NCBI GenBank assembly: GCA_936920195.1
Contig: CAKZHE010000099.1
Span: 1 to 64,000, forward strand
Origin: an uncultured cyanobacterium
GTDB taxonomy: Bacteria > Cyanobacteriota > Cyanobacteriia > Cyanobacteriales > FACHB-T130
Reading direction: 5' to 3'
DNA length: 64,000 bases
Shown here: one piece after another, positions 1-64,000 of the stretch
Numbering within the stretch: position 1 is the first letter of the stretch
Layout of the letters: every line of letters begins with the position of its first letter
Notes under the pieces: model-generated
What the model saw: only the letters and a program-made list of their open reading frames with translations
What the model was told of the DNA's origin: nothing
The model's database searches: none
Position numbers and translations under genes: made by a program

Positions 1-53
1 CAAATTGCTCAAAAATTAACAAGGGGGTGCGATCGCTTTTTTTAAACCAATTT

Positions 54-195
54 AGGGAATAGGGAACAGGGAATAGGTAATAGGGAATAGGGAACAGGGA
101 ACAGGGAACAAGGGAACAAGGGAACAAGGGAACAAGGGAACGGGAAATTGGGGAACGGGAAATTGGGGGGAGAGGGAATAGGAAATAGAGAACAG
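54..195. repeat. Degenerate tandem repeat
   Basis: Short units of the form GGGAATA, GGGAACA and GGGAACAA are repeated head to tail, ending in two GGGAAATTGGGGAAC-like units. There are no spacers, so this is not a CRISPR array. It lies downstream of the minus-strand gene ending at 239 and is typical of intergenic low-complexity repeats in filamentous cyanobacteria. Confidence 0.85.
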
Positions 196-238
196 AGAAT
201 AGGGGATTGAATGTTTAATCCCCTATTGTCCGATTGAT

Positions 239-655
239 TTAAGGTTGGGTTTTATCAGCATGAAGCTGTTTTTTCAAGGTTTCCCATGCTGCCTTAGCTG
301 CTTCGGCTAGACGAGTGCCAAGGGCTTCAATTTCAGAGGCGATCGCTTGCCAATTCTTTTCGGCTTCTTTCTGGACGGTGTGAAATGCCTCTTGCACTCG
401 ATCTTGGCGAATCAGTTGGTCTTGCTCAATGGTTTCCCGCGCTTGGCGAATGGCATTCAGATAAGCTTCGCGAGTAATATTTCCCGCTGATTGAATTTCT
501 GATTGAGCGCGTTTTTTAATCGCATCAATTAAGGCTTTAGTTTCCCGTTTCACGTCATCAGTTTCCTCTGGTTGATCGTTTTCCACTACTACCTCAACTT
601 TGGGGGTGACTTCTACGATTGCCGATGATTCCAAATTAGAGTTTTCTGTAGTCAT
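239..655 (-). CDS. Hypothetical coiled-coil protein
   Basis: A 138-residue protein of unknown function. Residues 1-35 are acidic and low in complexity. From about residue 36 it is charged and helical, with many Glu, Lys, Arg, Ala and Gln residues, which suggests a long coiled coil. There is no signal peptide or membrane segment. It starts 27 bases after the stop of htpX on the same strand and may be co-transcribed with it. The Lys/Ala-rich C-terminus resembles histone-like or apolipoprotein-like helical proteins, but I do not assign a family. Confidence 0.75.
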   Translation of the reverse strand: MTTENSNLESSAIVEVTPKVEVVVENDQPEETDDVKRETKALIDAIKKRAQSEIQSAGNITREAYLNAIRQARETIEQDQLIRQDRVQEAFHTVQKEAEKNWQAIASEIEALGTRLAEAAKAAWETLKKQLHADKTQP

Positions 656-681
656 TTTAACTGCTCCTGTATTTTGATGGT

Positions 682-1566
682 TTAGAAACTAGACAAAGAA
701 GGGGAATTCGTTCCCGACAATTCCATTTCTACCTGCCGCAAGTTTTCGATGCGAGCAGCCACGGAAGGGTGCGTAGAGAATAAGTTGCTCAGAAACTGCC
801 CCGAAAAAGAGTTGATAATTAATAGGGGCGCAAAAGCTGGATTGCCTGTCATAGGCATCTGTTTGGCACTGCTTTCTAATCTTTGCAATGCTCTGGCTAA
901 GGCGCGGGGATTACCTGTTAGTTTAGCAGCCCCAGTATCGGCAGCAAACTCGCGGGTGCGGGAAATGGCCAACTGAATAACGGTGGCAGCAACAGGAGCC
1001 AAAATCATGGTTAGCAGTAAAACAAGGGGATTTGCCCCTTCGCCGTCATCGCGGGAGTTGCCAGTAAACCAGAAACTGTAACTCACCATTTGGGCGAGAA
1101 AATAAATGGTTCCGGCAATGGTAGCAGCAACGGCTTGGGTCAGGGTATCTCGATTGTAAACGTGGCTGAGTTCGTGGGCAATGACAGCTTCTAATTCATC
1201 CGGTGGCAGTAGGTTAATAATCCCTTCCGTTACTGCCACGGCAGCGTGTTCGGGATCTCTTCCGGTGGCGAAGGCATTGGCAGCAGGACTAGGCACGATA
1301 TAAATGGCTGGTGTGGGGAGACTGGCTTTATTGCTCAGTTTTTTCACCATTTGATATAGTTCTGGAGCTTGACTAGGAGTAACAGGTTGCGCTCCGTAGG
1401 CGGCTAAGGCAATCTTGTCTGAATAGTACCAAGCTCCCAGGTTGGATACTGCGGCTAACAATAATCCAATGGTTGCGCCTCCCCAACCGCCAATCAGCCA
1501 ATAGCTAGCGGTAATTAGCAGGGCGCTTAATAAACCTAGTAGTGCGACAGTTTTAATTTGGTTCAC
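682..1566 (-). CDS. htpX: HtpX-like M48 membrane zinc metalloprotease
   Basis: A 294-residue M48 family peptidase, which in this family degrades damaged membrane proteins. Two hydrophobic N-terminal segments (about residues 5-48) and two further ones (about 145-200) fit the HtpX topology. The zinc motif HELSH is at residues 131-135, and a downstream SRTREFAAD motif supplies the third, glutamate ligand. The start is GTG at 1566 with GGAG a few bases upstream. Length and motifs match the family, so the call is secure. Confidence 0.93.
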   Translation of the reverse strand: MNQIKTVALLGLLSALLITASYWLIGGWGGATIGLLLAAVSNLGAWYYSDKIALAAYGAQPVTPSQAPELYQMVKKLSNKASLPTPAIYIVPSPAANAFATGRDPEHAAVAVTEGIINLLPPDELEAVIAHELSHVYNRDTLTQAVAATIAGTIYFLAQMVSYSFWFTGNSRDDGEGANPLVLLLTMILAPVAATVIQLAISRTREFAADTGAAKLTGNPRALARALQRLESSAKQMPMTGNPAFAPLLIINSFSGQFLSNLFSTHPSVAARIENLRQVEMELSGTNSPSLSSF

Positions 1567-1844
1567 TCTACTTCACTCCTTTTTAAGCGATTAGGCTATT
1601 GCGATCGCTTTGTCATCGAACATTTCCTTTATTCTAGCGATCCTCTTTCCATCGCCTAGGGTGGGGAAGCACCCTATCCGGTACGGGTTAGCACACTGCC
1701 AATTTTCAGGAAAAATCTGGCTGAGAATGGATATTTGCTCAAAATCTCTTCTTTATCTGGTGGTTTTGAGGGGCGATTGTCCCGCCAGACGTTATAATAC
1801 TGCTATCTAAATCACTGCCGTAGTATTTACAAAAGAGAAAATAT

Positions 1845-3545
1845 ATGGAAATTGAATTTGCTTTATCTAATTTCAAAGGGTTTAAGCAAACGGAGCCAAT
1901 TCAATTAAAGCCTCTGACCGTCCTCTGCGGGATTAACAACTCTGGGAAAAGTTCAATTCTTCAGAGTTTATTATTGATGAAACAATCATGCGTCGATGAG
2001 ATTCAAACAAGCATTGATATGCCACCGCCACTAATTTTTAATGGCAATTATGTTAATCTAGGCGAATGGAATGATGCAATTTATAAACATTTGGCATCAG
2101 AAAAAATGGGGTTTAATTGGAGATTAAAAAGAAAGATCGAAGCATTGCCATTTATTGAATCAAAACCTCAAGAAATCGAAGTTGAAATAGACGTAAAAAT
2201 TGAATTAGATAAAAATCTTGAGAATTCCCTAGCAATCAGTAATTTTATTTTCAGAGATTCCCAAGAAAATTTTCTATTTGAGCTTATTAGGTGTGGCGAA
2301 CATAATATATACAATTTCAAGCTGGAGAGAATTTATGTTCGAGAATTGTTGATGCAGTTAGCACAATATTATTTTGAATTTTATCGATACCAATCTTCCA
2401 ATGAAATATTTAGTGCAAACAACATTAATAACATTAATAAAATACATGAAACAATAGATATTTTTAATCAAGACAAATTACTGAAAGATATGATTGTAGA
2501 CGAATTTATTTTTAAGAATCTAAAAGTTGAATTTATAGGAATTTTTCCGCGCATATTAAGTGGTGATAATATTGCAACACAAAATAAAAATTTTCTCAAT
2601 GAAATTAAAGAAAAGTTTAAAGGATTAGACTTACTAGAAGATTTTATAGCTATTATTATTAATAGTTTAGATGCCAATGACGATAAAAATATTATTGATG
2701 CTGCAAAAAAAATATTTCCAGCTAATATTGCTATCAACTATTTCTATATGTCTATGGTCAAATTTTTTAGAAATTTTTGGTCTAGATTGAGATATTTAGG
2801 TCCTATACGCGAAGCCCCAAAACGCTTTTATTTATTTGACAATCCTAGAAATGTCAATATTGGTATTCGCGGGGAAAATACCCCATTAATTTTGGCTGTT
2901 GAACAAAATCATAAAATACCTCAATACTATCGATGTATTTATGAAGCAAAACGGATCAAAGAATACGAACTAATCGAATCCGATCTCATGTTGACAGCAG
3001 TCAACTGGTGGGTATCTGAATGTATGCAGTTGCCTGAAATAAAATCTGTTGGAAATTTTAAAGGAGCTATTAATCAAGTTCAGTTGGAATCTTCAGGCAT
3101 ACCAGTATATCTTCCAGATGTCGGTTTTGGAGTTAGCCAAATCCTGCCAATTATAGTAGAATGTTTGCGATCGCCAGCAGGAGAAACCATCATCCTAGAG
3201 CAACCAGAAATACACTTGCATCCTTCTTTACAATCAAAGCTGGCTGATTTTTTAATCTGCATGGCGAAGTCTGGCAAAAATTTAGTAGTAGAAACCCACA
3301 GCGAACATTTAATTAATCGACTTTGTTTGCGAATTGCCCAGGAAGAATCAAATGCTATCAAAGATCTGACCAACATTCTTTTTGTCAGTTTCGACAAAGA
3401 TCGGGAATGTTCGACGATTACACCAATAGTAATCAATGATTTTGGAGAAATTGAAAATTGGCCTGTGGGTTTCTTTGACGAAAATGATTCGAGAGAATTG
3501 ATCGCGGCAACTTTGAAAAAACGGAGAAATCATTCTAGCAAATGA
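1845..3545 (+). CDS. AAA (SMC/OLD-like, DUF3696-type) ATPase
   Basis: A 566-residue ABC/SMC-type ATPase. The Walker A motif GINNSGKSS is near residue 29. The C-terminal half carries the signature stretch FGVSQILP, Walker B TIILEQPEIHLHP and the switch histidine in VVETHSEH, an arrangement I know from DUF3696/OLD-like ATPases. Such proteins often power two-gene defence systems with a separate effector. The gene is clearly AT-richer than its neighbours, which suggests acquisition. Its stop overlaps the next start (ATGA), so the two genes are probably translated together. A role in defence is inferred from architecture only. Confidence 0.85.
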   Translation: MEIEFALSNFKGFKQTEPIQLKPLTVLCGINNSGKSSILQSLLLMKQSCVDEIQTSIDMPPPLIFNGNYVNLGEWNDAIYKHLASEKMGFNWRLKRKIEALPFIESKPQEIEVEIDVKIELDKNLENSLAISNFIFRDSQENFLFELIRCGEHNIYNFKLERIYVRELLMQLAQYYFEFYRYQSSNEIFSANNINNINKIHETIDIFNQDKLLKDMIVDEFIFKNLKVEFIGIFPRILSGDNIATQNKNFLNEIKEKFKGLDLLEDFIAIIINSLDANDDKNIIDAAKKIFPANIAINYFYMSMVKFFRNFWSRLRYLGPIREAPKRFYLFDNPRNVNIGIRGENTPLILAVEQNHKIPQYYRCIYEAKRIKEYELIESDLMLTAVNWWVSECMQLPEIKSVGNFKGAINQVQLESSGIPVYLPDVGFGVSQILPIIVECLRSPAGETIILEQPEIHLHPSLQSKLADFLICMAKSGKNLVVETHSEHLINRLCLRIAQEESNAIKDLTNILFVSFDKDRECSTITPIVINDFGEIENWPVGFFDENDSRELIAATLKKRRNHSSK

Positions 3546-4522
3546 GAAAGTATATTGATCCGGTATATTTAGTCGTCAATGAACAGGCATGGATAAATAG
3601 ATCCTATGCGGAAATATTTGAATCTTTAAATGAAATCCTCAATCGTATAGAAGATGTTGAAAGAGAGACGAATACTTTAAATAAGATTGTCAGGTTTAAG
3701 ATGAGTGGAGAGTTACAGTCTAAGATTTATTCTCATAATCCTTGGCTCAACAATCCTGAAATTCCAGAATTCTATGTGAGGTTATTTCAGCGAGATATTT
3801 TTCCAAACTTATTCCGAAGAATTGATTTCTGCCCAAATGCGGATTTGTGTACTTACATTGAAGCAAGGGATCAGATTTGGAATTTTAGCAATAGCTTAGT
3901 ACCAGAAGATGTTTTAACCGATTGGTCCGATCTTATTGGTGGATGTTTGTCTTGTAGCGCTGAAGATTCGTTATGTGTAATTAGTCCGGTTTGCCATCCA
4001 ACAATTATAGACGATCAAAGTGGTTTGTCACTGGATCGTTTTCGTGTCACCCATGAGGTAGATGAATTGTTTGATATACAAGATTTTTTGTCTGCAAGTA
4101 TTTTTAGAGATAATTATTACGCAAAGGCAATTAAAGCGGCAGTCCAAATTCACTATCATCAAAAAGTTATTTGTGGGCTTTGGAGAGGTGGATTGCAACC
4201 TCAAGATTACGAATTTAATGATTCCTTCTGGCAAACTATAAAAAGAGCTAAATTTATAGAAGAAGATCGTGTTTATAAAGAAAAGTTTATCAATTCTATA
4301 ACTCAAGTTGTTTACAATTTAGATGGGCTAAACATCGGCACGCACGTTTATCAAGGAGAAAAAATTAGGGTTAATAATAAAAAATATCCTAAATATAGTG
4401 TTGATGTGTTTAAAATGGGTCAAGGAACTAGGGATAATAGATGTTCCAGAATATTTTATTGTAAGATTGAAAATAAAATTCATTTTTATGAGTTTGATCC
4501 AGATCGTCATGCAGGCGAATAA
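3542..4522 (+). CDS. Unknown partner of the AAA ATPase (possible effector)
   Basis: A 326-residue protein coupled to the ATPase gene by an ATGA overlap and sharing its AT-rich composition. I recognise no family. It has cysteine-rich stretches (CPNADLC; GGCLSCSAEDSLC followed by VCH) that could bind metal. Its basic C-terminal third (from about residue 245) ends in FYEFDPDRHAGE and could be a small nuclease-like domain. No signal peptide or membrane segment is seen. By analogy with ATPase-plus-effector pairs it may be the toxic component, but this is inference from gene order. Confidence 0.7.
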   Translation: MRKYIDPVYLVVNEQAWINRSYAEIFESLNEILNRIEDVERETNTLNKIVRFKMSGELQSKIYSHNPWLNNPEIPEFYVRLFQRDIFPNLFRRIDFCPNADLCTYIEARDQIWNFSNSLVPEDVLTDWSDLIGGCLSCSAEDSLCVISPVCHPTIIDDQSGLSLDRFRVTHEVDELFDIQDFLSASIFRDNYYAKAIKAAVQIHYHQKVICGLWRGGLQPQDYEFNDSFWQTIKRAKFIEEDRVYKEKFINSITQVVYNLDGLNIGTHVYQGEKIRVNNKKYPKYSVDVFKMGQGTRDNRCSRIFYCKIENKIHFYEFDPDRHAGE

Positions 4523-4547
4523 CGATAAATGATTAGTGGAATATGAT

Positions 4548-4674
4548 CAGGACTTACGCAAGGACTTATTGTCATCCTGAGCGAAACGCAGTGTAGCGAA
4601 GGATCTCGGAGATTCTTCACTTCGCTATCGCTCCGTTCAGAATGACAGAATCTGGTTAAAATGCGTAAGTCCTG
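4548..4674. mobile_element. MITE-like inverted-repeat element
   Basis: A 127-bp sequence bounded by perfect 13-bp terminal inverted repeats, CAGGACTTACGCA and TGCGTAAGTCCTG. The interior is a further imperfect palindrome (GTCATCCTGAGCG against CGTTCAGAATGAC). It has no coding capacity, and no clear target duplication could be read. It sits just after the ATPase/partner cassette. Confidence 0.8.
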
Positions 4675-4741
4675 CTAAGTATAGATTTTGCGCGATCGCC
4701 GTTATTTTGGGGAGAGGATCGACCGCCGTTGCCGATGCGGA

Positions 4742-5956
4742 TTACCGAATTCTCTGTTGCCACCAGGTGAGCAGTTTTGGCGGCAGCCGTTGTTTCAGTT
4801 GGGTTTTCCAGGATTGGAGTTGGGCAATCTGGCGGTTGCGGTTAATGGTGGTTTCGAGGGCTTTTACCCAGGAATCTTGAATTTTAGCAGCTTTGGCGGC
4901 GGCAAGAATCGGGTCAAGTTCGGTAAGTTGGTCTTCTTTAATCCCCCGAAGGGCTAAAATCTGGGCATCGGTAATATCTTGGGGAAAGCAGGCTGGTAAA
5001 GGGATACCCTGGAGGCGAAAACCCAGAATTGTCCGGACGCATTTTTCACATTTACCACAATTACTGTCTTGGCGAAGCTCTGCGAGCGCGCTAGCGCTAT
5101 CGCCTTCCCAGCAAACTCGGAGATTTTCTAACGCTTCCGGCCATTGAGCAAGTTCTCGGATTTTATCCAGACGATCGAATCCGGCGGCATCGTGAATAAT
5201 TTCAAAGTTATGGCTAGATAATAAAGGATCGGTAATGGGATTGGAACCGTAGGGGATTAATAAGGCCGAATAAATTGCCGAACTCCCAATTAATCCGGTT
5301 CGATAGCCCCCCTGTAATAGCATCATACTAGAGGCGATCGCTGTCCCAAAGGCATCTTCCCAATTCACCGGAAGTTGGCGAAAGTTGGTTTTCATCAAGA
5401 TCAGTTCTACCCCTAAACTGGCAAGCATGGTTTTGGACTTGGCAGCGGCGGCGGCAAATACTGCGGGTTTTTCTAGGGGAATATCAAATCCGCCTACCAT
5501 TAACCCCGCATCAATAGGGCGTTTTAATCTGCCATTATTCCCCGTTTGGTGTTGCCAGACGGTAAAACAACTATCAACGCCACCGGAAAAGGCGGCAATT
5601 GTGGCGTTGGATGAATTAATTGGTAATTCTGCTTCAACTTCGGCGGCGATGTCAATCAATTGGTAAAGTTGGGGATGCCAGCAATGCCAAGCAATTTGAA
5701 ATTCAGTTAAATTTCGTAGCAAGGAAGGGGAAACTGCTCCCCGAACTGCTAAATTTACTCTTTGTTTCATGGCAAAGAGGATGATGGCGACCACAAAAGG
5801 ATCGCAATTGGGGCTTAAAAGGCGATTGTACTCTTCTGGGACGCTATACCATAGGTTAAACCGCGACTGATTGGGCAATTCAATCGTAGCGCTGAGGGTA
5901 ATATTCCCATGCGCTAAAATTGGTTCTTCTTGCCAAAGATGAATTTGTTCGATCAC
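4742..5956 (-). CDS. PP-loop ATPase (QueC/adenine-nucleotide alpha-hydrolase-like)
   Basis: A 404-residue protein with the PP-loop motif SGGVDS at residues 124-129. In this superfamily the motif binds ATP and adenylates a substrate. A cluster NCGKCEKC at residues 299-306 resembles the zinc site of QueC-type enzymes. The first 110 residues are an extra domain of unknown role. The substrate cannot be told from the sequence; tRNA or nucleobase modification or an NTP-dependent ligase are possible. It diverges from the MetF-like gene starting 26 bases away. Confidence 0.75.
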   Translation of the reverse strand: MIEQIHLWQEEPILAHGNITLSATIELPNQSRFNLWYSVPEEYNRLLSPNCDPFVVAIILFAMKQRVNLAVRGAVSPSLLRNLTEFQIAWHCWHPQLYQLIDIAAEVEAELPINSSNATIAAFSGGVDSCFTVWQHQTGNNGRLKRPIDAGLMVGGFDIPLEKPAVFAAAAAKSKTMLASLGVELILMKTNFRQLPVNWEDAFGTAIASSMMLLQGGYRTGLIGSSAIYSALLIPYGSNPITDPLLSSHNFEIIHDAAGFDRLDKIRELAQWPEALENLRVCWEGDSASALAELRQDSNCGKCEKCVRTILGFRLQGIPLPACFPQDITDAQILALRGIKEDQLTELDPILAAAKAAKIQDSWVKALETTINRNRQIAQLQSWKTQLKQRLPPKLLTWWQQRIR

Positions 5957-5981
5957 GCTGCCGAATTAAAGATCCCATATC

Positions 5982-6914
5982 ATGTCTCACGATTCTACTC
6001 TAATGTCTAATATTTCTGGTTTAAGCGGGTTTCGCCAAGCTGTGCAAGCTGGGGAATTTTTAATTACAGCTGAAGTAGCTCCGCCGAAGGGTGGCAATCC
6101 AGCGGAAATGCTTCAAATGGCGCAATTGCTGAAGGGCAGAGTTCACGCTGTTAATATTACTGATGGTAGTCGAGCAGTGCTGCGGATGTGTCCCTTGGCA
6201 GCGGCAATTATTTTATTACAACAGGGGATTGAACCAATTTGTCAAATGGCTTGTCGCGATCGCAATCGGATTGGTTTACAAGCGGATTTGATGGGAGCGC
6301 AAGCTTTGGGGATTCGGAATATTCTCGCTTTAACTGGCGATCCTGTCAAGGCGGGGGATCATCCCCAAGCCAAACCTGTTTTCGATCTGGAAGCCATCCG
6401 GCTGTTACAATTAATTCGGAAGATGAATAATGGGTTGGATAGTAACGATCGTCCTTTGACTGATGGGGCAACAAGTTTGTTTGCGGGAGCGGCTGTAGAT
6501 CCTCAATCTGCTAGTTGGTCTGGGTTACAAAGTCGGTTTGAAAAAAAGTTAGCAGCAGGGGCAGAATTTTTCCAAAGTCAATTAATCTCCGATTTTGATT
6601 TGTTGGCAAAGTTTATGCAGGAAATTGCAGCGGGTTGTAATAAACCTATTTTGGCAGGGGTGTTTTTATTAAAGTCGGCTAAAAATGCTAAATTTGTGAA
6701 TCGTTGCGTACCGGGAGTGACTATTCCCGATCGTATTATTAACCGTTTAGAAAAGGCCAAAGATCCCTTACAGGAAGGGGTAGCGATCGCCTCTGAACAA
6801 GTTAAATTGGCCCGGGAACTTTGTCAAGGGGTTCACCTGATGGCGGTGAAGCGAGAAGACTTGATTCCCCAAATTCTCGATTTAGCAGGGATTTCTCCTT
6901 TAGCTAATAGGTGA
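5982..6914 (+). CDS. Methylenetetrahydrofolate reductase-family protein
   Basis: A 310-residue MetF-type TIM-barrel flavoenzyme. The family reduces 5,10-methylene-THF to 5-methyl-THF for methionine synthesis. Diagnostic segments are the N-terminal FLITAEVAPPKG, the ITDGSRAV region, MACRDRNRIGLQADLMGA and ILALTGDP. A start at 5982 or at the in-frame ATG at 6003 is possible. I give no symbol because close paralogues of metF exist. Confidence 0.85.
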   Translation: MSHDSTLMSNISGLSGFRQAVQAGEFLITAEVAPPKGGNPAEMLQMAQLLKGRVHAVNITDGSRAVLRMCPLAAAIILLQQGIEPICQMACRDRNRIGLQADLMGAQALGIRNILALTGDPVKAGDHPQAKPVFDLEAIRLLQLIRKMNNGLDSNDRPLTDGATSLFAGAAVDPQSASWSGLQSRFEKKLAAGAEFFQSQLISDFDLLAKFMQEIAAGCNKPILAGVFLLKSAKNAKFVNRCVPGVTIPDRIINRLEKAKDPLQEGVAIASEQVKLARELCQGVHLMAVKREDLIPQILDLAGISPLANR

Positions 6915-6942
6915 AATTCCAATACAAGAACGCAAAAGTTCG

Positions 6943-7003
6943 TAAGTTCGTAGTTGGGCTTCAGCCCTAATCCGGAGAGGGCTAAAGCCCAACTACGAAC
7001 TTA
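6943..7003. repeat. Dispersed palindromic repeat, copy 1
   Basis: Arms of about 26 bp with one mismatch, built around CGTAGTTGGGCTT and its complement, form a strong hairpin. It lies between two convergent genes, where it could terminate transcription. Four more copies occur in the window (8423, 30214, 34950, 44373). Confidence 0.9.
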
Positions 7004-7029
7004 GTTAACTGAACTGTATTGGGTGAAAT

Positions 7030-8208
7030 TCAAGTTTTCAGCAAGTTGAGAATTTCCAAGGCAGCGCGATCGCATACTCCCGGCTCTCCTAATAATTCTC
7101 GCATTTCTTGATAATCTGTCAAGGTTTTTTGACGACGTTCCTGATTAAACAGCAATTCTAAGGAAGTTGCCACAATGTTTTCGGCAGTGACAGCTTCCTG
7201 TTGTAGTTCTGGGACAATTGCTTTCATATTCACCAAGTTGACTGGCGACATAAACGGAATGGCTAATTTCAACAGACGACGACCAATCCAAGCGGTAATT
7301 GAATTGAGGCGATAAATCACTAATTGCGGCACATTTAACAGGGCTAATTCTAAGTTGACAGTACCAGATTTAGTAATTGCGAGATCGGCGGCAGCTAAGA
7401 CTTCTTGGGTTTGACTAAAGACTAAGGTGGCGCGTAAATTGTAATCTTTGATTGCCTGTTCAATGATGGGGCGAAAAGCTTCTAAAGAGAGGGGAATAAA
7501 AAACCGAACTTGGGGGATTTGGGCTTGCAATTGTTGGGCAGCGGCGCAGATAACTGGTAAGAGATATTTTAGCTCCTGGGTGCGCGAGGCGGGGATGAGA
7601 GCGATCGCAATTTCATCGGAGGCGATCGCGAGCATTTTCCTCGCTTCTTCCCGTTTAGGGGCATTCTGCATCCGATCGATTAATGGATGTCCTACCCAAG
7701 TCACAGATGCGCCTTTTTTGGCAAAATAGCGAGCTTCTTCCGGGAAAATTGCTAAGATCCGATCGGTCATCCCCTTAATTAAATTCGTATTGCGCTCGTT
7801 GACTGACCATACCCATTCCTGGGGCGCAATATAATATACCACGGGAACATTTAAACCGCTGCGGCGCAGATAGCTCCCTACCCCCAAATTCGGTCCCATA
7901 TAATCAATTAGGATGGCTAAATCTGGGGGGTGTTTTTCCAGATATTTTTTGGCTTGTCGTTGTAACTGGAGGGTGGGAATAAAGTAGGGCAAAGATTCAA
8001 TAATTCCCACTGAACCAACGGCGCTGGTATCACCTAAAAGAGTTGCTCCAGCTTTCGCCATACGCTGTCCACCCAAAGCGACAATTTCCAATTCCCAATC
8101 TAGATTTGCTGCCTGTCGGTGCAGAGCGGCAATCAACAGTGAGCCTTGTAAATCGCCAGATACTTCGCCTGTGCTAATAAAAATCTTTTTGGATGAATTT
8201 TGAGCCAT
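7030..8208 (-). CDS. lpxB: Lipid-A-disaccharide synthase
   Basis: LpxB (glycosyltransferase family 19) condenses UDP-diacylglucosamine with lipid X to make the lipid A disaccharide at the inner face of the cytoplasmic membrane. The family start IFISTGEVSGDLQGS appears a few residues after the chosen ATG at 8208; an upstream in-frame ATG at 8277 would add 23 atypical residues. Further family landmarks are the YYIAPQEWVWS segment and ITKSGTVNLELAL near the C-terminus. At about 390 residues it has the usual length. Confidence 0.93.
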   Translation of the reverse strand: MAQNSSKKIFISTGEVSGDLQGSLLIAALHRQAANLDWELEIVALGGQRMAKAGATLLGDTSAVGSVGIIESLPYFIPTLQLQRQAKKYLEKHPPDLAILIDYMGPNLGVGSYLRRSGLNVPVVYYIAPQEWVWSVNERNTNLIKGMTDRILAIFPEEARYFAKKGASVTWVGHPLIDRMQNAPKREEARKMLAIASDEIAIALIPASRTQELKYLLPVICAAAQQLQAQIPQVRFFIPLSLEAFRPIIEQAIKDYNLRATLVFSQTQEVLAAADLAITKSGTVNLELALLNVPQLVIYRLNSITAWIGRRLLKLAIPFMSPVNLVNMKAIVPELQQEAVTAENIVATSLELLFNQERRQKTLTDYQEMRELLGEPGVCDRAALEILNLLKT

Positions 8209-8341
8209 GTTAGCAATAAAAAATGAATTACGAATCTTGTAGGGGCGGGTTTGGGGATGAATTTTGATTTTTACCAATAACCTTAATGAACCCGCCCCTC
8301 CTTGCGCTTGGATTTGCTCTCCATTATTTCATATTTTGAGA

Positions 8342-8383
8342 GTTTTTTTAACGCAAAGGACGCAAAGGGGGCGCAAAGTTCGC
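8342..8383. repeat. GCAAAGG-type dispersed repeat, copy 1
   Basis: A run AACGCAAAGGACGCAAAG followed by GGGGCGCAAAGTTCGC, preceded by a T-tract and a conserved TTTGAGAG. A nearly identical copy is at 9091-9131, so both flank the gene at 8502-9077. Confidence 0.85.
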
Positions 8384-8422
8384 AAAGGATGGAATGCGAG
8401 ATTCAGTAGTTACTATACGCCA

Positions 8423-8479
8423 AAGTTTGTAGTTGGGCTTGAGCCACCCGGATTAGGGCTGAAGCCCAACTACAAACTT
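8423..8479. repeat. Dispersed palindromic repeat, copy 2
   Basis: Same family as 6943-7003: AGTTTGTAGTTGGGCTT with its complementary arm. It is located just downstream of the minus-strand gene at 8502. Confidence 0.88.
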
Positions 8480-8501
8480 ACTTTTATTTGCGCTCCATTT
8501 C

Positions 8502-9077
8502 TTAAGGATTAGCATTGTTTTTGCTCGCTCGCTCAACTAGCCAATATAGGAGATAGCTAAAGGAAGCGGCGCTAAAGGAAATTAAAGCAATAATAGCATC
8601 GCGGGGTAAAATTCCATCTAGCCAACTGGCTTGAATTTTGGTTACGGGGAATTTTGGATCTAAACCGATTTGCAAGCTTTTAGTTTGGCCTGCCAAGCGG
8701 ACTTTGATGCCGGATGTTTTAGGATCTGATGATGGGGCTAGATCGATATAGTGGAGAAACTGTACTCCGGGAGGTTCCGCTTCTAGGGATTGATTAGTTT
8801 GCAAGGATTTTTCTTGTTCTGCCATTCGCACTTTGCCTTCGATAATGGTAGAAATTCGCAAATTGTCAGTAACTTTTTCGGCTTCATCTACGCGGGAGAA
8901 TTCGACGTTTTTAACTGCTAATTCACCGCGAAACCAAGAGCGATGTTTATTTTTAGTGAAGGGAAGAGTAGTTAGATAAAAGTGATTTAGTTCAGTAATA
9001 TCAAGTTCAAATTGCGGGTTGTTTGGTGTTAAAATAAACTTTATTTCTGTGGTGGTTTTTTTCTGCCCATATTTCAT
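8502..9077 (-). CDS. Hypothetical membrane-anchored protein
   Basis: A 191-residue protein with no family that I recognise. Residues 1-155 look like a beta-rich extramembrane domain. One hydrophobic segment at about 160-180 is followed by a short basic tail, so it is probably a tail-anchored membrane protein. The upstream repeat (9091-9131) separates it from the truncated gene at 9140. The two may once have formed one unit, since both seem to be envelope-associated beta-rich proteins. Confidence 0.65.
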   Translation of the reverse strand: MKYGQKKTTTEIKFILTPNNPQFELDITELNHFYLTTLPFTKNKHRSWFRGELAVKNVEFSRVDEAEKVTDNLRISTIIEGKVRMAEQEKSLQTNQSLEAEPPGVQFLHYIDLAPSSDPKTSGIKVRLAGQTKSLQIGLDPKFPVTKIQASWLDGILPRDAIIALISFSAASFSYLLYWLVERASKNNANP

Positions 9078-9090
9078 AGTTTGAGAGTTG

Positions 9091-9131
9091 TTTTTTTAAC
9101 GCAAAGGACGCAAAGGGGGCGCAAAGTTCGC
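9091..9131. repeat. GCAAAGG-type dispersed repeat, copy 2
   Basis: Near-identical copy of 8342-8383, including the preceding TTTGAGAG and T-tract. Confidence 0.85.
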
Positions 9132-9139
9132 TCAGGAGG

Positions 9140-9717
9140 TTATTGCAGCCAGTTGGGATCGTGGTAAAAAATTATGCTGTCTTCAATGGGTTCATTTGAC
9201 TCATTTCTAGATTCAATATCAGCAATGTAATGTAATTCGTATTCTCCAGCAGGGGAGTTGCTGCCATCCCAAGTAAAGTTAATTATACTACTAGGTAAAC
9301 TAGAAATGGAGGGTCGATAAATTACTTGGCCATTGCGCTTAATTTCGCAGCGTTGAAACCTGGCACGGCTAGGAGCGAAAAAGGTAAATTTGTATTCTCC
9401 AGATGGTTGTCCAAGAATTACTGGTGCGTAGACTAATTGTGAGTCAATACGATAGGTAGCTAAAGAAGTTAAACTATTAGGTGTTATGCCCATTTTTCTG
9501 AAATAGGAAGCATCTAGATTTAGGAGAAATTTAGAGTTTTGAGTTACTAAACGTGGGTTGAATAAAGAATATTGATTGCGGCGAGATTCTATCCTCAATT
9601 CTGGGAGGTTGCCGTCATTGAGAATAGGTACTCGAAAAGTTAGAGAATCGCCATATTCACCAATGTTACCAGTGGTGAGGGAAATCAGATCTAGACTATT
9701 GAGACTAAGGGTGTGTG
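9140..9717 (-). pseudogene. 5'-truncated host gene cut by the prophage right end
   Basis: The coding frame runs through 9140-9598 and continues without a start codon up to about 9717. There it reaches an in-frame TGA that lies inside the prophage terminal sequence. About 190 C-terminal residues remain, beta-rich with segments such as WDGSNSPAGEYELHY that look like an immunoglobulin-like envelope protein. The N-terminal part is not found anywhere else in the window. The loss of the 5' end exactly where the repeated phage end begins indicates insertional disruption. Confidence 0.7.
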
Positions 9718-9783
9718 TAGGGTTTCAGATAAAGTGAGATCCCATTTTATATAAAATGAGATTTCTTTCATATAAAATGAGAC
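9712..9783. mobile_element. Right end of the Mu-like prophage with three transposase-site repeats
   Basis: Starting at a TGTGTG terminus there are three 18-bp direct repeats of consensus TTTCATATAAAATGAGAT, at 9723-9740, 9745-9762 and 9766-9783. The period of 21-22 bp is two helical turns. This matches the arrangement of transposase-binding sites at the ends of Mu- and Tn7-like elements. The host reading frame stops at the same point. The exact terminal base and the target duplication cannot be fixed without the other end. Confidence 0.7.
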
Positions 9784-9848
9784 GGCACGCATACTACAAG
9801 TAATACAAAGGGGGTTCGCCGAGTTGTAATCTTTGTAGCACAGGCCGC

Positions 9849-9867
9849 TCGGACAGTCCGAAGATGA
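9849..9867. repeat. TCGGACARTCCGAAGATG repeat, copy 1
   Basis: A palindromic core CGGACAGTCCG followed by AAGATG. Copies are at 25807-25824 and, inverted, at 30180-30196. All three lie in gaps upstream of prophage units. Confidence 0.7.
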
Positions 9868-9996
9868 TTGAGGCCAATAGGTATTATTAGTTCAAGTTAT
9901 GGGTTATGGCTACGGATATTGAGTAAAGCTGGTTTTATTCGATTAGAAATTTGTATTGAAATTTGAATTTATTGCTGAAGGATAAAAATTTAGAAA

Positions 9997-10005
9997 GGAA
10001 CCCTA
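9997..10005 (+). promoter_or_regulatory. GGAACCCTA box before the methylase gene
   Basis: A one-base-short version of the recurrent GGGAACCCTA box, ending 31 bases before the ATG at 10036. The 250 bases before it (9784-9996) hold one palindromic repeat and no coding frame that I can support. Confidence 0.45.
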
Positions 10006-10035
10006 TGTTTAGCAGTGTCACGGTAGGACTAAACT

Positions 10036-10872
10036 ATGCGTTCCCCGATTTGTTGGTTTGGTGGTAAAGGCAATATGGTGGCTAAGTTGCTGCCGCTGAT
10101 TCCCCGTCATCATATTTATGCGGAGGTTTTTGGTGGTGGGGCTTCTTTGATGATGGCAAAACAGCCTAGCAATGTTGAGGTTTACAATGATATCGATTTA
10201 AGGCTGACTAATTTGTTTCGAGTTTTGAGATGTCAAGAACAGTTCGAGGAATTTAATCGGCTGGCAAATTTAACGGCTTTTTCCAGAGAAGAGTTTCGCG
10301 ATGCCAAGGCTCGGTTAAAGGAGGGTAATTCTGTAGAACAGGCTTGGCGTTTTTTTGTTACAGCGAGACAATCCTTTGCTGGTAATTTAAGTGCTTGGGG
10401 ATATGGGGTGACTTCTTCTGCACGAGGAATGGCTGGACAATCAAGCAAGTGGCTTTCGACGCTGGAAATGTTGCCAGAAATTCATGCAAGGCTGATGAGA
10501 ACTCAGATTGAGTGTGATGATTGGCGGAAGGTTTTAAGGCGATATGATACACCAGAAACTTTGTTTTATTTAGACCCTCCCTATGTGCCAGTTACTCGGC
10601 GCAGTGGTAATTATCAACATGAATTGACTGAGTTGGATCATGTGGAGTTGGTTGAACATTGCTTGACTTTGGAAGGGAGAGTTTTATTGAGTGGCTATCC
10701 TAGCGAAGTTTACAAGCCTTTAGAAGCGTCTGGATGGAAAAGTTTGCGGTGGGAAACTGTTTGTCATGCGGCGGGAAGAACCAGACTGACAGGCATGAAG
10801 GGCAAAGGTAGTGCCAAGAAAAAACAGCCTCGAATTGAGGCTGTCTGGATGAATTATAGTTTGGACAGGTGA
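10036..10872 (+). CDS. D12-class DNA adenine (N6) methyltransferase
   Basis: A 278-residue Dam/D12-type methylase. The N-terminal WFGGKGN is the variant FxGxK AdoMet-binding motif, EVFGGGASL follows, and the catalytic DPPY motif is in FYLDPPYVPV. Such enzymes methylate adenine, often in GATC or related sites. It is the only plus-strand gene at the right tip of the prophage, the position where Mu carries the mom modification gene, so protection of phage DNA from host restriction is a reasonable role. Full length with all motifs intact. Confidence 0.92.
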   Translation: MRSPICWFGGKGNMVAKLLPLIPRHHIYAEVFGGGASLMMAKQPSNVEVYNDIDLRLTNLFRVLRCQEQFEEFNRLANLTAFSREEFRDAKARLKEGNSVEQAWRFFVTARQSFAGNLSAWGYGVTSSARGMAGQSSKWLSTLEMLPEIHARLMRTQIECDDWRKVLRRYDTPETLFYLDPPYVPVTRRSGNYQHELTELDHVELVEHCLTLEGRVLLSGYPSEVYKPLEASGWKSLRWETVCHAAGRTRLTGMKGKGSAKKKQPRIEAVWMNYSLDR

Positions 10873-10881
10873 ATATCTGTG

Positions 10882-11373
10882 TCAAAATAAATCGGTGATT
10901 TGACTGGGGAAATTCCAATCTTGCAACTTGGCAAGGAGTTCGGCTTTTTCTGCTGACGTAAAAATCGGCAGCATTTTCCCCATGTAAAAAGCAAGGCTGT
11001 TGAGACTGTGAGTTGAGGAAATAACTAGAGCAATGCCTGTCCAAGCTAGGTTGATAGCGCTATCATTTTCGGCAGCGGTATATGCTTTTCGAGCGATACT
11101 ATTGGCAGGATTTTGAAGATAGGCGAGCATTGCTTGCCAATTTGGGGGAGTTGGGCGTATTAATGCGGGTGGTTCTTCCCACGTGCAGGTGGTGGTGTTC
11201 CAATAAGCTGTAGTTGATGGCTTGGGAGGTTTTTGTTTTAGTTTGTTATCTTGCCAGTAAATTTCTTCGGCCTCCAAGTCAGATTGATACCAACCATTAA
11301 AACCATTAGGTGGCTCGTTGATATTGCTATCTGAGATGGCTGCAACTTCCGATCCAAGGAATGCGTAAAACAT
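10882..11373 (-). CDS. Probable tail-fibre assembly protein
   Basis: A 163-residue protein, the last gene of the late operon. Its N-terminus has a Trp/Pro-rich variable region (NGWYQSDLEAEEIYW, then several proline-containing stretches), followed by a helical C-terminus. Position directly after the fibre genes is that of Mu gpU-type fibre chaperones. Sequence similarity to that family is weak by eye, so the function rests mainly on gene order. Confidence 0.6.
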   Translation of the reverse strand: MFYAFLGSEVAAISDSNINEPPNGFNGWYQSDLEAEEIYWQDNKLKQKPPKPSTTAYWNTTTCTWEEPPALIRPTPPNWQAMLAYLQNPANSIARKAYTAAENDSAINLAWTGIALVISSTHSLNSLAFYMGKMLPIFTSAEKAELLAKLQDWNFPSQITDLF

Positions 11374-11375
11374 AA

Positions 11376-12740
11376 TTAAAACACTGGTAAAAAGGTTCTT
11401 TCTAAGAGCAAACCAACGCCCCCCGTTCCTCCTGGAGCATTGCCGCCTGTGCCACCTATGCCGCCAAAGCCAGCCCCAGCAGCTCCACCAAGTGGAGGAG
11501 GGCTAGAGGAAGGATTATTGTCTGCTCCTGGGCTTCCGCCTGAAAGGATGAAGTTTGCGCTGTTTTTCGTGATAGTAGGGGCAATGAGGACAATCACCCC
11601 GCCGCCACCACCACCACCACCCCTTGCACCGGAAGTTGGGTGTGTAGAAATGCCTGGAGCGCCATTTCCTCCTAAAACAGATAAAGTAGCAGTTGAAGCG
11701 AATGTAATTTTTTTTGATTTCAGGATGATGCTGCCGCCACTACCACCACCTCCGCCAGAAAGCGCAACTGCTGATGACAGCACATCTCCAATTACTCCTG
11801 AGCCACCAATAGCAGTAATTTGCCCATTAATTGTGATGCTTCGGCTAGCTTCAATGATGATTGCTCCACCACCGTCGCCGCCTTTAGAGCTTGTGCAAAA
11901 TATATAAGATACCCCCTCTACCGCGCCCTCAGATCCACTGCTACCAGATGAAGAAACCCTGTAGTTATATGTTGTCCCTGGCGAACTACCGGAACTTGCT
12001 CCAATGCCAATTCCGGTTGCAAATCCACCAGAACCATATATAGTTCTGGTGTTTCCTCCGATACCTTTAAAAGATTGAGTAACAATAATTGAACCGTTGA
12101 TTACAGCATCTGTGCAATAGACAGTAACGAATTTATCAACAGTTAGAACGCCAGTGGCTTCGATTGTGAAGTTCCGAAATAAATATTCTCCTAAACTAAA
12201 TGTGGCGTTGCCTGAAAGAACAAAATCAGTAGTGCTAAATCCACCTAGGATTTTGACTGTTTCTGCTCTGGGGAATAGCTGATAAGGTGTTCGCAGATCT
12301 ACAACACCAGTTACGGTTCCAGCAACTGTGGTGACGAGAGCCAAAGGAATTGTCATTGGTGGCGGATCGGTTGATACTGCTACTGTGCCATTTTCCTGGA
12401 CATAAACTGTACTGGTGGCATTGTTTGGAACAGCAATTGTGCTGGGGGCGATAGTGGCGATCGCGCCATCAGGTAATTTGATGGCTCCGCCAGCATAGGC
12501 GACGCTTAACCCCGTTCCTGGCGAGACTTTTAGGGCATCGCGAAAGGCTTCCCATTCGGGGAGAATGTTGCCGGAGGCACGACTAAGGCTGTTATTGGTT
12601 AGTTGCCAATTTTCATCAGGATTGATTAAATTGTCTGTGGCTGGGTTTTTGGTAAAGGTAGGATTTTGAGCCGCATTGAACCAAGCGGCATCGGTATCGT
12701 CGCCATTAACCCAAACTTTTTTGTTATTGATGCCTGCCAT
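11376..12740 (-). CDS. Glycine-rich tail fibre protein
   Basis: A 454-residue putative fibre. Residues 1-165 form a collar-like region with VDLRTPYQLFPR. The C-terminal half is extremely glycine-rich and repetitive, with runs such as GGGGGSGGSIILKS and GGGGGGGGVIVLIAP, which suggests a stacked beta-solenoid or polyglycine-sandwich receptor-binding tip. It abuts the upstream fibre gene (TAATG-type junction at 12740). Receptor binding is inferred from position and composition. Confidence 0.75.
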   Translation of the reverse strand: MAGINNKKVWVNGDDTDAAWFNAAQNPTFTKNPATDNLINPDENWQLTNNSLSRASGNILPEWEAFRDALKVSPGTGLSVAYAGGAIKLPDGAIATIAPSTIAVPNNATSTVYVQENGTVAVSTDPPPMTIPLALVTTVAGTVTGVVDLRTPYQLFPRAETVKILGGFSTTDFVLSGNATFSLGEYLFRNFTIEATGVLTVDKFVTVYCTDAVINGSIIVTQSFKGIGGNTRTIYGSGGFATGIGIGASSGSSPGTTYNYRVSSSGSSGSEGAVEGVSYIFCTSSKGGDGGGAIIIEASRSITINGQITAIGGSGVIGDVLSSAVALSGGGGGSGGSIILKSKKITFASTATLSVLGGNGAPGISTHPTSGARGGGGGGGGVIVLIAPTITKNSANFILSGGSPGADNNPSSSPPPLGGAAGAGFGGIGGTGGNAPGGTGGVGLLLERTFLPVF

Positions 12741-14092
12741 TATTCACACACTACGAATAAGAGAACAACGTAAAATTTTCCCGCAGTCAGGTTATTAGTT
12801 GGGGCTGCGCCAGACAAAACAATTTTTACTTGCGGGCTAGTAGCGGTTGTTTTGACGGCGGTAGTAGCTCCGACTGGAATTAGAGCTAATTTGCTATTGG
12901 CGGTAAAAGTGGTGGCTGTGGCGGCGGCGCGTAAGTCGTTATTTGAATTTATCCCGATACTTAACGTTGGGGAACTGCCAGAAGCAACCGCTGTAATAAC
13001 ATCTACAAATCCGCCAATAATTACCGCATTTTGGGGAATGCTGCCCCCTACAGGGGTAAGGTTGATGGTTGTGCCTGCAATTCCCCCATTGACTGAAAAG
13101 TTGTAGAGAAATCGGCAGGAACGGAGGAAAAAATAGTTGACATTCAATGAGGATTGAACGCTGGTTACTAAGTTTTCAACAAATTCTTTTGATGCTGCAT
13201 GATTGTTTTGAGTTGGGGTAGGGACTTGCGGGGGTGATGAAAAAATTGCATTATTCGGAGATACTACATTGTTGGTTCTGGCTAGCTGCTCAATAATATC
13301 TCTGATTGCGCCGCGAGAAGGTGCATCAGTTTGATTTGCCCAGGTATTAGAGTCGTAAGCAGTATTATTGCCTGCGGTTCCTGTGCCGTTAGCGCCTCTG
13401 GTAGCCAAAGGAATCCAGTAGGTTGAATTTATGGCTGGGGTATGCCCAACGTGGGCATCTGGGTAAGTTGATAGCCAACTGCCACCGTCTTCAGTTACCC
13501 AGTTACCTTTGGCATAGTAGGTAGTGGCTGAATAAGCTCCTTTATAATTAAAAACTCCTTCGACTAGGGATTGTAATAATCGGGCATCAGATACGAGCAA
13601 TTCAGCTATTTGTCTTGCCCCGCTGGGGAGGCGATCGCGCGAAATTCCCGTAGGAACTAATTCCGAAAATTCTACTTGCGATTTGGTGGGGACGATGGCA
13701 TCAAATTGTTGCAAGCTGACATCGGTATCGGTCAGGACGCGATCTAAAACTATGGAGTCAACGGAATGAATCGCTCCGGTGTAATATTCGGTATCTGTAT
13801 GCAGGTGGGTTGGTCCAAAGTAAGCCTCGCCGCTGCGGAAAAAATAATCTATTCTCTGCTCGGTTTGGCAAAAATGGAAGTTGGTTGAAATCCCTTCGAC
13901 ATCGGTAGAAGGAATGCTGATATTGATTACTCCATTGGTGATAGTAAAGGTTTTGGGAACTTCTAGGAAAATACTATCTGGGGCAGTAGAGAGATCGACT
14001 AGCGGGGCAGATAAGGTAACTGTTAGTTTGCCGCTGAGAGGTTGCCCAGCGGAATCTTTAATAGTTCCCACCAAGTTAATAATAATACTCAT
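12740..14092 (-). CDS. Tail fibre / baseplate-attached protein
   Basis: A 450-residue protein that starts with an Ig/FN3-like segment (VGTIKDSAGQPLSG) as in proximal fibre domains. A carbohydrate-binding-like stretch follows (YYAKGNWVTEDGGSW near residue 195), then a helical linker and a beta-rich C-terminus. It lies after the tail protein I gene and overlaps it by 4 bases. This is the Mu gene S position, so it is probably the proximal fibre. Confidence 0.72.
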   Translation of the reverse strand: MSIIINLVGTIKDSAGQPLSGKLTVTLSAPLVDLSTAPDSIFLEVPKTFTITNGVINISIPSTDVEGISTNFHFCQTEQRIDYFFRSGEAYFGPTHLHTDTEYYTGAIHSVDSIVLDRVLTDTDVSLQQFDAIVPTKSQVEFSELVPTGISRDRLPSGARQIAELLVSDARLLQSLVEGVFNYKGAYSATTYYAKGNWVTEDGGSWLSTYPDAHVGHTPAINSTYWIPLATRGANGTGTAGNNTAYDSNTWANQTDAPSRGAIRDIIEQLARTNNVVSPNNAIFSSPPQVPTPTQNNHAASKEFVENLVTSVQSSLNVNYFFLRSCRFLYNFSVNGGIAGTTINLTPVGGSIPQNAVIIGGFVDVITAVASGSSPTLSIGINSNNDLRAAATATTFTANSKLALIPVGATTAVKTTATSPQVKIVLSGAAPTNNLTAGKFYVVLLFVVCE

Positions 14093-14679
14093 AATTTAAA
14101 TAGTGGCTCTCCTATTTTTGAAAATCCAATATAAAACCGCTTGTAAACAACTTGCCCCAAACTATAAACGGGAGCGTATAGTTTGACTAATCGCTCGGTT
14201 AAAATCCATTTGCCCTCAACTCGCCGATATTCTAAGGGCATTAAAATCCAAAACCTGAAGGGTTCGCCGCCTAAAGGTTCGCCAACTTTAGAAATACCGA
14301 CTAAGAAAGCACCAAAATAATACAATCTGGCATTAATTTCAAAAATACTAAATAGAAATTCAATAACTGCTCTAGTTCCTTTGTTTTCCCAGATCCAAAA
14401 GTTGTTTTTGATTAAAGTTCGCTTGGTGCTGTCGCTCCAAGTCGTATCCCAATATTCGCGGGTAAATCCGTAGTGTTGAGCCAGCCAGTCTAAGGCATCT
14501 GGTTGGCAGGTTTCAGGGTTAATGAAGTTGGGGTAAACGTTTTGGACTTTTTCTCTTAAAGTTACTAGAAAGTTATCTAGGGGCAGGGTTAAAGCGTGGC
14601 AAATGGGATTGCCTTGATATTGTTCTGATTCTTCTGGCAATCGGCGATAAATTGGTCGGCCTTCGTCCCAAGCGCTCAT
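14089..14679 (-). CDS. Tail protein I (Mu gp48-like, DUF2313-type)
   Basis: A 196-residue protein following the J-like gene, as in P2 and Mu, where protein I completes the baseplate wedge. Typical features are the N-terminal Leu/Arg-rich segment, CQPDALDWLAQHYG and EYWDTTWSDSTKRTLI. The start abuts the stop of the upstream gene at 14679, indicating translational coupling in the baseplate operon. Confidence 0.85.
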   Translation of the reverse strand: MSAWDEGRPIYRRLPEESEQYQGNPICHALTLPLDNFLVTLREKVQNVYPNFINPETCQPDALDWLAQHYGFTREYWDTTWSDSTKRTLIKNNFWIWENKGTRAVIEFLFSIFEINARLYYFGAFLVGISKVGEPLGGEPFRFWILMPLEYRRVEGKWILTERLVKLYAPVYSLGQVVYKRFYIGFSKIGEPLFKL

Positions 14680-15878
14680 TAGTCTAAATCTCCTCCACCA
14701 CCAAAGTCAAATTCATAGGCTATTGAGATTTGTTCATCTACTAATTTGATATGCAAACCTAATAAGTAAGCAGCGGTATATTTTTGAGGCAGGGGAATAT
14801 TGGCATAGCTAACGGTTACTTCGGTGTTGTTGGTGACTAGGGAGCTAACACTTTGGATGTACTCAACCCCTGATTGCCGAACAATATTTTCTAATTCTTT
14901 GAGAATGATTGTTTGACCTAGAGGGAGGTTGCCGGGGAGTAAATATTGCTGCAAGTTTTGATAAATTTGGGTAGCAACTGTTTGGGGGTTGCTGCCGGGA
15001 ATGAGGGCGGCGATCGCGCTCAGTTCCAAGGGATACAAATCTACTGGGCTGCAATAGATGTTGTGCAGTCCAACTGGGGACTGTTTGACCATTTCTAGCC
15101 GCAAATCATTTAACTGGGTGGGAGATGGTTCTGTGCCGTCTGGATTGAGGCAAAAAACATGGGCTGTGCCATATTTAACTGAGACTTTATCGGCATCTAG
15201 GTTGCCAAAACAGACGGCGATCGCTCCTTCTCCCAACCGTTCCATTGCGAACTGTTCGTAGTCATCTGCCGATATTAAAACTTCGCGCCGCCGCATCTTT
15301 TGGAAGCCTCTTGCCCTGGCTTCCTCCATTGTTTCCTCGTCCAATCCGCCGCTGGCAGGTTCCAGGTTGGTGACTCCGACCAGGAAGGAACGGGCTACTG
15401 ATAGGTTGGTGATGGAGTAGGGTGGCACGTTATGGGAGCTACCCATTGCGACGGCAGTGGCTTTCACTGTGCCGCTGTAGCTGCCAGCGGGGATAATTAA
15501 GTCTTCATCAGTGAGGAATTCGTGACCTGCGGTATCGGAGATCAAATAATTTTTAAAAAGTACAAAGGGATTGGCAATGGGCGTAATGGAAAATATGACG
15601 GTGACTTCGGCTTTTTTGCCCAATCGTCTCTGAATGCCTGCGATTCTGAGAAAGTCTATGCCTGCGGCGTTTAAGGAGTTGGAAGCATACCACAATAACT
15701 CCAGCATCCCCCAAATGTAACCTTGGGCGATCGCGCTGATGGGCGAGTGGTCGCTGAAATCGTTTAAAGTGCCGTTGCTAGCGGTGTAGATGGCATCGTA
15801 AATGTAGCTTTCTAGTTGGCTGGCATCGGTGGGGTAGATTGGGGGAGAGGATAGGGGTTCAAAGATAGTTGCTGGCAT
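14679..15878 (-). CDS. Baseplate J-like protein (Mu gp47-like)
   Basis: A 399-residue baseplate wedge protein of the gpJ/T4 gp6 family. Recognisable parts are an N-terminal helical region, the LIIPAGSYSGTVKATA segment, LEPASGGLDEETMEEARAR and the ADDYEQFAMERL segment. It sits between the W-like and I-like genes, as expected for contractile tails. A GGGAACCCTA box lies only a few bases before its ATG. Confidence 0.92.
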   Translation of the reverse strand: MPATIFEPLSSPPIYPTDASQLESYIYDAIYTASNGTLNDFSDHSPISAIAQGYIWGMLELLWYASNSLNAAGIDFLRIAGIQRRLGKKAEVTVIFSITPIANPFVLFKNYLISDTAGHEFLTDEDLIIPAGSYSGTVKATAVAMGSSHNVPPYSITNLSVARSFLVGVTNLEPASGGLDEETMEEARARGFQKMRRREVLISADDYEQFAMERLGEGAIAVCFGNLDADKVSVKYGTAHVFCLNPDGTEPSPTQLNDLRLEMVKQSPVGLHNIYCSPVDLYPLELSAIAALIPGSNPQTVATQIYQNLQQYLLPGNLPLGQTIILKELENIVRQSGVEYIQSVSSLVTNNTEVTVSYANIPLPQKYTAAYLLGLHIKLVDEQISIAYEFDFGGGGDLD

Positions 15879-15880
15879 AC

Positions 15881-15893
15881 CGCTAGGGTTCCC
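15881..15893 (-). promoter_or_regulatory. GGGAACCCTA box before the J-like gene
   Basis: The box lies directly between the stop of the W-like gene and the ATG at 15878, only about 6 bases away. That is closer than the 22-26 bases seen at other copies. Confidence 0.5.
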
Positions 15894-16240
15894 TACCAGG
15901 TTAGTTTCAAATTAATCGCCCATTCAAATTGATTCAGGGTGTATTGAACTGTAATTAAGAAATCGCCACTTTCGGCGATCGCGCCTCCTACTTTCCAGGC
16001 TTCCGGTTCTGCTACTTGTTCGTCCAAGGCGATTTGCAGGCGAATGGGAATAGTGGCGGTTTCCTGTACTGAGTCAAAAATGAAGTCCGGACAGCCATAT
16101 TCCTGCCTCATTACCCGTTCGCCCGGTCTAGTTTCCAAAACTGAATAAATATGTTCTTGGACTAATTCAGGATCTTCTGATAGCTTCAGAGAGCCGTTAA
16201 AGGCTTGCAATGGATAAGAAATGCCTCGAAGTGTTGTCAT
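15893..16240 (-). CDS. Baseplate wedge protein W (gp25-like)
   Basis: A 115-residue GPW/gp25 family protein. The family core includes IYSVLETRPGERVMRQEYG and PDFIFD, both present here. In the virion it joins the sheath-initiating part of the baseplate. Its length is normal, and its neighbours are the spike and J-like genes. Confidence 0.9.
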   Translation of the reverse strand: MTTLRGISYPLQAFNGSLKLSEDPELVQEHIYSVLETRPGERVMRQEYGCPDFIFDSVQETATIPIRLQIALDEQVAEPEAWKVGGAIAESGDFLITVQYTLNQFEWAINLKLTW

Positions 16241-16241
16241 T

Positions 16242-17387
16242 TTAAATCATCTGAACTTTGGTGATTCCTATTAAATAGCCAGAGCTACTGGCATTTTTTC
16301 CAGTTATTTTCAATCTTAAAATTATTACTCCTGATGTGGGGATGTTAATTGCTAGAGTTTTGGTAACATTATAAACCTGAGTAGCGCTGTACCAGTCAAT
16401 TGTTCCTAGAGAAGTGTTCCCTAAATAAACAGTAATAATTCCATAGTTGCTGGCAGTTATGCCTAGTAGATTCAAGTTCCAGTTGCCAGCTTTGGCAGTG
16501 AGATTAATTTGAAATTCATCGTTTAAATTGGCTGGGTTGTTGCGCCAATAGGAGCCGCCAGCTTGGTTTGTATTATAAACAGTTACCCAGGTGCCAGAAC
16601 TTGCCTGGAAGTTGTCGGCAGTAAAACTTGGGGTCAGGGGAATGGCAGGAGCGCCTGCGCTAACGCCATAAGGATTGAGCATAAGAGTTTGCCCCATATT
16701 ATCCATCGTGCCGATGACGGCGACGGATTTGCCTCCTATCTGAAAGTCGGTGGCGTTGCTGATATTAACTGTTTTGCCACCAGCGTCCATCTGCAATCCT
16801 CCGCTGGCAGATAGCTGAATAAAGGCGCTTTCCTGCTCAATTTTGATTGATTCCGAACTGATGCTAATACTTACATTAGCGCATTTAATTTCTATTTTTT
16901 GTCCTGCTTTTAAGGTATATTCGCTACCAATATCTTCGGTTTTGCTAACTCCAATCTCCTCTACTTTGCTGCCAGCGATCGCTTGGGCTGAATCTCCTAG
17001 GATCGTTAGCTTTTCGTTTCCAGGCGACTCTTTGGTGATGTCATTGATAGGGTCGCTTTGGGATGCGTCGGCAGGATTTTGGGCATTGAACAAGATGCCG
17101 AAATAGCAGGCTAGATGGGGGTCGCCATCAAGGTAAGCAAAAATTATTGTCGCCCCCAGGGGCGGCACTCGCGGGTCTTCGCCGGGGCTGAAAATAATTC
17201 GCTCTGCCCAGTCTGTTTCGGTTTGGCCTGCCTTATTTTTGGGCGCAATTTTGATGCGCCGCCTACTTTGCGGGTCTTCGTTATTGGTACAGATGCCGAT
17301 TTGCAAACCATAGGAGCGATCGCGCATCTCATTCAAGTGAGGGGCGTTGCGCGAAAGGTTTGCTAAATAAGAGATCCAATCTTGCAT
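16242..17387 (-). CDS. Baseplate spike / gpV-gp45-like protein
   Basis: A 381-residue protein. Residues 25-110 form an OB-fold-like spike base (GLQIGICTNNEDPQSRRRIK, WAERIIFSPGEDPRVPPLG), as in gpV/gp5 proteins. The middle is beta-helical, and the last 130 residues look like a carbohydrate-binding jelly-roll, possibly an added adhesin. It lies between the hub and W-like genes. Confidence 0.82.
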   Translation of the reverse strand: MQDWISYLANLSRNAPHLNEMRDRSYGLQIGICTNNEDPQSRRRIKIAPKNKAGQTETDWAERIIFSPGEDPRVPPLGATIIFAYLDGDPHLACYFGILFNAQNPADASQSDPINDITKESPGNEKLTILGDSAQAIAGSKVEEIGVSKTEDIGSEYTLKAGQKIEIKCANVSISISSESIKIEQESAFIQLSASGGLQMDAGGKTVNISNATDFQIGGKSVAVIGTMDNMGQTLMLNPYGVSAGAPAIPLTPSFTADNFQASSGTWVTVYNTNQAGGSYWRNNPANLNDEFQINLTAKAGNWNLNLLGITASNYGIITVYLGNTSLGTIDWYSATQVYNVTKTLAINIPTSGVIILRLKITGKNASSSGYLIGITKVQMI

Positions 17388-17391
17388 AATG

Positions 17392-20103
17392 TTAATATTT
17401 GTCGCACGTGGCGTTGTATCGGTGGATTGGCAGACCCATTTTCAAAACGTCCATACCGACTTGACTCAGCAAAACAACTTGTCCGTTTTTGAGAAGTCGT
17501 AGATGCAGATGCGGACCGCTGCTCATACCTGTGGTTCCGCACTTGGCAACGGCTTGACCTTGTTTAGCTGGCTGTCCATCCTGAACTAGGAAGCCTCCGG
17601 GCATAATGTGCATAAAGGTGGTTTCATACCCGTCTGCGTGCGTCATGATCAGCATATTCCCAGCGCCGCCAGCGTTTGGGCAAACTTTGCAGATGGCATC
17701 TGCCATTGCGACCATTGGCGTGCCTTGGGGGGCAGTGATATCAAGGATCTTGTGCATATAGCCAGCAGCGCGACCTGCTCTAGTTCCGTAGCCGTCGCCG
17801 ATGGTGGTCGCTCCCTTGGGAATAGGAAAGATAAAGCCTCCCGGTTTGAGGTTGCTGGTTTCCAGGTTTCCGCTGCCTGTGGGGAATTGCGTGACTCCCG
17901 TGCTGGTGTTGCTGCTGCTAGTTTCAGGTTTGGCAGCTTGGGGCGTGTAAAATTGCAGACTGGTTTTACCGCCGGAATGCTTGACCGAAGAGACTCGCCA
18001 TTCCCGATCGAAGGGTTCGGGAAAAATATCACCGGACAGAGCGATGATAGAACCAGGAACGATTAGCAGAGTCTCAGGGGTGGTAATCAGAGTTGCACTG
18101 CTTTCATAGCCCTTAACTCGCCGGGATTCATCAATCAGGGCTTTAGCTTCAGCTTTCCCGTCGGCAATATCAATCGCTCCGATTTCTTGGGCTGGCAGCA
18201 TGGTTATGGGATCAAGATTGCCACTGGCAACAGCGTCTTTAAAGGATGTTGTTGCTGATTGTTTGAGAAAAAAATCTGATAATTTTTTAGCTAAATCTTT
18301 ACTCGGCGGTAAGGTATCAACTTTGGGCGGTATTTTCTTTTTGCCACCTTCAATGGTAGTAGTAACTTTTGTCCCTTGCAGCGACTCTTCTTTGACTATT
18401 CTGCGGGTGACAGTGCTGGCTTTTTCTCCTGTGGTTTGGACGACGCTGGTAATAGTGGTAATCAATTTATCTTTATACCAGCGTCTTTCGCTGGTTTTAG
18501 AGACTGTTTTCTCATTTTGCCCTTGACTGGATTCTCTGACATCGGGCGGATCTTTTTCAACGAAATAATCGCCTTTATTCTCAATAGTTTTAGTGGCGGG
18601 TTGAGGGATGGGCGAACCAGCGACAGGGGGGATAGCAGCACCGCTAATCCCGCTGGTACTACCTGTTTTATTCTCGTTTTTGGCGGCGATGCTGCCGCTA
18701 GCAAGGTCGATTTGAGCTTTGCTATCGCTTGTCCCCTGGCTTGGACTGGAAACTGGTGTTGCTGGGGGCTGAGAGCGATCGCCCCTAGCCTTATCATCGA
18801 ATTGGGCTTCAATTAGAAAATCCGCAGTAACTACAAAGCCTGTAAATTTAGGACGGAGAGGCTTAATAATTAGCTTATTGCCGCTATCTTGCAGCACAAA
18901 TCCAATGGAACGACAGCAGCGGCGCAACAGTTCATAAGCGGTGATCCCGTCTTGACTGAGAAAGGCATATTTCGGGCCGCTGCCCTCCATTTCTAGGACA
19001 AGATTAAATTGGCGACAAACCATTTGGGCTAGCTGGCGCAATGTAATATCTTTGTAAGCAGAATTTTCGGTTTTTCTGGTGAGCAACCACCTAATTGATT
19101 GTCCTTGAAAAGTTGTTTTATCGCCGCCGCCCTTTTTGGAACTGGTGCTGACATGAATGAAGTGAAAGGCTTGCAATTGGTCTGGCTCAAAGCCAGTCTC
19201 AATAATAATTTCTGTACCTTTTTCTGTTACTTCAGTTTGCTTAGGAACTTCTTGGACGACGGGAGGAGATGGCGGCGGTGCGGTAGGCTGCATCGTCATT
19301 TTGCCCTCAGTCGTGTAAAAACGCAGCCGTTCTTCGTAATATTGTTTGGCTTGGGCGACTGTGGCAAAGGGTCCTTTCTTGACACCACCACCGCTATACA
19401 CACCTTGGGGTCCAATGCGATAGGGTGGCAAGCTTTCCCATTCTAAGGCGGCACGAAAAATAGCTTCCTCAATGTTGGTATTTCGACTAACTAAGTCCCA
19501 GCATTTTCTATATTTTAATTTCCAAACACAAACTAAATCTTGATCGGCGGGGGTATAACCTTTGATATTAGGATCGGCTTTTTTGGCATCGCTCCAATCG
19601 CCGCGATTGAATTGATAGCGTCCGATGTTGCCACCTCTGCCGGGGGGAGAGGGAAAGCTGTTCTGGGCAGATTCAGCGGTGAATTTGCCTCCGTAGTTGC
19701 CTTCAAAATACCCGCCAATTCCTAGCTTGTCGTGGACTTCGCCAGAAGCTAACAAATCCATGAAAGCGCGGACGTAGGGGCTTAAATTGGTGCTGTAAGT
19801 GCCTTTACCGGAATAATTACCTGGGGAAAAAGTGGTGCTATTGCCAGGAATGTTGGAGACGCTGGCGGCAGCGGCTTGAGGGGCAGCTAGGAGTTCCGGG
19901 GGAACTTGGATGCCGCCTTGCTCTAGGCTCATTTTCTGATATCTGCCACCGATTTTTAAGCCGGGATCGAAAACCGAGAATTCGCAGCGACTAGCTCTGT
20001 CATCTTCCGATAATTCGATGCTGCAATCTATTAGTTGACCGTCTCCAGTTTGAAAAGTGTCTTTGCCAATGCGGACGCGGTAAATCGGGCTGATAATTCG
20101 CAT
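17392..20103 (-). CDS. Baseplate hub with muramidase-like and M23 peptidase domains
   Basis: A 903-residue fusion. Residues 1-50 and about 305-700 resemble the gpD/gpP hub ring (DQLQAFHFIHVSTSSK, RWLLTRKTENSAYKDITLRQ). An inserted domain at about 100-270 looks like a lysozyme/transglycosylase (NIGRYQFNRGDWSDAKK). Near residues 780-885 is an M23/LytM zinc peptidase with H-x3-D (MHKILDI), the TTFMHI histidine and SGPHLHL. A Ser/Thr/Lys-rich linker separates hub and peptidase. Two wall-cutting activities on the tail tip would help the tube cross the thick cyanobacterial peptidoglycan. Confidence 0.85.
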   Translation of the reverse strand: MRIISPIYRVRIGKDTFQTGDGQLIDCSIELSEDDRASRCEFSVFDPGLKIGGRYQKMSLEQGGIQVPPELLAAPQAAAASVSNIPGNSTTFSPGNYSGKGTYSTNLSPYVRAFMDLLASGEVHDKLGIGGYFEGNYGGKFTAESAQNSFPSPPGRGGNIGRYQFNRGDWSDAKKADPNIKGYTPADQDLVCVWKLKYRKCWDLVSRNTNIEEAIFRAALEWESLPPYRIGPQGVYSGGGVKKGPFATVAQAKQYYEERLRFYTTEGKMTMQPTAPPPSPPVVQEVPKQTEVTEKGTEIIIETGFEPDQLQAFHFIHVSTSSKKGGGDKTTFQGQSIRWLLTRKTENSAYKDITLRQLAQMVCRQFNLVLEMEGSGPKYAFLSQDGITAYELLRRCCRSIGFVLQDSGNKLIIKPLRPKFTGFVVTADFLIEAQFDDKARGDRSQPPATPVSSPSQGTSDSKAQIDLASGSIAAKNENKTGSTSGISGAAIPPVAGSPIPQPATKTIENKGDYFVEKDPPDVRESSQGQNEKTVSKTSERRWYKDKLITTITSVVQTTGEKASTVTRRIVKEESLQGTKVTTTIEGGKKKIPPKVDTLPPSKDLAKKLSDFFLKQSATTSFKDAVASGNLDPITMLPAQEIGAIDIADGKAEAKALIDESRRVKGYESSATLITTPETLLIVPGSIIALSGDIFPEPFDREWRVSSVKHSGGKTSLQFYTPQAAKPETSSSNTSTGVTQFPTGSGNLETSNLKPGGFIFPIPKGATTIGDGYGTRAGRAAGYMHKILDITAPQGTPMVAMADAICKVCPNAGGAGNMLIMTHADGYETTFMHIMPGGFLVQDGQPAKQGQAVAKCGTTGMSSGPHLHLRLLKNGQVVLLSQVGMDVLKMGLPIHRYNATCDKY

Positions 20104-20511
20104 TTAACTCCCTCCCAGCAACCAATCAACTACTTTAGCTGGACTGCTGTAGCGATTAATCTGCTCTTTTGCTTGGTTAACTGCGGTTTCTGCTGCCCCT
20201 AAAATGCCGTTAATTTTACCCAACTCCTCTAATGCTTCTTTGGCATAGCCTTCTACTTGTTTGGCAGCATCAGAAATAATTGGATTAGTAACTTTTTCGA
20301 TGTCTGTCAACACTGGCGGGGCATAATTTAAAATTTGTGAGTCGTTGGGTAGTTGTAAGTTAGTGCCTGTGGGGAGATCGCTGAAAACATCAATGTGCGG
20401 ATTAAGCTTCAATAACTCATCAAATCGGGTGACATCTCCATTAAATACATGATGAGAAATACTGGCAAGGCTATCTCCGGCTTGGATTTGCAGATTTTTG
20501 GTATCTATCAA
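20104..20511 (-). CDS. LysM-like tail protein
   Basis: A 135-residue protein with an N-terminal LysM-type domain (IQAGDSLASISHHVFNGD, then LPTGTNLQLP). A helical C-terminus follows. LysM proteins between the tape measure and the hub are usual in contractile tails (gp53/gpX-like), where they connect tube and baseplate. It overlaps the upstream gene by 4 bases. Confidence 0.82.
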   Translation of the reverse strand: MIDTKNLQIQAGDSLASISHHVFNGDVTRFDELLKLNPHIDVFSDLPTGTNLQLPNDSQILNYAPPVLTDIEKVTNPIISDAAKQVEGYAKEALEELGKINGILGAAETAVNQAKEQINRYSSPAKVVDWLLGGS

Positions 20512-21407
20512 GGGGCTTTTCCTCCTTGCTTGAGAGGAATAGTAGTTATTTTACCTCCCGATTTTGCTTGCTTTCCATCCCAAACTAAAATTGTCCCAAA
20601 GCTCTTATTTTTTGCATCTGAAAGGGCTACAACACCAGTATTTTTGTCTGTAAGAAGCTTGTAAGATTTGGTCTTGATAATTGCTTGAGTTTCCGCGCTC
20701 CATTGGGAGATATTTTTTTCTAGGTATTTTTTGGCAGCGGCTGATGCTTCTTCTTTTTGTCGCTCGGTGAGAGGCATTCGCAACTGCCCGTTTTTTTCGT
20801 TAGCTGTTGCTTGCTGTTGCTGCTGAACTTGTTTTTTCTGGGCGATTTGTCCCCTGGTGGTTTGCCGGGGAATTTTTAATAAGCTGATGGAAAGCTTGGC
20901 TCTGGCTACTTCGCCATTAATCCAACCGCTTTCATTCCAATCGCACTTGGTAAGGACGCAGGGAGAAAAATCGGTTTTCCCCCATCTAAAAGCTAGTATG
21001 GGCGGGTTGTATTGATTTTTGTCAATGTTTGCTTCTAGCAAGCTTTGGATGCCATTTATCAGCGGTTGAACTGTTTTACCAAAGCAGAAAGTATCTAGAA
21101 CAATATCGCTGATTTCTAGGCTGGGACTATCAGTATTTTTAAATTGCAAATCTGGTATTTTTGCGGCTAAGGTGGCGATTTTGTCATATTCAGCCTGTTT
21201 GCTATAGTGCAAGCTTTGGGGATTCATCAAGAAGTACCACAGAGGTTTGGGAGTATTCCCAGCAATGTCATACTCTAATAAAACCGCCTCAATTCTTTGG
21301 CCTGAACTGGTGGCGCTGGGCAATTGTTTCCAGGCAGAAGAATTGTATATTCGCGGTGGCTGAGGTCTTTGGATGGCTTGAGCGCCACCGGATAAACCGT
21401 TTGTCAT
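20508..21407 (-). CDS. Tube-to-baseplate connector (CIS-tube-like)
   Basis: A 299-residue protein placed where Mu has gene N, between the tape measure and the LysM protein. Residues 35-190 resemble the N-terminal domain of contractile-injection-system tube proteins (LLEYDIAGNTPKPLWYFLMN, then a QSLHYSK segment). A Gln-rich linker and a basic C-terminal domain follow. It overlaps the tape-measure gene by 4 bases. Confidence 0.7.
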   Translation of the reverse strand: MTNGLSGGAQAIQRPQPPRIYNSSAWKQLPSATSSGQRIEAVLLEYDIAGNTPKPLWYFLMNPQSLHYSKQAEYDKIATLAAKIPDLQFKNTDSPSLEISDIVLDTFCFGKTVQPLINGIQSLLEANIDKNQYNPPILAFRWGKTDFSPCVLTKCDWNESGWINGEVARAKLSISLLKIPRQTTRGQIAQKKQVQQQQQATANEKNGQLRMPLTERQKEEASAAAKKYLEKNISQWSAETQAIIKTKSYKLLTDKNTGVVALSDAKNKSFGTILVWDGKQAKSGGKITTIPLKQGGKAP

Positions 21408-23578
21408 ATAAGTTGTCCCTGCAATTCGGCATCGAAAGCGGTTTGGATTTCGGCAACTACGGCGCGAGCGATCACCTTCAAGTCGCCAGCAGCGCCATTG
21501 ATATTGATACTGACGTTAATGGTGTTGCCACCAGTGCTTCTAGGTGCATTGCCTGCGGGTTGGAGGATGAACTCGCGATCGTTGGCTACCACTAATTGCG
21601 CTCCAGAAGGCATATTCTGGGATTCGCGATAGGCGGCGGCGAGCAAGCCATTGGCAGCATTAGGAATATGGCCTTTGAATTTGGCTACACCACCACCTAA
21701 ATTCAAATTCAACGCGGGAGCAGGCGATGCTAAAGATTCCTGGGGGGCTAGGGGGGCTGAAGTTCCAGAACCAGCACTGGAACCAAGGGGCATCGCCACA
21801 GTTGAAATACTGCCAATATTCATTCCAGGGATGGAATTTAGTTTGGAAATTGCGTCATTGATGAATTTAATAAAGCTATTGATAGCGCCGATTAAAGTTT
21901 GAGTCATGCTTTCAAAGGCCGAGTTTGCCCATTGTCCCAAGCTTTGAAATTTTTCTACCGCGAATTGCCCGATGGTTTGGAAAATTAATGTCCAACCTTG
22001 AACAACTAGGTCGATAACGTCGCCAATAACTGTGCCTAGTGCGCCGATTATAATTCCAAGACCGCCAGTAAACAGCCCTGGAATTTGAGGTACTAATGTG
22101 CCTGAAAGTGCAAAAAAAGCACCTGCCAGTGCTTGCACAATGCCGAAAATGGCTGTAATGGCGATGGTAATTACTCCATTCCAGTTAACGGTTCCAATTA
22201 AGGAAACAATATTGCTAACTAAGTTGCCTAGAAAGGCTCCGATCTGTACGCCGATATAGAAAAAGTCAACTGTAGATACAACGCTTTTGGTAAAGTTAAC
22301 GAGGTTGGATATGCCAACATTAATTAAGCTACCCAGCCCTTTGAAGAAATTGGAAATATTATTGCCGATATCGACCAAGCTAAAACTATTTAATACTCCT
22401 GTAATGCTACTACCAGCTTGATTAAAAATTACACCTAACCGCAATTGCAGGGTAGAAACAAAATATCTAACCCCGTCTTGCCAATTTGCACCTGCCCCAA
22501 TCGCACCTAAATAGGCGGTGGTATCGGCAAGCAATTTGTTGATAAATTGCAGACCTTGATTAAACAGCAAAAAGCCATTTCTGAGTATCTGCATGGGGTC
22601 AATAAATTTGATTCCAGCGGCGGCAAATAGGTTAGTCAGTTGGGTAAATAGACCGCTGCCGCCGATTAAATTATCTAAAACATCGTTGAAGGCAGCAAAG
22701 GCACTCTGCGCTCCCTTGGTATTAGGGTCGAGATCTCGCATTAAGCCAAAGATCCCACTAGATGGATCGAAAATGGTGCTTTTGAAGCTTTGGATTAAGC
22801 CATCAACTGACCGTCCTGCCTGCTGTTTGAAGTCTTGAGTAATGAATTTTTTACCAACTTCCTCAAGCAGTTTTACCCTGTCTTTGATGTTGAGATCGGC
22901 TAGAGATTTTTTGCCTAGTTTTCCTAGCCGACTTTCAATCTCATTTAGGATAACTGCGTTTTGCTCGAAAAATTGAATTTGGCGCAGGGAAGCAACTCCA
23001 GCACCGCCTAAAGCTTTGGTCAACCCCAGTTTGAGGTTGGCGATAGGGACGTTTGAAGCTGCTGCTAAAGCGCCGTAGGATTCTGAGAGAGACACTACCG
23101 AATTTTCAAATCCTTTCATGTCCAGCGCCCCTTTTAAATCTTTGAACGCTGGTAAAACGTTGTCTTGAATCCCTGTAGCTAAGTTTTTATAATCTTGGGT
23201 TGAACCAGGTAGGGCAGCCGCAGAAATGGCTAATCTTTGATTTAAACTATCAATGAAATCAGCACCCTGTTGATAACTTTGTCCAGTCAGCGAACTAAAG
23301 GTGGTAGCAGCGGTAATGTTTTCGAGTTGAAGTTGTTTGGCTTCCTCGAATTTACCATTCATAAATCCCATGCCTTGCTGCACTTTGCCAAAGGCAAAAC
23401 CAAGGAGATTAGCTTGAACGATGCCTTGGGTAATTTGCCCAGCAAGGCTGCCCATACCACCTGCGGCAGAGTTAGCATTTCCTCCCAAAGCTCCCAAGGC
23501 GCTGCCAACCCTACCAAGGGCGCTAATGGCAGCACCAGTGCTGGCACTTACTATGAGAGAAAGAAGTCTTGATGCCAT
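21404..23578 (-). CDS. Tail tape-measure protein
   Basis: A 724-residue protein with an Ala/Gly-rich amphipathic N-terminus, long helical stretches and several hydrophobic segments (about 405-540). These are the hallmarks of tape measures that set tail length and enter the membrane during DNA delivery. It follows the frameshifted chaperone gene directly; the chaperone's TAG is adjacent to the ATG. Confidence 0.9.
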   Translation of the reverse strand: MASRLLSLIVSASTGAAISALGRVGSALGALGGNANSAAGGMGSLAGQITQGIVQANLLGFAFGKVQQGMGFMNGKFEEAKQLQLENITAATTFSSLTGQSYQQGADFIDSLNQRLAISAAALPGSTQDYKNLATGIQDNVLPAFKDLKGALDMKGFENSVVSLSESYGALAAASNVPIANLKLGLTKALGGAGVASLRQIQFFEQNAVILNEIESRLGKLGKKSLADLNIKDRVKLLEEVGKKFITQDFKQQAGRSVDGLIQSFKSTIFDPSSGIFGLMRDLDPNTKGAQSAFAAFNDVLDNLIGGSGLFTQLTNLFAAAGIKFIDPMQILRNGFLLFNQGLQFINKLLADTTAYLGAIGAGANWQDGVRYFVSTLQLRLGVIFNQAGSSITGVLNSFSLVDIGNNISNFFKGLGSLINVGISNLVNFTKSVVSTVDFFYIGVQIGAFLGNLVSNIVSLIGTVNWNGVITIAITAIFGIVQALAGAFFALSGTLVPQIPGLFTGGLGIIIGALGTVIGDVIDLVVQGWTLIFQTIGQFAVEKFQSLGQWANSAFESMTQTLIGAINSFIKFINDAISKLNSIPGMNIGSISTVAMPLGSSAGSGTSAPLAPQESLASPAPALNLNLGGGVAKFKGHIPNAANGLLAAAYRESQNMPSGAQLVVANDREFILQPAGNAPRSTGGNTINVSININGAAGDLKVIARAVVAEIQTAFDAELQGQLI

Positions 23579-23755
23579 CTACTTTCGTTCCCAGGCTTTG
23601 GCTTCGGCTTCAACTGCGGCGATGTGGATTTTTACCATCAGGGCAATTTTACTGAGCGGCATTCTTTCGTACTGTTTAAGGTTGGAAAAAGAACGCCCAT
23701 TGATCCAATAAACTGCTCTGAGAAAGTTTTCCTCGTCAAATCCGATAACTTCACC
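23579..23755 (-). CDS. Tail assembly chaperone, second frame (frameshift product)
   Basis: An open frame of 58 residues with no start codon of its own at the 5' side, ending just before the tape-measure ATG. It would be joined to the gene at 23751-24128 by a +1 (or -2) shift at CTT AGG TGA (23751-23759). Paired chaperones made by frameshifting are a conserved feature upstream of tape measures (the gpG/gpGT type), and Mu itself is reported to use a -2 shift here. The site CTT AGG is also the classical Ty1 +1 slip site. Confidence 0.6.
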   Translation of the reverse strand, partial: GEVIGFDEENFLRAVYWINGRSFSNLKQYERMPLSKIALMVKIHIAAVEAEAKAWERK

Positions 23756-24128
23756 TAAGAAAGCCGTTAATGGCTTCGGAAATGCGCTGAAAGTCTGCTA
23801 CACCCAAGTTGAGAATTTGAACATGGGAACAGCCCGGTTTATCGCCCCATTGCTTGCAACAGACAGCGCCTACTCTGGCGGTTAATTCCATTTCTTCTTT
23901 ACAACCAGCGTTGCGAATTTTGCTAATATCCATTGCTTTTGGCTCTCGAAAGGTTGCTTTCAAACCGTCTCGGAGCGTGACAACTATTGAGCCATTTGGA
24001 AGTTTTTCCCAGTGTTGGGAATCTTCTTCTGTTTCTTCGCCATTGGTTTCAACTTCACCTTCAAGTTGGGGTGTTAATTCTGGTTCTTGATTTTCTGACA
24101 TGGGGGCAATTCTTTGCAATTTTGACAT
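23751..24128 (-). CDS. Tail assembly chaperone, first frame
   Basis: About 125 residues, located between tail tube and tape measure. The N-terminal third is acidic; the rest is a compact helical domain with cysteines (GAVCCKQWGDKPGC). The start is set at the ATG at 24128, just after the tube gene stop; another ATG is at 24101. It ends with CTT AGG TGA, where shifting would add 58 residues from the next frame. Confidence 0.75.
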   Translation of the reverse strand: MSKLQRIAPMSENQEPELTPQLEGEVETNGEETEEDSQHWEKLPNGSIVVTLRDGLKATFREPKAMDISKIRNAGCKEEMELTARVGAVCCKQWGDKPGCSHVQILNLGVADFQRISEAINGFLR

Positions 24129-24136
24129 GGGATTAA

Positions 24137-24562
24137 TTAGGAATAGGTAAAGGAGTCGGCACAAATGGTTAGCTTGAGCATACTGACATCGTTACTTTTT
24201 TTATCGGCCTCGAAGCCTTCTAAATTAAGGGGTTTAACACCATAAAGGATTAAGCTGGGTCCGATTGGTTCAACCCTTGGGCAATAGACGATTGGGGTGA
24301 CAGTAGCCGTGTCTTCTTGGTTTGTGCCTTCGCAATAGTTCTGCCACCAATCGATAATAAATTTATCTTTGATCGGGTCGAAGGCTTTTTCTAGATCCAT
24401 GTCGTCTAGTGTTTTGGCACCGCGAATTTTATACAGGCGATTGCTGATGCCATCGGAATAAGTTGATGAATCGGATTTTTCTTTGATGCCGGAGAATTTT
24501 TCCCAGTAGCAATCAATGCCTTTTAAAGTTACTAAAAACTGACTTTGACTGATGACTGCCAT
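24137..24562 (-). CDS. Tail tube protein
   Basis: A 141-residue protein immediately following the sheath gene, with a 1-base overlap. This is the Mu gpM position. It contains CYWEKFSGIKEKSDSSTYSDG and the beta-rich pattern typical of tube proteins. Confidence 0.82.
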   Translation of the reverse strand: MAVISQSQFLVTLKGIDCYWEKFSGIKEKSDSSTYSDGISNRLYKIRGAKTLDDMDLEKAFDPIKDKFIIDWWQNYCEGTNQEDTATVTPIVYCPRVEPIGPSLILYGVKPLNLEGFEADKKSNDVSMLKLTICADSFTYS

Positions 24563-25734
24563 TAGGCTACCCCCGCTGCATTGCTAACTTGGTCTATCGC
24601 CACTCGAATAGTTGCAATTAACATTCTTTCCAGGGTGGGAACTGGGGCGACGTATGAATCTAAACGCACAATTCCTGCCTCTAGATCGAGGGCAGGATTG
24701 TTAGATCTGTCGCACTTGTTGAAGAACGCATCTTGGGGGGATGCGCCAAAGAATGCCCCACCGTCCCAAAATCGATAGGCGATCGCGTCGGCAGTTTCCC
24801 TAATTCTTGTGAATAAAATACCTTGACCATCTACCCCACTGAAGATAATTCCTGCGTCTTGAAAGGCGTTGTAGAGGGTTCTGTTATAGACGGAAAGAAT
24901 AATTCTGGTGTTGATGAATCTGTAATAAGGATTGGCGCTACGCGATCGCGATCCATAAACTACAACTCCCAATCTAGGCAATTTTCGCAAGCAGTTAACG
25001 CCATTGGGGTTGACAACTGCTTGCTCGGATTTTTTAACTTTAACCGCCACATCTAATACCCCTCGAATTGGGTAGCGGCTACCTGCGGGGGGTTGTTGAA
25101 ATCCTTCAATTCTGTAGCGACGGAGAGCGATCGCGGCAACAGCGGCAGAGGGTGGAACTGTGTTGCCGCTCAGATCTACCACGTAAGGGAAAAAGTAGGC
25201 CAGATGCCCTCGTTCGGCGGTGTAATTTGCGGCTTCTGTAGCTGCTTCTGCGGTGGTGTCAATCGTGGCTGGCGGTCCAGAATCTACCAACGCTACCCAA
25301 TCGAAGTCTTCCTGGACGCACAAATCGTGCATGGCGGTGGCAACGGAAGTGCGATCGCTCTGCTGAGTCAAATTTTGAAATGCTTCTGGGCAGATCAAAA
25401 ATCCCTGTTCGTGTTCATCTGGATCGAAGGAATTTTGGATGGCAGCAATAAAATTTGCCGCCGTAGTTCCAGCCGCTTTAATGAAAAATAAAATGCCGTT
25501 GGGCAAATTAGCAAAATATAATTTGACGGCATTTAAACTAGGGCTGGAGCCAAACTTAGTTATAAAGTCATCGGTGCTTGTTATCTGCGTCACGCCACCA
25601 GTTCCGCTGGCAGAACTGCCGATGATGTACGTCCGATTAAATGAGGCAATTTCAGCAGGAATCACTCCCGCCACATCCTCGTAGACGTACACGCCGGGAG
25701 CAGTTAAAGCATTGATGTTTAAAGTATTGGGCAT
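24562..25734 (-). CDS. Contractile tail sheath protein
   Basis: A 390-residue sheath protein of the Mu gpL/T4 gp18 family. It begins with TAPGVYVYEDVAGVIPAEIA, has the GSSASGTGGVTQITSTDDF segment, and the C-terminal domain contains NPYYRFINTRIILSVYNRTL. A GGGAACCCTA box and a repeat precede it, so it may head a transcription unit for the tail genes. Confidence 0.93.
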   Translation of the reverse strand: MPNTLNINALTAPGVYVYEDVAGVIPAEIASFNRTYIIGSSASGTGGVTQITSTDDFITKFGSSPSLNAVKLYFANLPNGILFFIKAAGTTAANFIAAIQNSFDPDEHEQGFLICPEAFQNLTQQSDRTSVATAMHDLCVQEDFDWVALVDSGPPATIDTTAEAATEAANYTAERGHLAYFFPYVVDLSGNTVPPSAAVAAIALRRYRIEGFQQPPAGSRYPIRGVLDVAVKVKKSEQAVVNPNGVNCLRKLPRLGVVVYGSRSRSANPYYRFINTRIILSVYNRTLYNAFQDAGIIFSGVDGQGILFTRIRETADAIAYRFWDGGAFFGASPQDAFFNKCDRSNNPALDLEAGIVRLDSYVAPVPTLERMLIATIRVAIDQVSNAAGVA

Positions 25735-25750
25735 GGGCAGTAAAATGTAC

Positions 25751-25766
25751 TGCTGCTAGGGTTCCC
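25751..25766 (-). promoter_or_regulatory. GGGAACCCTAGCAGCA box before the sheath gene
   Basis: The end of GGGAACCCTA is 23 bases before the ATG at 25734. It is the same distance and orientation as at the portal, terminase, protease and effector genes. Confidence 0.6.
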
Positions 25767-25806
25767 GATTGTTAAAATCTCGATCTATCGCCTGCGGCGC
25801 TTCGTA

Positions 25807-25824
25807 TCGGACAATCCGAAGATG
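25807..25824. repeat. TCGGACARTCCGAAGATG repeat, copy 2
   Basis: Palindrome-like CGGACAATCCG followed by AAGATG, in the gap between the gp37-like and sheath genes. Confidence 0.65.
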
Positions 25825-25827
25825 GGG

Positions 25828-26478
25828 TTAAGGGTTGGGATTTTCGATGATAATTTCTCGATCTAGAACCTCGTTCCCTTGGGGATTTGAGATTTTGCCT
25901 ACTTTCACAACCCGGACTCCCGATCTAATTTCTTGGGGAATGTAGGGAGGTGCAGGAGTGCCAGGATCTAAGTTGACGTAATCATCAGGAACTTGATAGT
26001 AGGTATCAGGATTGATGGGATTATTGGGGTCGGGAAGGGGAGATGTGTAGGCGGGATTTATCCCCTCTCTGAGCAGAAAACTAACGGCAATAATAATGCT
26101 GTATATCCAGACTCCATCATCAACTTTTTGAAAGCCTTCAATCACGGGATAACATTTGCTGGGGCATCCACCACCTGCCAGGGGTAAAAATCCCGTGACG
26201 GCGTAGCGAACGGTGTCTAAAAGGGGATAGGCTCCCTGATGGCTTCGCAGATCGCTTAATTCAACCATTAGCTCGAATTCGGCGGTTTGCTCGCAGGTGA
26301 TGGGTTCAAAGCTGACGACACGAAATCTAGACCGTTTATAGCCAATCAGAATTTGGCCTCTGCGTCCTGGGGTTGGTACTTCGTCGCTGTCCCCTGGAAA
26401 CCCAAAAATGTTAACTTCAAAGGGAGCAAGAACGGCTTGAATTCTTTTGATGATGGCTATTTCAGCTTCGGCAAGCAT
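25828..26478 (-). CDS. Mu gp37-like (DUF1834-type) tail terminator
   Basis: A 216-residue protein. The N-terminus LAEAEIAIIKRIQAVLAPFE and the GQILIGYKRSRF segment are as in gp37-like tail completion proteins. The C-terminal 60 residues are a Pro-rich extension. It lies between DUF1320-like and sheath genes, the order of Mu. Confidence 0.78.
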   Translation of the reverse strand: MLAEAEIAIIKRIQAVLAPFEVNIFGFPGDSDEVPTPGRRGQILIGYKRSRFRVVSFEPITCEQTAEFELMVELSDLRSHQGAYPLLDTVRYAVTGFLPLAGGGCPSKCYPVIEGFQKVDDGVWIYSIIIAVSFLLREGINPAYTSPLPDPNNPINPDTYYQVPDDYVNLDPGTPAPPYIPQEIRSGVRVVKVGKISNPQGNEVLDREIIIENPNP

Positions 26479-26484
26479 TGGGTT

Positions 26485-26745
26485 TTATTCTCTCTCCTTA
26501 TCTTGCGCTGCTTTTTCTTCCTTATTTTGCGCCGCTTTTTCCTCTACTACCTTCGGGCTGGAAATGTCAGACAACTTTGCGAGTCCGTCAATAGCAGATA
26601 TAATTTGATAAATCTTAGGACAAGAGGAAAAATCAGTCGTTTTTTGCGCTGAAAAGGGATCTAGTATTGCTCTTGCTTGCATAGTAGCAATCAACCGCTT
26701 TTGCTGCTCTATTAAAAAGCCAGTTTCTATTTGCGGATCTTCCAT
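26485..26745 (-). CDS. Hypothetical phage protein
   Basis: An 86-residue helical protein ending in a Lys/Glu-rich repeat (VEEKAAQNKEEKAAQDKE). No family recognised. It fits tightly between the gp36-like and gp37-like genes, so it is probably translated as part of the late operon. Confidence 0.6.
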   Translation of the reverse strand: MEDPQIETGFLIEQQKRLIATMQARAILDPFSAQKTTDFSSCPKIYQIISAIDGLAKLSDISSPKVVEEKAAQNKEEKAAQDKERE

Positions 26746-26759
26746 TTCTCTGTTAAAAA

Positions 26760-27191
26760 TTAATAATCGCTGAGACTATTTTGAGTCCATCGCCGTCCAC
26801 CAGAAAAATAGTAAGCGGTATCTTTTTGGGAACTGGAATTATTCAAAAGATCCAGTTCGGGTAAGGTGGCTCGCCCTGCGGCAATATCTTTGAGGAAAAA
26901 GAGGGCGCGATCGCGTCTTTGTACCACTTCTTCTCTCGGCCTATTCCGATCCAGTCTATGCCGTGCCAAATCGCAGCAAATTGAGGTAATTCTGGCAGGA
27001 ATGGTGGTGGTTAAAGGGACGGCATAGCGCACGCCCAAATAACTATCAATTTCGGCATCTGAGTCAGCGATCGCCCGATTAACCACATCCTCATTGATGG
27101 TTGTGGCAGTTGGATAATCGACGTTACTGACTGCCAGCATTTCCCTTTCGGAAAAAGTGGCAATCATGTCAGTGACTGTAGCGTAGGCCAT
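26760..27191 (-). CDS. Mu gp36-like (DUF1320) head-tail connector
   Basis: A 143-residue protein with the family pattern YATVTDMIATFSEREMLAVS, IADSDAEIDSYLGVRYAVPL and ICCDLARHRL. In Mu-like virions it is thought to form the connector between portal and tail. It overlaps the gp35-like gene by one base. Confidence 0.87.
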   Translation of the reverse strand: MAYATVTDMIATFSEREMLAVSNVDYPTATTINEDVVNRAIADSDAEIDSYLGVRYAVPLTTTIPARITSICCDLARHRLDRNRPREEVVQRRDRALFFLKDIAAGRATLPELDLLNNSSSQKDTAYYFSGGRRWTQNSLSDY

Positions 27192-27403
27192 TAGCTAGTT
27201 TTCTTAGGCTTTTCGGGTTGTTTGGTTGAGTCTTCTTCGTCCGCTGGTTCATCCGGGAGTGGGGGTGCGGCTGTGACTGGGGCAACTTCCGCAACCCCCC
27301 AATTAATCAGGCTGGGGGCTACTTCATCGCTAACTTCCAGTTCATCACCGTAGCGATAAAGTTTGCCGTCGTGGTTTAGTTGGCTGAGAACTTTGATTTT
27401 CAT
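27191..27403 (-). CDS. Mu gp35-like small protein
   Basis: A 70-residue protein with MKIKVLSQLNHDGKLYRYGD and a following ELEV strand, as in the small gp35-like proteins of Mu-type phages. An acidic Pro-rich tail follows. Position between capsid and gp36-like genes supports the call. Confidence 0.75.
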   Translation of the reverse strand: MKIKVLSQLNHDGKLYRYGDELEVSDEVAPSLINWGVAEVAPVTAAPPLPDEPADEEDSTKQPEKPKKTS

Positions 27404-27657
27404 TGTTTATTTTGGGTGCGGTCAATTTTTTGATCCAGGGAATTGATTTTATAATCCGTCATCTTCAGATGATCCTCATAAGTCTGAATATGCACTTGTA
27501 ACTTTAAATTGATTTGACTGATTGCCTTCATCAAAGAATCTTTCACGCTATCAATCAAGAGATAAAGTTTCGTTTCTGTCTGCGAAACTTTATAAATTAT
27601 TCCCATTAAAGAAATAATCAGCAGGGCAGTTTCAAGGATGTTTTGTAGTGGCTGCAT
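27400..27657 (-). CDS. Small membrane protein with coiled coil
   Basis: About 85 residues from the ATG at 27657, which starts just after the capsid stop. There is an N-terminal hydrophobic segment (ILETALLIISLMGIIYKV), then a helical heptad-rich tail. A holin or spanin-like role is possible, because no other lysis gene is obvious in the prophage, but nothing specific shows it. Confidence 0.6.
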   Translation of the reverse strand: MQPLQNILETALLIISLMGIIYKVSQTETKLYLLIDSVKDSLMKAISQINLKLQVHIQTYEDHLKMTDYKINSLDQKIDRTQNKQ

Positions 27658-27658
27658 A

Positions 27659-28597
27659 TTAGGCAAAGGCATTTTGAATGAAATAGCCGAATTCTGGTCC
27701 AGAAATGTTTTCTTCAATTTGCTCCCCAACGCGGATGCGAACCCCGCCTTTTAAGCCAATGTTGGGGTCAGGGCGCTGTCCGGCAATTTTGCTGCCAGTC
27801 ATGGCGGTGAACCCGAAGGTCATGGTGTAGGGCAATTGCACTGGTTCCTGGCGAATTAGGCTGATGTGTTTGCCCCAAATCCGCGATAGGGTGGGGTTTT
27901 GTCCGCGCCGCGCCGCATTGTACCAGGCTTGCCCGATTACCACTTCATCTAGTCGAAATAGGGTGGCAATAAAGTTAATCGTGGCGATGCCAGAACCTCC
28001 CTCATTGGCGTTAAAGGCTTGGACAATTTTGGGGTGACGGGATAACTTGCTGAAACCTTCTTCCGAGATGACCATCACATTAGGTCGCCGGATAGGAACC
28101 AGCATGGCTTCTTCAATAATGCCGATGGGGTCAGAATTACTGTAGTCGCTCAGTTGGGAAGTCCCGGAAAGGGTAACGCGCTGGCTGCTGGGGTAAATGT
28201 TGAGATTTTGGACTAGGTTGGCCACCCGGCGTTCCCTGTCCAGCATGACCAGTTCTGAAAGCATCTGGGTGGCGGTATTGACTGGGGAGATGGCGTTAGC
28301 GCCTGCGGCGTTGTCAATATCCGATTGGGGAATGGGATCTTCTAATCCGTAGTCCCTAGTCCGGCTTTCAATTTCGTCATAGCCGAATTCAATTTCGTTC
28401 GGTCTGCCAGTTCGCCCCACCTCGGTGTCGGGAATGGAAAATACCTCGTTCAGCCGATATCGCCGCCAAGAGTATTTTTGGCTAGTGCCTGTTTGGATTC
28501 TGGGCAATACTTTATCGGCAATGAAGGCGTTGTTTTTGTAGCCGATGGCGATCGCTGCTTGTCCAGGATCGTAGTAAAAAGGTGCTTCTGCGCTCAT
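27659..28597 (-). CDS. Major capsid protein
   Basis: A 312-residue protein at the Mu gpT position, after protease and decoration genes. It begins YYDPGQAAIAIGYKNNAFIA and contains the capsid-like VLPRIQTGTSQKYSWRRY and MVISEEGFSKLSRHP segments. Such proteins of the E/T class form the HK97-fold shell. Confidence 0.87.
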   Translation of the reverse strand: MSAEAPFYYDPGQAAIAIGYKNNAFIADKVLPRIQTGTSQKYSWRRYRLNEVFSIPDTEVGRTGRPNEIEFGYDEIESRTRDYGLEDPIPQSDIDNAAGANAISPVNTATQMLSELVMLDRERRVANLVQNLNIYPSSQRVTLSGTSQLSDYSNSDPIGIIEEAMLVPIRRPNVMVISEEGFSKLSRHPKIVQAFNANEGGSGIATINFIATLFRLDEVVIGQAWYNAARRGQNPTLSRIWGKHISLIRQEPVQLPYTMTFGFTAMTGSKIAGQRPDPNIGLKGGVRIRVGEQIEENISGPEFGYFIQNAFA

Positions 28598-28624
28598 AAT
28601 AAATGTTTTTCTATGTAACTTTGA

Positions 28625-29068
28625 TTAACCCTGCATCACACCGGGGGAAATTAGCACAGTCCCGATATCGCCATCTACACCGCTGCACATAGCAACACCA
28701 ATTACTCTGTTATTAACTCCGACTGCGGGGGCGGCGGCAACAGCTTTGCCATTGGCATCAGAGGTAATTAATGCCCCGCGAGTAATGTTGCCACCAAATA
28801 ACACCTCTGCAATCCCTTCTAGAACCACGTCTACTCGCTGATTGGCGGCAATGGTGACGGTGGGAATGGTGGGGGGAGTGGGACCAGTTTGGATGGCTCG
28901 CTGCTGTTGCCCCTGGGGAACTTTGGAAATGCCAATTAGGGCATCAGTGGCGGCAGTTGCTTGCACAACTAGGTTATCGGCGCTGCCAAATTTGAGGATT
29001 CTGGCATCGTTTATCGTTCCGCCAGCGGTAAAAGTTTTTGTTAAACCTTCGTTTCTTCCTGCTGCCAT
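28625..29068 (-). CDS. DUF2190-type capsid decoration protein
   Basis: A 147-residue beta-rich Gly/Ala/Val protein with GRNEGLTKTFTAGGTINDAR and VDVVLEGIAEVLFGGNITRG. This is the pattern of head decoration proteins placed between protease/scaffold and capsid genes. Confidence 0.78.
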   Translation of the reverse strand: MAAGRNEGLTKTFTAGGTINDARILKFGSADNLVVQATAATDALIGISKVPQGQQQRAIQTGPTPPTIPTVTIAANQRVDVVLEGIAEVLFGGNITRGALITSDANGKAVAAAPAVGVNNRVIGVAMCSGVDGDIGTVLISPGVMQG

Positions 29069-30124
29069 TTATTTAACCTTCATTACTTCGTGAACGGCTT
29101 CAGAGAAAGACATTGCAATGCCTTGCTGTTTTTTGGCTTCTACTAATTCCCCTGCTTTTTTCGCGATTTCATCGGGGGATTGGGTTGAATTTGTAGCAGC
29201 ACCTTTAGCAATTTCTTTAAATTCAACTAGGGGAGGTCGATTGGTTAAAAAGTTTTTGAACCAGTCGATGGGGGAGAGTTTTTTGCCCTCAGCAAAGTCC
29301 TGCGGTTCTTCCGATAGGGCGGACATGAATTCTACTACTTCGCCAACTTCGGTAGGCCGCAGTTTGCCTTCTTGCTTGCGAGATTCGCAAAATTCTGTGT
29401 TGGCGGCTCTAAGCAGAGCGGCTTCTTTGGTGGCAAGTTCGGCTTCCTTGGCGGCGATCGCTGCTTCTCTGGCTTTAAGCTTTTCTTCAAAGTTGTTGGA
29501 CATGGGGTATTCCGATTCTTCCTCTTCTTCGAGCATTTCCAGCAGATAGTTCGGGATGATAGAATCAGCGGTTTCAATGTCATATTCGGAGATCAGAAAG
29601 TCCCGAATCCCCCGAAATAGTCTTACTTCTGCGGAAGTTTTCATGGGACTGCAAAAACTCCAATATTCACTGTCTTCGCTGAGGTTTAAAGGGGTCATTC
29701 CTTTAATGGCTGGGGGTGTTCTTCCCAGCCCTGCGATATGCCGCAAAGATAATTTTCCAGGGGTAGGATTGCCGCTGCTGTTGCGAGGGTAAATGCTGCC
29801 GGAAATCGCGAGAATCTTTTTATCTCGCACCCATTGCACAAATTCGGGGGCGATCTCTTCAAATGTGGCTTTCAGGCGATCGCCAACTACTTTTAAGGCT
29901 TGGGGTATGCCAAAGGCAAACTCGCTATCGGGTAGTTGACGATCTGATAAGCCTTGGGTGTCGTGGCTGACAATTAATGGGGCGCGAAAGTTTTGCGGAT
30001 TGTAGGAATCGGCAATTTCTTTTAAATCATTGGTTGATAGAGCTACGCTCTCGCCGCTGCTGGCGGTGTGGTTGCCAGCCCTCAGAATTTCTATTTCATA
30101 TTGCTGCGCTCCTTCAGATGTCAT
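29069..30124 (-). CDS. Mu I-like head protease with scaffold domain
   Basis: A 351-residue protein. Residues 1-160 resemble the Mu gpI prohead protease (RAPLIVSHDTQ, AISGSIYPRN, RHIAGLGRTPPAIKGM). From residue 208 (MSNNFEEKLKAREAAIAAKE) a long coiled coil follows, which is the scaffold and could be made separately from that ATG, as Z is in Mu. Between them, residues 168-198 contain RLFRGIRDFLISEYDI and IPNYLLEML. This segment is strikingly like the N-termini of the modular proteins at 35042 and 36070. Confidence 0.87.
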   Translation of the reverse strand: MTSEGAQQYEIEILRAGNHTASSGESVALSTNDLKEIADSYNPQNFRAPLIVSHDTQGLSDRQLPDSEFAFGIPQALKVVGDRLKATFEEIAPEFVQWVRDKKILAISGSIYPRNSSGNPTPGKLSLRHIAGLGRTPPAIKGMTPLNLSEDSEYWSFCSPMKTSAEVRLFRGIRDFLISEYDIETADSIIPNYLLEMLEEEEESEYPMSNNFEEKLKAREAAIAAKEAELATKEAALLRAANTEFCESRKQEGKLRPTEVGEVVEFMSALSEEPQDFAEGKKLSPIDWFKNFLTNRPPLVEFKEIAKGAATNSTQSPDEIAKKAGELVEAKKQQGIAMSFSEAVHEVMKVK

Positions 30125-30142
30125 AGAAACCTATTCTGCTAA

Positions 30143-30160
30143 CTGCTGCTAGGGTTCCCT
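30143..30160 (-). promoter_or_regulatory. GGGAACCCTAGCAGCAG box before the protease gene
   Basis: The box ends 26 bases before the ATG at 30124. It is the same 16-mer as before sheath and portal genes. Confidence 0.6.
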
Positions 30161-30179
30161 GAAAAATTCGTTTCAATTT

Positions 30180-30196
30180 ATCTTCGGACTGTCCGA
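30180..30196. repeat. TCGGACARTCCGAAGAT repeat, copy 3 (inverted)
   Basis: Read on the minus strand this is TCGGACAGTCCGAAGAT, 20 bases upstream of the GGGAACCCTA box. Confidence 0.65.
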
Positions 30197-30213
30197 TACA
30201 GTTCAGTTAACTA

Positions 30214-30271
30214 GGTTCGTAGTTGGGCTTCAGCCCTCTCCGGATTAGGGCTAAAGCCCAACTACGAACTT
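30214..30271. repeat. Dispersed palindromic repeat, copy 3
   Basis: The GTTCGTAGTTGGGCTTC arm and its complement surround an 11-base loop. The stop codon of the gene at 30262-30687 falls inside this repeat, so the repeat has altered or supplied that C-terminus. It may act as a terminator before the protease unit. Confidence 0.88.
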
Positions 30272-30687
30272 TCTAAATAGTCGGCGAAAATTGCTTCAAT
30301 TTCGTTGGCATCTTGGTCATTAATTCCCAAAAATGGACGGGCAGGCAGATTGCGCGGGGTGTAGCCATATTGGTGCGCTCTGGCGTAAATCAGATTAGTT
30401 CCAATTTCCACTTGGTCGTCGGTGGCATCGTAGGTGATGCTGCCGCGCAAGGTTCCCAACCGGGTAAGGATCTTAGTCCCGCGATTTTTGCGCTTTAGGT
30501 AGGCAGCGGTTAAAGGTGCAAATGGTTGTCCGTCTGGGCTTACCTCGTTTTTAAAGCGCATCTCGGTTTGTCGGCGCAAATATTCGCCAGCGGCAGCAAA
30601 GGCAGGACGGAGGGATTTGAGCCGATTTTGGGTAATCTCTAGGGCTTGCCGAACTTCGCTGTCGTTGACGGTGATGGAAAGACGCAT
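30262..30687 (-). CDS. Phage virion morphogenesis protein (Mu gpG-like)
   Basis: A 141-residue protein with EYLRRQTEMRFKNEVSPDGQ, FAPLTAAYLKRKNR and a YARAHQYG segment, which are marks of the virion morphogenesis/tail completion family. It follows the F-like gene by one base. Its last codons and stop lie in a palindromic repeat. Confidence 0.88.
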   Translation of the reverse strand: MRLSITVNDSEVRQALEITQNRLKSLRPAFAAAGEYLRRQTEMRFKNEVSPDGQPFAPLTAAYLKRKNRGTKILTRLGTLRGSITYDATDDQVEIGTNLIYARAHQYGYTPRNLPARPFLGINDQDANEIEAIFADYLESS

Positions 30688-30688
30688 A

Positions 30689-31453
30689 TCATTGCCCCGT
30701 GTTAAGTCTGTTCTCGACCATTGTTCGTAGATGCGGTGGGAGCCTATCCATCTGGTCTGTTAATGCTTCGCGGGGGTTATTTCCAGGGGTGTAGGCAAAT
30801 CCCGGTTCTGCAATGGGTTTGATTTTGCCGTTAACGCGGACTGCTGGAACTTGTTGGGTTGCACCAGTGCGTTTGTCTAAAATGGTGGCGGTTTCGGCGA
30901 TCGCATCTACTGACAAATTCTCCCTTTCCATATCCCGGTTGGATAATGTCACCACCCGGCAACCACAGCCGAATCCATTTGGTGGGTAAATTTGCTGCCA
31001 GATGGGGTCATTTGCCAAAAATACTTTCCCGTCCAAGGCTTTGTGGTGCGGACGGGGGTGGCGGGTATCGCCGTGAATGTATTGCCAGTATGGACGGAGT
31101 TTGAGTACGTCTGGATCTGTTTGTTGCTGGTATCTTCCGGCGTTGTAGGCGGTGGCGAGGTTTTGCCGGAAGATTAATTCGGTTCTCCAAGGGGTTGCCC
31201 CTGTCCAGCCTGCATCATTAACTCTGGCTTTGAATTGTTTTTTCCAACTTTCAAAACTGATGCCTTCAACCAAGGCTCTTTCAATTAGATCGGCAATATC
31301 ATTCAGTAACACTGCTGAGGATACGCCAGCAACTGTGAATGCCCAGTCTTGCGCTGCGCCAATGATGTCGTCCCAAACTTCGGTCGGAAGCGGGTATTTT
31401 TGGCGGAAGTAGGCGATCGCTTGGTTGAAGGGCAGGCTGAATGGATCTGGCAT
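30689..31453 (-). CDS. Mu F-like head morphogenesis protein
   Basis: A 254-residue minor head protein of the gpF/SPP1 gp7 family. It has QNLATAYNAGRYQQ, WQYIHGDTRHPRPHHKALDG and PPNGFGCGCRV, all diagnostic. In Mu it follows the portal gene directly; here 13 kb of cargo separates them. Confidence 0.92.
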   Translation of the reverse strand: MPDPFSLPFNQAIAYFRQKYPLPTEVWDDIIGAAQDWAFTVAGVSSAVLLNDIADLIERALVEGISFESWKKQFKARVNDAGWTGATPWRTELIFRQNLATAYNAGRYQQQTDPDVLKLRPYWQYIHGDTRHPRPHHKALDGKVFLANDPIWQQIYPPNGFGCGCRVVTLSNRDMERENLSVDAIAETATILDKRTGATQQVPAVRVNGKIKPIAEPGFAYTPGNNPREALTDQMDRLPPHLRTMVENRLNTGQ

Positions 31454-31466
31454 TTTGTTTCCAATG

Positions 31467-31486
31467 CGCTGCTCCTAGGGTTCCCC
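31467..31486 (-). promoter_or_regulatory. GGGGAACCCTAGGAGCAG box before the F-like gene
   Basis: The end of GGGAACCCTA is 23 bases before the ATG at 31453. The box overlaps the stop codon of the ribbon-helix-helix gene. Confidence 0.58.
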
Positions 31487-31666
31487 TTCAAGTTTCTTTA
31501 GGTAGAGGGCGATCGCTTGTCTGACGTGATAACTTCGCCCCTCCGGTAGGGCATCTAACCGCTTGACATCATCAATTCTTAATCGAACTCCGAACGCTTT
31601 AGTTTCCCCTGGATTATCGGGTGCTGAACGATCGGGCAAGTTTTTCAAGCTTTTGGGGTTTGGCAT
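31475..31666 (-). CDS. Ribbon-helix-helix regulator of the cargo region
   Basis: A 63-residue protein. The part TKAFGVRLRIDDVKRLDALP plus YHVRQAIALYLKKLEG is a ribbon-helix-helix (CopG/Arc-like) fold: one beta strand and two helices. It binds DNA as a dimer in known relatives. A 16-bp near-palindrome TCGATGTATATCTCGA lies 35 bases upstream, and close copies overlap two plus-strand promoters (31808, 32833). I infer that it represses itself and both cargo promoters. Confidence 0.75.
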   Translation of the reverse strand: MPNPKSLKNLPDRSAPDNPGETKAFGVRLRIDDVKRLDALPEGRSYHVRQAIALYLKKLEGEP

Positions 31667-31700
31667 GGGAATAAGTCTGTAGTTACCCCTCTATTTTGGT

Positions 31701-31716
31701 TCGATGTATATCTCGA
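31701..31716. promoter_or_regulatory. Putative operator TCGATGTATATCTCGA
   Basis: A near-palindromic 16-mer upstream of the ribbon-helix-helix gene. It differs by two pyrimidine changes from the two operators at 31808 and 32833. Confidence 0.65.
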
Positions 31717-31730
31717 TAGCAACTCAATGC

Positions 31731-31955
31731 TGGCACATATAAAAATGTGCCACTTATTTTAAAAATTTTCCAAAAATATTTCAAAATCGCCTCAAAACCT
31801 ATTGACATCGACGTATACCTCGATTTATATTATAAGTATGGAAAACAAAAGAGCCACCCGGACAAGCAGCGGGAAAGCCAAAACCCTAGAGGACTCACCG
31901 AGAGCCGAGGCTGGGAACCCTGAAGCCACCGAGTGTAGGGGCGAGAAAAAAATAT
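31731..31955. repeat. Direct repeat A: promoter plus structured leader
   Basis: About 220 bp, repeated with high identity at 32755-32981. It begins with a hairpin TGGCACAT/ATGTGCCA, then an AT-rich stretch, promoter with operator, and a GC-rich folded leader. Divergence between the copies is concentrated in one stem. Confidence 0.88.
31802..31832 (+). promoter_or_regulatory. Promoter with embedded operator (P1)
   Basis: TTGACA at 31802-31807 is a perfect -35. TTATAT/TATATT at 31825-31832 is a plausible -10. The operator TCGACGTATACCTCGA fills the spacer (31808-31823), so a bound repressor would block RNA polymerase. Confidence 0.7.
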
Positions 31956-31970
31956 CAGTCCTGTAAATGA
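31840..31970 (+). ncRNA. Putative structured RNA leader, copy 1
   Basis: CCCTA (31884) pairs with TAGGG (31936). Inside are a CTC-ACC-GAG hairpin and a GGCT/AGCC stem with loop GGGAACCCTGA. Upstream, CCCG pairs with CGGG. It ends in ATCAGTCCTGTAAATGA just before the gene at 31981. A possible 43-codon frame from 31838 is not conserved in copy 2, whereas the stems are. No known RNA family recognised. Confidence 0.5.
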
Positions 31971-31980
31971 GGAAAAAACC

Positions 31981-32280
31981 ATGAGACGACGCATAAACCT
32001 AGATCGCTTCACCCCTGTAGCGGCAGACCTTACAGACCTTCTTGCGACGTTTGGAGAAGCTCAAATTGGCGACGACAAAGATTATTACGATCGCCGTTCT
32101 GGTGATGAGCAACTTGCCAAACTTCAGGCCGAACTTGCGGAGGCAATGGAACAAGAACGCCACCTCAGAGAAGCCCAACTTCAAAGAATTGAAGCCCAGC
32201 AACAAAGAATTCAAGAAGCACGGCAATTGGCAAAAGAGTTGCAAGAAATCGAAGAACGCATAAACAACTTAATCCCGTAA
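31981..32280 (+). CDS. Small coiled-coil protein of unknown function
   Basis: A 99-residue protein. From about residue 42 it is an uninterrupted Gln/Glu/Leu-rich heptad region (QRIEAQQQRIQEARQLAKEL). GGAAAAAACC precedes the ATG. It is first in the plus-strand cargo transcript from P1. Confidence 0.65.
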   Translation: MRRRINLDRFTPVAADLTDLLATFGEAQIGDDKDYYDRRSGDEQLAKLQAELAEAMEQERHLREAQLQRIEAQQQRIQEARQLAKELQEIEERINNLIP

Positions 32281-32289
32281 AAGCGGATC

Positions 32290-32343
32290 GGCAGGGTGCA
32301 AACCCCTGCCAAACATTAGCCGGACACACTACACAATCCCGGC
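32290..32343 (+). other. Repeated leader hairpin, copy 1
   Basis: GGCAGGG and CCCTGCC flank a small loop, followed by AAACATTAGCCGG and a downstream CCCGGC. The same 50-base block is at 33204-33255. Both lie immediately before small cargo genes. Confidence 0.55.
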
Positions 32344-32357
32344 GCAATGGAGACAAC

Positions 32358-32684
32358 ATGAACGCATTAAAAGCAACGATGATCCTCGGATACTGTCAAG
32401 CTCAACAACAGGCAGGATACTGGGAATGGAATGGTAGCGAAGGTTGGGAGTTTGATGAAAAGGTTCTCTCCGAAGATGGGAAGGGGGGCTACGTTTTCGC
32501 TGGAATGATTGTTGGCATGATGATCAAACTCCTTGACGAGGGGTTCCTACTCCGAGGCACTTACTGCTCAGACGATGGAAATTACGAAGACAAAGGCGAG
32601 TTTGAATTTGAGATCGAGAGCCTCAGCCACCTGAACGTCCTATTGGATGACGCGACAAGCGGCAAATTCTTGATGCAGCAATAG
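32358..32684 (+). CDS. Hypothetical protein
   Basis: A 108-residue acidic protein with aromatic-rich YWEWNGSEGWEFDEKV near its N-terminus. No family recognised and no membrane segment. Downstream of a conserved hairpin leader, in the same transcript as the coiled-coil gene. Confidence 0.6.
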   Translation: MNALKATMILGYCQAQQQAGYWEWNGSEGWEFDEKVLSEDGKGGYVFAGMIVGMMIKLLDEGFLLRGTYCSDDGNYEDKGEFEFEIESLSHLNVLLDDATSGKFLMQQ

Positions 32685-32754
32685 GCTATCTAAAAACGCG
32701 ATAGCGCTAGCGCGCACGCAGGGCTTCGCCGCACCTCGGAATCGGACATAGAAA

Positions 32755-32981
32755 GTGGCACACCTAGTAATGTGCCACTTATTTTGGGAATTTTCCAAAA
32801 ATATTTTAAAATTGCCTCAAAACCTATTGACATCGACGTATACCTCGACTTATATTATAAGTATGGAAAACGAAAGAGCCACCCGGACAAGCAGCGGGAA
32901 AGCCAAAACCCTAAAAGACTTACTGAGTCTGAGGCTGGGAACCCTGAAGCCACCGAGTGTAGGGGCGAGAAAAAATATCAG
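32755..32981. repeat. Direct repeat B: promoter plus structured leader
   Basis: Second copy of 31731-31955, about 1 kb downstream. It starts with the hairpin GTGGCACA/TGTGCCAC. It duplicates the regulatory unit, not a gene. Confidence 0.88.
32827..32857 (+). promoter_or_regulatory. Promoter with embedded operator (P2)
   Basis: TTGACA at 32827-32832, the operator TCGACGTATACCTCGA at 32833-32848, then TTATATTATAAG as -10 region. Identical in design to P1. Confidence 0.7.
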
Positions 32982-32990
32982 CCACACGGC
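32865..32990 (+). ncRNA. Putative structured RNA leader, copy 2
   Basis: CCCTA (32909) and TAGGG (32960) are kept. The first internal stem has changed to GACT/AGTC while still pairing, and the GGCT/AGCC stem-loop is identical to copy 1. The reading frame of copy 1 is lost. This pattern favours RNA structure over coding. Confidence 0.5.
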
Positions 32991-33049
32991 TGACTAAGGG
33001 GGGAGTGCGGATAGGTTCACCCACCTGCCAGGGGCGGAAACATTAGAAA

Positions 33050-33172
33050 CGCGAACCCACCAAGAAAACGAGCGGGGGAAGAGAAACCATTAAAGACTAC
33101 TGGACACAAGGCTGGAAACCTTGCGCGGGGTAGTTCGCCGACCAACACCTCCTCTTAATCAGTCCTGTAAAT
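33050..33172 (+). ncRNA. Putative structured RNA leader, diverged copy 3
   Basis: Sequence order resembles copies 1 and 2 (ACCCACC, AGCGGGGGAA, then a GACTAC/GTAGTT outer stem and a CAAGG/CCTTG inner stem). It ends with the same ATCAGTCCTGTAAATGA as copy 1. Together with copy 2 it fills most of the 580-base gap between genes at 32684 and 33268. Confidence 0.42.
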
Positions 33173-33203
33173 GACGCTTTTATCAATCGTAACCAAGCGA
33201 GCC

Positions 33204-33255
33204 GCAGGGTGCAAACCCCTGCCAAACATTAGCCGGATCACTTCACACCCCCGGC
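33204..33255 (+). other. Repeated leader hairpin, copy 2
   Basis: Same block as 32290-32343: GCAGGG/CCCTGC hairpin, AAACATTAGCCGG, CCCCGGC, ending 12 bases before the ATG at 33268. Confidence 0.55.
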
Positions 33256-33267
33256 AAGGAAAAAGCA

Positions 33268-33636
33268 ATGATTACCTATATCGAAGAAGAAGACTTCAAT
33301 TACGAAGCGCTCGATGAACAAATTGACGAAGCGAACGAAGACAAAGATGTGGACAGCGACGTTTACGAGCTGCTGGAAGAATTCTTCCCTGAGACTCGCA
33401 ATAGCAACCGGAAATTAACAGTCGGCTTCCTAGAACTTCCTCTCGGTCACATCCAGGTGATTCCGCATTTCTGGATCGCAGAATTCTACATCTTCAAAAA
33501 TTATTACGCCCCGGATGAGGAATCAAGCGCTATCAAAAAAGGCTATTTCACCTCATGGGAAGATATGGATGCCCTAATTGACAAACTCACAGACGGAGAT
33601 TTTGAAGCCTTTGAAAAGGCCGTCAATGCTCGTTGA
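33268..33636 (+). CDS. Hypothetical acidic protein
   Basis: A 122-residue very acidic protein; the first 50 residues contain many Asp and Glu (DEANEDKDVDSDVYELLEEF). Strong acidity could reflect DNA mimicry, as in anti-restriction proteins, but this is speculation. A GGAAAAAG ribosome-binding site precedes the ATG. Confidence 0.6.
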   Translation: MITYIEEEDFNYEALDEQIDEANEDKDVDSDVYELLEEFFPETRNSNRKLTVGFLELPLGHIQVIPHFWIAEFYIFKNYYAPDEESSAIKKGYFTSWEDMDALIDKLTDGDFEAFEKAVNAR

Positions 33637-33733
33637 TCGCAGTTTCGCCGCACCTCAATGTCGGACGGCGAAGCTTTTGGGCAAGGCCCCGCCCATCTCT
33701 ACAAACACTCTACAAGGGGCAGGAGAAAGTACA

Positions 33734-34339
33734 ATGCTATTACAAGCTCTCTTCAATCAAGTTGACATTCAAATCGCCAACGTGCAATCCGAAATTGCCA
33801 AACTGCAACAACAACTTAGCGATTTGCAAACCTATCGCCAAAATCTGCAAAGCGTCGAACAAGCCTGCGAAAGCGCACTGAGCCAAATTGATGTCGCGCT
33901 GTTGATGCTGAACAATGTCAATGCCTCTGAAATCGCCACATTCAAAGCCGCTGTTGATGCCAAATTTGGAACTGAAGCCATTGCCCAACTTCCCGCTGCA
34001 CCGGAAGTTGAAACCGAAGTTGAAACCGTGCAACCTGACGCTCCCCAAGCTCCTGCTATCGACGTTGATGTAGTTTCCGAAGTTGACCCCGGACAAACCG
34101 ACACTCCCCAAGCTCCTGCTATCGACGTTGATGTTGTTGATGAACAGCCTGCCAGCAATGGCCACAAAAATGGTAGTGCCGATACTTTTACTGCCAATGA
34201 ATTGCTGGGTTTCACCTACAAAGAATTGCAAAAGCTCGCCAAAGCTAAAGGCGTAAACTGCAAGGGCATGAAACAAGGCGCGATCGCCACAGCCTTGGAT
34301 GGGAAAGTTACCCAAGCCGATCTTGCTGACCTGAATTAA
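33734..34339 (+). CDS. Coiled-coil protein with SAP/Rho-N-like C-terminus
   Basis: A 201-residue protein. Residues 1-60 form a coiled coil. The middle is an acidic linker with a duplicated PQAPAIDVDVV segment encoded by a near-perfect 29-base direct repeat. Residues 155-195 (FTYKELQKLAKAKGVNCKG) resemble SAP/HeH or Rho-N nucleic-acid-binding helices. The ATG at 33734 follows AGGAG. Confidence 0.65.
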   Translation: MLLQALFNQVDIQIANVQSEIAKLQQQLSDLQTYRQNLQSVEQACESALSQIDVALLMLNNVNASEIATFKAAVDAKFGTEAIAQLPAAPEVETEVETVQPDAPQAPAIDVDVVSEVDPGQTDTPQAPAIDVDVVDEQPASNGHKNGSADTFTANELLGFTYKELQKLAKAKGVNCKGMKQGAIATALDGKVTQADLADLN

Positions 34340-34350
34340 AACAATCCCAC

Positions 34351-34369
34351 GCCCCAGCAGCCCTGGGGC
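34351..34369 (+). other. Leader hairpin GCCCCAG/CTGGGGC
   Basis: A 7-bp stem in the gap before the membrane-protein gene at 34417. No T-tract follows, so it is more likely a leader structure than a terminator. Confidence 0.45.
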
Positions 34370-34416
34370 GCAAACACAACCTTAACCACCTCAATCTCTA
34401 CACCGAGGAAAAAGCC

Positions 34417-34944
34417 ATGTTGACCAAAGAATTGTATGTTGTTGGACTGATCCTTGCCAATATCGTTGAAGAAACCGCCACATTGATTGTCAACGATGTC
34501 AAGCGCGAAGTACCCCGCCAGTGGGAAAAGGGCTGGGATAGACACCATGTTGCCGCCGAGCAAGCGATCGCGAAGCTAGGCGCTAGCCTAATCGCTGTTT
34601 TGTTGCAAGTTGGACTGGCGATCGCCGCCTGGTACACCCTGAACTTTGTCAAGGAGCAACCCAAATTGACAGGCTGGCAACCCACTGCATTACTGCCAGC
34701 CGTCAAGGTTGCCGAAACTGAAACTCCGAACATTCCCGCCGAAGCTCCGAACATTAGCTCTGTCAAAGTCGAACAACGAACATTAGCTGGCTGGCAACCT
34801 TTTGCCCTGCTACCAGCCGCCAAAGTTGAATCCAACCCCTTGCCTTTAGCAACCCCTACCCCTAAACCCAAAAAATTTAAAGACGCACCTAAGCGTCAGC
34901 GCAACAAGGCTTCCAATAAGAAGCTTGGATTTGCCCCGGCGTAA
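34417..34944 (+). CDS. Hypothetical single-pass membrane protein
   Basis: A 175-residue protein. One hydrophobic helix at about 54-73 (LGASLIAVLLQVGLAIAAWY) follows a cytoplasm-like N-terminal helix. The rest has two copies of a GWQPxALLPAxKV motif and a basic Lys-rich C-terminus. Unknown function. The duplicated motif suggests a binding repeat. Confidence 0.62.
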   Translation: MLTKELYVVGLILANIVEETATLIVNDVKREVPRQWEKGWDRHHVAAEQAIAKLGASLIAVLLQVGLAIAAWYTLNFVKEQPKLTGWQPTALLPAVKVAETETPNIPAEAPNISSVKVEQRTLAGWQPFALLPAAKVESNPLPLATPTPKPKKFKDAPKRQRNKASNKKLGFAPA

Positions 34945-34949
34945 ATCTG

Positions 34950-35003
34950 GTTTGTAGTTGGGCTTTAGCCCCAATCCATCAGGGCTAAAGCCCAACTACA
35001 AAC
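34950..35003. repeat. Dispersed palindromic repeat, copy 4
   Basis: TTTGTAGTTGGGCTTTAGCC with its complement, followed directly by a GGGAACCCTA box. It may separate the small-gene unit from the effector unit. Confidence 0.88.
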
Positions 35004-35009
35004 TGCGAC

Positions 35010-35026
35010 GGGAACCCTAACGGCAG
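35010..35026 (+). promoter_or_regulatory. GGGAACCCTAACGGCAG box before the first effector gene
   Basis: The end of GGGAACCCTA is 23 bases before the ATG at 35042. Plus-strand orientation, matching its gene. Confidence 0.6.
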
Positions 35027-35041
35027 CGATCTTTCCCAGAT

Positions 35042-36055
35042 ATGACACTGCTAAAACATCGGATTTCCGCGCACCTTTTCCAAAATTTCCGGGAATTTTT
35101 AGTCCGGAACTTTGATTTTGATACCGCCAATCAAGCCGTACCGACCTATCTGCTCGACCAAATCGAAATCGCTGCGGCTGACTTTGCCGAAGGCGAAGGG
35201 ATTCGGCTGATTGACCGGGAGAGCCTGCTAGCCATCAAAGATGCCCTGGAAATGTCCTACACCGATGGCATCACGGCGATTACGGAAGCTTATCTACAGC
35301 CCGATGACAGCATCACTGGCAAATTTATAGATAAAGTTAATCCCAAAATCACCAAACGGCTTGAATTTAAACTAACTGATGAAGAATTATCCTATACCCT
35401 AGTCAACGACCAAGAACTAGCCAATTTTAGCGAGGAAGATTGGCTAGATTTTGCCGCCGCAACTAAACCCAAAAATTGCAAAAAAGGCATTCCTTGTAAG
35501 GGAAGTTGCATTGCTGTAGGTAAGCAATGTAAAGATTCATCTTCAGCGCAGAAAACATCAAACAAAAAAGCTGTCACGACAGCGAAAAAAGCTACTACTG
35601 GGAAGAAGGCTGCTGTTCCGGATACCTCTGGCAACGCCAATCAAGAATCGGCATCTCAAAGTCAAGCCGAATCTCAAAGTCAAGATGATCGGTCAACAAA
35701 AATAAAACAACACTTAAGACCACAATCAATTGTTCACGGCAAAATACATTCTGATATGCTCACACCAGGTTCAGTCCAGATTTCTCCAGAAAGAGAGCAG
35801 TTTATCCGGGATCATATCAATAAATGGGGGGCGAATTTAATCCCTGTAGTTGTTCGCACCGATCCAAAGGACGAATTTAAATATGAAGTAATTTCCGGGC
35901 ATGATATTGCCTATGTCGCCCAAAAAATGGGCAAAGACTTTGTGCAAGCTTCGCATTACAACCTCAATGATGAAGAAGCTGCGGCTATGCGTGATGAAAT
36001 AGCCCTATTACAAAACGGCGGAGTACCAAAAACTAGCAAAAAGAAAACAAAATAA
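35042..36055 (+). CDS. Modular cargo protein with ParB-like C-terminal domain
   Basis: A 337-residue protein. Residues 10-41 (HLFQNFREFLVRNFDFDTAN, then VPTYLLDQI) match a segment of the phage protease/scaffold. Residues 60-140 are the core shared by all five modular proteins (SYTDGITAI, ITGKFIDKV). A C-x5-C-x3-C-x6-C motif lies at 146-163. After a low-complexity Lys/Thr/Ser linker, residues 220-330 resemble a ParB/Srx-type domain (YEVISGHDIAYVAQKMG). Its first 165 residues are nearly identical to those of the next gene. It could be an injected effector; the activity is unproven. Confidence 0.72.
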   Translation: MTLLKHRISAHLFQNFREFLVRNFDFDTANQAVPTYLLDQIEIAAADFAEGEGIRLIDRESLLAIKDALEMSYTDGITAITEAYLQPDDSITGKFIDKVNPKITKRLEFKLTDEELSYTLVNDQELANFSEEDWLDFAAATKPKNCKKGIPCKGSCIAVGKQCKDSSSAQKTSNKKAVTTAKKATTGKKAAVPDTSGNANQESASQSQAESQSQDDRSTKIKQHLRPQSIVHGKIHSDMLTPGSVQISPEREQFIRDHINKWGANLIPVVVRTDPKDEFKYEVISGHDIAYVAQKMGKDFVQASHYNLNDEEAAAMRDEIALLQNGGVPKTSKKKTK

Positions 36056-36069
36056 GACTTTTTTAGCTT

Positions 36070-37470
36070 ATGAAATTGCTAAAACATCGGATTTCCGCGC
36101 ACCTTTTCCAAAATTTCCGGGAATTTTTAGTCCGCAACTTTGATTTTGATACCGCCAATCAAGCCGTACCGACCTATCTGCTCGACCAAATCGAAATCGC
36201 TGCGGCTAACTTTGCTGAAGGCGAAGCGATTCGGCTGATTGACCGGGAGAGCCTGCTAGCCATCAAAGATGCCCTGGAAATGTCCTACACCGATGGCATC
36301 ACGGCGATTACGGAAGCTTATCTACAGCCCGATGACAGCATCACTGGCAAATTTATAGATAAAGTTAATCCCAAAATCACCAAACGGCTTGAATTTAAAC
36401 TAACTGATGAAGAATTATCCTATATCCTAGTTAACGACCGAGAACTAGCCAATTTTAGCGAGGAAGATTGGCTAGACTTTGCCGCCGCAACTAAACCCAA
36501 AAACTGCAAAAAAGGCATTCCCTGTGGGGGAAGTTGCATTGCCGCAAGTAAGCAATGTAGGATTTCATCTTTGGCGCAGCAAACATCAAATAAAAAAGCT
36601 ATTGCCACAGCCCAAGAAAATACTAAATCGCTCAATAAAACGCCAGACACTGTTTTGACGATAAAAGCTGGTATTGAGAAAGTTGACGCAAAATACAAAG
36701 TTAAATTAAGTGCATTAGAAGCCCAGAGAAATGAAAAAATAAAACAAATAGATCAAGCATTCCATCTTCCATTAAAAGACTTTGAGAAGGTAATGGACGA
36801 TTTTAGAAAAGCAGATAAAAAATATTCTGATCTTATTGAGAAAGCCGAACTTGAAAAAGGAAAACTAATCGTCAAGGAATTAAAGAAAACCTATGAACAG
36901 CCAAGGATGCAGCAGCATCATGGTATGTCAGAAGCAGAAGATATGTGGTCTGTAAAAATCGGGAATACAAGTTTTCATGGAACCGAAGAGTTTTCAGCAG
37001 ATCATACACTTGTAAAAACGGTTTCAGCGCTTTTGCAGCAAAAAGATCTACCAGCACACTTCATTGACAGCACGAAAAATGTTTTTTTCAGCAAACAATT
37101 AAACAAAGATGACCATTACTGGCAAGTGAAGTATAATAATCCAACGCATATCAGTGGTGCCACTGGCGGCGACAGAAATATTGTATTTTACAATACCCAA
37201 AACGGTAGCAGAATTGATGAATACATCCACGAAACGGGACACAATTTTGCCACAAAGAAGTATGGTGGGGTAGATCCGCCAAAATTGAGCGATTATGGAA
37301 AGGCAATAAAATCGCCTCACCCTTCAGAATATGGGCGTAAAAGCAAGGCAGAGGATTTCGCGGAAACTGCTAGAATGTATTTTTTAGATCCTAAGCGACT
37401 AAAAGAAGATGCTCCAGAGCGATATCACGTTTTTGAAAAAATGATGAAGGATGAAAACTATGCAGGATGA
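36070..37470 (+). CDS. Modular cargo protein with zincin-like metallopeptidase domain
   Basis: A 466-residue paralogue of the preceding gene. The N-terminal scaffold-like segment, shared core and four-cysteine motif (CKKGIPCGGSCIAASKQC) are nearly the same. The rest differs completely: a coiled coil at about 200-290, then a domain with HETGH at 387-391 and a downstream EDFAETA stretch near 428 that could supply the third zinc ligand. The near-identical 5' halves of neighbouring genes point to duplication with C-terminal replacement. Confidence 0.75.
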   Translation: MKLLKHRISAHLFQNFREFLVRNFDFDTANQAVPTYLLDQIEIAAANFAEGEAIRLIDRESLLAIKDALEMSYTDGITAITEAYLQPDDSITGKFIDKVNPKITKRLEFKLTDEELSYILVNDRELANFSEEDWLDFAAATKPKNCKKGIPCGGSCIAASKQCRISSLAQQTSNKKAIATAQENTKSLNKTPDTVLTIKAGIEKVDAKYKVKLSALEAQRNEKIKQIDQAFHLPLKDFEKVMDDFRKADKKYSDLIEKAELEKGKLIVKELKKTYEQPRMQQHHGMSEAEDMWSVKIGNTSFHGTEEFSADHTLVKTVSALLQQKDLPAHFIDSTKNVFFSKQLNKDDHYWQVKYNNPTHISGATGGDRNIVFYNTQNGSRIDEYIHETGHNFATKKYGGVDPPKLSDYGKAIKSPHPSEYGRKSKAEDFAETARMYFLDPKRLKEDAPERYHVFEKMMKDENYAG

Positions 37471-37645
37471 AACAGAGACTAGAGTTGATGAGCCTACCCC
37501 CAATGGCGGGGCGTATTCAATAGCTTATTGGCAGGGCGCAAATGGAGAACCCGTGAATAGAGAAGTGGCTGTTGGCGCTGAAATCAAGGAGTTTGATGCT
37601 GATGGTAAAGAAATATTCAGAACTTATATGTCCAAGAAACCCTAA
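37451..37645 (+). CDS. Small acidic protein overlapping the zincin gene
   Basis: 64 residues from the ATG at 37451, or 61 from 37460, which has AAGG at a good distance. It overlaps the end of the upstream gene, so it is probably coupled. The sequence GGAYSIAYWQGANGEPVNRE has no family that I know. A small gene tied to a putative toxic protease may encode a cognate inhibitor, but this is conjecture. Confidence 0.5.
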   Translation: MKTMQDETETRVDEPTPNGGAYSIAYWQGANGEPVNREVAVGAEIKEFDADGKEIFRTYMSKKP

Positions 37646-37668
37646 AAGCTCGAAAGACCAGCGTAATG

Positions 37669-37869
37669 TCAATCGACTTTTTCATTTTCCTTTCTGACTT
37701 CTTTTTTCAATTTTGCCAATAGATCGAGAGTTTCTGGAGAATTTAAATCCTCTTCAGTTACTATTATTTCTATTGGTTCTGGTTCGGATGATTGCAAAGG
37801 TTTTGATACGATTGCCCCAGATAAAGAAGCCTCTAAATTATGCAATTCTTTGATAAATTCTTCGTCCAT
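37669..37869 (-). CDS. Small acidic protein downstream of the GNAT gene
   Basis: 66 residues, rich in Glu and Leu, without membrane segment. GGAG is present just upstream. It follows the GNAT-tailed modular gene by 15 bases and mirrors the small gene at 37451, with which it is convergent. A partner or immunity function is possible. Confidence 0.52.
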   Translation of the reverse strand: MDEEFIKELHNLEASLSGAIVSKPLQSSEPEPIEIIVTEEDLNSPETLDLLAKLKKEVRKENEKVD

Positions 37870-37884
37870 ATTTACTCCTTTGAT

Positions 37885-39069
37885 TTAGTTTGAACCGTAC
37901 TTCTTAAGTAATTCGTCTGCACTTTTAGTGTCTAATTGATAAACTAGAGTCTTGCCTGGAACTGGTTTAAAGCCCATCTTTTCATAAAATGGTGCTGAAT
38001 CTGGCAGTGCCTCTAGCACCACCTTGCCTTTATATCCCTGCTGTTTGGAAATTTGAACAGCCTGGATTAAACCTTCCGTTCCAGCCCCTCGAACTGATTT
38101 ATCAGATTTGGTATTGTTCCAAGGCGCTGTAGCCAAATATTCAACGTAAACATGGTCTTTTTTGACTTTATACTCCATTGCTCCCTGAATATTACCTTTT
38201 TCATCATACAGCCCCACTCGTTTAGTTCCTGGTGCTACACCCCTTGTGGTAAATTCTTCAGTTATTGACATAGATGCGTGCAGTCGCTTGTCATCTATGC
38301 CTAAGTATTGATTATTATTTTTAACGGCTTTTTTTTCTTCTTTTGCCGCTAGCTTTCGCATGGTAGCAGCTTCAGCAGCATACTCCTTTGCCATTTCATC
38401 TCTGGTAAAAGTTTTACCTTTAGCTTTGTAATTTTTGTTTGGAGGGTCATTCAATATTTTTTTCGAGTTTTGCTCGGCAATATCTGCTTGTTTGTTTATC
38501 TGGCGAATCCTGATGACATCACTCATCTGTTTGCGTTCGGCTTCCCACTGGGTTAAATCCTTTTGCAACTGTGGTTCATTATCGTTGATTTTGAATTTGG
38601 TTTTTATTTCTGGCTTTACTATCTTAGCTGGTTGAACGGGTGTCTGAGGAGTTGCAGTTTTAGACTTGGCTTTAGTTACCTTTTGGACTGACTGCTTCTC
38701 TGCATCATCCAATCCATCCTTGCACTGCCGATTTTTAGCGATGCAAGTCCCTTTGCAAGGAGTTCCTTTGGTACAGTTTTTAGTCTTACTAGCAGCAAAG
38801 TCAATGTCAATCTCAGCGAGTTCAACATCTTCACCATTGACCAAGCCATAGCTAACATCGTTCTGGGTGATGGTAAATTGATAGCGCTTAGTTAGCTGCT
38901 CGCTAACTTTATCTTCAAATATCCCAGTGATATTGTCCCCATCTGTTGATGCTTCGGGAATAGCTGTAATGCCATCGGTGTAGCGGACTTCTAGCAGTTT
39001 CCGCAGTTCCAATAAATCTTCTGGTGAATTGATTTTTGTCCCTTCGTTAAAGTTCGGGGATTGCTCTAG
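37885..39069 (-). CDS. Modular cargo protein with GNAT acetyltransferase domain (probable frameshift continuation)
   Basis: The first in-frame ATG is at 39012, but homology to the gene at 39416 (GTKINSPEDLLELRK) extends upstream of it, up to an A10 tract where the frame joins the gene at 39066. The protein has the shared core, the CTKGTPCKGTCIAKNRQC motif, a linker, a helical region, and a C-terminal GNAT fold (residues 250-375 from the ATG) with VEYLATAPWN, a RGAGTEGLI acetyl-CoA loop and FYEKMGFK. A fusion by -1 shift would have about 510 residues. Confidence 0.72.
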   Translation of the reverse strand, partial: LEQSPNFNEGTKINSPEDLLELRKLLEVRYTDGITAIPEASTDGDNITGIFEDKVSEQLTKRYQFTITQNDVSYGLVNGEDVELAEIDIDFAASKTKNCTKGTPCKGTCIAKNRQCKDGLDDAEKQSVQKVTKAKSKTATPQTPVQPAKIVKPEIKTKFKINDNEPQLQKDLTQWEAERKQMSDVIRIRQINKQADIAEQNSKKILNDPPNKNYKAKGKTFTRDEMAKEYAAEAATMRKLAAKEEKKAVKNNNQYLGIDDKRLHASMSITEEFTTRGVAPGTKRVGLYDEKGNIQGAMEYKVKKDHVYVEYLATAPWNNTKSDKSVRGAGTEGLIQAVQISKQQGYKGKVVLEALPDSAPFYEKMGFKPVPGKTLVYQLDTKSADELLKKYGSN

Positions 39070-39080
39070 TTTTTTTTTTC
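39066..39080 (-). other. Candidate programmed -1 frameshift site
   Basis: Ten consecutive A residues on the coding strand end in the canonical heptamer A AAA AAC, in phase with the upstream gene and followed at once by TAG. Slippage by -1 enters the open frame of the GNAT-tailed protein. Transcriptional slippage on the A tract would also work. Confidence 0.6.
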
Positions 39081-39416
39081 TGCACTAGCGCGAAGCACAT
39101 CCCCTGTCATCCCTGGAATCCCCAGGGAATATTTTTTGACCAATTCCTCCCCTTCAATGGTGAAAAGACCCCATTTTTTCACTCTGGCGATCCGTTTCAG
39201 AGCGCAATCTAGATCAATGGGGACGATCCGCTCAGGATTTATTTTGTGACCAAAACAACCTGCCCCACTGGATAATTCGGACTTCAATTTTAGGAAAGTA
39301 CGAAGATCTCCATCAATCAGTTTTAAAGGCGCTGCCTTCAAACTTTCATCGCTTTCCAACTTGATGAGCAGAGCATCATCTATACCAGTTTCGGGAACTA
39401 TTTGGTACACCAGCAT
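39066..39416 (-). CDS. Small phage protein, probable N-terminal module of the GNAT effector
   Basis: A 116-residue protein of unknown family, overlapping the upstream gene by TAATG. Content such as LKLIDGDLRTFLKLKSEL and PERIVPIDLDCALKRI suggests a compact alpha/beta domain. It ends in the slippery A tract. It may be made alone and as the head of a 510-residue fusion. Confidence 0.65.
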   Translation of the reverse strand: MLVYQIVPETGIDDALLIKLESDESLKAAPLKLIDGDLRTFLKLKSELSSGAGCFGHKINPERIVPIDLDCALKRIARVKKWGLFTIEGEELVKKYSLGIPGMTGDVLRASAEKKN

Positions 39417-41314
39417 TATTCTTTTCCTCCTCTAATTACACCCAGAACGTAGGCAAAATGTTGCGGGTCTTTGGCTGCTAACTCTGCCATATCTTTAGCG
39501 CTATGAAACCTTTCAAAGCCAGTAGTTACAACCTCTGTGGCAATATTTTCGTCATCATCTCTTTGATATTTTTTGCCGACGTATGGATCTATGAATTTAT
39601 CAGGATAGGCAATTTCATTGTCGTCAAACCCTCCGTTTTTATCCAAAACCTTTAATTTTTTAGGTTTTCCTGTGGCACGGGATTCGATAAATGCTTGCGA
39701 ATGTTCGCCAATGTCGGAATCCGCAAATTCAATATGGTGGGACAACTCGTGCATTAATGATTCCTTGTCCGCATATCTGCCAAGAAATATCTTTCTAGAA
39801 TATTCACTGGTGCAAGATCTGTCATCGTCCCGGTTTTCAATAGCTGCTACATTTTCAAAGCCCTGCCCATTGGTTAGCTTAATATATTCTTTCAGGTCTT
39901 GCTCTATGTTGGGATGTTTAGCTTTTACATTTTTATCGATTTCAAGTTTGGCTATCATTTGGTCGGCTTCATCATCAGAAATAATTGAATTCCGCTTCAG
40001 CTTATCCATGAAATCTTTATGGGGTTTCTCCAATGCCTCCGTTTCTTTGTCTAATTTGGCTTTTCTTTTTTGAAATGCAGGGCTATTTTCCATTTCTGCC
40101 CTAGCTTTATCCTCAAAGTTATCGGCGATTTGTTGCATTTTCTGTTGTTGAGCCGATATTCTATTCATTATTGGCTGCACTTGCTGAGAATATTCTTGCT
40201 GGGTCATTTTCCCTGCCACAAAATCATCATGCAAAGGCTTCTGCACTGCCCTCAATTTGGCAACCTCTTGCTTGGCTGCTTGATAGGCAGGTTCAGTCCC
40301 TGCAAGTTTATGTTTGTGAAGTAAAGCTGCACTATCCAACTCCGAATTATAGTTAATCCGGGCATCCTCCAATTTCTCCCATTTTTTAAAGTGTCCTTTG
40401 GTTTGTTGCAGATATTCAGCCGCAACAACTTTACCATTGTCTATCTGCTCTTGATAATTTTTGGCCTTTTGAGAACGAGCGGTGTTAGTAGCTGGTTGAA
40501 CAGGTGGTTGAGTAGCTGGTTGAACGGGTGTCTGAGCAGTTTTAGACTTGGCTTTAGTTATCTTTTGGACTGACTGCTTTTCTGCATCACCCAATCCATC
40601 CTTACACTGCCGATTTTTAGCGATGCAAGTCCCTTTGCAAGGAGTTCCTTTGGTGCAGTTTTTAGCCTTCCCAGCGGCAAAGTCAATGTCAATCTCAGCG
40701 AGTTCAACATCTTCGCCATTGACCAAGCCATAGCTAACATCGTTCTGGGTGATGGTGAATTGATAGCGCTTGGTCAGCTGCTCGCTAACTTTATCTTCAA
40801 ATATCCCCGTGATATTGTCCCCATCTGTTGATGCTTCGGGAATAGCTGTAATGCCATCGGTGTAGCGGACTTCTAGCAGTTTCCGCAGTTCCAATAAATC
40901 TTCTGGCGAATTGATTTTTGTCCCTATCGCCTGCGGCGACGCTGCGCTATCGGCAAACTCTTCCGCAGTCTCAGTTTCCTGGATTATTTCAAAACGTCCT
41001 GCTGCTTCAGCAACCACCAAAGCTTTTCCCATCAAAGTTGTAAAATCTTGGGGAGATAAAGCAGGATAAAGATTAAAGAGTTGTTCGCGAAATTCCTCAA
41101 AACTGCCTGCTTCTTCCAGTAGGTCTTCCACAGGTTTAAGCCAACTAGCCATTAACTGGGGCGTTTGGTTTATTGCCTTTTCAATGTAAGAATTTATGGA
41201 CTCTCCTTCTGCAAATTGGAATGAGCTAGGCAATTTGGCTAACTCAGCACCAGGGGCAATCAAGAGTCCCCCTATTTCATCTTCTAGGTCGGCTAATTCT
41301 TCTAAAAGTGACAT
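39416..41314 (-). CDS. Modular cargo protein: portal-tail-like N-terminus, zincin C-terminus
   Basis: 632 residues. Residues 30-115 (SYIEKAINQTPQLMASWLKP, LLEEAGSFEEFREQLFNLYP, ALVVAEAAGRFEI) look like the C-terminal region of DUF935 portals, as I recall that family. Residues 140-220 are the shared core, followed by the four-cysteine motif near residue 230. A Lys/Gln-rich coiled coil covers 270-450. The C-terminus has HELSHH near 521, a zincin zinc site, and a later ENIATEVVTTG stretch. Two similar domain types in opposite-strand genes suggest exchange. Confidence 0.75.
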   Translation of the reverse strand: MSLLEELADLEDEIGGLLIAPGAELAKLPSSFQFAEGESINSYIEKAINQTPQLMASWLKPVEDLLEEAGSFEEFREQLFNLYPALSPQDFTTLMGKALVVAEAAGRFEIIQETETAEEFADSAASPQAIGTKINSPEDLLELRKLLEVRYTDGITAIPEASTDGDNITGIFEDKVSEQLTKRYQFTITQNDVSYGLVNGEDVELAEIDIDFAAGKAKNCTKGTPCKGTCIAKNRQCKDGLGDAEKQSVQKITKAKSKTAQTPVQPATQPPVQPATNTARSQKAKNYQEQIDNGKVVAAEYLQQTKGHFKKWEKLEDARINYNSELDSAALLHKHKLAGTEPAYQAAKQEVAKLRAVQKPLHDDFVAGKMTQQEYSQQVQPIMNRISAQQQKMQQIADNFEDKARAEMENSPAFQKRKAKLDKETEALEKPHKDFMDKLKRNSIISDDEADQMIAKLEIDKNVKAKHPNIEQDLKEYIKLTNGQGFENVAAIENRDDDRSCTSEYSRKIFLGRYADKESLMHELSHHIEFADSDIGEHSQAFIESRATGKPKKLKVLDKNGGFDDNEIAYPDKFIDPYVGKKYQRDDDENIATEVVTTGFERFHSAKDMAELAAKDPQHFAYVLGVIRGGKE

Positions 41315-41317
41315 TTT

Positions 41318-42892
41318 TTAATCTCCTATGTTTTTAATGAAATTAGTGGCATCGCTAGGGGAGAGTTCGTAAACTTTGCAGCCCCCCCATTGTTCTGTTC
41401 CTATTACTTTAAAACCAATTTTTTCATAGAATTTTTCAGATCCAGGAAGGGCAACTAACCTAACCCTGCCTCCATAGCCTTTTTTCTGACTTTCTTTGAC
41501 AACTTCAGCAATCATTCTAGTCCCAGCACCCTTTACTTTGTTTGGCGCATTAGCTCCAGGAAGGTTATAAGGTGATGTTGCCAAATACTCGATTTCTAAA
41601 TGCTTTTCATCTTTATGCCCTGATAAATATTCTAGGTCGTAATTATCATTTTTCTTGGTTCTATTTTTAACACTAGCTACAGCTTGAATATTGCCATTGC
41701 TGTCTTGAACTGCTCTTTTTTTAAAGTCATCTTCCGCCGTCATTGCATTGAGAACCCAGCGATTATCGATCAATGCTCCTTCTTCCGGCGTAACACTTTT
41801 TCCACGCATTTGTTTATCGTCTAATTCTTCAGTGCCGAGATTCCCGTTGTGAGCATCTTCCCATTCATAAAGCGTATCTTGAATTTTCTCAAGGCCAGTT
41901 GGCGATCTGCCAGAAACAACCGTCATCGGCGGGACTGTTTTAGTCGGCGTTGTAGTTGTATTGGTTGACTTAGCCGCAGTAGCAGCCTTTTTGGTTGCTG
42001 CCTTTGTAGTGGGTGTGCCATTGATTCGACATATTTTCTTATTTGAAATACAAGTATTGCCGCAAGATATGCCTTTTTTACATTGCTTGGGTTTCACTCC
42101 AGCAAAGTCTAGAAATTCTTCTTCCCAGTCGCTTTCCGTGAAGTTTTGTAGGGCTTCTGGATTAATTATTTGATAGGCAATATCGCCATCGGAGGAAATT
42201 TCAAAGCTGAGGCGTTTGCTAACTTTTGGGGTAACTTGATCGACAAAAATTCCAGAGAAACTGTCATCGTCGTGTAAGTAAGCTTCTGGAATTGAACTAA
42301 TCCCGTCTTTGTAGGCGGTTTCCAGGATGGCTTTTAGTTGGAGAAGTGTTGCTCGGTCGGTAATGCGATTTTTACTTTCTGCAAAGTCTGCTTTTTTAAA
42401 GGGTAGTAAATCGCTGATATTGACTGCCACGATGCCACCAAAAAACTCGCTGGGCATTTCTTTGAGGTAGGCTGCGCGAGCCGCATCAATATCGGTATAG
42501 CCGAGCATAAATTTGTATTCATCAAAGTCGCCATCGTCAGCGGACATTTGAGAAATTCGGAAAAGTTGGTTACTGCCTGCCCCATCTAGGGTTTCTCTGG
42601 AGATGTAGCAGTCCAAGGCTTCGCCATCGGCTCCAATGTGGCGGCGGATATGTCCGTACCCAGATCTAAGTTTTTTGGAGTTCCGACGACCAGGAAAGCG
42701 GACTTGCCCTGGCAGGTATTCCACTCCAATATCTAGCCCTTGCCATTTCAGCACTCGGTCAATGATTGCGCCAAAGTCGAGGGTGTTAGCAATCGTTTTT
42801 TCTGCCCAAAGTTCGGCAGTGCTATCGCTAAAATCCAACGGGCGGTTGAGTCTATAAATTTGAACTAATTTTTTGACTAATTCCAGTTTCAT
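41318..42892 (-). CDS. Modular cargo protein with InPase-like and GNAT domains
   Basis: 524 residues from the ATG at 42892, which follows the portal stop by two bases. Residues 45-95 (LPGQVRFPGRRNSKKLRSGY, then IRRHIGADGEALDCYIS) resemble the InPase-type domain described in phage polyvalent proteins. The shared core, the CKKGISCGNTCISNKKIC motif and a Thr/Lys-rich linker follow. The C-terminal GNAT domain has IEYLATSPYNLPG, VKGAGTRMI and FYEKIGFK. It is the first of the minus-strand modular genes. Confidence 0.75.
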   Translation of the reverse strand: MKLELVKKLVQIYRLNRPLDFSDSTAELWAEKTIANTLDFGAIIDRVLKWQGLDIGVEYLPGQVRFPGRRNSKKLRSGYGHIRRHIGADGEALDCYISRETLDGAGSNQLFRISQMSADDGDFDEYKFMLGYTDIDAARAAYLKEMPSEFFGGIVAVNISDLLPFKKADFAESKNRITDRATLLQLKAILETAYKDGISSIPEAYLHDDDSFSGIFVDQVTPKVSKRLSFEISSDGDIAYQIINPEALQNFTESDWEEEFLDFAGVKPKQCKKGISCGNTCISNKKICRINGTPTTKAATKKAATAAKSTNTTTTPTKTVPPMTVVSGRSPTGLEKIQDTLYEWEDAHNGNLGTEELDDKQMRGKSVTPEEGALIDNRWVLNAMTAEDDFKKRAVQDSNGNIQAVASVKNRTKKNDNYDLEYLSGHKDEKHLEIEYLATSPYNLPGANAPNKVKGAGTRMIAEVVKESQKKGYGGRVRLVALPGSEKFYEKIGFKVIGTEQWGGCKVYELSPSDATNFIKNIGD

Positions 42893-42894
42893 AA

Positions 42895-44337
42895 TTAACT
42901 TAAACTCAATATCCGAGTGCAAATACCATTCATTTCTGCGAAGGATACCTGGGGGGCAACCCATTCCAAAAAGGCGATCGCATCAATTTCCTCCTCCATC
43001 TCCGGCGGCGTTTCTTCTGGGGGTGGTTGTTCAACCTCTGGGGCTTGATCTGCGGGTTGTTCTGGAGCAGCAGCGCCACTATTTTTCAGGAATTCTTCAT
43101 CACTGGTTGCGCCATCCCCTTCGGCCTGCTCTGCGACTTCGTAATGGTCGCCATAAATTTCGGCGATCGCTTCTTTTTTGAGCTTCCACCCCATGTCAAA
43201 TAGCGTCTTATCCCGATTGGCTCTGGCGTTTAAATCTTCTACCTCGTCAAACTTGCGCCATATCTGCGGCGGCTTGGCTTCGGGCAGATTCAATTCGGCA
43301 ATCCAGCGGCACAAAGTTCGATTTAGCGTTCCTGATAGTAAATCAGCATCCGCTTTGACTAAATCTTGGCGAACATCGTTGTGGGTTTGGGAAGCGGCAT
43401 AACTCCCGCGATCGCCAACTTGAGTGGTCAAAGTCTGCCCTAAAACTGCTTTGCTGATTTCGGCATCCATATAGGTAGCCAAGGATTCGTAGCAGCTGAT
43501 GGAACCGCTGCGACTGGCTTCCAAAAGCTCAATAATCATCCCTTCCGGGATAATTACCCCGGCATCATGGGCGATCGCATCCAAGGCATCTAGCAGCGTC
43601 CTTTTCTGCTCCTGGGATGCTCCATTGGGATATTTCCCCACAGCGGTAGGGCTGGCAAATTTGTCAACAAATGCCAGCCAATACTTGATATCCTGGCGCT
43701 TGAAAAATACTGGGAACCAGAGCGATCGCCCCAAACCAATCCCAAAGGGATTACCATCTTTTGAGCCGAAAGAATGACAGATGAACTTGCGGGGATACTT
43801 CGCCAGCGATTCCCCGTTGTAGATATTTTCAGGGGTCAGCAACCGCAACTCATAGCCATCTTCGCCCAGTCCGAAGGTAAAGCGCTGCTGGTTTTTCGGG
43901 CGAATTTCAGTGGCGACAAATTCCTTGCCGTCTTGCCCCCACATAATTTCAGCAATAGCATTGCCTTTCAGCAGGGCATCCAATAAGTTTAAGCAGGCAA
44001 AATCAAAATCCCAAGCAACAATTTGCTGCGATGCACAGCCCAAGTTTTTAAGTTGGTCTGTCACCATGTCTGCTGCTTTTTGGTCGATAGCGTCGTCTCC
44101 CCCGGCTTTAACCTCCCATTCCTTGCCAATTACTGCTAATTGGCGAGTATTCAAAACAGAGGAGCAATGACCATCTTTCAGCAAGTTGTCGTAAAGTGCA
44201 TATTGCCCCTGTCCTCGGTTTCGCAACACTTCATCGGGTTGCATAGCCAAGGCTCCATCACCCCAAACGAACTGAGTGATGTCCCGCTTGATGCTGGCTA
44301 TTTCTTCAAGAAAAGCTTTAGGTGCAGGCAAGGGCAA
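42895..44337 (-). CDS. Portal protein (Mu gp29-like, DUF935)
   Basis: 480 residues with TTG start at 44337. It has the DUF935 pattern DGHCSSVLNTRQLAVIGKEW, a WDFDFACLNLLDALLKGNAI stretch, GKYPNGASQEQKRTLLDALD and GDRGSYAASQTHNDVRQDLV. The portal forms the DNA entry ring. Its C-terminus is shorter than I expect: the helical end of the family seems to be missing and to occur instead at the start of the gene at 39416. A GGGAACCCTA box lies 22 bases upstream. Confidence 0.9.
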   Translation of the reverse strand: MPLPAPKAFLEEIASIKRDITQFVWGDGALAMQPDEVLRNRGQGQYALYDNLLKDGHCSSVLNTRQLAVIGKEWEVKAGGDDAIDQKAADMVTDQLKNLGCASQQIVAWDFDFACLNLLDALLKGNAIAEIMWGQDGKEFVATEIRPKNQQRFTFGLGEDGYELRLLTPENIYNGESLAKYPRKFICHSFGSKDGNPFGIGLGRSLWFPVFFKRQDIKYWLAFVDKFASPTAVGKYPNGASQEQKRTLLDALDAIAHDAGVIIPEGMIIELLEASRSGSISCYESLATYMDAEISKAVLGQTLTTQVGDRGSYAASQTHNDVRQDLVKADADLLSGTLNRTLCRWIAELNLPEAKPPQIWRKFDEVEDLNARANRDKTLFDMGWKLKKEAIAEIYGDHYEVAEQAEGDGATSDEEFLKNSGAAAPEQPADQAPEVEQPPPEETPPEMEEEIDAIAFLEWVAPQVSFAEMNGICTRILSLS

Positions 44338-44350
44338 TTGGTGAAAGCTA

Positions 44351-44367
44351 CTGCTGCTAGGGTTCCC
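44351..44367 (-). promoter_or_regulatory. GGGAACCCTAGCAGCAG box before the portal gene
   Basis: Same 16-mer as before the sheath and protease genes; it ends 22 bases before the TTG start. Confidence 0.6.
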
Positions 44368-44372
44368 TTGCT

Positions 44373-44425
44373 GTTCGTAGTTGGGCTTTAGCCCTGTCCG
44401 GAAGGGCTAAAGCCCAACTACAAAC
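44373..44425. repeat. Dispersed palindromic repeat, copy 5
   Basis: GTTCGTAGTTGGGCTTTAGC with its complementary arm. It sits between two divergent GGGAACCCTA boxes (44351-44367 minus, 44442-44451 plus). Confidence 0.88.
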
Positions 44426-44441
44426 CAGAGGCAAATCCGCA

Positions 44442-44451
44442 GGGAACCCTA
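44442..44451 (+). promoter_or_regulatory. GGGAACCCTA box before the sigma-factor gene
   Basis: Ends 25 bases before the ATG at 44476, on the plus strand. Confidence 0.58.
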
Positions 44452-44475
44452 CCAATTAGAAACGCGATAAATTCT

Positions 44476-45111
44476 ATGCCAGCTAGCCGAAATAAATTAA
44501 TTACAGAAAATCTTGGTCTTGTTTACGATGCCGCCCACAAATGTCGCAAGCGCACCCATGCCGAACTGGACGATCTCATTCAGGCTGGGTGCATAGGATT
44601 GATTAAAGCTAGTGATCGCTTCGATGCCACCAAAGGCTATAAATTCAGTTCTTTCGCTATGCCCTATATTCGCGGCACAATCATGCAGTTTCTGCGAGAT
44701 AAAGTCGGGTTGGTGCGGCTCCCCAGGGGCTTGCAAGAATTAGTTTCTGAACATCGCAAAATCCGCGACGATCTTGCCAAAGCACTTGGTCGGTTTCCCA
44801 CCGTTGCCGAAGTTGCCGCAGCAATCAAAGTTTCACCCGCCAAAGTTCGAGAAGCTGAAACCGCCTATTTAAATTATCGCTATCCGAAAAGTCTGGATAT
44901 CCCCGCCGACTCAGGGGAAGAAGAAACTTTGCTAGACTTACTCCCCGCCGAAAATCAAGGACAATTACCAGATAATAATATTGAATCTTTAATTGAAAAA
45001 TTAGCTGGAAATAATTTTGAACCCAGTCGGGAAAAAATAGTTAATCTCGCTCGCCGCGTAACCAATTTTCAAAGAAATTACGCTCATCATCCGACAACCA
45101 TTGTTTGCTAA
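44476..45111 (+). CDS. Truncated sigma-70 family factor encoded in the prophage
   Basis: 211 residues. Region 2 is well kept (NLGLVYDAAHKC, ELDDLIQAGCIGLIKASDRF, TKGYKFSSFAMPYIRGTI), and region 3 follows (LPRGLQELVSEHRKI, FPTVAEVAAAIKV). It is closest in style to cyanobacterial group 3 sigma factors. Region 4, which binds the -35 element, is missing; the last 25 residues are encoded antisense to the gene at 45041-45250. It could direct RNA polymerase to extended -10-type promoters or act as a decoy. It lies alone on the plus strand between terminase and portal. Confidence 0.82.
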   Translation: MPASRNKLITENLGLVYDAAHKCRKRTHAELDDLIQAGCIGLIKASDRFDATKGYKFSSFAMPYIRGTIMQFLRDKVGLVRLPRGLQELVSEHRKIRDDLAKALGRFPTVAEVAAAIKVSPAKVREAETAYLNYRYPKSLDIPADSGEEETLLDLLPAENQGQLPDNNIESLIEKLAGNNFEPSREKIVNLARRVTNFQRNYAHHPTTIVC

Positions 45112-45250
45112 TCTTCCAGATTCTCCTAACTTCAGTGCCATTCAAAGAACCCAGATACTGACAATATTCTTTCAGCAACAAATCACTATCTTCCAAAGCG
45201 CATAGAATCAGCGCTGCCAAAGTAATCGCGCTCCAATCGATCGTGGTCAT
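45041..45250 (-). CDS. Hypothetical small protein after the large terminase
   Basis: 69 residues; starts inside the terminase gene's 3' end and converges with the sigma gene, overlapping it by 70 bases. The sequence (LLLKEYCQYLGSLNGTEVRR) looks like a normal helical protein. One of the two overlapping C-termini is probably secondary. No family known. Confidence 0.5.
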   Translation of the reverse strand: MTTIDWSAITLAALILCALEDSDLLLKEYCQYLGSLNGTEVRRIWKISKQWLSDDERNFFENWLRGERD

Positions 45251-46760
45251 AATCCGTTGAATAATGATTAAGTTGGTAAGCTAACCTAGTTGCCCCGACC
45301 GACTCAAATTCAATTGGGATCGGCTCTTGCTCCGAGGCAAACCAAAATAAACAACAGGCGATCGCGCCATCTCCGTGCCGTTGCTCTCCATCGCTCCCCT
45401 TCTTCCGCTTGCCCTCTGGCACTTTCGGCACGCCGCTAATGCTAACAACTTGCCTGTGGTCTTGCAACAGATCCGCTGATGCCGGGAGTTCAATTTTCCG
45501 ATCTTCCAGTCCCGATTTGTACTTGGGCATCCATTCTGAATACCACTGGTTTGTCAGTTGGATTTGATGCACTCTGCCAAATCCATATTTTTGGGCAGCA
45601 ACTTCTGCCAAATATTGTCCATTACCTCTCGCATCATGCGCCCCGATCTGGAATCTTGGCAAGCGGTCAACTACGTAAAACAAAATTTGTTTCTGCTGTT
45701 CAAAAGGGATATTACGGAGTTCCAGCGCAAAAGCTGAACGCCGCACCAAATTTGGCAACTCTTGACCTACCAACAAGTAACTCAAATCCCCCAATCTGCC
45801 AAAATCCATCCCATAGAAGCTGTTAAGGTTTGGATTCAGTTTGTAGATCAACGGCTCAACTTCTGCCTGCAACCAATCTGCCACCTGGTTGTGCCGCACC
45901 TGTTCCGACAGCAAGGCAAAGTCATCGGGCAATTTCAGTCGCAGAACTGGAATATCCGACCTCATACAATTTTCTACCAAAATCCGGGGGAAATAAATGC
46001 CGCCGCTGCTACTGGGGATGCAGTTCAATTCCTCATCGGCATCATCACCAAATTCTTCCAGGACCTGATTTTTCCACTCGGTTTCCCCTTCGGAAGTCCA
46101 GGATTTACCATTAACCAGACAGATGCGCCTGTAGAGTCCCTGGGTCAGCGCATCCTCAAACGTGGTGAAATGTCGGGAGTAGGGCAGCTTGCCAGCTAAA
46201 ACGTCTTTTTCCAAATCGTAATAGGCGTTGTCAATGCCGTTGTAGGTAGTGACGATGTTAATTCGGCTCCCCCAAATTCGCAGGGCTTTAGCAGCCTTCA
46301 AAAGCCCATTCAGGTCATCATGGAATGCCGCCTCGTCGATGACTACCCGCCCTTGGCGCGATCGCAGATTTCGGGGACTGCTGGAAAGAGCCTCAATCTT
46401 GAATCCGCTGTTGAAATGCAGTCGGAAAACCAGGATCGATTTTTCCTCATCCCCATCTCGGAATATTTCCTCATCCTCTTCAATTGCCGATGCTGCCAGT
46501 TGATAAGCCTTTGCCCAGTCCGCTGCATCTTGGATAAAGCCCCTGGTCATATCTTTCTCATAGCCGATGTAGAAGCTGTTTTCGCCTTTCGCTTCGGCAG
46601 CAGCTAGAGCGCAGTCCCCAGCTTCACACCAGGAAGCGCCAATGCGTCGGCTTTTTGTCCACATTTTTACGCCAGATTTGTCCCGCAGCCAATTCTGTTG
46701 ATAGGGAAGCAAAAGCTTGGGGACATCTTCAGGCGGCAGTTTCAGGGCGACTAAACTCAT
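45186..46760 (-). CDS. Large terminase subunit (Mu gp28-like)
   Basis: 524 residues. The ATPase part has a Walker A-like KSRRIGASW and Walker B RVVIDEAAFHDD. The RNase H-like nuclease begins at FYGMDFGRLGDLSYLLVG. This is the DNA packaging motor. It overlaps the small terminase gene by 4 bases. Confidence 0.9.
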   Translation of the reverse strand: MSLVALKLPPEDVPKLLLPYQQNWLRDKSGVKMWTKSRRIGASWCEAGDCALAAAEAKGENSFYIGYEKDMTRGFIQDAADWAKAYQLAASAIEEDEEIFRDGDEEKSILVFRLHFNSGFKIEALSSSPRNLRSRQGRVVIDEAAFHDDLNGLLKAAKALRIWGSRINIVTTYNGIDNAYYDLEKDVLAGKLPYSRHFTTFEDALTQGLYRRICLVNGKSWTSEGETEWKNQVLEEFGDDADEELNCIPSSSGGIYFPRILVENCMRSDIPVLRLKLPDDFALLSEQVRHNQVADWLQAEVEPLIYKLNPNLNSFYGMDFGRLGDLSYLLVGQELPNLVRRSAFALELRNIPFEQQKQILFYVVDRLPRFQIGAHDARGNGQYLAEVAAQKYGFGRVHQIQLTNQWYSEWMPKYKSGLEDRKIELPASADLLQDHRQVVSISGVPKVPEGKRKKGSDGEQRHGDGAIACCLFWFASEQEPIPIEFESVGATRLAYQLNHYSTDYDHDRLERDYFGSADSMRFGR

Positions 46761-47275
46761 TCGACAATCCCCAAAATCTGGGCGCGGATTGCTGCCGCTG
46801 TCTCCGGCGATAGCCCCTCCCGCTGGACTGTTTTTTCGACTTCTTCAGCGGCAACCTTGGCTTTTTGACGCACCTCGGACTGGTATTTTTTGACTGTAAC
46901 TGAACTGCGATTGAGATCGGCGATCGCTCTCACCAAAGCCGGGAAAGAAACATCTTCCACCTGATCCATTTCCACCAGCACCCGAAAAAGCTTCTCTTGG
47001 GCAAGGCGCGTCAGCGCATCTCCCATCAGATTTTCATCATCGTGGGTAACTTCCCCAATTGCCTTAATCTGTTCGGCGACGGTTTTGAGATTGGATAATT
47101 GCTGTTCAAATTTCTGCCCGTAGCGGTGCAACGTGCTGCGAGAGATTTCAAAACCTTGTTCGCGCAGCCAGCTAGCCAATTCGGTATAGCTAGAAAAGGC
47201 ATTTTGCAACAGCTTTTTATCTAGTTCCCGGCGAACATCTTCGGGTAGCAAGGAGATAGCGGATCTAGCTGGCAT
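46757..47275 (-). CDS. Small terminase (Mu gp27-like, DUF3486)
   Basis: 172 residues. An N-terminal helix-turn-helix region (LLPEDVRRELDKKLL, TELASWLREQGFEISRSTLH) fits DUF3486, whose members recognise the packaging site. The rest is helical. It heads the head-gene operon behind a GGGAACCCTA box. Confidence 0.87.
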   Translation of the reverse strand: MPARSAISLLPEDVRRELDKKLLQNAFSSYTELASWLREQGFEISRSTLHRYGQKFEQQLSNLKTVAEQIKAIGEVTHDDENLMGDALTRLAQEKLFRVLVEMDQVEDVSFPALVRAIADLNRSSVTVKKYQSEVRQKAKVAAEEVEKTVQREGLSPETAAAIRAQILGIVE

Positions 47276-47290
47276 TTTTTCTTGGTAAAT

Positions 47291-47321
47291 CTACCGTTAG
47301 GGTTCCCGTTCAGGGAACCCT
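47291..47321. promoter_or_regulatory. Divergent pair of GGGAACCCT boxes
   Basis: AGGGTTCCC and GGGAACCCT face each other across a 5-base spacer. The minus-strand box ends 24 bases before the terminase ATG; the plus-strand one is 28 bases before the ATG at 47347. They form an inverted repeat between divergent genes. Confidence 0.6.
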
Positions 47322-47346
47322 GTAAATACCGTCAATCCTTGGTTCT

Positions 47347-47511
47347 ATGCAACTTAGACCTGTATTGTTTAATCTTGCCGTGCGCTCTTTAGCCGCCGCT
47401 GTCACTGGCAATCGTCCCAAAATCTCCGTTGAGCAAATTGCCTTAGTCCTTGGTGAAGAAGCTCTCCGGCAATATTTCGCTGAACATCCCGAATTGCAAC
47501 AACCGCAATAA
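47347..47511 (+). CDS. Small hypothetical protein
   Basis: 54 residues (starts MQLRPVLFNLAVRSLAAAV), divergent from the small terminase and preceded by its own GGGAACCCT box. Helical, ends in Gln/Pro. A perfect palindrome follows the stop, so this may be a one-gene transcript. No family known. Confidence 0.55.
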   Translation: MQLRPVLFNLAVRSLAAAVTGNRPKISVEQIALVLGEEALRQYFAEHPELQQPQ

Positions 47512-47518
47512 ACAAAAA

Positions 47519-47541
47519 GTGGGATATGAATCATATCCCAC
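47519..47541. terminator. Perfect palindrome, probable terminator
   Basis: GTGGGATATGA and TCATATCCCAC around one central base, 7 bases after the stop of the plus-strand gene. No long T-run follows. Confidence 0.55.
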
Positions 47542-47606
47542 TAATATCACTATTCTTCCTCTTCAGATTGATCGCGATCCTCAAAGGGATCTACCTCTTC
47601 TAGCTC

Positions 47607-47765
47607 TTGACATACTCCCCGCCCTAAAAGTGCGGGGATTCTGGGTTCAAACAACAGTTGCAGGCGCAGCCCGTCTTACACTATCTCGCCCAACAGACAA
47701 TGCCCTGCCTGCTTCTACCATTCTATCAGAAAGCCGTCCTAGAATGACGGGGCTTTATACCCATT
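47607..47765 (-). ncRNA. Omega-RNA-like remnant of an IS200/IS605 element
   Basis: Read on the minus strand: GCCCCGTCATTCTAGGACGG near the 5' side, CTTTCTGATAGAATG and GGCAGGGCATTGTCTG in the middle, and a 3' hairpin AATCCCCGCAC/GCGGGGAG ending in TATGTCAA. I recognise this layout from the 3' ends of cyanobacterial tnpB elements, where it forms the guide RNA scaffold. No tnpB gene remains next to it, and no transposase A gene is present. Confidence 0.6.
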
Positions 47766-47882
47766 TTTCTGGTAAAAAGAAACAGTCAGATTGCAGTCAA
47801 TACAAGTGAACATTATCGTTCCTTTGAACCTTGAGCATCCGCAGCGAGGGCAGCACAAACCTTGAAGAGTGGAATAATTCAT
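47739..47882 (-). CDS. Small zinc-ribbon protein
   Basis: 47 residues with CPRCGC and, 12 residues later, CIDC, which together form a zinc ribbon. The 3' end overlaps the omega-RNA-like segment. It may be a phage regulator comparable to Com of Mu, or the residue of the zinc-binding C-terminus of a decayed TnpB; the order CPRC...CIDCN allows both. Too short for a firm call. Confidence 0.45.
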   Translation of the reverse strand: MNYSTLQGLCCPRCGCSRFKGTIMFTCIDCNLTVSFYQKNGYKAPSF

Positions 47883-47893
47883 CACCCCTCCAA

Positions 47894-49939
47894 TTAAAGA
47901 CTTTTCCATAACCCCACAGCCCCCAATTCCCGAAAAGCATCGGCAAATTTTTTAGTTCTCGCCCCCCAGTAAAACACCACCATAATTGAGTCCCGCAAGA
48001 AACAAATTGCGTTGACACTACCCTTAGAACTGCTATCTAAATTGAGGATATCGTTGAGCGTCTCGGTCATCAAAGCACCACTGGGAATCACCGCGATCGC
48101 CTCAGCAATTTGCCCCTTCAGACCCACAGGATCAATCATATTCTCAATCAACTTCTCCATGAACTCGTAATCGACTAAATCTCCTTGAGGGGGCAGATAC
48201 ACTTGCTTGGCAAAGGTGGTTGCAGTAGCTAAATGCTCGGTTTCGCAGTTACTTCCAAAAAAATCAGCCCCAAACATTTCCTCAACTGCTTTTTTGATGG
48301 CATCTTCTAGTGTTACCTTAACTTCAGTTGCTGCTGGTAATTCCGCCTTCAACTGATTCCAAGCCGCCTGATAATTTTCATCCCATTGCCAAGCTGGATC
48401 GAACTCGCTGAAATGCTGCTTGATTTTATTGATAGTGCTTTCTTCCGCATTAAAAGCATCTTCCAAGCCATTAGCATAGTGACCGCGAAGCCACATTTTT
48501 AATAGCCCATAGGCATTGTTCCGCTCTTTTTCATTATCTTTTTGGGGAACGGCAGGAGGGCTGCTGACTTCTGGTTGCTGTTCGGCTAAAACCTGGAATT
48601 CATGTTCGCGATAGGTATCTTCTTCCTTGCCATCATCAAATAGAATTGTCCAAAATTTTGTTTTTGGGTCATACGCGGTCAGAGTCCCCTTATGACCGCC
48701 GTATTTAATTCTGTCTCCTACTTTGCACTTGGGAGATGAATCTGTGCTTTCGGGTTTGGGCGCAACAAAATAATCTTGCGCTCCGGCAATTGTCCGTGAT
48801 AGTGGTGTTTCGCCTTCTTTGATACTTGGAATATCGACATGGTAGCCATCGACAGACAGGATGCGATATTTACTGCCATCTCCTTTGAAGTGCCAAGCCT
48901 GCCAATCCACTTTGTGCGTTCCTTTAACCCAATTAGGGTGGAAAGAACACTGAATTTCATGTCCTCCAACCTCAATCGGGAAATTTTGAGGTATTCCCCA
49001 AGGATCGATATTTGTTTGGCCTAGCAGTCCCTTTTCCACCTTCATAACTGCCCCAGTTTCTGATGCTATTTTCACCATTTCATCCTGGGGGTTGCTCAAA
49101 ACAGTCACATACTTATCTTCCCAAATACCTCCAGTTACTCTGGCGATCGCGCCTATTCCCATCGGCCTTAATGGAACCGCCTTTTTGTTCTTCCGCTCAG
49201 TTGATTGAGTGTAAGTCGAACCATTGCGATTAACCGTTACCGTCCCTGACGATTTTTTAATCTGCGCTGCCGCTGCTTCTAATTCCTCCACCGTGCAGCC
49301 GCAGCGTTCTGCCATCTTCGCACCATCCGAAGATAGCAACTCCTTCTTTAATTTGCGGACAAAAGATTCATCCACCGCACACATTTTGGCGATCGCTACA
49401 TTGCTTCGCTTACTCCATTCCTCATCCCGCAACGTTCGCAATACCGCCCGTCGCTTATCCGCATCCGTTCGAGGCAACCCATTCTTCCGGTTTGCCTTCA
49501 ACGATGCTTCCACCGCATCTCGCTGGGTTCCCTGAGAGATTAGGCAGGGAATTTTTTCAGGAATATTATTGCCAGCATCATCCTTCCAAAGCTCAATAAT
49601 CCGCTCCAGAAAATCTTGGTCAAACAACCCCTCAAACTTCCGAGCCTCATCCAACCCCGCCAACTCCGCCAGCGGTCGAGGCAAATCGCCCTCCTCAACC
49701 TCCAACGCAATCAGCAGGCTCGCCGTCCGATGGAAGCCATCATGCAGCCAGTAATCGCTCCCATCAAAAAACAACTCCACCGGGGGGAAAGCCTCACCCT
49801 TAATCCAGGCCGCAATATAATCCCGCATCTGCTCAACATTGTAAGCGGCACGGCTTTGCGTCCCCCCATCTCTCCGAATCAAACGCGGGTCCAAATAAGT
49901 GACTTCCGCTGTCATTGGTTTTTCTAACGTTCCAACCAT
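47894..49939 (-). CDS. Large ParB-like nuclease-fold protein of the early region
   Basis: 681 residues. Residues 10-90 form a ParB/Srx-like domain (TYLDPRLIRRDGGTQSRAAY, YWLHDGFHRTASLL). Next is a helix-turn-helix region (NVAIAKMCAVDESFVRKLKK near 180) and two SH3/KOW-like segments (about 265 and 405). The C-terminal 180 residues are helical. Large ParB-like proteins next to GemA occur in Mu-like phages; the role in replication or regulation is unknown. Confidence 0.75.
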   Translation of the reverse strand: MVGTLEKPMTAEVTYLDPRLIRRDGGTQSRAAYNVEQMRDYIAAWIKGEAFPPVELFFDGSDYWLHDGFHRTASLLIALEVEEGDLPRPLAELAGLDEARKFEGLFDQDFLERIIELWKDDAGNNIPEKIPCLISQGTQRDAVEASLKANRKNGLPRTDADKRRAVLRTLRDEEWSKRSNVAIAKMCAVDESFVRKLKKELLSSDGAKMAERCGCTVEELEAAAAQIKKSSGTVTVNRNGSTYTQSTERKNKKAVPLRPMGIGAIARVTGGIWEDKYVTVLSNPQDEMVKIASETGAVMKVEKGLLGQTNIDPWGIPQNFPIEVGGHEIQCSFHPNWVKGTHKVDWQAWHFKGDGSKYRILSVDGYHVDIPSIKEGETPLSRTIAGAQDYFVAPKPESTDSSPKCKVGDRIKYGGHKGTLTAYDPKTKFWTILFDDGKEEDTYREHEFQVLAEQQPEVSSPPAVPQKDNEKERNNAYGLLKMWLRGHYANGLEDAFNAEESTINKIKQHFSEFDPAWQWDENYQAAWNQLKAELPAATEVKVTLEDAIKKAVEEMFGADFFGSNCETEHLATATTFAKQVYLPPQGDLVDYEFMEKLIENMIDPVGLKGQIAEAIAVIPSGALMTETLNDILNLDSSSKGSVNAICFLRDSIMVVFYWGARTKKFADAFRELGAVGLWKSL

Positions 49940-50340
49940 TTTTTTAACGCCTCAATAGCTTTTGATTGTTGATTTTTTGTCAGCCATTCAACTCGACTGT
50001 TGCCGAACATTCCTTCTAGCCAATGATTTAAAGCCTCTTCCCCTCGCTGCTGCACCTTCCCAGACTTATAAAGTTCAATCCACAGAGCGCGAATCTTATC
50101 AATCGGGGTTTTCTTCTCTTTATCCCGACTTTTGGGACTAAATCTTTGGACTTTAAATCCCTGTTTCTTCATTGCCTGAAGCACCTTCTTCAAATTCTGA
50201 ATGCTCAGAAACTTACAGCTAGTCTCCCCAGCAATTCCATGAATCAAAGCTTGATAAATCTCGTCATTCATTTGCAAATATTTCTTGCCTTGATGAATCT
50301 GAATTAATAAGCTTTTTCGTTCCGATTGGTCTTGTGTCAT
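49924..50340 (-). CDS. GemA-like (DUF1018) regulatory protein
   Basis: About 138 residues from the ATG at 50340. The DUF1018 pattern is clear: IQIHQGKKYLQMNDEIYQAL, then IHGIAGETSCKFLS and VLQAMKKQGFK. In Mu, GemA modulates host gene expression and DNA gyrase. An upstream in-frame ATG at 50421 would add residues encoded by a repeat-like sequence and is less likely. Confidence 0.85.
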   Translation of the reverse strand: MTQDQSERKSLLIQIHQGKKYLQMNDEIYQALIHGIAGETSCKFLSIQNLKKVLQAMKKQGFKVQRFSPKSRDKEKKTPIDKIRALWIELYKSGKVQQRGEEALNHWLEGMFGNSRVEWLTKNQQSKAIEALKKWLER

Positions 50341-50432
50341 CGCTTTTTTACCTACAATCGGCGAATCCTTCAAAGTCCCTCTCCCAAACTTGGGAGAGGG
50401 ATTTAGGGTGAGGGCAAACAAGGGAAATTTAA

Positions 50433-50771
50433 TTAGCTCTCAAATTCGCAAGCTGGTAACATTTCCATTGGTCTGCCCTCCGGCAGTTCCCACCACTGCA
50501 CAGGTTGAGGTTGATTATTCGTTCCATATCCCACCGCAATCTTTTCAGTCGTAGGCGTAATGCAATAGACGCTTTCTGGGCTATAAAACTGAGTTGCGGT
50601 TTGCTTACCCTTGGTATTAGTTACATCCAGCCGGATAAACGCTTTGCCTGCAATTGTTTGCTCAGTTAAATATCCTCCCAGCTTGCGATGTCCCATAACT
50701 TCCAGAATTACCCATCCCTCAAAGCTGCCTTCACTCTTCTGATTTTCTTGGATGTTTAATGACGTTTCCAT
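50433..50771 (-). CDS. Hypothetical early protein
   Basis: 112 residues from the ATG at 50771, which has AAAGGAGAAAAG upstream. It is beta-rich, with [20 protein letters not shown] and [19 protein letters not shown]. This resembles small phage proteins that co-occur with DNA metabolism genes, but I cannot name it. Confidence 0.65.
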
Positions 50772-50943
50772 TTGCTTTTCTCCTTTGTTTAATCGGTTCA
50801 AGAACAACTCTTTCGTGCGTCGTGTATCTGTGCTGGCAAACCCGACACACCCTGCGCCTGCGGATATGATTGAGATGATGGGCGGTATCAATCACCTGAC
50901 TTTTTGAATCTCCGCATTGCGGACACTTCATTCCCTCACTCAT
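50731..50943 (-). CDS. NrdR-like zinc-ribbon protein
   Basis: 70 residues: [39 protein letters not shown]. This is the N-terminal zinc ribbon of NrdR, the repressor of ribonucleotide reductase genes. The ATP-cone that senses nucleotides is absent. It overlaps both neighbours by a few to 41 bases. It may be a DNA-binding phage regulator using only the ribbon. Confidence 0.75.
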
Positions 50944-51515
50944 TCCTCACCCACAATTTCCCAATAGAAATCACCCGCTTCTAACAACCCTTCCTGAAAC
51001 AGAAAAGAAGCCAAAGCCGCCGCACATAACTTGTCAAAATCCATCTCCTGATGCTGCTCCACATACTCCCGACAAATCCCGTGCAACTCCTCTGGAATAT
51101 GCGCCACGCAACTTATCTGCACTGGGCGCGAATAATTTTTGTGCTTCACCTTGGGAACAGCCGCACTCAGATTAATTCCAGGAATTGCCATCTGCCCCGT
51201 CAGCCTTGGCAGCGTCTTTTTTAAACGGGAAATTACCCGTAAAGAAGAAACAGCCCGCACATGGAACCACTTGCAAATTCCCATCACCTCATCCGGCGTT
51301 TCCGCCCACCAATACCCCCGCTCCGGCGTAGCGCAAATTGGGTATCCCTCATCTCTCAGCACCGTAATTATTTCCCGTAACTTCCGTTCCTTGCTATCAC
51401 TGCTATGGTGCTTAGAAATTGCTTCAATCAAATCCTTCGCTCGCATCCCCTGATTTTGTCCGACGCAATAATTCGATAAAAAAGTCAGTACCTCTTCTGC
51501 CGTTATTTCCTGCAT
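50940..51515 (-). CDS. Winged-helix-like early protein
   Basis: 191 residues. Residues 5-70 resemble a winged helix used by phage regulators ([40 protein letters not shown]). The C-terminal part is helical and of unknown type. It overlaps the NrdR-like gene by ATGA. Confidence 0.65.
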
Positions 51516-51721
51516 AAATCCTCCTTTGCAATTTTGACAAGGCTATCAATTGGTACTGAGTGGTAAATAATATCCAATTCGCAAGTACCGTCATCATTGA
51601 TTCCCACAATTTGGAAAGGATTAAGTTTGGCTAAATACTCAAACTGGCTATTCCAAATCACCCAATCTCCCACCTGATATACCGGAGTTGTGGGCTTAGT
51701 TTCCAACACTAATTCCCCCAT
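51503..51721 (-). CDS. Small SH3/KOW-like protein
   Basis: 72 residues with QVGDWVIWNSQFEYLAKLNP and FQIVGINDDGTCELD, a beta-barrel pattern like KOW or SH3 domains. It overlaps the next gene by 13 bases. Unknown role. Confidence 0.6.
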   Translation of the reverse strand: MGELVLETKPTTPVYQVGDWVIWNSQFEYLAKLNPFQIVGINDDGTCELDIIYHSVPIDSLVKIAKEDLCRK

Positions 51722-51723
51722 AA

Positions 51724-52170
51724 TTACCTCCCCACCACAGAGGGCAATCTCAACTTAATAGCTGTTGATTGCGTCGCCGTACCCCGCAAATTAGGGATAG
51801 TAATTTCCCCCACTGTTGCCCCAGTTGGCATCACGATATATGGCAAAAATGCCTCCTCAAAAAATTCAACCCCATGCCGTACCGACCACAACTTAGATTC
51901 AATCGCGCTAATTAACTTGCGCCACTTCTCTTTTTGCACCTTTACGCAAACCTTCTGGGCTTCCTCCACCGATAAAACCTTGCCAGTCAAAGTATTTCGA
52001 TAAAACTGCCCTTTAGTCGGCAAAATCACCAGAATTCGCAGGCAATACCCTGACATCACAAACTCAACAGTTGCCGAACCTTCTTGCCATTGATAAATAA
52101 ACTTAGTCGCACCATTGCTAACCAGCAATTTTTCCAAATCCAAATAAGAACACCGACTGAAACTATTCAT
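51724..52170 (-). CDS. Hypothetical early protein
   Basis: 148 residues, alpha/beta, with SATVEFVMSGYCLRILVILP and a C-terminal basic region. I recognise no domain; it may be a small single-strand-binding or annealing-type protein, but there is no decisive motif. Confidence 0.58.
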   Translation of the reverse strand: MNSFSRCSYLDLEKLLVSNGATKFIYQWQEGSATVEFVMSGYCLRILVILPTKGQFYRNTLTGKVLSVEEAQKVCVKVQKEKWRKLISAIESKLWSVRHGVEFFEEAFLPYIVMPTGATVGEITIPNLRGTATQSTAIKLRLPSVVGR

Positions 52171-52237
52171 TCAAACCTCCATTTTTTCCGCAATCTTTCC
52201 TATTCCCCCCTTTTTAAGGGGGGCTAGGGGGGATCTC

Positions 52238-52543
52238 CTACCATTTCAGGTAAGCTTTTCTTTTTCTAAAACCGATTCTTCCTTCCAAAACATTTAGCCC
52301 CAAATAAACTTTTTCCCTTGGTAGGTCTACTACTGTGGCTAACTCCACCACTTCCATTGCACCCCGTTCTCGCAAGATTTTGACCAGTTTAGCTGCTATG
52401 TTTTGGCTATCCGAAACATGGGACGGTCTTGTTTTTGGTTTGACTTTTTTCATCGCTTTCACAATCTCCCTAAATTGTGGTTCCGGTAAGTGGATAAACC
52501 GACCGATCGTTGAAATCAAAAACGTGCTTTTTAGGAGCCTCAA
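52238..52543 (-). CDS. Small helix-turn-helix protein
   Basis: Up to 101 residues; the ATG at 52453 gives about 71 and avoids overlap with the upstream gene. The core KLVKILRERGAMEVVELATV, then VDLPREKVYLGLNVLEGR, looks like a winged or simple helix-turn-helix domain. Confidence 0.55.
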   Translation of the reverse strand: MRLLKSTFLISTIGRFIHLPEPQFREIVKAMKKVKPKTRPSHVSDSQNIAAKLVKILRERGAMEVVELATVVDLPREKVYLGLNVLEGRIGFRKRKAYLKW

Positions 52544-53048
52544 ACAATGGTGGCAACACCCCCGTATCTCGTACTAATTGATACTTTTTGTTTTTGCCGC
52601 CCCCTGTCAAATATCCCGCTCGCTTAAGAGCCGAAAGATATCCATAAAGCGGATAGACGGCTTGGCGCGTAAAAACTTGCGGTTTCGTTTGTTCCATCTC
52701 GGCATCAGCACAAAACCAAATTTCTTGCACGCTGAAAGTTTTGAGCAATCGCATAGCCTGCCAATATCGGTAATAGCGATCTGGAGAGCGCCCAACATTC
52801 GGATCTAATATTTTTCCCGATTCATCAAGTATTGGCGCTTGTACCCCATTGGTTTTAATCAATTGGTAAAGCTTTTCTCGCCCAACTCTAGGATGCTGTC
52901 TAAGATATTTGTGTTCTTCCAATGCCTTGATGTATCGATTGATAAAGGCTCGCGATCCGCCAGATTCTTCGGTTATTTGAGCTATAGTAAATTGCTCTAA
53001 CCTCATCATCGCTTGCCACGCTAAAGTCCTAGTTGTAATTTTGCTCAT
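52470..53048 (-). CDS. Helix-turn-helix early protein
   Basis: 192 residues from the ATG at 53048, which overlaps the upstream stop (ATGA). It has an N-terminal winged-helix segment (LEQFTIAQITEESGGSRAFI) and a second similar half (RQAVYPLYGYLSALKRAGYL), so perhaps two tandem DNA-binding domains. Probably a regulator of phage early or replication genes. Confidence 0.65.
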   Translation of the reverse strand: MSKITTRTLAWQAMMRLEQFTIAQITEESGGSRAFINRYIKALEEHKYLRQHPRVGREKLYQLIKTNGVQAPILDESGKILDPNVGRSPDRYYRYWQAMRLLKTFSVQEIWFCADAEMEQTKPQVFTRQAVYPLYGYLSALKRAGYLTGGGKNKKYQLVRDTGVLPPLFEAPKKHVFDFNDRSVYPLTGTTI

Positions 53049-53539
53049 TTGTTCCCCCCAAATCGCAGTTGAGTCAAACAGGGAATAATTACCTCGGCAT
53101 CGCTTTGATAAGCTCCGAAATAGCACTTCCGTCCAATTATTTCCCCTGCCAATTGGTGAGCCTTCCACCCTTCCAGATTCCGTCCCTGGAATAGCCAGCC
53201 TTCGTAAAATTCGATGTAGTTAATCAGTTCGCCTATTGCTTGGCACAAAGCCGCACTATATGGCGTGTTAGTCCGGTCTACCAACCCTACTGGCGGCTCC
53301 AATTGCTCCAACAACTCCACCAGCAATTCATCATCACCATTCGGCGCGTAGTAACACCGCTCGCGGATAAATTCCGCTGCAATTTGTTCGCATTCCCAAA
53401 CACTTAATTGCGCCGCACTTGCCGAAAATTCCCCAGTTTCTTGTGTCGCAATCCAATTAATCAATTCGTCAACTCGATCTACCAAATCCTGGGTATAAAG
53501 TTGTTGCCGAACTGGAAAAGAAATAACGTTGGCTACCAT
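53045..53539 (-). CDS. Hypothetical early protein
   Basis: 164 residues, acidic. Two similar halves may be a duplication (WECEQIAAEFIRERCYYA against WKAHQLAGEIIGRKCYFG). No domain known. It sits directly after the MuB-like gene with a 1-base overlap. Confidence 0.6.
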   Translation of the reverse strand: MVANVISFPVRQQLYTQDLVDRVDELINWIATQETGEFSASAAQLSVWECEQIAAEFIRERCYYAPNGDDELLVELLEQLEPPVGLVDRTNTPYSAALCQAIGELINYIEFYEGWLFQGRNLEGWKAHQLAGEIIGRKCYFGAYQSDAEVIIPCLTQLRFGGNK

Positions 53540-54246
53540 TAGCTTTTACCTCCCTTGCGTTCCACGTATGCTTGCCATTGGTCCCGAGACAAATCTGCCC
53601 AGCGCTGCTGCCGTGCCACCCGCTCCCGTTCTGCTAAAGCGTGGATGGCGCGGCGGGTACTGCCCTTGGTTTCCTTGAGAATGTCGGCGTATTGGTCGGG
53701 GGAAATCTTTACCTCGCACAACTGTTCTGCCAGCAGCGCGATATCTTCCTCATTGCAGAGATAAAATTCCAGTTTTTCGATAAAGCGGCTATCCAGTTGC
53801 TCATCTCTGGAAAGCAGCCGGGGAACAGTTTCATTGCCCACGAAAATAATCGGCGAATTAGCCTTGTCGTGAATCGCTCGCAGCACATCCAAAACCTTAC
53901 GGTTGTCAGCAATCCGGTTCACCTCATCTATGAACAAAGGTCGTCCCGATGCCTTCAGGCGAGCTGTCACCAAATTCAGCGTTTCCGTTGCCGAGCGCTT
54001 CGGTTCGCTCCCCAGTTCCCGGACAATTTTGCTCAGGATGCCGTAGGGCGTATCAGTGCTGTCTGCCTCAATCCAGATGCCTCCCAACTCCACGCAGAGC
54101 TTGCCGCATAGAGTGCTTTTGCCCAGCCCTGACTTGCCGGAAATCAGAATCATTCGCTCTCGGATGACATCGGGCAGGTTCTTGATGCGGCTGTATGCCA
54201 GCGTTATCAAGCTGTAATTGCGGATCGGAACTATGGCTGTTTTCAT
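53539..54246 (-). CDS. MuB/TniB-like transposition ATPase
   Basis: 235 residues of AAA+ type: Walker A ISGKSGLGKSTLC and Walker B PLFIDEVNRI, then sensor-like IIFVGNETVPRLL. In Mu, MuB binds target DNA as ATP-dependent filaments and activates MuA. It follows the transposase by 70 bases. It lacks the long N-terminal extension of Mu MuB and resembles the compact TniB-like form. Confidence 0.9.
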   Translation of the reverse strand: MKTAIVPIRNYSLITLAYSRIKNLPDVIRERMILISGKSGLGKSTLCGKLCVELGGIWIEADSTDTPYGILSKIVRELGSEPKRSATETLNLVTARLKASGRPLFIDEVNRIADNRKVLDVLRAIHDKANSPIIFVGNETVPRLLSRDEQLDSRFIEKLEFYLCNEEDIALLAEQLCEVKISPDQYADILKETKGSTRRAIHALAERERVARQQRWADLSRDQWQAYVERKGGKS

Positions 54247-54316
54247 GGGATAATCTCCTTAAAACGTTGTGTTTTTGCCCCCTGGTCAGAGGTTTCAATT
54301 CGTGCCAGGGGGATTT

Positions 54317-56617
54317 TTAACTGGCTTTCCAGGCAGTTTGGAGCGCGTCCAAAACCTCCTGCTGGCTGAGTCCCCGTGCTTTCAGGGCGAGGAAAATCCC
54401 CTCCCCTTCGCTGGGATCTGCCAAAAATTCCACCATCCACTCCAACTCGCTTGGTGAAACAGTGCCGCTCTGAAGCCTTTGCCAGAGCGCAAACCAGTAG
54501 TCCGCATCCCAAAAAGTGATGGGTTCCGCTGGTTGAGAAGAAACTTGTTTCGGCGGTGGGGCTAGCTCCTGTAGTTGATGAGCTAGTGCAGCTGCCGATG
54601 GGGTAGGTTTGTCTGCTGCCAAGGCTTCCAACGCCGCCGCCGCCGCTTCCAGAGCCGGGGAACTATGGGGCGAATCCTTGGTAAATGCCTTCACGTTTTC
54701 CACTGCCTTCACCAAGCTGTGGGGATTGCTGGCAATGGCGCGTTTCAGTTTTCGGGCTTCCTTCCGAACTTCGGCAATGCCAGCCTGGGAAGCTTTGTAG
54801 AGTGCATTGGCTTCCGCCGCAATTTGTGCCTGGTCAAAATCGGGATGCCCCTTCAGCGTCGCTTCGCAGAGGAAGCGGTTTAGTTCTGGCGAATCCCAGA
54901 TGTAGATGCGGTTGGCATCCGTTGGGTGCAGGCGGACATGGATTCTGTCCCCCACTTTGTCGCCCAATTCCGGCGCATTGTAGTAGTAGCCTCCTACTTG
55001 AACGCCGTGTTTCTGCACCTTTTGGAAACCATCCTTGCTCCGGGGGGACTCCATCAACAGAAAATCTAGCAACCGGGGATTTTCGATTTTCCGAGGTTGC
55101 CAACCATTTGCCGTGCATCCCGCCAAAGCCTCCATTGGGGTGCGCCCCCCCAAACCCGTGCCGTATTTGCCGTGTGGCGTGTTGGCGTATTCCGCGCACC
55201 AACCATCCGTCCAGGTCTGGAATTCCTCCACCGTCATGCTCAGGTGAACTTCCAGCCGTTCTCCCGTCCGCAGTCGTTGCCGTTGTGCCACATTGCTCCC
55301 GCCATATCCCGGTAGCATGGGCAATTTGTCGTGTTGGAAAGTGCCTATGAACCGTTCAATAAACGGTTTCTGTTCGGGACTTTTCGGCGTACACCGCGCC
55401 GCATCCAAATCCTGCGGATCGATGCCTAGAGCGAGCAAGAAGTACCGCACTCTGGCAGAAATGTAGTCTTTGCCGTTGTCCGTCTTGACCACCGTTGGCG
55501 CGCCCCAATCCGTAATGGCATTCCGCAGCAGCAAGCAAATTGCCTCGGCATTGCTGGTGGGGAAAACCTTGATTGTGGCGCGGCGAGTTGCCACGTCAAT
55601 TGCGGCTACCAACGCATGGCGAACTTCCTTCCATTCGCTCTTGACTTCATCCCAAACTCGCAAAAATAGATCCAGCGGCGAACTATCCGCTTGCCATTCC
55701 TGGTTCGGCTCGGTGATGTTCTGGGAGCGCGAGCCAAATCCCGGCATAATCGAGCTTTTGGCCTTGTCTGGATCTGTATAGTGCCGCCACAGTTGTTGGC
55801 TCTCTTTTTGCAGTTTGTCCAGATACCGCCAAATCTGTTGTTCTGACGGGATTTTGGCAAATTGGTACTGGGTGCTGAGGGCGAGTCGAATTTGGGGAAT
55901 TGACCACAATCCCCGCGAGGCTTCCACGCAAGCTTGGATGGCAGTTTGCAGTTCTGGACTGTTGTCAATTAGTCCCGATCCGGCGCGGTGACAGCCCCGC
56001 TTATCTCCCAAGGTGGTCAATCCGGTTTTTGCTTGGGAAAGTTTGCGGTACAGCGTGGCGCGGCTCAGTCCTTTAATTACCCCGTAGACATCCACATCCT
56101 TGGGAAAAACTATTTCCTGGGATTTAAAAAATTTCAGGAAGCAGTCTAGGCAAGGTTCTTTTTTGAGTTCCTGGGGGCTGCACCAAGTTTGGGAAAATTC
56201 CTCAAATGCGCGAATTACTTCAATCCAGGCGCGGGTAACTTCTGGCTTGCTGGGTGCGGCTGTCAGGGTGGGCAGGCTGGGCGCGGGGGGAATTGGTTTG
56301 AGTTTTTTCTCCCGCAGGATGGTGATGGTTTCGGGTTTGGGTTGGGCGATTTGGGCGATCGCTTCTACCGCCTCTACTTTTTCCGGCGCGGGGATCTTCG
56401 GTTTGTCCGAGGATATGTGCAGTAATGCTGCCTGAGTTTCTGTGGGTAACGCCGACAACAAATAAGCGCGTCCCCCTCCATTTCCATACCGCTCCTCATA
56501 TTGCCACTGCTCTTTTGTGGCTTTCTTATTGATGCCCCGTTTAGACTTAGGTATCCCCGGAAGCTCTTGTTGCTGCGCCAATTCTTCAAGCTCAGAGGCA
56601 GTGAAAGTTTTCTTCAC
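54317..56617 (-). CDS. MuA-like DDE transposase
   Basis: 766 residues from the GTG at 56617, which overlaps the upstream stop (GTGA) and follows GGAGGA. The N-terminus (FTASELEELAQQQELPGIPK, ERYGNGGGRAYLLSALP) is the Mu-type winged helix. The rve catalytic core carries D in WQADSSPLDLF, D in VVKTDNGKDYI and E in KPFIERFIGTF. A beta-barrel and a helical tail follow. It catalyses strand transfer in integration and replication and is probably functional. Confidence 0.93.
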   Translation of the reverse strand: MKKTFTASELEELAQQQELPGIPKSKRGINKKATKEQWQYEERYGNGGGRAYLLSALPTETQAALLHISSDKPKIPAPEKVEAVEAIAQIAQPKPETITILREKKLKPIPPAPSLPTLTAAPSKPEVTRAWIEVIRAFEEFSQTWCSPQELKKEPCLDCFLKFFKSQEIVFPKDVDVYGVIKGLSRATLYRKLSQAKTGLTTLGDKRGCHRAGSGLIDNSPELQTAIQACVEASRGLWSIPQIRLALSTQYQFAKIPSEQQIWRYLDKLQKESQQLWRHYTDPDKAKSSIMPGFGSRSQNITEPNQEWQADSSPLDLFLRVWDEVKSEWKEVRHALVAAIDVATRRATIKVFPTSNAEAICLLLRNAITDWGAPTVVKTDNGKDYISARVRYFLLALGIDPQDLDAARCTPKSPEQKPFIERFIGTFQHDKLPMLPGYGGSNVAQRQRLRTGERLEVHLSMTVEEFQTWTDGWCAEYANTPHGKYGTGLGGRTPMEALAGCTANGWQPRKIENPRLLDFLLMESPRSKDGFQKVQKHGVQVGGYYYNAPELGDKVGDRIHVRLHPTDANRIYIWDSPELNRFLCEATLKGHPDFDQAQIAAEANALYKASQAGIAEVRKEARKLKRAIASNPHSLVKAVENVKAFTKDSPHSSPALEAAAAALEALAADKPTPSAAALAHQLQELAPPPKQVSSQPAEPITFWDADYWFALWQRLQSGTVSPSELEWMVEFLADPSEGEGIFLALKARGLSQQEVLDALQTAWKAS

Positions 56618-56853
56618 TTTTCCTCCTTCTGGAGAGACACAGGAATTAATTGAGCGTCCAGCCAATTAACCAGAGCATCAGAAATAATCGCGTCGATTGG
56701 CATCCCCTTCAGGGCTTTTGCCAATCTGATGCGATCTCTAAGCTGGGCGGATACTCGCCCCGACAGCATTACTCTGCCTTCTGTTGCCTGTGTCATACCA
56801 GTTGTCAGAATGTCTACATTTCCATTGTTATGGACAACGAACAATTTGTCCAT
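56614..56853 (-). CDS. Small ribbon-helix-helix-like protein before the transposase
   Basis: 79 residues from the ATG at 56853, or about 60 from the ATG at 56796; the latter leaves the operator palindrome in the leader. The C-terminal half (MLSGRVSAQLRDRIRLAKAL, then IISDALVNWLDAQLI) looks like a ribbon-helix-helix protein. It occupies the position of Ner in Mu and is coupled to the transposase gene by GTGA. Confidence 0.65.
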   Translation of the reverse strand: MDKLFVVHNNGNVDILTTGMTQATEGRVMLSGRVSAQLRDRIRLAKALKGMPIDAIISDALVNWLDAQLIPVSLQKEEK

Positions 56854-56854
56854 A
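56829..56854. promoter_or_regulatory. Operator palindrome TATGGACAA/TTGTCCATA
   Basis: Perfect 9-base arms with an 8-base spacer in the control region between the divergent repressor and transposase genes. This is a likely binding site for the Xre-type repressor or the small ribbon-helix-helix protein. Confidence 0.65.
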
Positions 56855-56903
56855 GTTTTGAACAATGAATTTTTGTAAAGCAAACTTTGGTATAGTTCTT
56901 TAA

Positions 56904-57293
56904 ATGGTTTGTGTCATAGTGGAAAGCAGAAGCCTAGCTAGAAAAGACATGATTGCACCATCAGTCCCCCCATCAGTGGCACGTAGAAAAAACAGAACAG
57001 CGGTCAAACGAGCCTGGTTTGACCGCCAAGGGCTTATAAAAATTGGCGAAATTATTCGGACAGCCAGGGAATCAGCCAATCTATCTCTAGACGACGTGGC
57101 TGAGATGACGGGCTATGCTAAAGCCACAATCAGTTATTTGGAAAATGGTGCAAATAAAATCAATCCGCCGCTGTTGGAAGCTTTGCGCCGGATTCTCAAA
57201 CCAATAAACCCCGACACTGGCAATGTGTACGGGGGATGGGAGCTATTGAGTATGTCTTTCGTGATTCGCTTAGAAGAGATAGATGAAGTCTAA
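56904..57293 (+). CDS. Xre-family repressor (c-like)
   Basis: 129 residues, possibly starting at the ATG at 56949. The helix-turn-helix is IGEIIRTARESANLSLDDVA followed by EMTGYAKATISYLENGAN. Divergent from the transposase operon, as the lysogeny repressor of Mu is. A TATAGT -10-like hexamer lies just before the start. Confidence 0.8.
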   Translation: MVCVIVESRSLARKDMIAPSVPPSVARRKNRTAVKRAWFDRQGLIKIGEIIRTARESANLSLDDVAEMTGYAKATISYLENGANKINPPLLEALRRILKPINPDTGNVYGGWELLSMSFVIRLEEIDEV

Positions 57294-57889
57294 TTATCGT
57301 CGTAAGCATCAATAATCGCCGTTGGGAAACCTTCGGCTTCTTTCCCAAATTGAACCCATTTCACACCCAGGGCATCAGCTTTCTGGGCTATTTTTTTCCA
57401 GTCGGCCTCGGCCTGTTTAAGAGTCTCGCTGTTGTGTGCCTCGACGATCATGCGATCGCCTTTTACCGTAATCGTACAACCCGGACATAATTGGCCTAAT
57501 CTGTTCTGAGCTTCTTGATAGAAAAGCTGAATTTTTTCACTATCCGGATCAAAATCTGCTTCCGCGATTTGGCAAGGCTCAATCCCCTCAGTAGCCTGCA
57601 ATAACAAAGTTTGCTCTTCATAAAGAGACGTTAGCTCGGCTTGAAGCTGAAGTACCCTCGCCTCTGTGAGATTGGGGGATTGTATTAAAGCAATTAGCTC
57701 TTTTTGTCTTTGAAGGTTGATGGCTAATTGCTCCTGTGAGGATTTAGGCGTAGGCATAAACGTCAGAGCCAGAAGCAAGGTTAATAATCCAAGTAAATTG
57801 TTATATTTCAGCCTTTGGAGCAATAAGAAGCTGCTACCGTCTTTACTATCATTCTGCCAGACGCGCAAATCATGAAGTGTTTGCAACAT
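57290..57889 (-). CDS. Hypothetical protein with N-terminal hydrophobic segment
   Basis: 199 residues converging on the repressor with a 4-base overlap. A hydrophobic stretch ([14 protein letters not shown]) near residue 33 could be a signal or anchor. A coiled coil (about 50-100) and an alpha/beta domain with [10 protein letters not shown] follow. No family known. It may be outside the core phage functions. Confidence 0.6.
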
Positions 57890-58062
57890 GGCGGTTCATT
57901 TCCACAATTAGTCCAACTGTACCATTCTTTTATTACTTCGCAACCTTTATCCTTCTTATTTTGTTTTGTACATTCACCCAAAGAAACGACTTGGATAGTC
58001 GGTGGTTGATGAACAACCATGTCAGGAAGAATCATGGTAGATGCTTTTGGTAGATGTCTGCG

Positions 58063-58136
58063 TTCCCAGTTCCCAGTTCCCAGTTCCCAGTTCCCAGTTC
58101 CCAGTTCCCAGTTCCCAGTTCCCAGTTCCCAGTTCC
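58063..58136. repeat. Tandem CCCAGTT repeat
   Basis: About ten copies of the heptamer CCCAGTT head to tail. An open frame through it codes for repeated GNWELGT and is an artefact of the repeat. Confidence 0.9.
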
Positions 58137-58377
58137 CCCAGTATATGACTGCTTTTTTGCTATTGACTACTCTGATCCAAACCCTGTTCTCCCAGTAATT
58201 AAACATTAGGCTTGAATCTAAATACGGCACTTAACGACATCTTCGGTTTGTACGAAGATGCAAACAAAAACTCTAACCGTTCCAACTTGCAAGTCCTGTT
58301 AGGGTATTGTCCAACCCAGCTTTTGAATGTCTAACCGTTACCTAAAATAGCTGGTTGACTGGAGCGATCGTGAGCTA

Positions 58378-58908
58378 CTAGCAGGGTTTCAAAAATCTTG
58401 TGGCTGCAAAACCTCTGATGTTATAGGCAACAACTGAAGAATAGCCAGTTTCCCCACTACTGCTCAAAATCCCCAATCTTTTACCGTGAGGAATAGAGCC
58501 AATCACCTCAGCATCTTGATCGCGAAGATTGAGGCTATCTTTGGGATTTTCCAGCGCCACGCAGACGGTGGGTATTAGCCGACCGTGATAGCTGGGGTCG
58601 CTCAGGCTCAGGGTTTGAGCAGTGAGGTTGAGAATATAAGAGTCCCCGCCACTGCGATTAGTGGCATACTCTCCATCTCCGAAAGTTACCGTGTCTCCAA
58701 TCCCCAAACTGCCATCTAGTTTGAACAGCGACATGAACATTCCGCCTTGTCCATCGCAAACCACTGCTCGCCATTCCTCCGTGAAAACATCCTTTACAAT
58801 TCGGTCATTATTACTGGGACATGGGGCATCATCCGAAATTCCGTGAGCAAGTGCTGGGAGGGGCAGAAACGAAAGCAGCGATATTAGAACAGGAATAACG
58901 ATTTTCAT
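58378..58908 (-). CDS. Secreted protein with possible SH3-like domain
   Basis: 176 residues. A clear signal peptide (IVIPVLISLLSFLPLPALAH) is cut near AHG. The mature part has cysteines (CPSNND, AVVCDG) and a C-terminal segment NLRDQDAEVIGSIPHGKRLG typical of bacterial SH3 domains. Probably periplasmic or extracellular; function unknown. Host or element origin cannot be told. Confidence 0.7.
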   Translation of the reverse strand: MKIVIPVLISLLSFLPLPALAHGISDDAPCPSNNDRIVKDVFTEEWRAVVCDGQGGMFMSLFKLDGSLGIGDTVTFGDGEYATNRSGGDSYILNLTAQTLSLSDPSYHGRLIPTVCVALENPKDSLNLRDQDAEVIGSIPHGKRLGILSSSGETGYSSVVAYNIRGFAATRFLKPC

Positions 58909-58939
58909 GGGTTTATAGGTTTTTTCATTACTTGGACAT

Positions 58940-59016
58940 CAGTTGGACTTCACTTTGATTTTAGTTGGTTTTCACTTGGCGACAAAACGAAAACCAACTC
59001 AACCCAAAACCATATC
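58940..59016. repeat. Iteron-like direct repeats, set 1
   Basis: Two 21-base repeats (TCAGTTGGACTTCACTTTGAT; TTTAGTTGGTTTTCACTTGGC) are followed by an inverted AAAACCAACTCAACCC. The same layout recurs at 59459-59528. It lies before the plus-strand regulator gene. Possible operators or replication iterons. Confidence 0.65.
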
Positions 59017-59045
59017 AAAACGATATCTGCTATAGTTTAGATAAT

Positions 59046-59060
59046 TTATCAACTTGATAA
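59046..59060. promoter_or_regulatory. Palindrome TTATCAACTTGATAA
   Basis: A perfect 15-base palindrome three bases before the ATG at 59063. A related ATTATCA/TGATAAT palindrome follows the same gene at 59401. Likely autoregulatory operators. Confidence 0.6.
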
Positions 59061-59062
59061 GT

Positions 59063-59392
59063 ATGCTGAGATCGAGAGTTGTTTGCCAAGCCCCATCTGA
59101 AGCACACTGGGAAGCGTGGAAGCTACAGAGAAAAAGGCAACAAAGGCAAATGGAGCCAGAAGAATTCCTAAAATACTGGGATGTGTCCCGCGAAGAAATC
59201 GCTACGATCTGCGACTGCTCGGTTGTTACCGTCAACTTCTGGTTTGCCCCATCAAGCCACAGAAGACCCAAGGAAAACCACAAACAGCAGCTAGCTCTCG
59301 CTCACCACATTTGGACAGCCATAGAAACCGAACCAACCTTCTTGCAGAAAATGAGGGATATGTATAGCCCAGAGCGCAAGCGTCTACAATAG
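59063..59392 (+). CDS. Putative DNA-binding regulator
   Basis: About 109 residues from the ATG at 59063; a TTG at 59054 would run through the operator. The middle (YWDVSREEIATICDCSVVTV) is a helix-turn-helix-like segment, flanked by basic residues. Upstream and downstream palindromes suggest that it controls itself and the operon that follows. Confidence 0.65.
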   Translation: MLRSRVVCQAPSEAHWEAWKLQRKRQQRQMEPEEFLKYWDVSREEIATICDCSVVTVNFWFAPSSHRRPKENHKQQLALAHHIWTAIETEPTFLQKMRDMYSPERKRLQ

Positions 59393-59400
59393 CCAAATTA

Positions 59401-59417
59401 ATTATCACATTGATAAT
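59401..59417. promoter_or_regulatory. Palindrome ATTATCA-CAT-TGATAAT
   Basis: Perfect 7-base arms, similar in its half-sites to the palindrome at 59046. Confidence 0.55.
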
Positions 59418-59426
59418 TTTACTTGA

Positions 59427-59447
59427 CCCGCACCATGCGGGTTTTTT
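59427..59447 (+). terminator. Rho-independent terminator
   Basis: CCCGCA-CCA-TGCGGG followed by six T residues, 35 bases after the regulator gene. It would isolate this gene from the operon downstream. Confidence 0.8.
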
Positions 59448-59458
59448 ATTGTTTGGAT

Positions 59459-59528
59459 ATCAGTTGGTTTTCATTTTGATTTCAGTTGGATTTCATTTTG
59501 CACCCAAATCAAAACCAACTCAAAACCA
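59459..59528. repeat. Iteron-like direct repeats, set 2
   Basis: ATCAGTTGGTTTTCATTTTG and TTCAGTTGGATTTCATTTTG in tandem, then inverted AAAACCAACTCAAAACC. It repeats set 1 about 520 bases downstream and precedes the operon at 59557. Confidence 0.65.
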
Positions 59529-59556
59529 AACGATATTCCCATCAACGTAAACCTAT

Positions 59557-59856
59557 GTGGAAATAACAGTCGATCGCTTCTCCATTGCCACAGCAGCAGA
59601 AATAGTTGAAGTTACACCCGAAAGACTCAGGCAGTATCGCCAACAAATTGCTGCCGCTGCTCCCCTGGAATTCAAAAAATTGAAATTCCGGAATCGCCAC
59701 AAAACCTACACCCCAGAACAAGTAGCCGCCTTCCAAGGCATTCGCAGCCTCTACCTCTCCGGAATGGAAGAGGCAGAAGTAATTGACCACCTCAAACAAA
59801 AAGGAATTCCCTCCCATGAAACCCGAACGAATCAAACAACTTGCCCAGATTTATAA
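59557..59856 (+). CDS. MerR-like helix-turn-helix protein
   Basis: 99 residues with GTG start. Residues 8-60 (STATAAEIVEVT-like start IATAAEIVEVTPERLRQYRQ, then YTPEQVAAFQGIRSLYL) have the order of a MerR-type winged helix. It overlaps the next gene by 41 bases. Probably a regulator or accessory DNA-binding protein of this operon. Confidence 0.65.
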   Translation: MEITVDRFSIATAAEIVEVTPERLRQYRQQIAAAAPLEFKKLKFRNRHKTYTPEQVAAFQGIRSLYLSGMEEAEVIDHLKQKGIPSHETRTNQTTCPDL

Positions 59857-60358
59857 ATGCGAAAAAACCCGCATTGAAACCGTCATCGCCGAACTATCCG
59901 ACCACATCAACCCTGAACAAATTGATGAAATGGTAGTCACCGTCATGGACCTAGTTCGCGACGGCATCGAACTACCACAAGCCATCAAAACCGCCATCAC
60001 CAACCGCCGCAGTCATCAAGTTACAGAAGGAGTCCAAGGCATCAGCACTGGCCTCTCCGATCTAGGAGACAAAAGCATCGCCAAAGCCCGACAAATGGGC
60101 GAATTAATGGGCGTAAAAATGAAAGCCGTTACCCTTACCACCGCCGCCCAAGTTGTCAGCGGCGCAGTAGAACCCCAAGACCCAGACATCAAAAGCCTCA
60201 ACGACCAACTTGAAACTGCTTTTTTCGGGGAATTGGATATTACCAAAGAATCCCTCAATCCCCTGAAATACTTGAACGAAATGCGCTCGAACCCCACACA
60301 GCGGCAACTGAAATCGGCAGACAACTTGGTAGAAATCTCCGCCGAAACATTGACCTAG
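59816..60358 (+). CDS. Hypothetical helical protein
   Basis: 180 residues from the ATG at 59816. It is helical throughout (IKQLAQIYKCEKTRIETVIA, MVVTVMDLVRDGIELPQAIK). No membrane segment and no known family. It is tied to the upstream regulator by overlap, so it may work in the same complex. Confidence 0.62.
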   Translation: MKPERIKQLAQIYKCEKTRIETVIAELSDHINPEQIDEMVVTVMDLVRDGIELPQAIKTAITNRRSHQVTEGVQGISTGLSDLGDKSIAKARQMGELMGVKMKAVTLTTAAQVVSGAVEPQDPDIKSLNDQLETAFFGELDITKESLNPLKYLNEMRSNPTQRQLKSADNLVEISAETLT

Positions 60359-60387
60359 AAAAACGTGAGGCAGTTAATACCACCCTA

Positions 60388-60552
60388 GTGATTTTCTGCC
60401 TCAGCACCAGCCTAGGAGCGATCGCCCCCACAGCGATCGCCCAAATCCAAACCCCCAACCTCCCCCCATCCCACTTCACCCCCCTCATCGGCGGCAGCAT
60501 CGGCATGGCACTTGCCATCCTTATCACCCTCACCCAACGCAACAACCCATGA
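60388..60552 (+). CDS. Small secreted/membrane protein, coat-protein-like
   Basis: 54 residues from GTG at 60388. The start has the form of a signal peptide ending in AIA (IFCLSTSLGAIAPTAIA). The mature part of about 36 residues has one hydrophobic helix (IGGSIGMALAILITL) and a short polar tail. This is the design of filamentous-phage major coat proteins and of pilin-like subunits. Its TGA overlaps the next ATG. The start codon is uncertain. Confidence 0.5.
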   Translation: MIFCLSTSLGAIAPTAIAQIQTPNLPPSHFTPLIGGSIGMALAILITLTQRNNP

Positions 60553-60653
60553 CCTACATCATCGCCTTCATCTTTGTTGTCATCGGTGTCAGCACCAACA
60601 ACTGGCTGCTCATCGGCATCGGTATCGCCCTTGCCTTCCTCAACAACAGATAG
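60549..60653 (+). CDS. Very small membrane protein
   Basis: 34 residues, almost entirely hydrophobic (IIAFIFVVIGVSTNNWLLIG), forming one or two short helices. Coupled to the gene before it by ATGA. Below usual annotation length, but its place in a chain of overlapping genes supports it. Confidence 0.5.
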   Translation: MTYIIAFIFVVIGVSTNNWLLIGIGIALAFLNNR

Positions 60654-60683
60654 CCCTCCAATTCAAAATTATTTCCATTCCTC

Positions 60684-60713
60684 ATTTTGAATTTTGAATT
60701 TTGAATTTTGAAT
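60684..60713. repeat. Short ATTTTGA tandem repeat
   Basis: Four copies of ATTTTGA in the 80-base gap between two small membrane-protein genes. Confidence 0.75.
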
Positions 60714-60734
60714 TCAAAAGCACCTACCAAAACC

Positions 60735-60941
60735 ATGCCCACCGCAACCCTCGAACTCATCTCCGACATGGCAATCGGCGCATCCCTCTCCATCCCCTAC
60801 AGCACCATCATCGCCACCGCCGCCAACCTCGCCATCGGCCTCAACCCCGTCCTCATTCTCTCCGGCGCAATTATTGGTGCGATCGCAGGCTCCCTCATTC
60901 GGACCCAAAACCGTCGCCAACTCATCCCATTAAGAGCATGA
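60735..60941 (+). CDS. Small two-helix membrane protein
   Basis: 68 residues. Two hydrophobic stretches (YSTIIATAANLAIGL and PVLILSGAIIGAIAGSLI) are followed by a basic end. It may be a holin, coat-like or secretion-channel subunit. It overlaps the following gene by ATGA. Confidence 0.62.
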   Translation: MPTATLELISDMAIGASLSIPYSTIIATAANLAIGLNPVLILSGAIIGAIAGSLIRTQNRRQLIPLRA

Positions 60942-61765
60942 TGTACCACCCCACCGAACTAGACGAAGACGAACGCGCCCTAGAACAAGCCCTCCCCGGC
61001 AACGACGAACTTTCCCGGCGCAGACGCAAACGCCGAGCCAAAAGCTGGAAATTTCCCCTCATCGTTTGCAGCGGCTCCCTGTTACTAGGTGCAGTCCTCA
61101 TCCTTATCGTCGGACGCACCCCCCAAACCGCCTCCCTTGGCGACGCACCTTTGAGCGAAACCCGGAAGAGTTACTTGGAAGCTCGCGATCACATGGTCGA
61201 ACTCATCACCAGATACGATCGCAACCCCCAAGTCCTCAACCAAAACAACAAAACTGGCCTCATTCAAAAACTCATCCTCAACGATGCCACCCGCATCGCC
61301 GAAGCCGTTAACCAGCAAAGATCAGAACCCAAAAACCCCGCCTACCGCAAACACGAATCAGTCGGATACTTCCTCGCCTCCACCAACGGCGCAAAGCGCA
61401 TACTCCGAGCCGCCAACGGCGAAACCCCCACCCTTGTGTGGAGCGACGGAACCAAAGAAAAACTCAGCCCAAGTCAAACAATGGCACTTGGACTCATCCA
61501 AATGACCGCCGTCGTCGAAGCCCAAACCCTTCCCGTCCGCTACAACTTCTCCCCCGCCGAGCTAATCACCGATCTTGCCACCCATCAAAGCGAAACCCGT
61601 TTCAACTACGCCAAATATCTCGCCTCCCAGAACCTCAGTGACCCCGCCGCCGAACTTCAGCAAGTCAACGAATTCCAGCAACAACTTGCACCCCCCATCA
61701 CCCCACCCAAACAGCAACCACCCCCTGTCAACCCCAAGGAACCTAAAACAACACCCAAGCCATGA
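60938..61765 (+). CDS. Single-pass membrane protein with large outer domain
   Basis: 275 residues. A cytoplasmic basic stretch (RRRRKRRAKSWKFP) precedes one membrane helix at about 39-58. A helical domain of about 180 residues and a Pro-rich C-terminus follow. This type II topology is as in bitopic secretion or conjugation components (VirB8/VirB10-like shape), though no sequence match is seen. It overlaps the next gene by ATGA. Confidence 0.62.
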   Translation: MMYHPTELDEDERALEQALPGNDELSRRRRKRRAKSWKFPLIVCSGSLLLGAVLILIVGRTPQTASLGDAPLSETRKSYLEARDHMVELITRYDRNPQVLNQNNKTGLIQKLILNDATRIAEAVNQQRSEPKNPAYRKHESVGYFLASTNGAKRILRAANGETPTLVWSDGTKEKLSPSQTMALGLIQMTAVVEAQTLPVRYNFSPAELITDLATHQSETRFNYAKYLASQNLSDPAAELQQVNEFQQQLAPPITPPKQQPPPVNPKEPKTTPKP

Positions 61766-62958
61766 ACTCACCGCCCCCCGTCCTAGCCAAATACGGATTG
61801 AGCATCGGTTTTTGCACCCTTGGAGCCGCCTGCCTAGGACTAGCATTCATGCCCATCCAATACATCGGCACAACCGACCCCTTCACCAGCAAACAAGAAC
61901 CCATCAGCCAACCCGCTCCCCAAGCCCCCATCCTTGCCCTTGCAGGCATCATCCTCATCGGCCTCGGCGGGTACATCGGCTACGAAGCATCAAGCACAGA
62001 AGAAGCAGAAGAACCCATCGACCAACCCACACCCCAGCAAATCGCCAAGACCACCGCTGCCGCAGTTGAATCCGCAGTAGTCCAGCAAATACAAGCTCCC
62101 GTCGTCCCAGAACCCCCCCAAACAATAATTGCGCCCCAATCCACCACTTACACCCCTCCCACCTACACCACCGTCGCCGATAGCGAAATCCCAGAATACG
62201 AACCCATCTCCCACGAACCCTACCAAGAAATTCACTCCCTCATTCACCATCCCTGCGTCCTCGTCTATGGAGAACAAGGCAGCGGCAAAACCTCAAAAAT
62301 GGCCTGGTTAGTGGGGCAACACATCAAACTCGGTCATCAAGTTGAAATCGTTGACCCCCTTTGCAAATTTCGTAGTTGGCAACCGCTCAAAGTTTGGGGA
62401 CGAGGCTATCAATATCAAGATGCCGAAAAGGGCATAGCCAAATTCACCACAATTGCCCAAAAAAGATTGCGAGATAGAGGTACAACCAACTACGAACCTT
62501 TGGATGACATTCATCTCTTTTTGGCACTAGATGAAGTCACCAACTACGAAGACAACATCGCCCCAGAAACCATGCGCGAACTATTAAGCACCTGCACCCA
62601 GTTACTTCGCCAAGCCAACATGAGCATCTGCATAGTTTCGCACGGAGAAACCCTAGCTTGTATGGGCGGGAAAAGAGCCGCCAGTGGTAAAAGTGACGTA
62701 TTAAAAAGGCAATTCAAAAGACTCCTTTGCACAGCCGTCCGCGACCCCTCCACCCCTGGTGGATTGAGATGCTCAGGCAAAGCCACCCTCAAATACATGA
62801 CCGGAGAACAAGAAATTTTCAGACAGATAGAAATCCCCCGTTGGATGACCGCCCCCAACAAAGATCGCGACTATACCAAATTCTTTCCCGCCGCCCCATC
62901 ACCCGATGGACTAAGCCCCGAAGAATTCAAGCAAAAACTTGACGACAACTGGAAATAA
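61762..62958 (+). CDS. Membrane-anchored P-loop ATPase
   Basis: 398 residues. Two N-terminal membrane helices (about 10-30 and 57-75) and a Pro/Gln-rich linker lead to an ATPase domain with Walker A GEQGSGKTS near residue 170 and Walker B-like HLFLALDEV near 255. The layout recalls VirD4/FtsK-type DNA pumps and, loosely, the Zot assembly ATPases of filamentous phages. It is the likely motor of the cluster. Confidence 0.75.
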   Translation: MNSPPPVLAKYGLSIGFCTLGAACLGLAFMPIQYIGTTDPFTSKQEPISQPAPQAPILALAGIILIGLGGYIGYEASSTEEAEEPIDQPTPQQIAKTTAAAVESAVVQQIQAPVVPEPPQTIIAPQSTTYTPPTYTTVADSEIPEYEPISHEPYQEIHSLIHHPCVLVYGEQGSGKTSKMAWLVGQHIKLGHQVEIVDPLCKFRSWQPLKVWGRGYQYQDAEKGIAKFTTIAQKRLRDRGTTNYEPLDDIHLFLALDEVTNYEDNIAPETMRELLSTCTQLLRQANMSICIVSHGETLACMGGKRAASGKSDVLKRQFKRLLCTAVRDPSTPGGLRCSGKATLKYMTGEQEIFRQIEIPRWMTAPNKDRDYTKFFPAAPSPDGLSPEEFKQKLDDNWK

Positions 62959-62963
62959 AAATC

Positions 62964-63377
62964 ATGCACTCCCCACAAGACCCCCGCAATCTCCCACCCC
63001 GTCCCCCATCTTCTTCCAATCCAATCGTTCACACCCCACCTTATTACCCAACAGTCCCCCACAATCAACCGCAACGTCAAAACACCATCCAAACTCTCAA
63101 AAGTCTAGGCTTAACTCAATACATAGAACCATCTGTTCTCACCCAACTTGCCATCGACGCTGAAGTTGACAAAGCAGTTATTAAAGCCCACAAAAGAATA
63201 GCCGATCGCATTACCAGATATTCCGAATTCAACCACCTTAGATACCTTTGGCATCTTCTCGCCCTAGCCCCAGCTCTCATAGTATTAGCAGCAATCTTAG
63301 TCCTGTATTGGAACTTTCAACCCCAAGCCCGTCCCCAAATGCCCTCCCAGTTCGTTCCCAGCATGAAAAAAACCTAA
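62964..63377 (+). CDS. Hypothetical tail-anchored membrane protein
   Basis: 137 residues. The N-terminal 45 residues are Pro-rich and unstructured, then helical, with one membrane helix at about 95-116 (LLALAPALIVLAAILVLYW). It starts 6 bases after the ATPase stop and should be part of the same operon. Confidence 0.62.
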   Translation: MHSPQDPRNLPPRPPSSSNPIVHTPPYYPTVPHNQPQRQNTIQTLKSLGLTQYIEPSVLTQLAIDAEVDKAVIKAHKRIADRITRYSEFNHLRYLWHLLALAPALIVLAAILVLYWNFQPQARPQMPSQFVPSMKKT

Positions 63378-63436
63378 CTCCGTCCGCATATCCGTTGACT
63401 CTGTTACATCCGCCGATCAAACAACCGAGGATTTTT

Positions 63437-63775
63437 ATGCTCAACATACTTACCGAACAAGACAGCCAACTCATTGCCCCGATCGTAGAAGCTTACGGAC
63501 ACCAACTTCAATCTTTCCCCCGCGACCAAAAATTGAAATTGCTCATAGTCATTACTCAAACCCTGCGCCTTCGCGAAGAACTTCCTGAAAGCTACATAGG
63601 GATGATAAATGTTTTCGATAACTTATTGCCAGCCTCATACTTCCATTCAAGATCTGAAGAACCATTCGCCCCGTTTTTTCGCTGGGTTATTATCCAACTC
63701 GATGCCCTCAGCAACCAAGGCATATTAGTTCTTTCCGAAACACTCATCAAACAACTCCAATATCAAACAGATTGA
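63437..63775 (+). CDS. Hypothetical helical protein
   Basis: 112 residues from the ATG at 63437. Soluble and helical (LIAPIVEAYGHQLQSFPRDQ). No family known. Same strand and spacing as the preceding operon genes. Confidence 0.6.
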   Translation: MLNILTEQDSQLIAPIVEAYGHQLQSFPRDQKLKLLIVITQTLRLREELPESYIGMINVFDNLLPASYFHSRSEEPFAPFFRWVIIQLDALSNQGILVLSETLIKQLQYQTD

Positions 63776-63786
63776 ATAACATCTTT

Positions 63787-64000
63787 ATGCAATGTCACGA
63801 ATGCCCATTAGCAAAGCCCTACTACAACCTTTACCAATGCGAACCCGTAATAGCTGGATCAATAGTCCAAGGAGAGCAAGAAGCTTGGCATCAGTGCTAT
63901 TCACTCTTGCAGGAAAAAGGTTATCAATTTGACCAAAACCTACAACTTGTCAGCAACTATCCTTGCCATGAAATAGAAATAACCGAGGCAGACATAGAAG
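63787..64000 (+). CDS. Cysteine-rich protein, runs off the window
   Basis: The frame starts at the ATG at 63787 and stays open to the end of the window (71 codons). MQCHECPLAKPYYNLYQC has CxxC and further cysteines that could bind metal. Partial, so no function is proposed. Confidence 0.55.
   Translation, partial: MQCHECPLAKPYYNLYQCEPVIAGSIVQGEQEAWHQCYSLLQEKGYQFDQNLQLVSNYPCHEIEITEADIE

Follow-up and report, generated by a model that had tools for sequence, protein, structure and literature searches.

A candidate structured leader RNA of a putative Mu-like cyanobacterial prophage and its relatives in other mobile elements

Small genes in a cyanobacterial contig are preceded by similar, apparently foldable sequences, and the question raised by this locus is whether these sequences are RNAs selected for their structure and, if so, on what such RNAs would act. 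The window, by which we mean the whole 64,000-nucleotide stretch of DNA analysed here, is part of contig C99 of a 5.7 Mb source genome. A sequence-only reading had described three related, folded RNA leaders in it.

Three copies in and near a small-gene operon

The gene content of its open reading frames suggests that the window holds a Mu-like prophage. As read from these frames, structural genes occupy the minus strand at 24–31 kb, and transposition and early genes lie at 44–57 kb. A plus-strand operon starting at 31.8 kb is placed between the two blocks and diverges from the gene of a 63-aa protein (31475–31666, minus strand). By eye this protein resembles ribbon-helix-helix proteins; it has no Pfam or PHROG match, and it is likely the repressor of the divergent operon. 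The first gene behind leader 1 (31981–32280, plus strand) encodes 99 aa that look coiled coil-like, with a single weak PHROG match to an Rz-like spanin (E 0.0016). For the 122-aa product of the gene behind copies 2 and 3 (33268–33636, plus strand) we found no family. The gene at 33734–34339 (plus strand) encodes a 201-aa protein with a coiled coil and a small conserved C-terminal segment.

Other repeats occur in the same stretch of DNA. A second intergenic repeat, GGCAGGGTGCAAACCCCTGCCAAACATTAGCCGGA, is present at 32286–32324 and 33199–33237 in hairpin-capable copies that are 95% alike, with a weaker third copy (score 28) 5' of leader copy 3. Together with a CCGGC downstream, this repeat could form a second hairpin directly ahead of the ribosome sites that serve the genes at 32358 and 33268. 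Further along, five proteins encoded at 35042–37470 (plus strand) and 37885–42964 (minus strand) have similar N-terminal domains and differing C-terminal parts by eye; the two plus-strand genes have 300 nt in common at 98%, and one of the five proteins weakly matches M90 peptidases (E 0.0012). CCCAGTT units are repeated in tandem at 58076–58137.

Leader copy 1 (31852–31946, plus strand) was delimited by a structured-model match and covariation, and copy 2, with its fold intact, lies at 32877–32970 (plus strand). The repeat that joins them extends beyond the 5' end of the RNA to take in the promoter (D2, 172 nt at 91%; D5, 45 nt at 100%). Judged by this alignment, the two copies are a duplication of a promoter region of ~107 nt together with the leader. 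Over the 121-nt leader they differ by seven substitutions and two one-base gaps. Six of the seven substitutions fall in the region of a hairpin, P4, which is kept in both copies. The motif outside P4 carries no substitution; upstream, 10 of 107 bases differ.

Each of these two leaders is preceded by a sigma-70-like promoter. At leader 1 (31802–31831, plus strand) it consists of TTGACA (31802–31807), an 18-nt spacer and TATATT (31826–31831), which makes 11 of 12 consensus bases, a score reached by none of 200 shuffles; its −10 element ends 20 nt 5' of the motif. The consensus scan found the same hexamers and spacing at leader 2 (32827–32856, plus strand). Reading of the sequence and a palindrome search place the palindrome TCGACGTATACCTCGA (31808–31823) between −35 and −10 of leader 1, where it is likely an operator; leader 2 also has a palindrome between its hexamers. 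A similar palindrome, TCGATGTATATCTCGA (31701–31716), can be read upstream of the divergent small gene.

The third copy (about 33050–33174, plus strand) is of a different kind. Its local score against copy 2 is 55, which none of 2000 dinucleotide shuffles reach, and 2888 background stretches of the window score at most 42, copy 3's own place excepted. By these scores copy 3 is truly related to copy 2, but it is decayed. The structured model R2, described below, gave no match to it at E≤1 across 436 kb, and no promoter like that of copies 1 and 2 was seen 5' of it. The proposal of three folded leaders thus holds for two intact copies, and for the third in its sequence but not in its fold. The 17-nt tail ATCAGTCCTGTAAATGA, which two copies were said to have in common, is indeed present at 31954–31970 (plus strand), directly 5' of the first gene's start region, and again at 33158. 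Copy 3 starts ~80 nt downstream of copy 2, inside a stretch of 181 bases (32977–33157) flanked on both sides by ATCAG. Copy 3 may have arrived as part of an insertion; alternatively, the 181-base stretch may have been lost from copy 1. The ends of this part of the window (32977–33162), CTGACTAAGGGGGG and CCTCCTCTTAATCAG, are nearly complementary and form a long helix in folding.

We considered whether a short peptide, beginning MENKRATRTSSGKAKTL, might be the selected product. Copies 1 and 2 have an ATG at the expected transcription start, and their first 17 codons are nearly identical, but the one-base gap in P4 puts the two out of frame, copy 3 lacks an ATG and has a TAG ahead of the aligned frame, and what the other members described below have in common is base pairing, not a frame. 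The break of the reading frame between copies 1 and 2 had been pointed out before, and, as to the conserved-peptide alternative, the frame is not kept among the copies. We regard a selected peptide as extremely improbable.

Homologues and covariation

Folded singly, the three copies are not clearly more stable than shuffled sequences (z +0.80, −0.96 and +1.69). Since no copy clearly beats its shuffles, fold stability alone would not reveal the element, and the case for a structured RNA was made by comparison. A model of sequence alone, R1, was built from the three window copies and run over 388 genomes of the same order. It gave matches at E≤0.1 in 15 genomes, the source genome included; the best of the others (E 4.8e-6 to 2.6e-4) were in G733, G805, G796 (two places), G740, G847 and G136. 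All 17 places listed outside the source genome were read by eye. Three of them (L108, L110, L117) are weak members and one (L112) is doubtful; six (L107, L109, L111, L113, L114, L118) were set aside as coding or chance matches.

A structured model, R2, was then built from seven members outside the window. With no window sequence in it, R2 recovers copy 2 with 68.7 bits (E 5.6e-17) and copy 1 with 55.2 bits (E 4.6e-13) among 436 kb from 46 sources, in a reverse test that is partly circular, as the members that went into R2 had themselves come from searches with the window-derived model or with a pattern based on it. When run over 378 genomes of the order, R2 gave 37 at E≤0.1, which is about the number expected by chance, and genomes were counted only above 27 bits and if convincing by eye. 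Besides the source genome, the clear ones are G740, G796, G733, G805, G847 and G136 (at least 77 bits). Weaker matches in G795, G446, G897 (two places) and G432 look right by eye and have a shorter 3' part. Two further candidates, G747 (28.5 bits) and G113 (27.5 bits), do not enter the count, since they look decayed.

Plain nucleotide searches did not recover these relatives. Blastn of the leader found no relative in 148 related genomes, where only short chance matches appeared, or elsewhere in the source genome. The region had none among phages, and blastn with the relatives against phages and plasmids gave nothing, its Leisingera matches being unrelated.

The members have a common fold: a hairpin, P1, with the loop G(G)ACAAGNAG, a helix P2, a CCC/GGG pairing, the hairpin P4 and a short P5. 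In order, the motif reads GCC, a 4-bp hairpin around the P1 loop, AAGGN..AAACCCTA, a hairpin mostly with a TACG loop, N'CC, TGGGA(A/G), CNN ... NNG and YGAGA, and this pattern was read by eye at the best R1 places in all six genomes, including both in G796. The comparative fold of copy 1 (plus strand) places P1 at 31857–31860/31870–31873, P2 at 31877–31879/31909–31911, P3, a predicted pseudoknot, at 31884–31886/31913–31915, P4 at 31891–31896/31902–31906, and P5 at 31918–31920/31939–31941.

Across nine sequences, 96.8% of the cells in the 14 pairs of P1, P2, P3 and P4 are paired, and 8 of the 14 pairs change on both sides. We counted 27 double-change cells where shuffling gave a mean of 8.0, and none of 500 shuffles matched the observed number. 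Structures slid by 1–3 columns scored at most 0.081, against 0.595 for the actual structure. A repeat with a plain MAFFT alignment gave 96.6% paired cells and 18 double-change cells (0/500 shuffles). The nine rows represent about seven lineages, with L103/L104 and L101/L106 as close pairs; the pair counts did not include L116, whose core is the same as that of L104, or the duplicates L125, L126 and L139. Alignment A5 was fitted to the model; alignment A6 was not, but in it the core was joined to the 3' end. In P5, 85.2% of the cells pair and two of three pairs show double changes, the third being unpaired in four of nine sequences in the MAFFT alignment. The CCC/GGG of P3 is invariant among the members and is therefore neither supported nor contradicted by covariation; the pseudoknot is predicted.

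According to these comparisons the RNA is conserved at the level of base pairs in P1, P2, P4 and in part P5, and the ~95-nt element is almost certainly a conserved structured RNA. This is what the sequence-only reading had argued from the compensatory change of the first inner stem from CTC/GAG to GACT/AGTC: that stem is P4, a hairpin with double changes across the nine sequences. Selection on structure is supported by covariation in further homologues, the point on which that reading could have failed, and a sequence-only model of the three copies did lead to clear relatives, both in viral contigs and in further genomes of the order. Its outer stem CCCTA/TAGGG did not survive the comparison. 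Only 71.1% of its cells pair, with no double change in nine sequences and one of its five pairs failing in 7/9, and the GGG of TAGGG pairs better with the CCC at 31918–31920, as in P5.

These results also bear on the reading in which the copies have no function, a segment with a promoter region having simply been duplicated not long ago and its pairing being due to chance. The duplication of copies 1 and 2 together with the promoter would fit it, as would single-sequence folding that is no better than shuffles. Against it stand homologues across genomes that carry double changes and were found from both sides, as well as the conservation of isolated RNA islands on two chromosomes, described below. 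Mere duplication is contradicted by the covariation in other genomes, unless the alignments are wrong, and we rejected it as very improbable.

Phages, plasmids and chromosomes that carry the RNA

A scan of viral contigs for a partial pattern yielded 20 contigs, of which four carry the RNA (L125, L126, L139 and L128). The first three do not differ from one another in their overlaps, nor from G805 over the stretch they share with it. The RNA of L125 and L139 has large genes on one side and a run of further genes on the other; the former are presumably replication genes and the latter presumably terminase and capsid genes. In a second set of 25 contigs the same four were the only clear matches, and the remaining 21 reached E 0.007 at best. 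Further contig scans added no members, with one weak match (E 0.005) among eight loci, and the best R1 result in earlier pattern scans of 27 loci was a single match at E 0.012. The exact tail has one match in the viral contigs, within an apparent coding repeat. Scanning the viral contigs for the MuF protein gave L022 as the best locus, a GC-rich Mu-like element in which reading by eye found no such leader region; the corresponding scan of genome contigs confirmed none.

Blastn from one short-type member led to Nostoc and Trichormus plasmids and then to 14 plasmid records with a cousin of the RNA, from Nostoc, Trichormus, Aulosira and Calothrix. In Trichormus variabilis ATCC 29413 the cousin is located near 298.5–298.7 kb on plasmid A. 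We compared 11 loci from these records. The plasmid type retains GCC, P1 and the P1 loop, and the hairpins behind these differ. At the 11 loci 98.2% of the cells pair, with five double-change cells against 0.8 in shuffles. In each of the 11 stretches, which span 3 to 8 kb and were searched on both strands, the best match of copy 1 falls exactly at the cousin site, and its score is reached by at most 2/100 shuffles in ten of them and by 50/100 in L210. On four plasmid loci R2 gave weak matches (15.8 to 22.4 bits, E 0.0012 to 0.098). We take the P1 half of the plasmid cousin to be homologous to the main type. By these matches, then, the RNA is one that recurs in other cyanobacterial phages and plasmids.

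A helix-turn-helix regulator is annotated close upstream of the cousin in L203–L206, L208, L210 and L211; an insertion sequence is found there in L209 and a hypothetical protein in L212–L214. Across L203–L206 and L208–L214 the P1-type RNA mostly adjoins a regulator gene, in two cases also near CyRepA1. CyRepA1 is a replication gene; 1–3 terminators stand behind the RNA in the large Nostocales plasmids. In L170–L172 there is a divergent gene of the Cro/C1-type HTH. An RNA component of a cargo system had been suggested as well; we read the neighbourhoods of the phage and plasmid relatives and saw no cargo-like proteins beside the RNA, so that this suggestion found no support.

On two chromosomes the RNA stands alone. 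In G733 and G136 it lies beside an orthologous gene, followed by a T-run and preceded by a weak promoter score (7/12). The two islands are 84.7% identical over 131 nt, and the surrounding non-coding DNA does not align. As a separate observation, L173 and L176, from two genera, hold the RNA island at chromosomal places that are orthologous, with a T-run behind it; there the RNA may have turned into a gene of the host.

The 201-aa protein encoded at 33734–34339 has homologues behind the RNA in L125, L126, L139 and L174 (phmmer, 2.4e-11) and in L170 and L172 (iterated profile, 8e-26 and 1.6e-24), with a partial one in L171. A direct search of the 388 genomes found the protein in only two, the source genome included. 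Since the family alignment shows a C-terminal segment common to its members, the match is not one of coiled coil alone. This co-occurrence favours a reading in which the leader senses a metabolite, or binds a protein of the element such as the 33734–34339 protein, and so frees or hides the ribosome site. The conserved unpaired stretches (the loop GACAAGNAG, AAACCCTA and YGAGA) resemble binding pockets, and the ribosome site could be covered by a ATCTCCTT/AAGGAGAT pairing in L102 or by a TCCT/AGGA pairing behind copy 1. However, such ribosome-site hairpins are not common to the members, no member of the family was found next to the RNA in G847, G136 or G733 or in the Nostocales plasmids, and the family's profile has no convincing relative among solved structures (one coiled-coil match, E 0.021). 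We consider a sensing or protein-binding leader quite unlikely. Operons with relatives of the 33734–34339 family at L059, L069 and three G206 loci showed no RNA in searches with R1 (E≤10) or R2 (E≤1). At L069 (source genome, contig C324, 1–4000), a second locus with a homologue of the protein (64% identical), several small genes each stand behind a near-identical promoter-like stretch, TTGACTGGAGCAATG...GTATAGAC, and the RNA is absent.

Possible action and comparison with known RNAs

Promoter-like sites were scored across the loci. The best −10 element ends 19–20 nt 5' of the motif at copies 1 and 2, L174, L128 and L177, and 45–112 nt 5' of it at L170–L172, L175 and most plasmid loci. Compared with 200 shuffles, the site is strong at copy 1 and MS1 (reached by 0 shuffles), C057G (1), SO36 (3) and C057A (4), fair at L170, L171, L174, L175, L177 and UHCC (6 to 17), and weak at Tvar (27) and A53789 (29). 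It is indistinguishable from shuffles (at least 70/200) at L128, L173, L176, L178, L179, L181, C052, Aulo, Calo1 and Calo2.

Intrinsic terminators separate the RNA from the first longer gene at all 11 plasmid loci in a fine scan, one to three at each. A control scan, which used coarser steps than the first, found them at 8/11 loci against 26/660 shuffles. At 6 of the 11 loci a terminator lies 146–151 nt behind the motif. Between 90 and 430 nt behind the RNA, none was found at the 12 main-type and short-type loci (25/720 shuffles).

The RNA probably acts in cis as a leader, as its place behind the promoter is constant, an operon stands behind it, and it was duplicated together with the promoter. 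That its target is elongation or termination of transcription is conjecture, to which we give less than even odds; it is favoured by the position of the RNA near the transcript start in several elements and by the terminators of the plasmid cousins. Among types of role, that of an antitermination leader or riboregulator is tentatively favoured. We give about even credence to the reading that joins these parts, namely that the structured RNA is the 5' leader of the small-gene operon of the prophage and acts in cis on its expression, most likely on elongation or termination. The repressor encoded by the divergent small gene would control the leader promoter; once transcription starts, the RNA would fold behind RNA polymerase, and the folded RNA would act in cis on expression of the operon, with antitermination or attenuation as the most likely mode. 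In the window antitermination would have no visible target, because no terminator was found 90–430 nt behind the RNA. The missing window terminators and the stand-alone chromosomal copies speak against an elongation role, or for more than one use of the RNA.

The same terminators can be read differently, as the ends of a free-standing small RNA that would act in trans, by base pairing or in a ribonucleoprotein, and would only incidentally lie upstream of an operon. A terminator at the distance common to six plasmid loci could simply end such an RNA, and the chromosomal copies of G733 and G136, with their T-run and conserved without their flanks, fit a free RNA gene. However, the window and L174 have no terminator between RNA and gene, the close transcription start and the same downstream gene family recur, and the second or third terminator at several plasmid loci exceeds what a small RNA needs. 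We regard an RNA acting in trans as rather unlikely. Returning to the cis-acting leader, its most far-reaching form would be a new class of leader RNA in prophages, viruses and large Nostocales plasmids that renders the host polymerase termination-resistant without a phage protein; this we regard as rather unlikely.

Searches with Rfam 15 returned no match at gathering score in the window and none at E≤5 in 31700–33300; ten relatives gave 11 weak matches, all of them below gathering score and away from the RNA. The motif was not found described in Rfam 15 or in a search of the open-access literature, which also turned up no RNA-only antiterminator in cyanobacteria. A conserved RNA without an Rfam 15 match would be a common control feature next to a repressor in unrelated cyanobacterial mobile elements. 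Should it control elongation, these elements would bring along an RNA device of their own for passing into expression; should it instead be a free RNA, it would be a candidate for regulating the host or competing elements. In either case the RNA model can be used by annotators.

Among known cyanobacterial RNAs, the glnA (RF01739) and Downstream-peptide (RF01704) RNAs are 5' leaders according to the part of the source at hand (PMC2864571), and the latter, standing before short unknown genes, is similar in setting (PMC2864571). The conserved sequence here is different, and neither family matched the window region or the ten relatives at E≤5. The consulted section of the same source places the manA, wcaG and PhotoRC-II motifs in cyanophages, manA and wcaG in T4-like phages with metabolic genes (PMC2864571). 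They resemble the present RNA as structured RNAs of cyanobacterial phages, but no Rfam match links them to it. The c4 antisense RNA is likewise a phage RNA and has a role in a phage control region. Its family, RF01695, is listed for Proteobacteria and their phages in the portion of the source available (PMC2864571), and neither the window nor the ten relatives have a match to it. A small-RNA review, in the excerpt at hand, states that the cyanobacterial antisense RNAs found to date are chromosomal (PMC6202907). HK022 appears in the reference list only of another paper, as far as the accessible part of that paper goes (PMC6391919).

The present loci can be set beside the put leaders of that phage. 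A promoter-like site lies 19–20 nt upstream of the motif in five loci and 45–112 nt in others, so that the RNA may stand at the 5' end of a transcript; terminators were found downstream at 11/11 plasmid loci, and none within 430 nt in the window. HK022 put is a structured 5' RNA of phage transcripts that lies close to a strong promoter and before a long operon. Leaders of the put type are factor-independent and let polymerase read through terminators downstream. The leader described here has a predicted pseudoknotted core, whereas put consists of two simple hairpins; the phylum is a different one, and no Rfam relation was found. The likeness to put would lie in the arrangement, a structured RNA near a promoter-like site in front of a phage operon.

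Follow-up and report, generated by a model that had tools for sequence, protein, structure and literature searches.

A Mu-like prophage in a cyanobacterial genome (5.7 Mb) carries, among its head genes, a sigma factor with regions 2 and 3 and no recognisable region 4, is devoid of a detectable Mor/C-type late activator, and bears eight exact copies of a short box, GGGAACCCTA, upstream of late genes on both strands. With about even confidence, we consider that this gene may encode a late sigma factor of the phage, descended from the SigF/SigB group, that would read late promoters consisting of a -10 element only and would replace Mor/C. Somewhat more tentatively, a Mu-like phage could have swapped Mor/C for a captured group 3 sigma factor without region 4 that reads GGGAACCCTA on both strands, which would be an independent invention of the strategy of T4 gp55 in an unrelated phage and from a different sigma ancestor. 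The whole case rests on one prophage.

A sigma factor gene in a Mu-like prophage

The window (the whole stretch of 64,000 nucleotides that was analysed) contains genes for a MuA-type transposase, MuB, GemA, gp27, terminase, Mu portal, MuF, protease, scaffold, major head protein, gp36, sheath and baseplate, including the gene set that marks a Mu-like transposable phage (MuA/MuB, GemA, gp27, Mu portal, terminase and gp36). The sigma factor gene lies on the plus strand between the terminase and portal genes, both of which are on the minus strand (Table 1), and thus within the head gene cluster, where the initial annotation had placed it. Terminase and portal adjoin each other without a sigma gene in the relative G014, and in the related stretch L048 the terminase ends at 1785 and the portal starts at 1725, without the gap that holds the sigma gene here.

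Table 1. Coordinates of the sigma factor gene, the boxes and neighbouring features in the window
Feature	Position	Strand	Remarks
Sigma factor gene, 211 aa	44476-45111	+	region 2 at residues 8-76, region 3 at residues 94-160, linker, no region 4
Last ~31 sigma codons	45016-45111	+	not coding-like on the plus strand (codon statistics)
Small ORF, 69 aa	45041-45250	-	coding-like codons; overlaps terminase end, antisense to sigma 3′ end
Portal gene	42895-44337	-	PF06074, E 7e-108; TTG start
Terminase gene	45186-46760	-	one operon with gp27
gp27 gene	46757-47275	-	Gp27 PF11985, E 5e-42
Box GGGAACCCTA	44442-44451	+	24 nt before sigma ATG
Box GGGAACCCTA	44358-44367	-	20 nt before portal TTG start
Box GGGAACCCTA	47298-47307	-	22 nt before gp27/terminase operon
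Box	31476-31485	-	22 nt before MuF-type minor head gene (30689-31453)
Box	30150-30159	-	25 nt before head maturation protease gene (29069-30124)
Box	25757-25766	-	22 nt before tail sheath gene (24562-25734)
Box	15884-15893	-	5 nt before called ATG of baseplate wedge gene (14679-15878); spacing exception
Box	35010-35019	+	22 nt before late-region ORF 35042-36055
One-mismatch box GGGAACCCTG, divergent	47313-47322	+	24 nt before 54-aa ORF (47347-47511)
One-mismatch box AGGAACCCTA	9996-10005	+	30 nt before DNA methyltransferase gene (10036-10872)
Perfect-stem hairpin repeat	44373-44425		between divergent boxes of portal and sigma genes
Similar hairpin	34950-35003		upstream of box at 35010
Host-type repeat	47607-47777		44 genome matches; copies and ends of copies scattered across the host genome

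The reading frame was confirmed as a group 3 sigma factor of SigF/SigB type with regions 2 and 3 and without region 4, and Pfam, NCBIfam and a region-4 HMM agree in this with the initial annotation. Pfam detected region 2, for core binding and -10 recognition (Sigma70_r2, PF04542, E 3e-16), and region 3 (Sigma70_r3, PF04539, E 3e-9), and no region 4 in the frame; the core-binding motifs are conserved. The best NCBIfam match was cyanobacterial SigF (PRK07408), with residues 4-164 aligned to positions 28-189 of 258 and a score of 152.7 of the 261 bits of the curated SigF cut-off, which was therefore missed; the nearest subfamily was SigF/SigB/SigG (TIGR02980). The best PDB match was the sigma factor chain 1l0o_C (E 3e-26), which we take to be sigma-F in complex with SpoIIAB. 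In the structure model, regions 2 and 3 reached pLDDT values of 80-93 and the tail stayed below 60 without a folded domain; a fold search with this model returned sigma factors throughout, although with a modest mean pLDDT of 69.9 and no gain over sequence.

The alignment with relatives ends at about residue 157-160. An HMM of region 4, made from full-length relatives and run against all frames of the window, gave nothing (best E 0.44), and its positive control recovered the host sigma factor at 4e-37, a host sequence that belonged to the training set. A frameshifted region 4 was sought in the three plus frames 3′ of the gene up to 45300, none of which was region-4-like, and a separate region-4 protein was not found elsewhere in the window. 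Codon statistics gave 0.27 bits per codon for residues 1-160, 0.51 for residues 161-180 and 0.014 for residues 181-211; this last value resembles antisense sequence, and the 69-aa frame on the minus strand has a gene-like score of 0.219 bits per codon within the overlap. Normal sigma coding ends at about residue 180. These scores support the initial proposal that the sigma 3′ end runs antisense into a small gene, although for the product of this gene no relatives were found.

Boxes upstream of the late genes

The exact box occurs eight times in the prophage versus 14 times in the rest of the genome, and the reversed control pattern occurs 24 times in the genome. All eight belong to the late region (9-47.3 kb) and lie in coding orientation and upstream of a start codon on the same strand, seven of them at a distance of 20-25 nt, and the early region (48-60 kb) contains none. 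A simple position count puts the chance of such a placement for eight out of eight at about 1e-15, a figure that is under-corrected because the box was picked after the sequence had been seen. Among the listed 10-mers with at least five copies in the prophage and its relatives, GGGAACCCTA alone combined eight copies with eight start-codon placements and was not a tandem or palindromic host word. The wider conserved stretch is GGGAACCCTANCRGYA, about 16 bp. A single GGGAACCCTAGCAGCAG in the genome outside the prophage falls within a long host ORF. Seven matches of the extended box in viral contigs, each a single one, were judged to be chance, and none was repeated with start-codon phasing; the repeated 10-mers upstream of start codons in relatives were just tandem repeats, HIP1-type or low-complexity words. 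The two hairpins of Table 1, which have perfect stems of 22-23 bp and are of the AGTTGGGCTTTAGCCC type, stand directly upstream of three boxes, and similar words occur in another contig of the host genome.

No -35 motif (TAGGC, GTTTAA or TTGACA) was clearly enriched at the right distance upstream of the boxes, as is expected for a member of the SigF/SigB family that lacks region 4. A-rich sequence is weakly preferred 9-14 bp before the box (p 0.0035 in a post hoc test whose background was not matched to intergenic sequence), so that an upstream contact is conceivable. The box is rich in G+C, and the ten bases that follow it, with 46% A+T, are not A+T-rich; in this it differs from the T4 late promoter, and melting at the box is not obvious. 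The boxes, offered as sigma targets in the initial annotation, stand as candidates in being phased to start codons, oriented with the strand, late-specific and free of a conserved -35, and in that one of them precedes the sigma gene itself; their recognition is predicted. We infer that they are promoters and that the phage sigma factor is their likely reader, since the GGGAA at the start of the box is close to the -10 of SigF and of SigB, the sigma gene has a box of its own and Mor/C is absent.

The boxes might instead be sites of another regulator, either operators or 'stoperators' of a phage repressor or translation elements in the 5′ leader, which we regard as unlikely. In favour, the conserved stretch of about 16 bp is longer than expected of a -10 element, GGGaaCCC is almost a dyad, and a Cro/C1-type HTH protein is encoded at 56904-57293. 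In mycobacteriophages, moreover, there are asymmetric, oriented repressor sites and start-associated repeats, and these stoperator and start-associated repeats are short, oriented and found near gene starts throughout the genome; their sequence is unrelated to the box, which is late-only. However, the early region, where a repressor should act, is without boxes, and activator sites of the Mor/C kind would be expected upstream of polymerase, which is too far from the start codon for a site that ends 20-25 nt before it. As a translation element, the box would be unlike a Shine-Dalgarno sequence.

Mor/C in the relatives and its absence here

Mor/C profiles (PF08765 and phrog_836) had no significant match anywhere in the genome, and the best E value in the window for an HMM built on the Mor proteins of relatives was 0.9, which agrees with the absence of such an activator from the prophage as first reported. 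The same PF08765 model found Mor/C in three relatives, G014, G178 and Microcystis phage Mae-JY22, with the gene directly upstream of gp27 in G014 and G178. Relatives with an intact Mor/C, which the initial annotation had viewed as counting against a sigma-based switch, thus exist, but these three have no boxes, and this points to replacement rather than refutation. In the interval where relatives have Mor/C, between gp27 and the ParB-like gene, the present prophage has the host-type repeat, and upstream of gp27 it has the divergent box pair, the 54-aa ORF and this repeat; together with the lack of boxes in the Mor-bearing relatives, the repeat argues for replacement. We suggest that the sigma system could have taken over from Mor/C in this way. 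A sigma factor cannot be deduced from the lack of Mor alone: in three further relatives (G023, G083 and G560), the fetched stretches contained neither a Mor match above the cut-off nor a sigma gene. By eye, the ends of the repeat look like IS200/IS605-type hairpins.

Descent of the sigma factor

The phage sigma factor shares 41-49% identity over ~155 residues with chromosomal group 3 sigma factors, and in the tree its long branch falls outside their clade, a placement that is unsure because of the branch length. It is not a recent copy of a host gene, and its lineage is apparently old, judging from the long branch. The open frames of the chromosomal relatives detected in the order and phylum measure at least 256 aa. 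Among several hundred genomes of the order and phylum, together with viral contigs, there was no orthologue, only relatives at 33-49% identity, and neither a second phage combining sigma and boxes nor an otherwise identical prophage was found in what was sampled. The fetched stretches of the Mu-like prophages G014, G178, G023, G083, G560 and Mae-JY22 contain no sigma gene.

Such isolation would also fit a degenerate moron, a truncated cargo gene without function that was picked up between terminase and portal, as would the opposite strand, the position in a gap that is absent from the relative L048, the run-out of the 3′ end into antisense sequence, and the repeat in the Mor gap, by which the prophage may be decaying. 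We consider this distinctly unlikely, since the frame is intact, with 180 coding-like codons free of stops and frameshifts despite the long branch, the core motifs are conserved, and an exact box of the late type stands at the standard distance upstream of the gene. The sigma factor could also be an appropriator or decoy, which would dampen host transcription by tying up core polymerase and would have no promoters itself; an intact core-binding region 2 and a missing region 4 would suit this. We strongly doubt it, as it explains neither the boxes of the late genes and of the sigma gene nor the loss of Mor/C, and no evidence emerged that titration of RNA polymerase, one of two options in the initial annotation, is its main role. 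Least probable of all is a role of the boxes as -35 elements for a host ECF sigma factor, whose classic -35 is GGAAC, on nearly leaderless late mRNAs with the phage sigma factor being incidental: GGGAAC does contain GGAAC and leaderless starts would give a fixed distance from box to ATG, but no conserved -10 follows at a matching distance, the conserved columns stop at +15, and a phage sigma factor with its own box is left unexplained.

Proposed mechanism and comparison with known systems

Under the preferred reading, that of a phage-encoded late sigma factor, the protein would bind host core RNA polymerase via region 2 and direct it to late promoters on both strands. Each of these would be a single strong -10-type element, GGGAACCCTA, with GGGAACCCTANCRGYA as its wider consensus, lying 20-25 nt ahead of the start codon of a virion gene block. 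By analogy with T4, transcription might start a few bases past the box and leave leaders of roughly 15 nt. The box of the sigma gene itself would provide positive feedback; a sigma-70 promoter before the gene that could start this loop was not found. The sigma factor would be active without region 4, perhaps with a flap-binding partner, as gp33 helps T4 gp55. No gp33-like or region-4 partner was recognisable in the window, and such searches could miss a gp33-like protein, because gp33 itself has no sequence similarity to sigma factors. The 54-aa ORF behind the divergent box at 47313-47322 has coding-like codons, no family and no match in phages, and is a candidate for a late regulator or a polymerase-binding partner. 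The 69-aa ORF at 45041 is a further candidate for a flap-binding partner.

The cyanobacterial SigF promoter has GGTAA at -12 and TAGGC at -32 (PMC2758279), and the -10 of Bacillus subtilis SigB is GGGTAT, with GGGAAA in one tested promoter of mild activity (PMC9847131). The phage sigma factor likewise has regions 2 and 3, and GGGAA in its supposed box resembles both GGTAA and GGGTAT; in contrast to the SigF group, it lacks region 4, has a shorter N-terminus and is phage-borne, and its supposed promoters are without a -35 of TAGGC or GTTTAA type. In T4, gp55 resembles sigma domain 2 only, the late promoter, used on both strands, is an element of 8 bp that lies roughly one turn before the start and has no -35, and gp33 and the clamp are needed for full late activity (PMC2988020). 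Both phage proteins are without domain 4, and late genes on both strands stand behind a single short, invariant element, which in the prophage is a putative promoter with no fixed -35. However, only domain 2 is recognisable in gp55, which also bears a sliding-clamp epitope, whereas the present sigma factor keeps region 3; the prophage element is G+C-rich, and no gp33 or link to the clamp was seen. Mor/C (PF08765, phrog_836) does the same biological job of switching on late genes, but as a DNA-binding activator for the host holoenzyme and not as a sigma factor.

If this reading holds, a sigma factor without the domain that reads the -35 can still serve as a dedicated late-gene switch outside the T4 family, with its bacterial ancestor still recognisable, and it would offer a small, testable system for studying the minimal requirements of promoter recognition. 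It would also illustrate the exchange of one late regulator for another in a phage and supply a promoter signature by which late genes of cyanobacterial prophages could be recognised.

Other features of the prophage

A 681-aa ParB-like protein is encoded at 47894-49939 on the minus strand, between GemA and the late genes, and is partly present in the relative G014. The late region contains long, near-identical direct duplications (35041-36368, 38654-40835 and 31731-32927; 300 nt at 98% and 95%, and 172 nt at 91%), which suggests recent tandem gene duplications. A 14-nt spaced tandem repeat, GTTCCCAGTTCCCA, occupies 58048-58138, and the relatives G014 and G560 have similar tandem repeats, GGAACTTGGAACT and CCCAATTCCCAATT, near their prophages.
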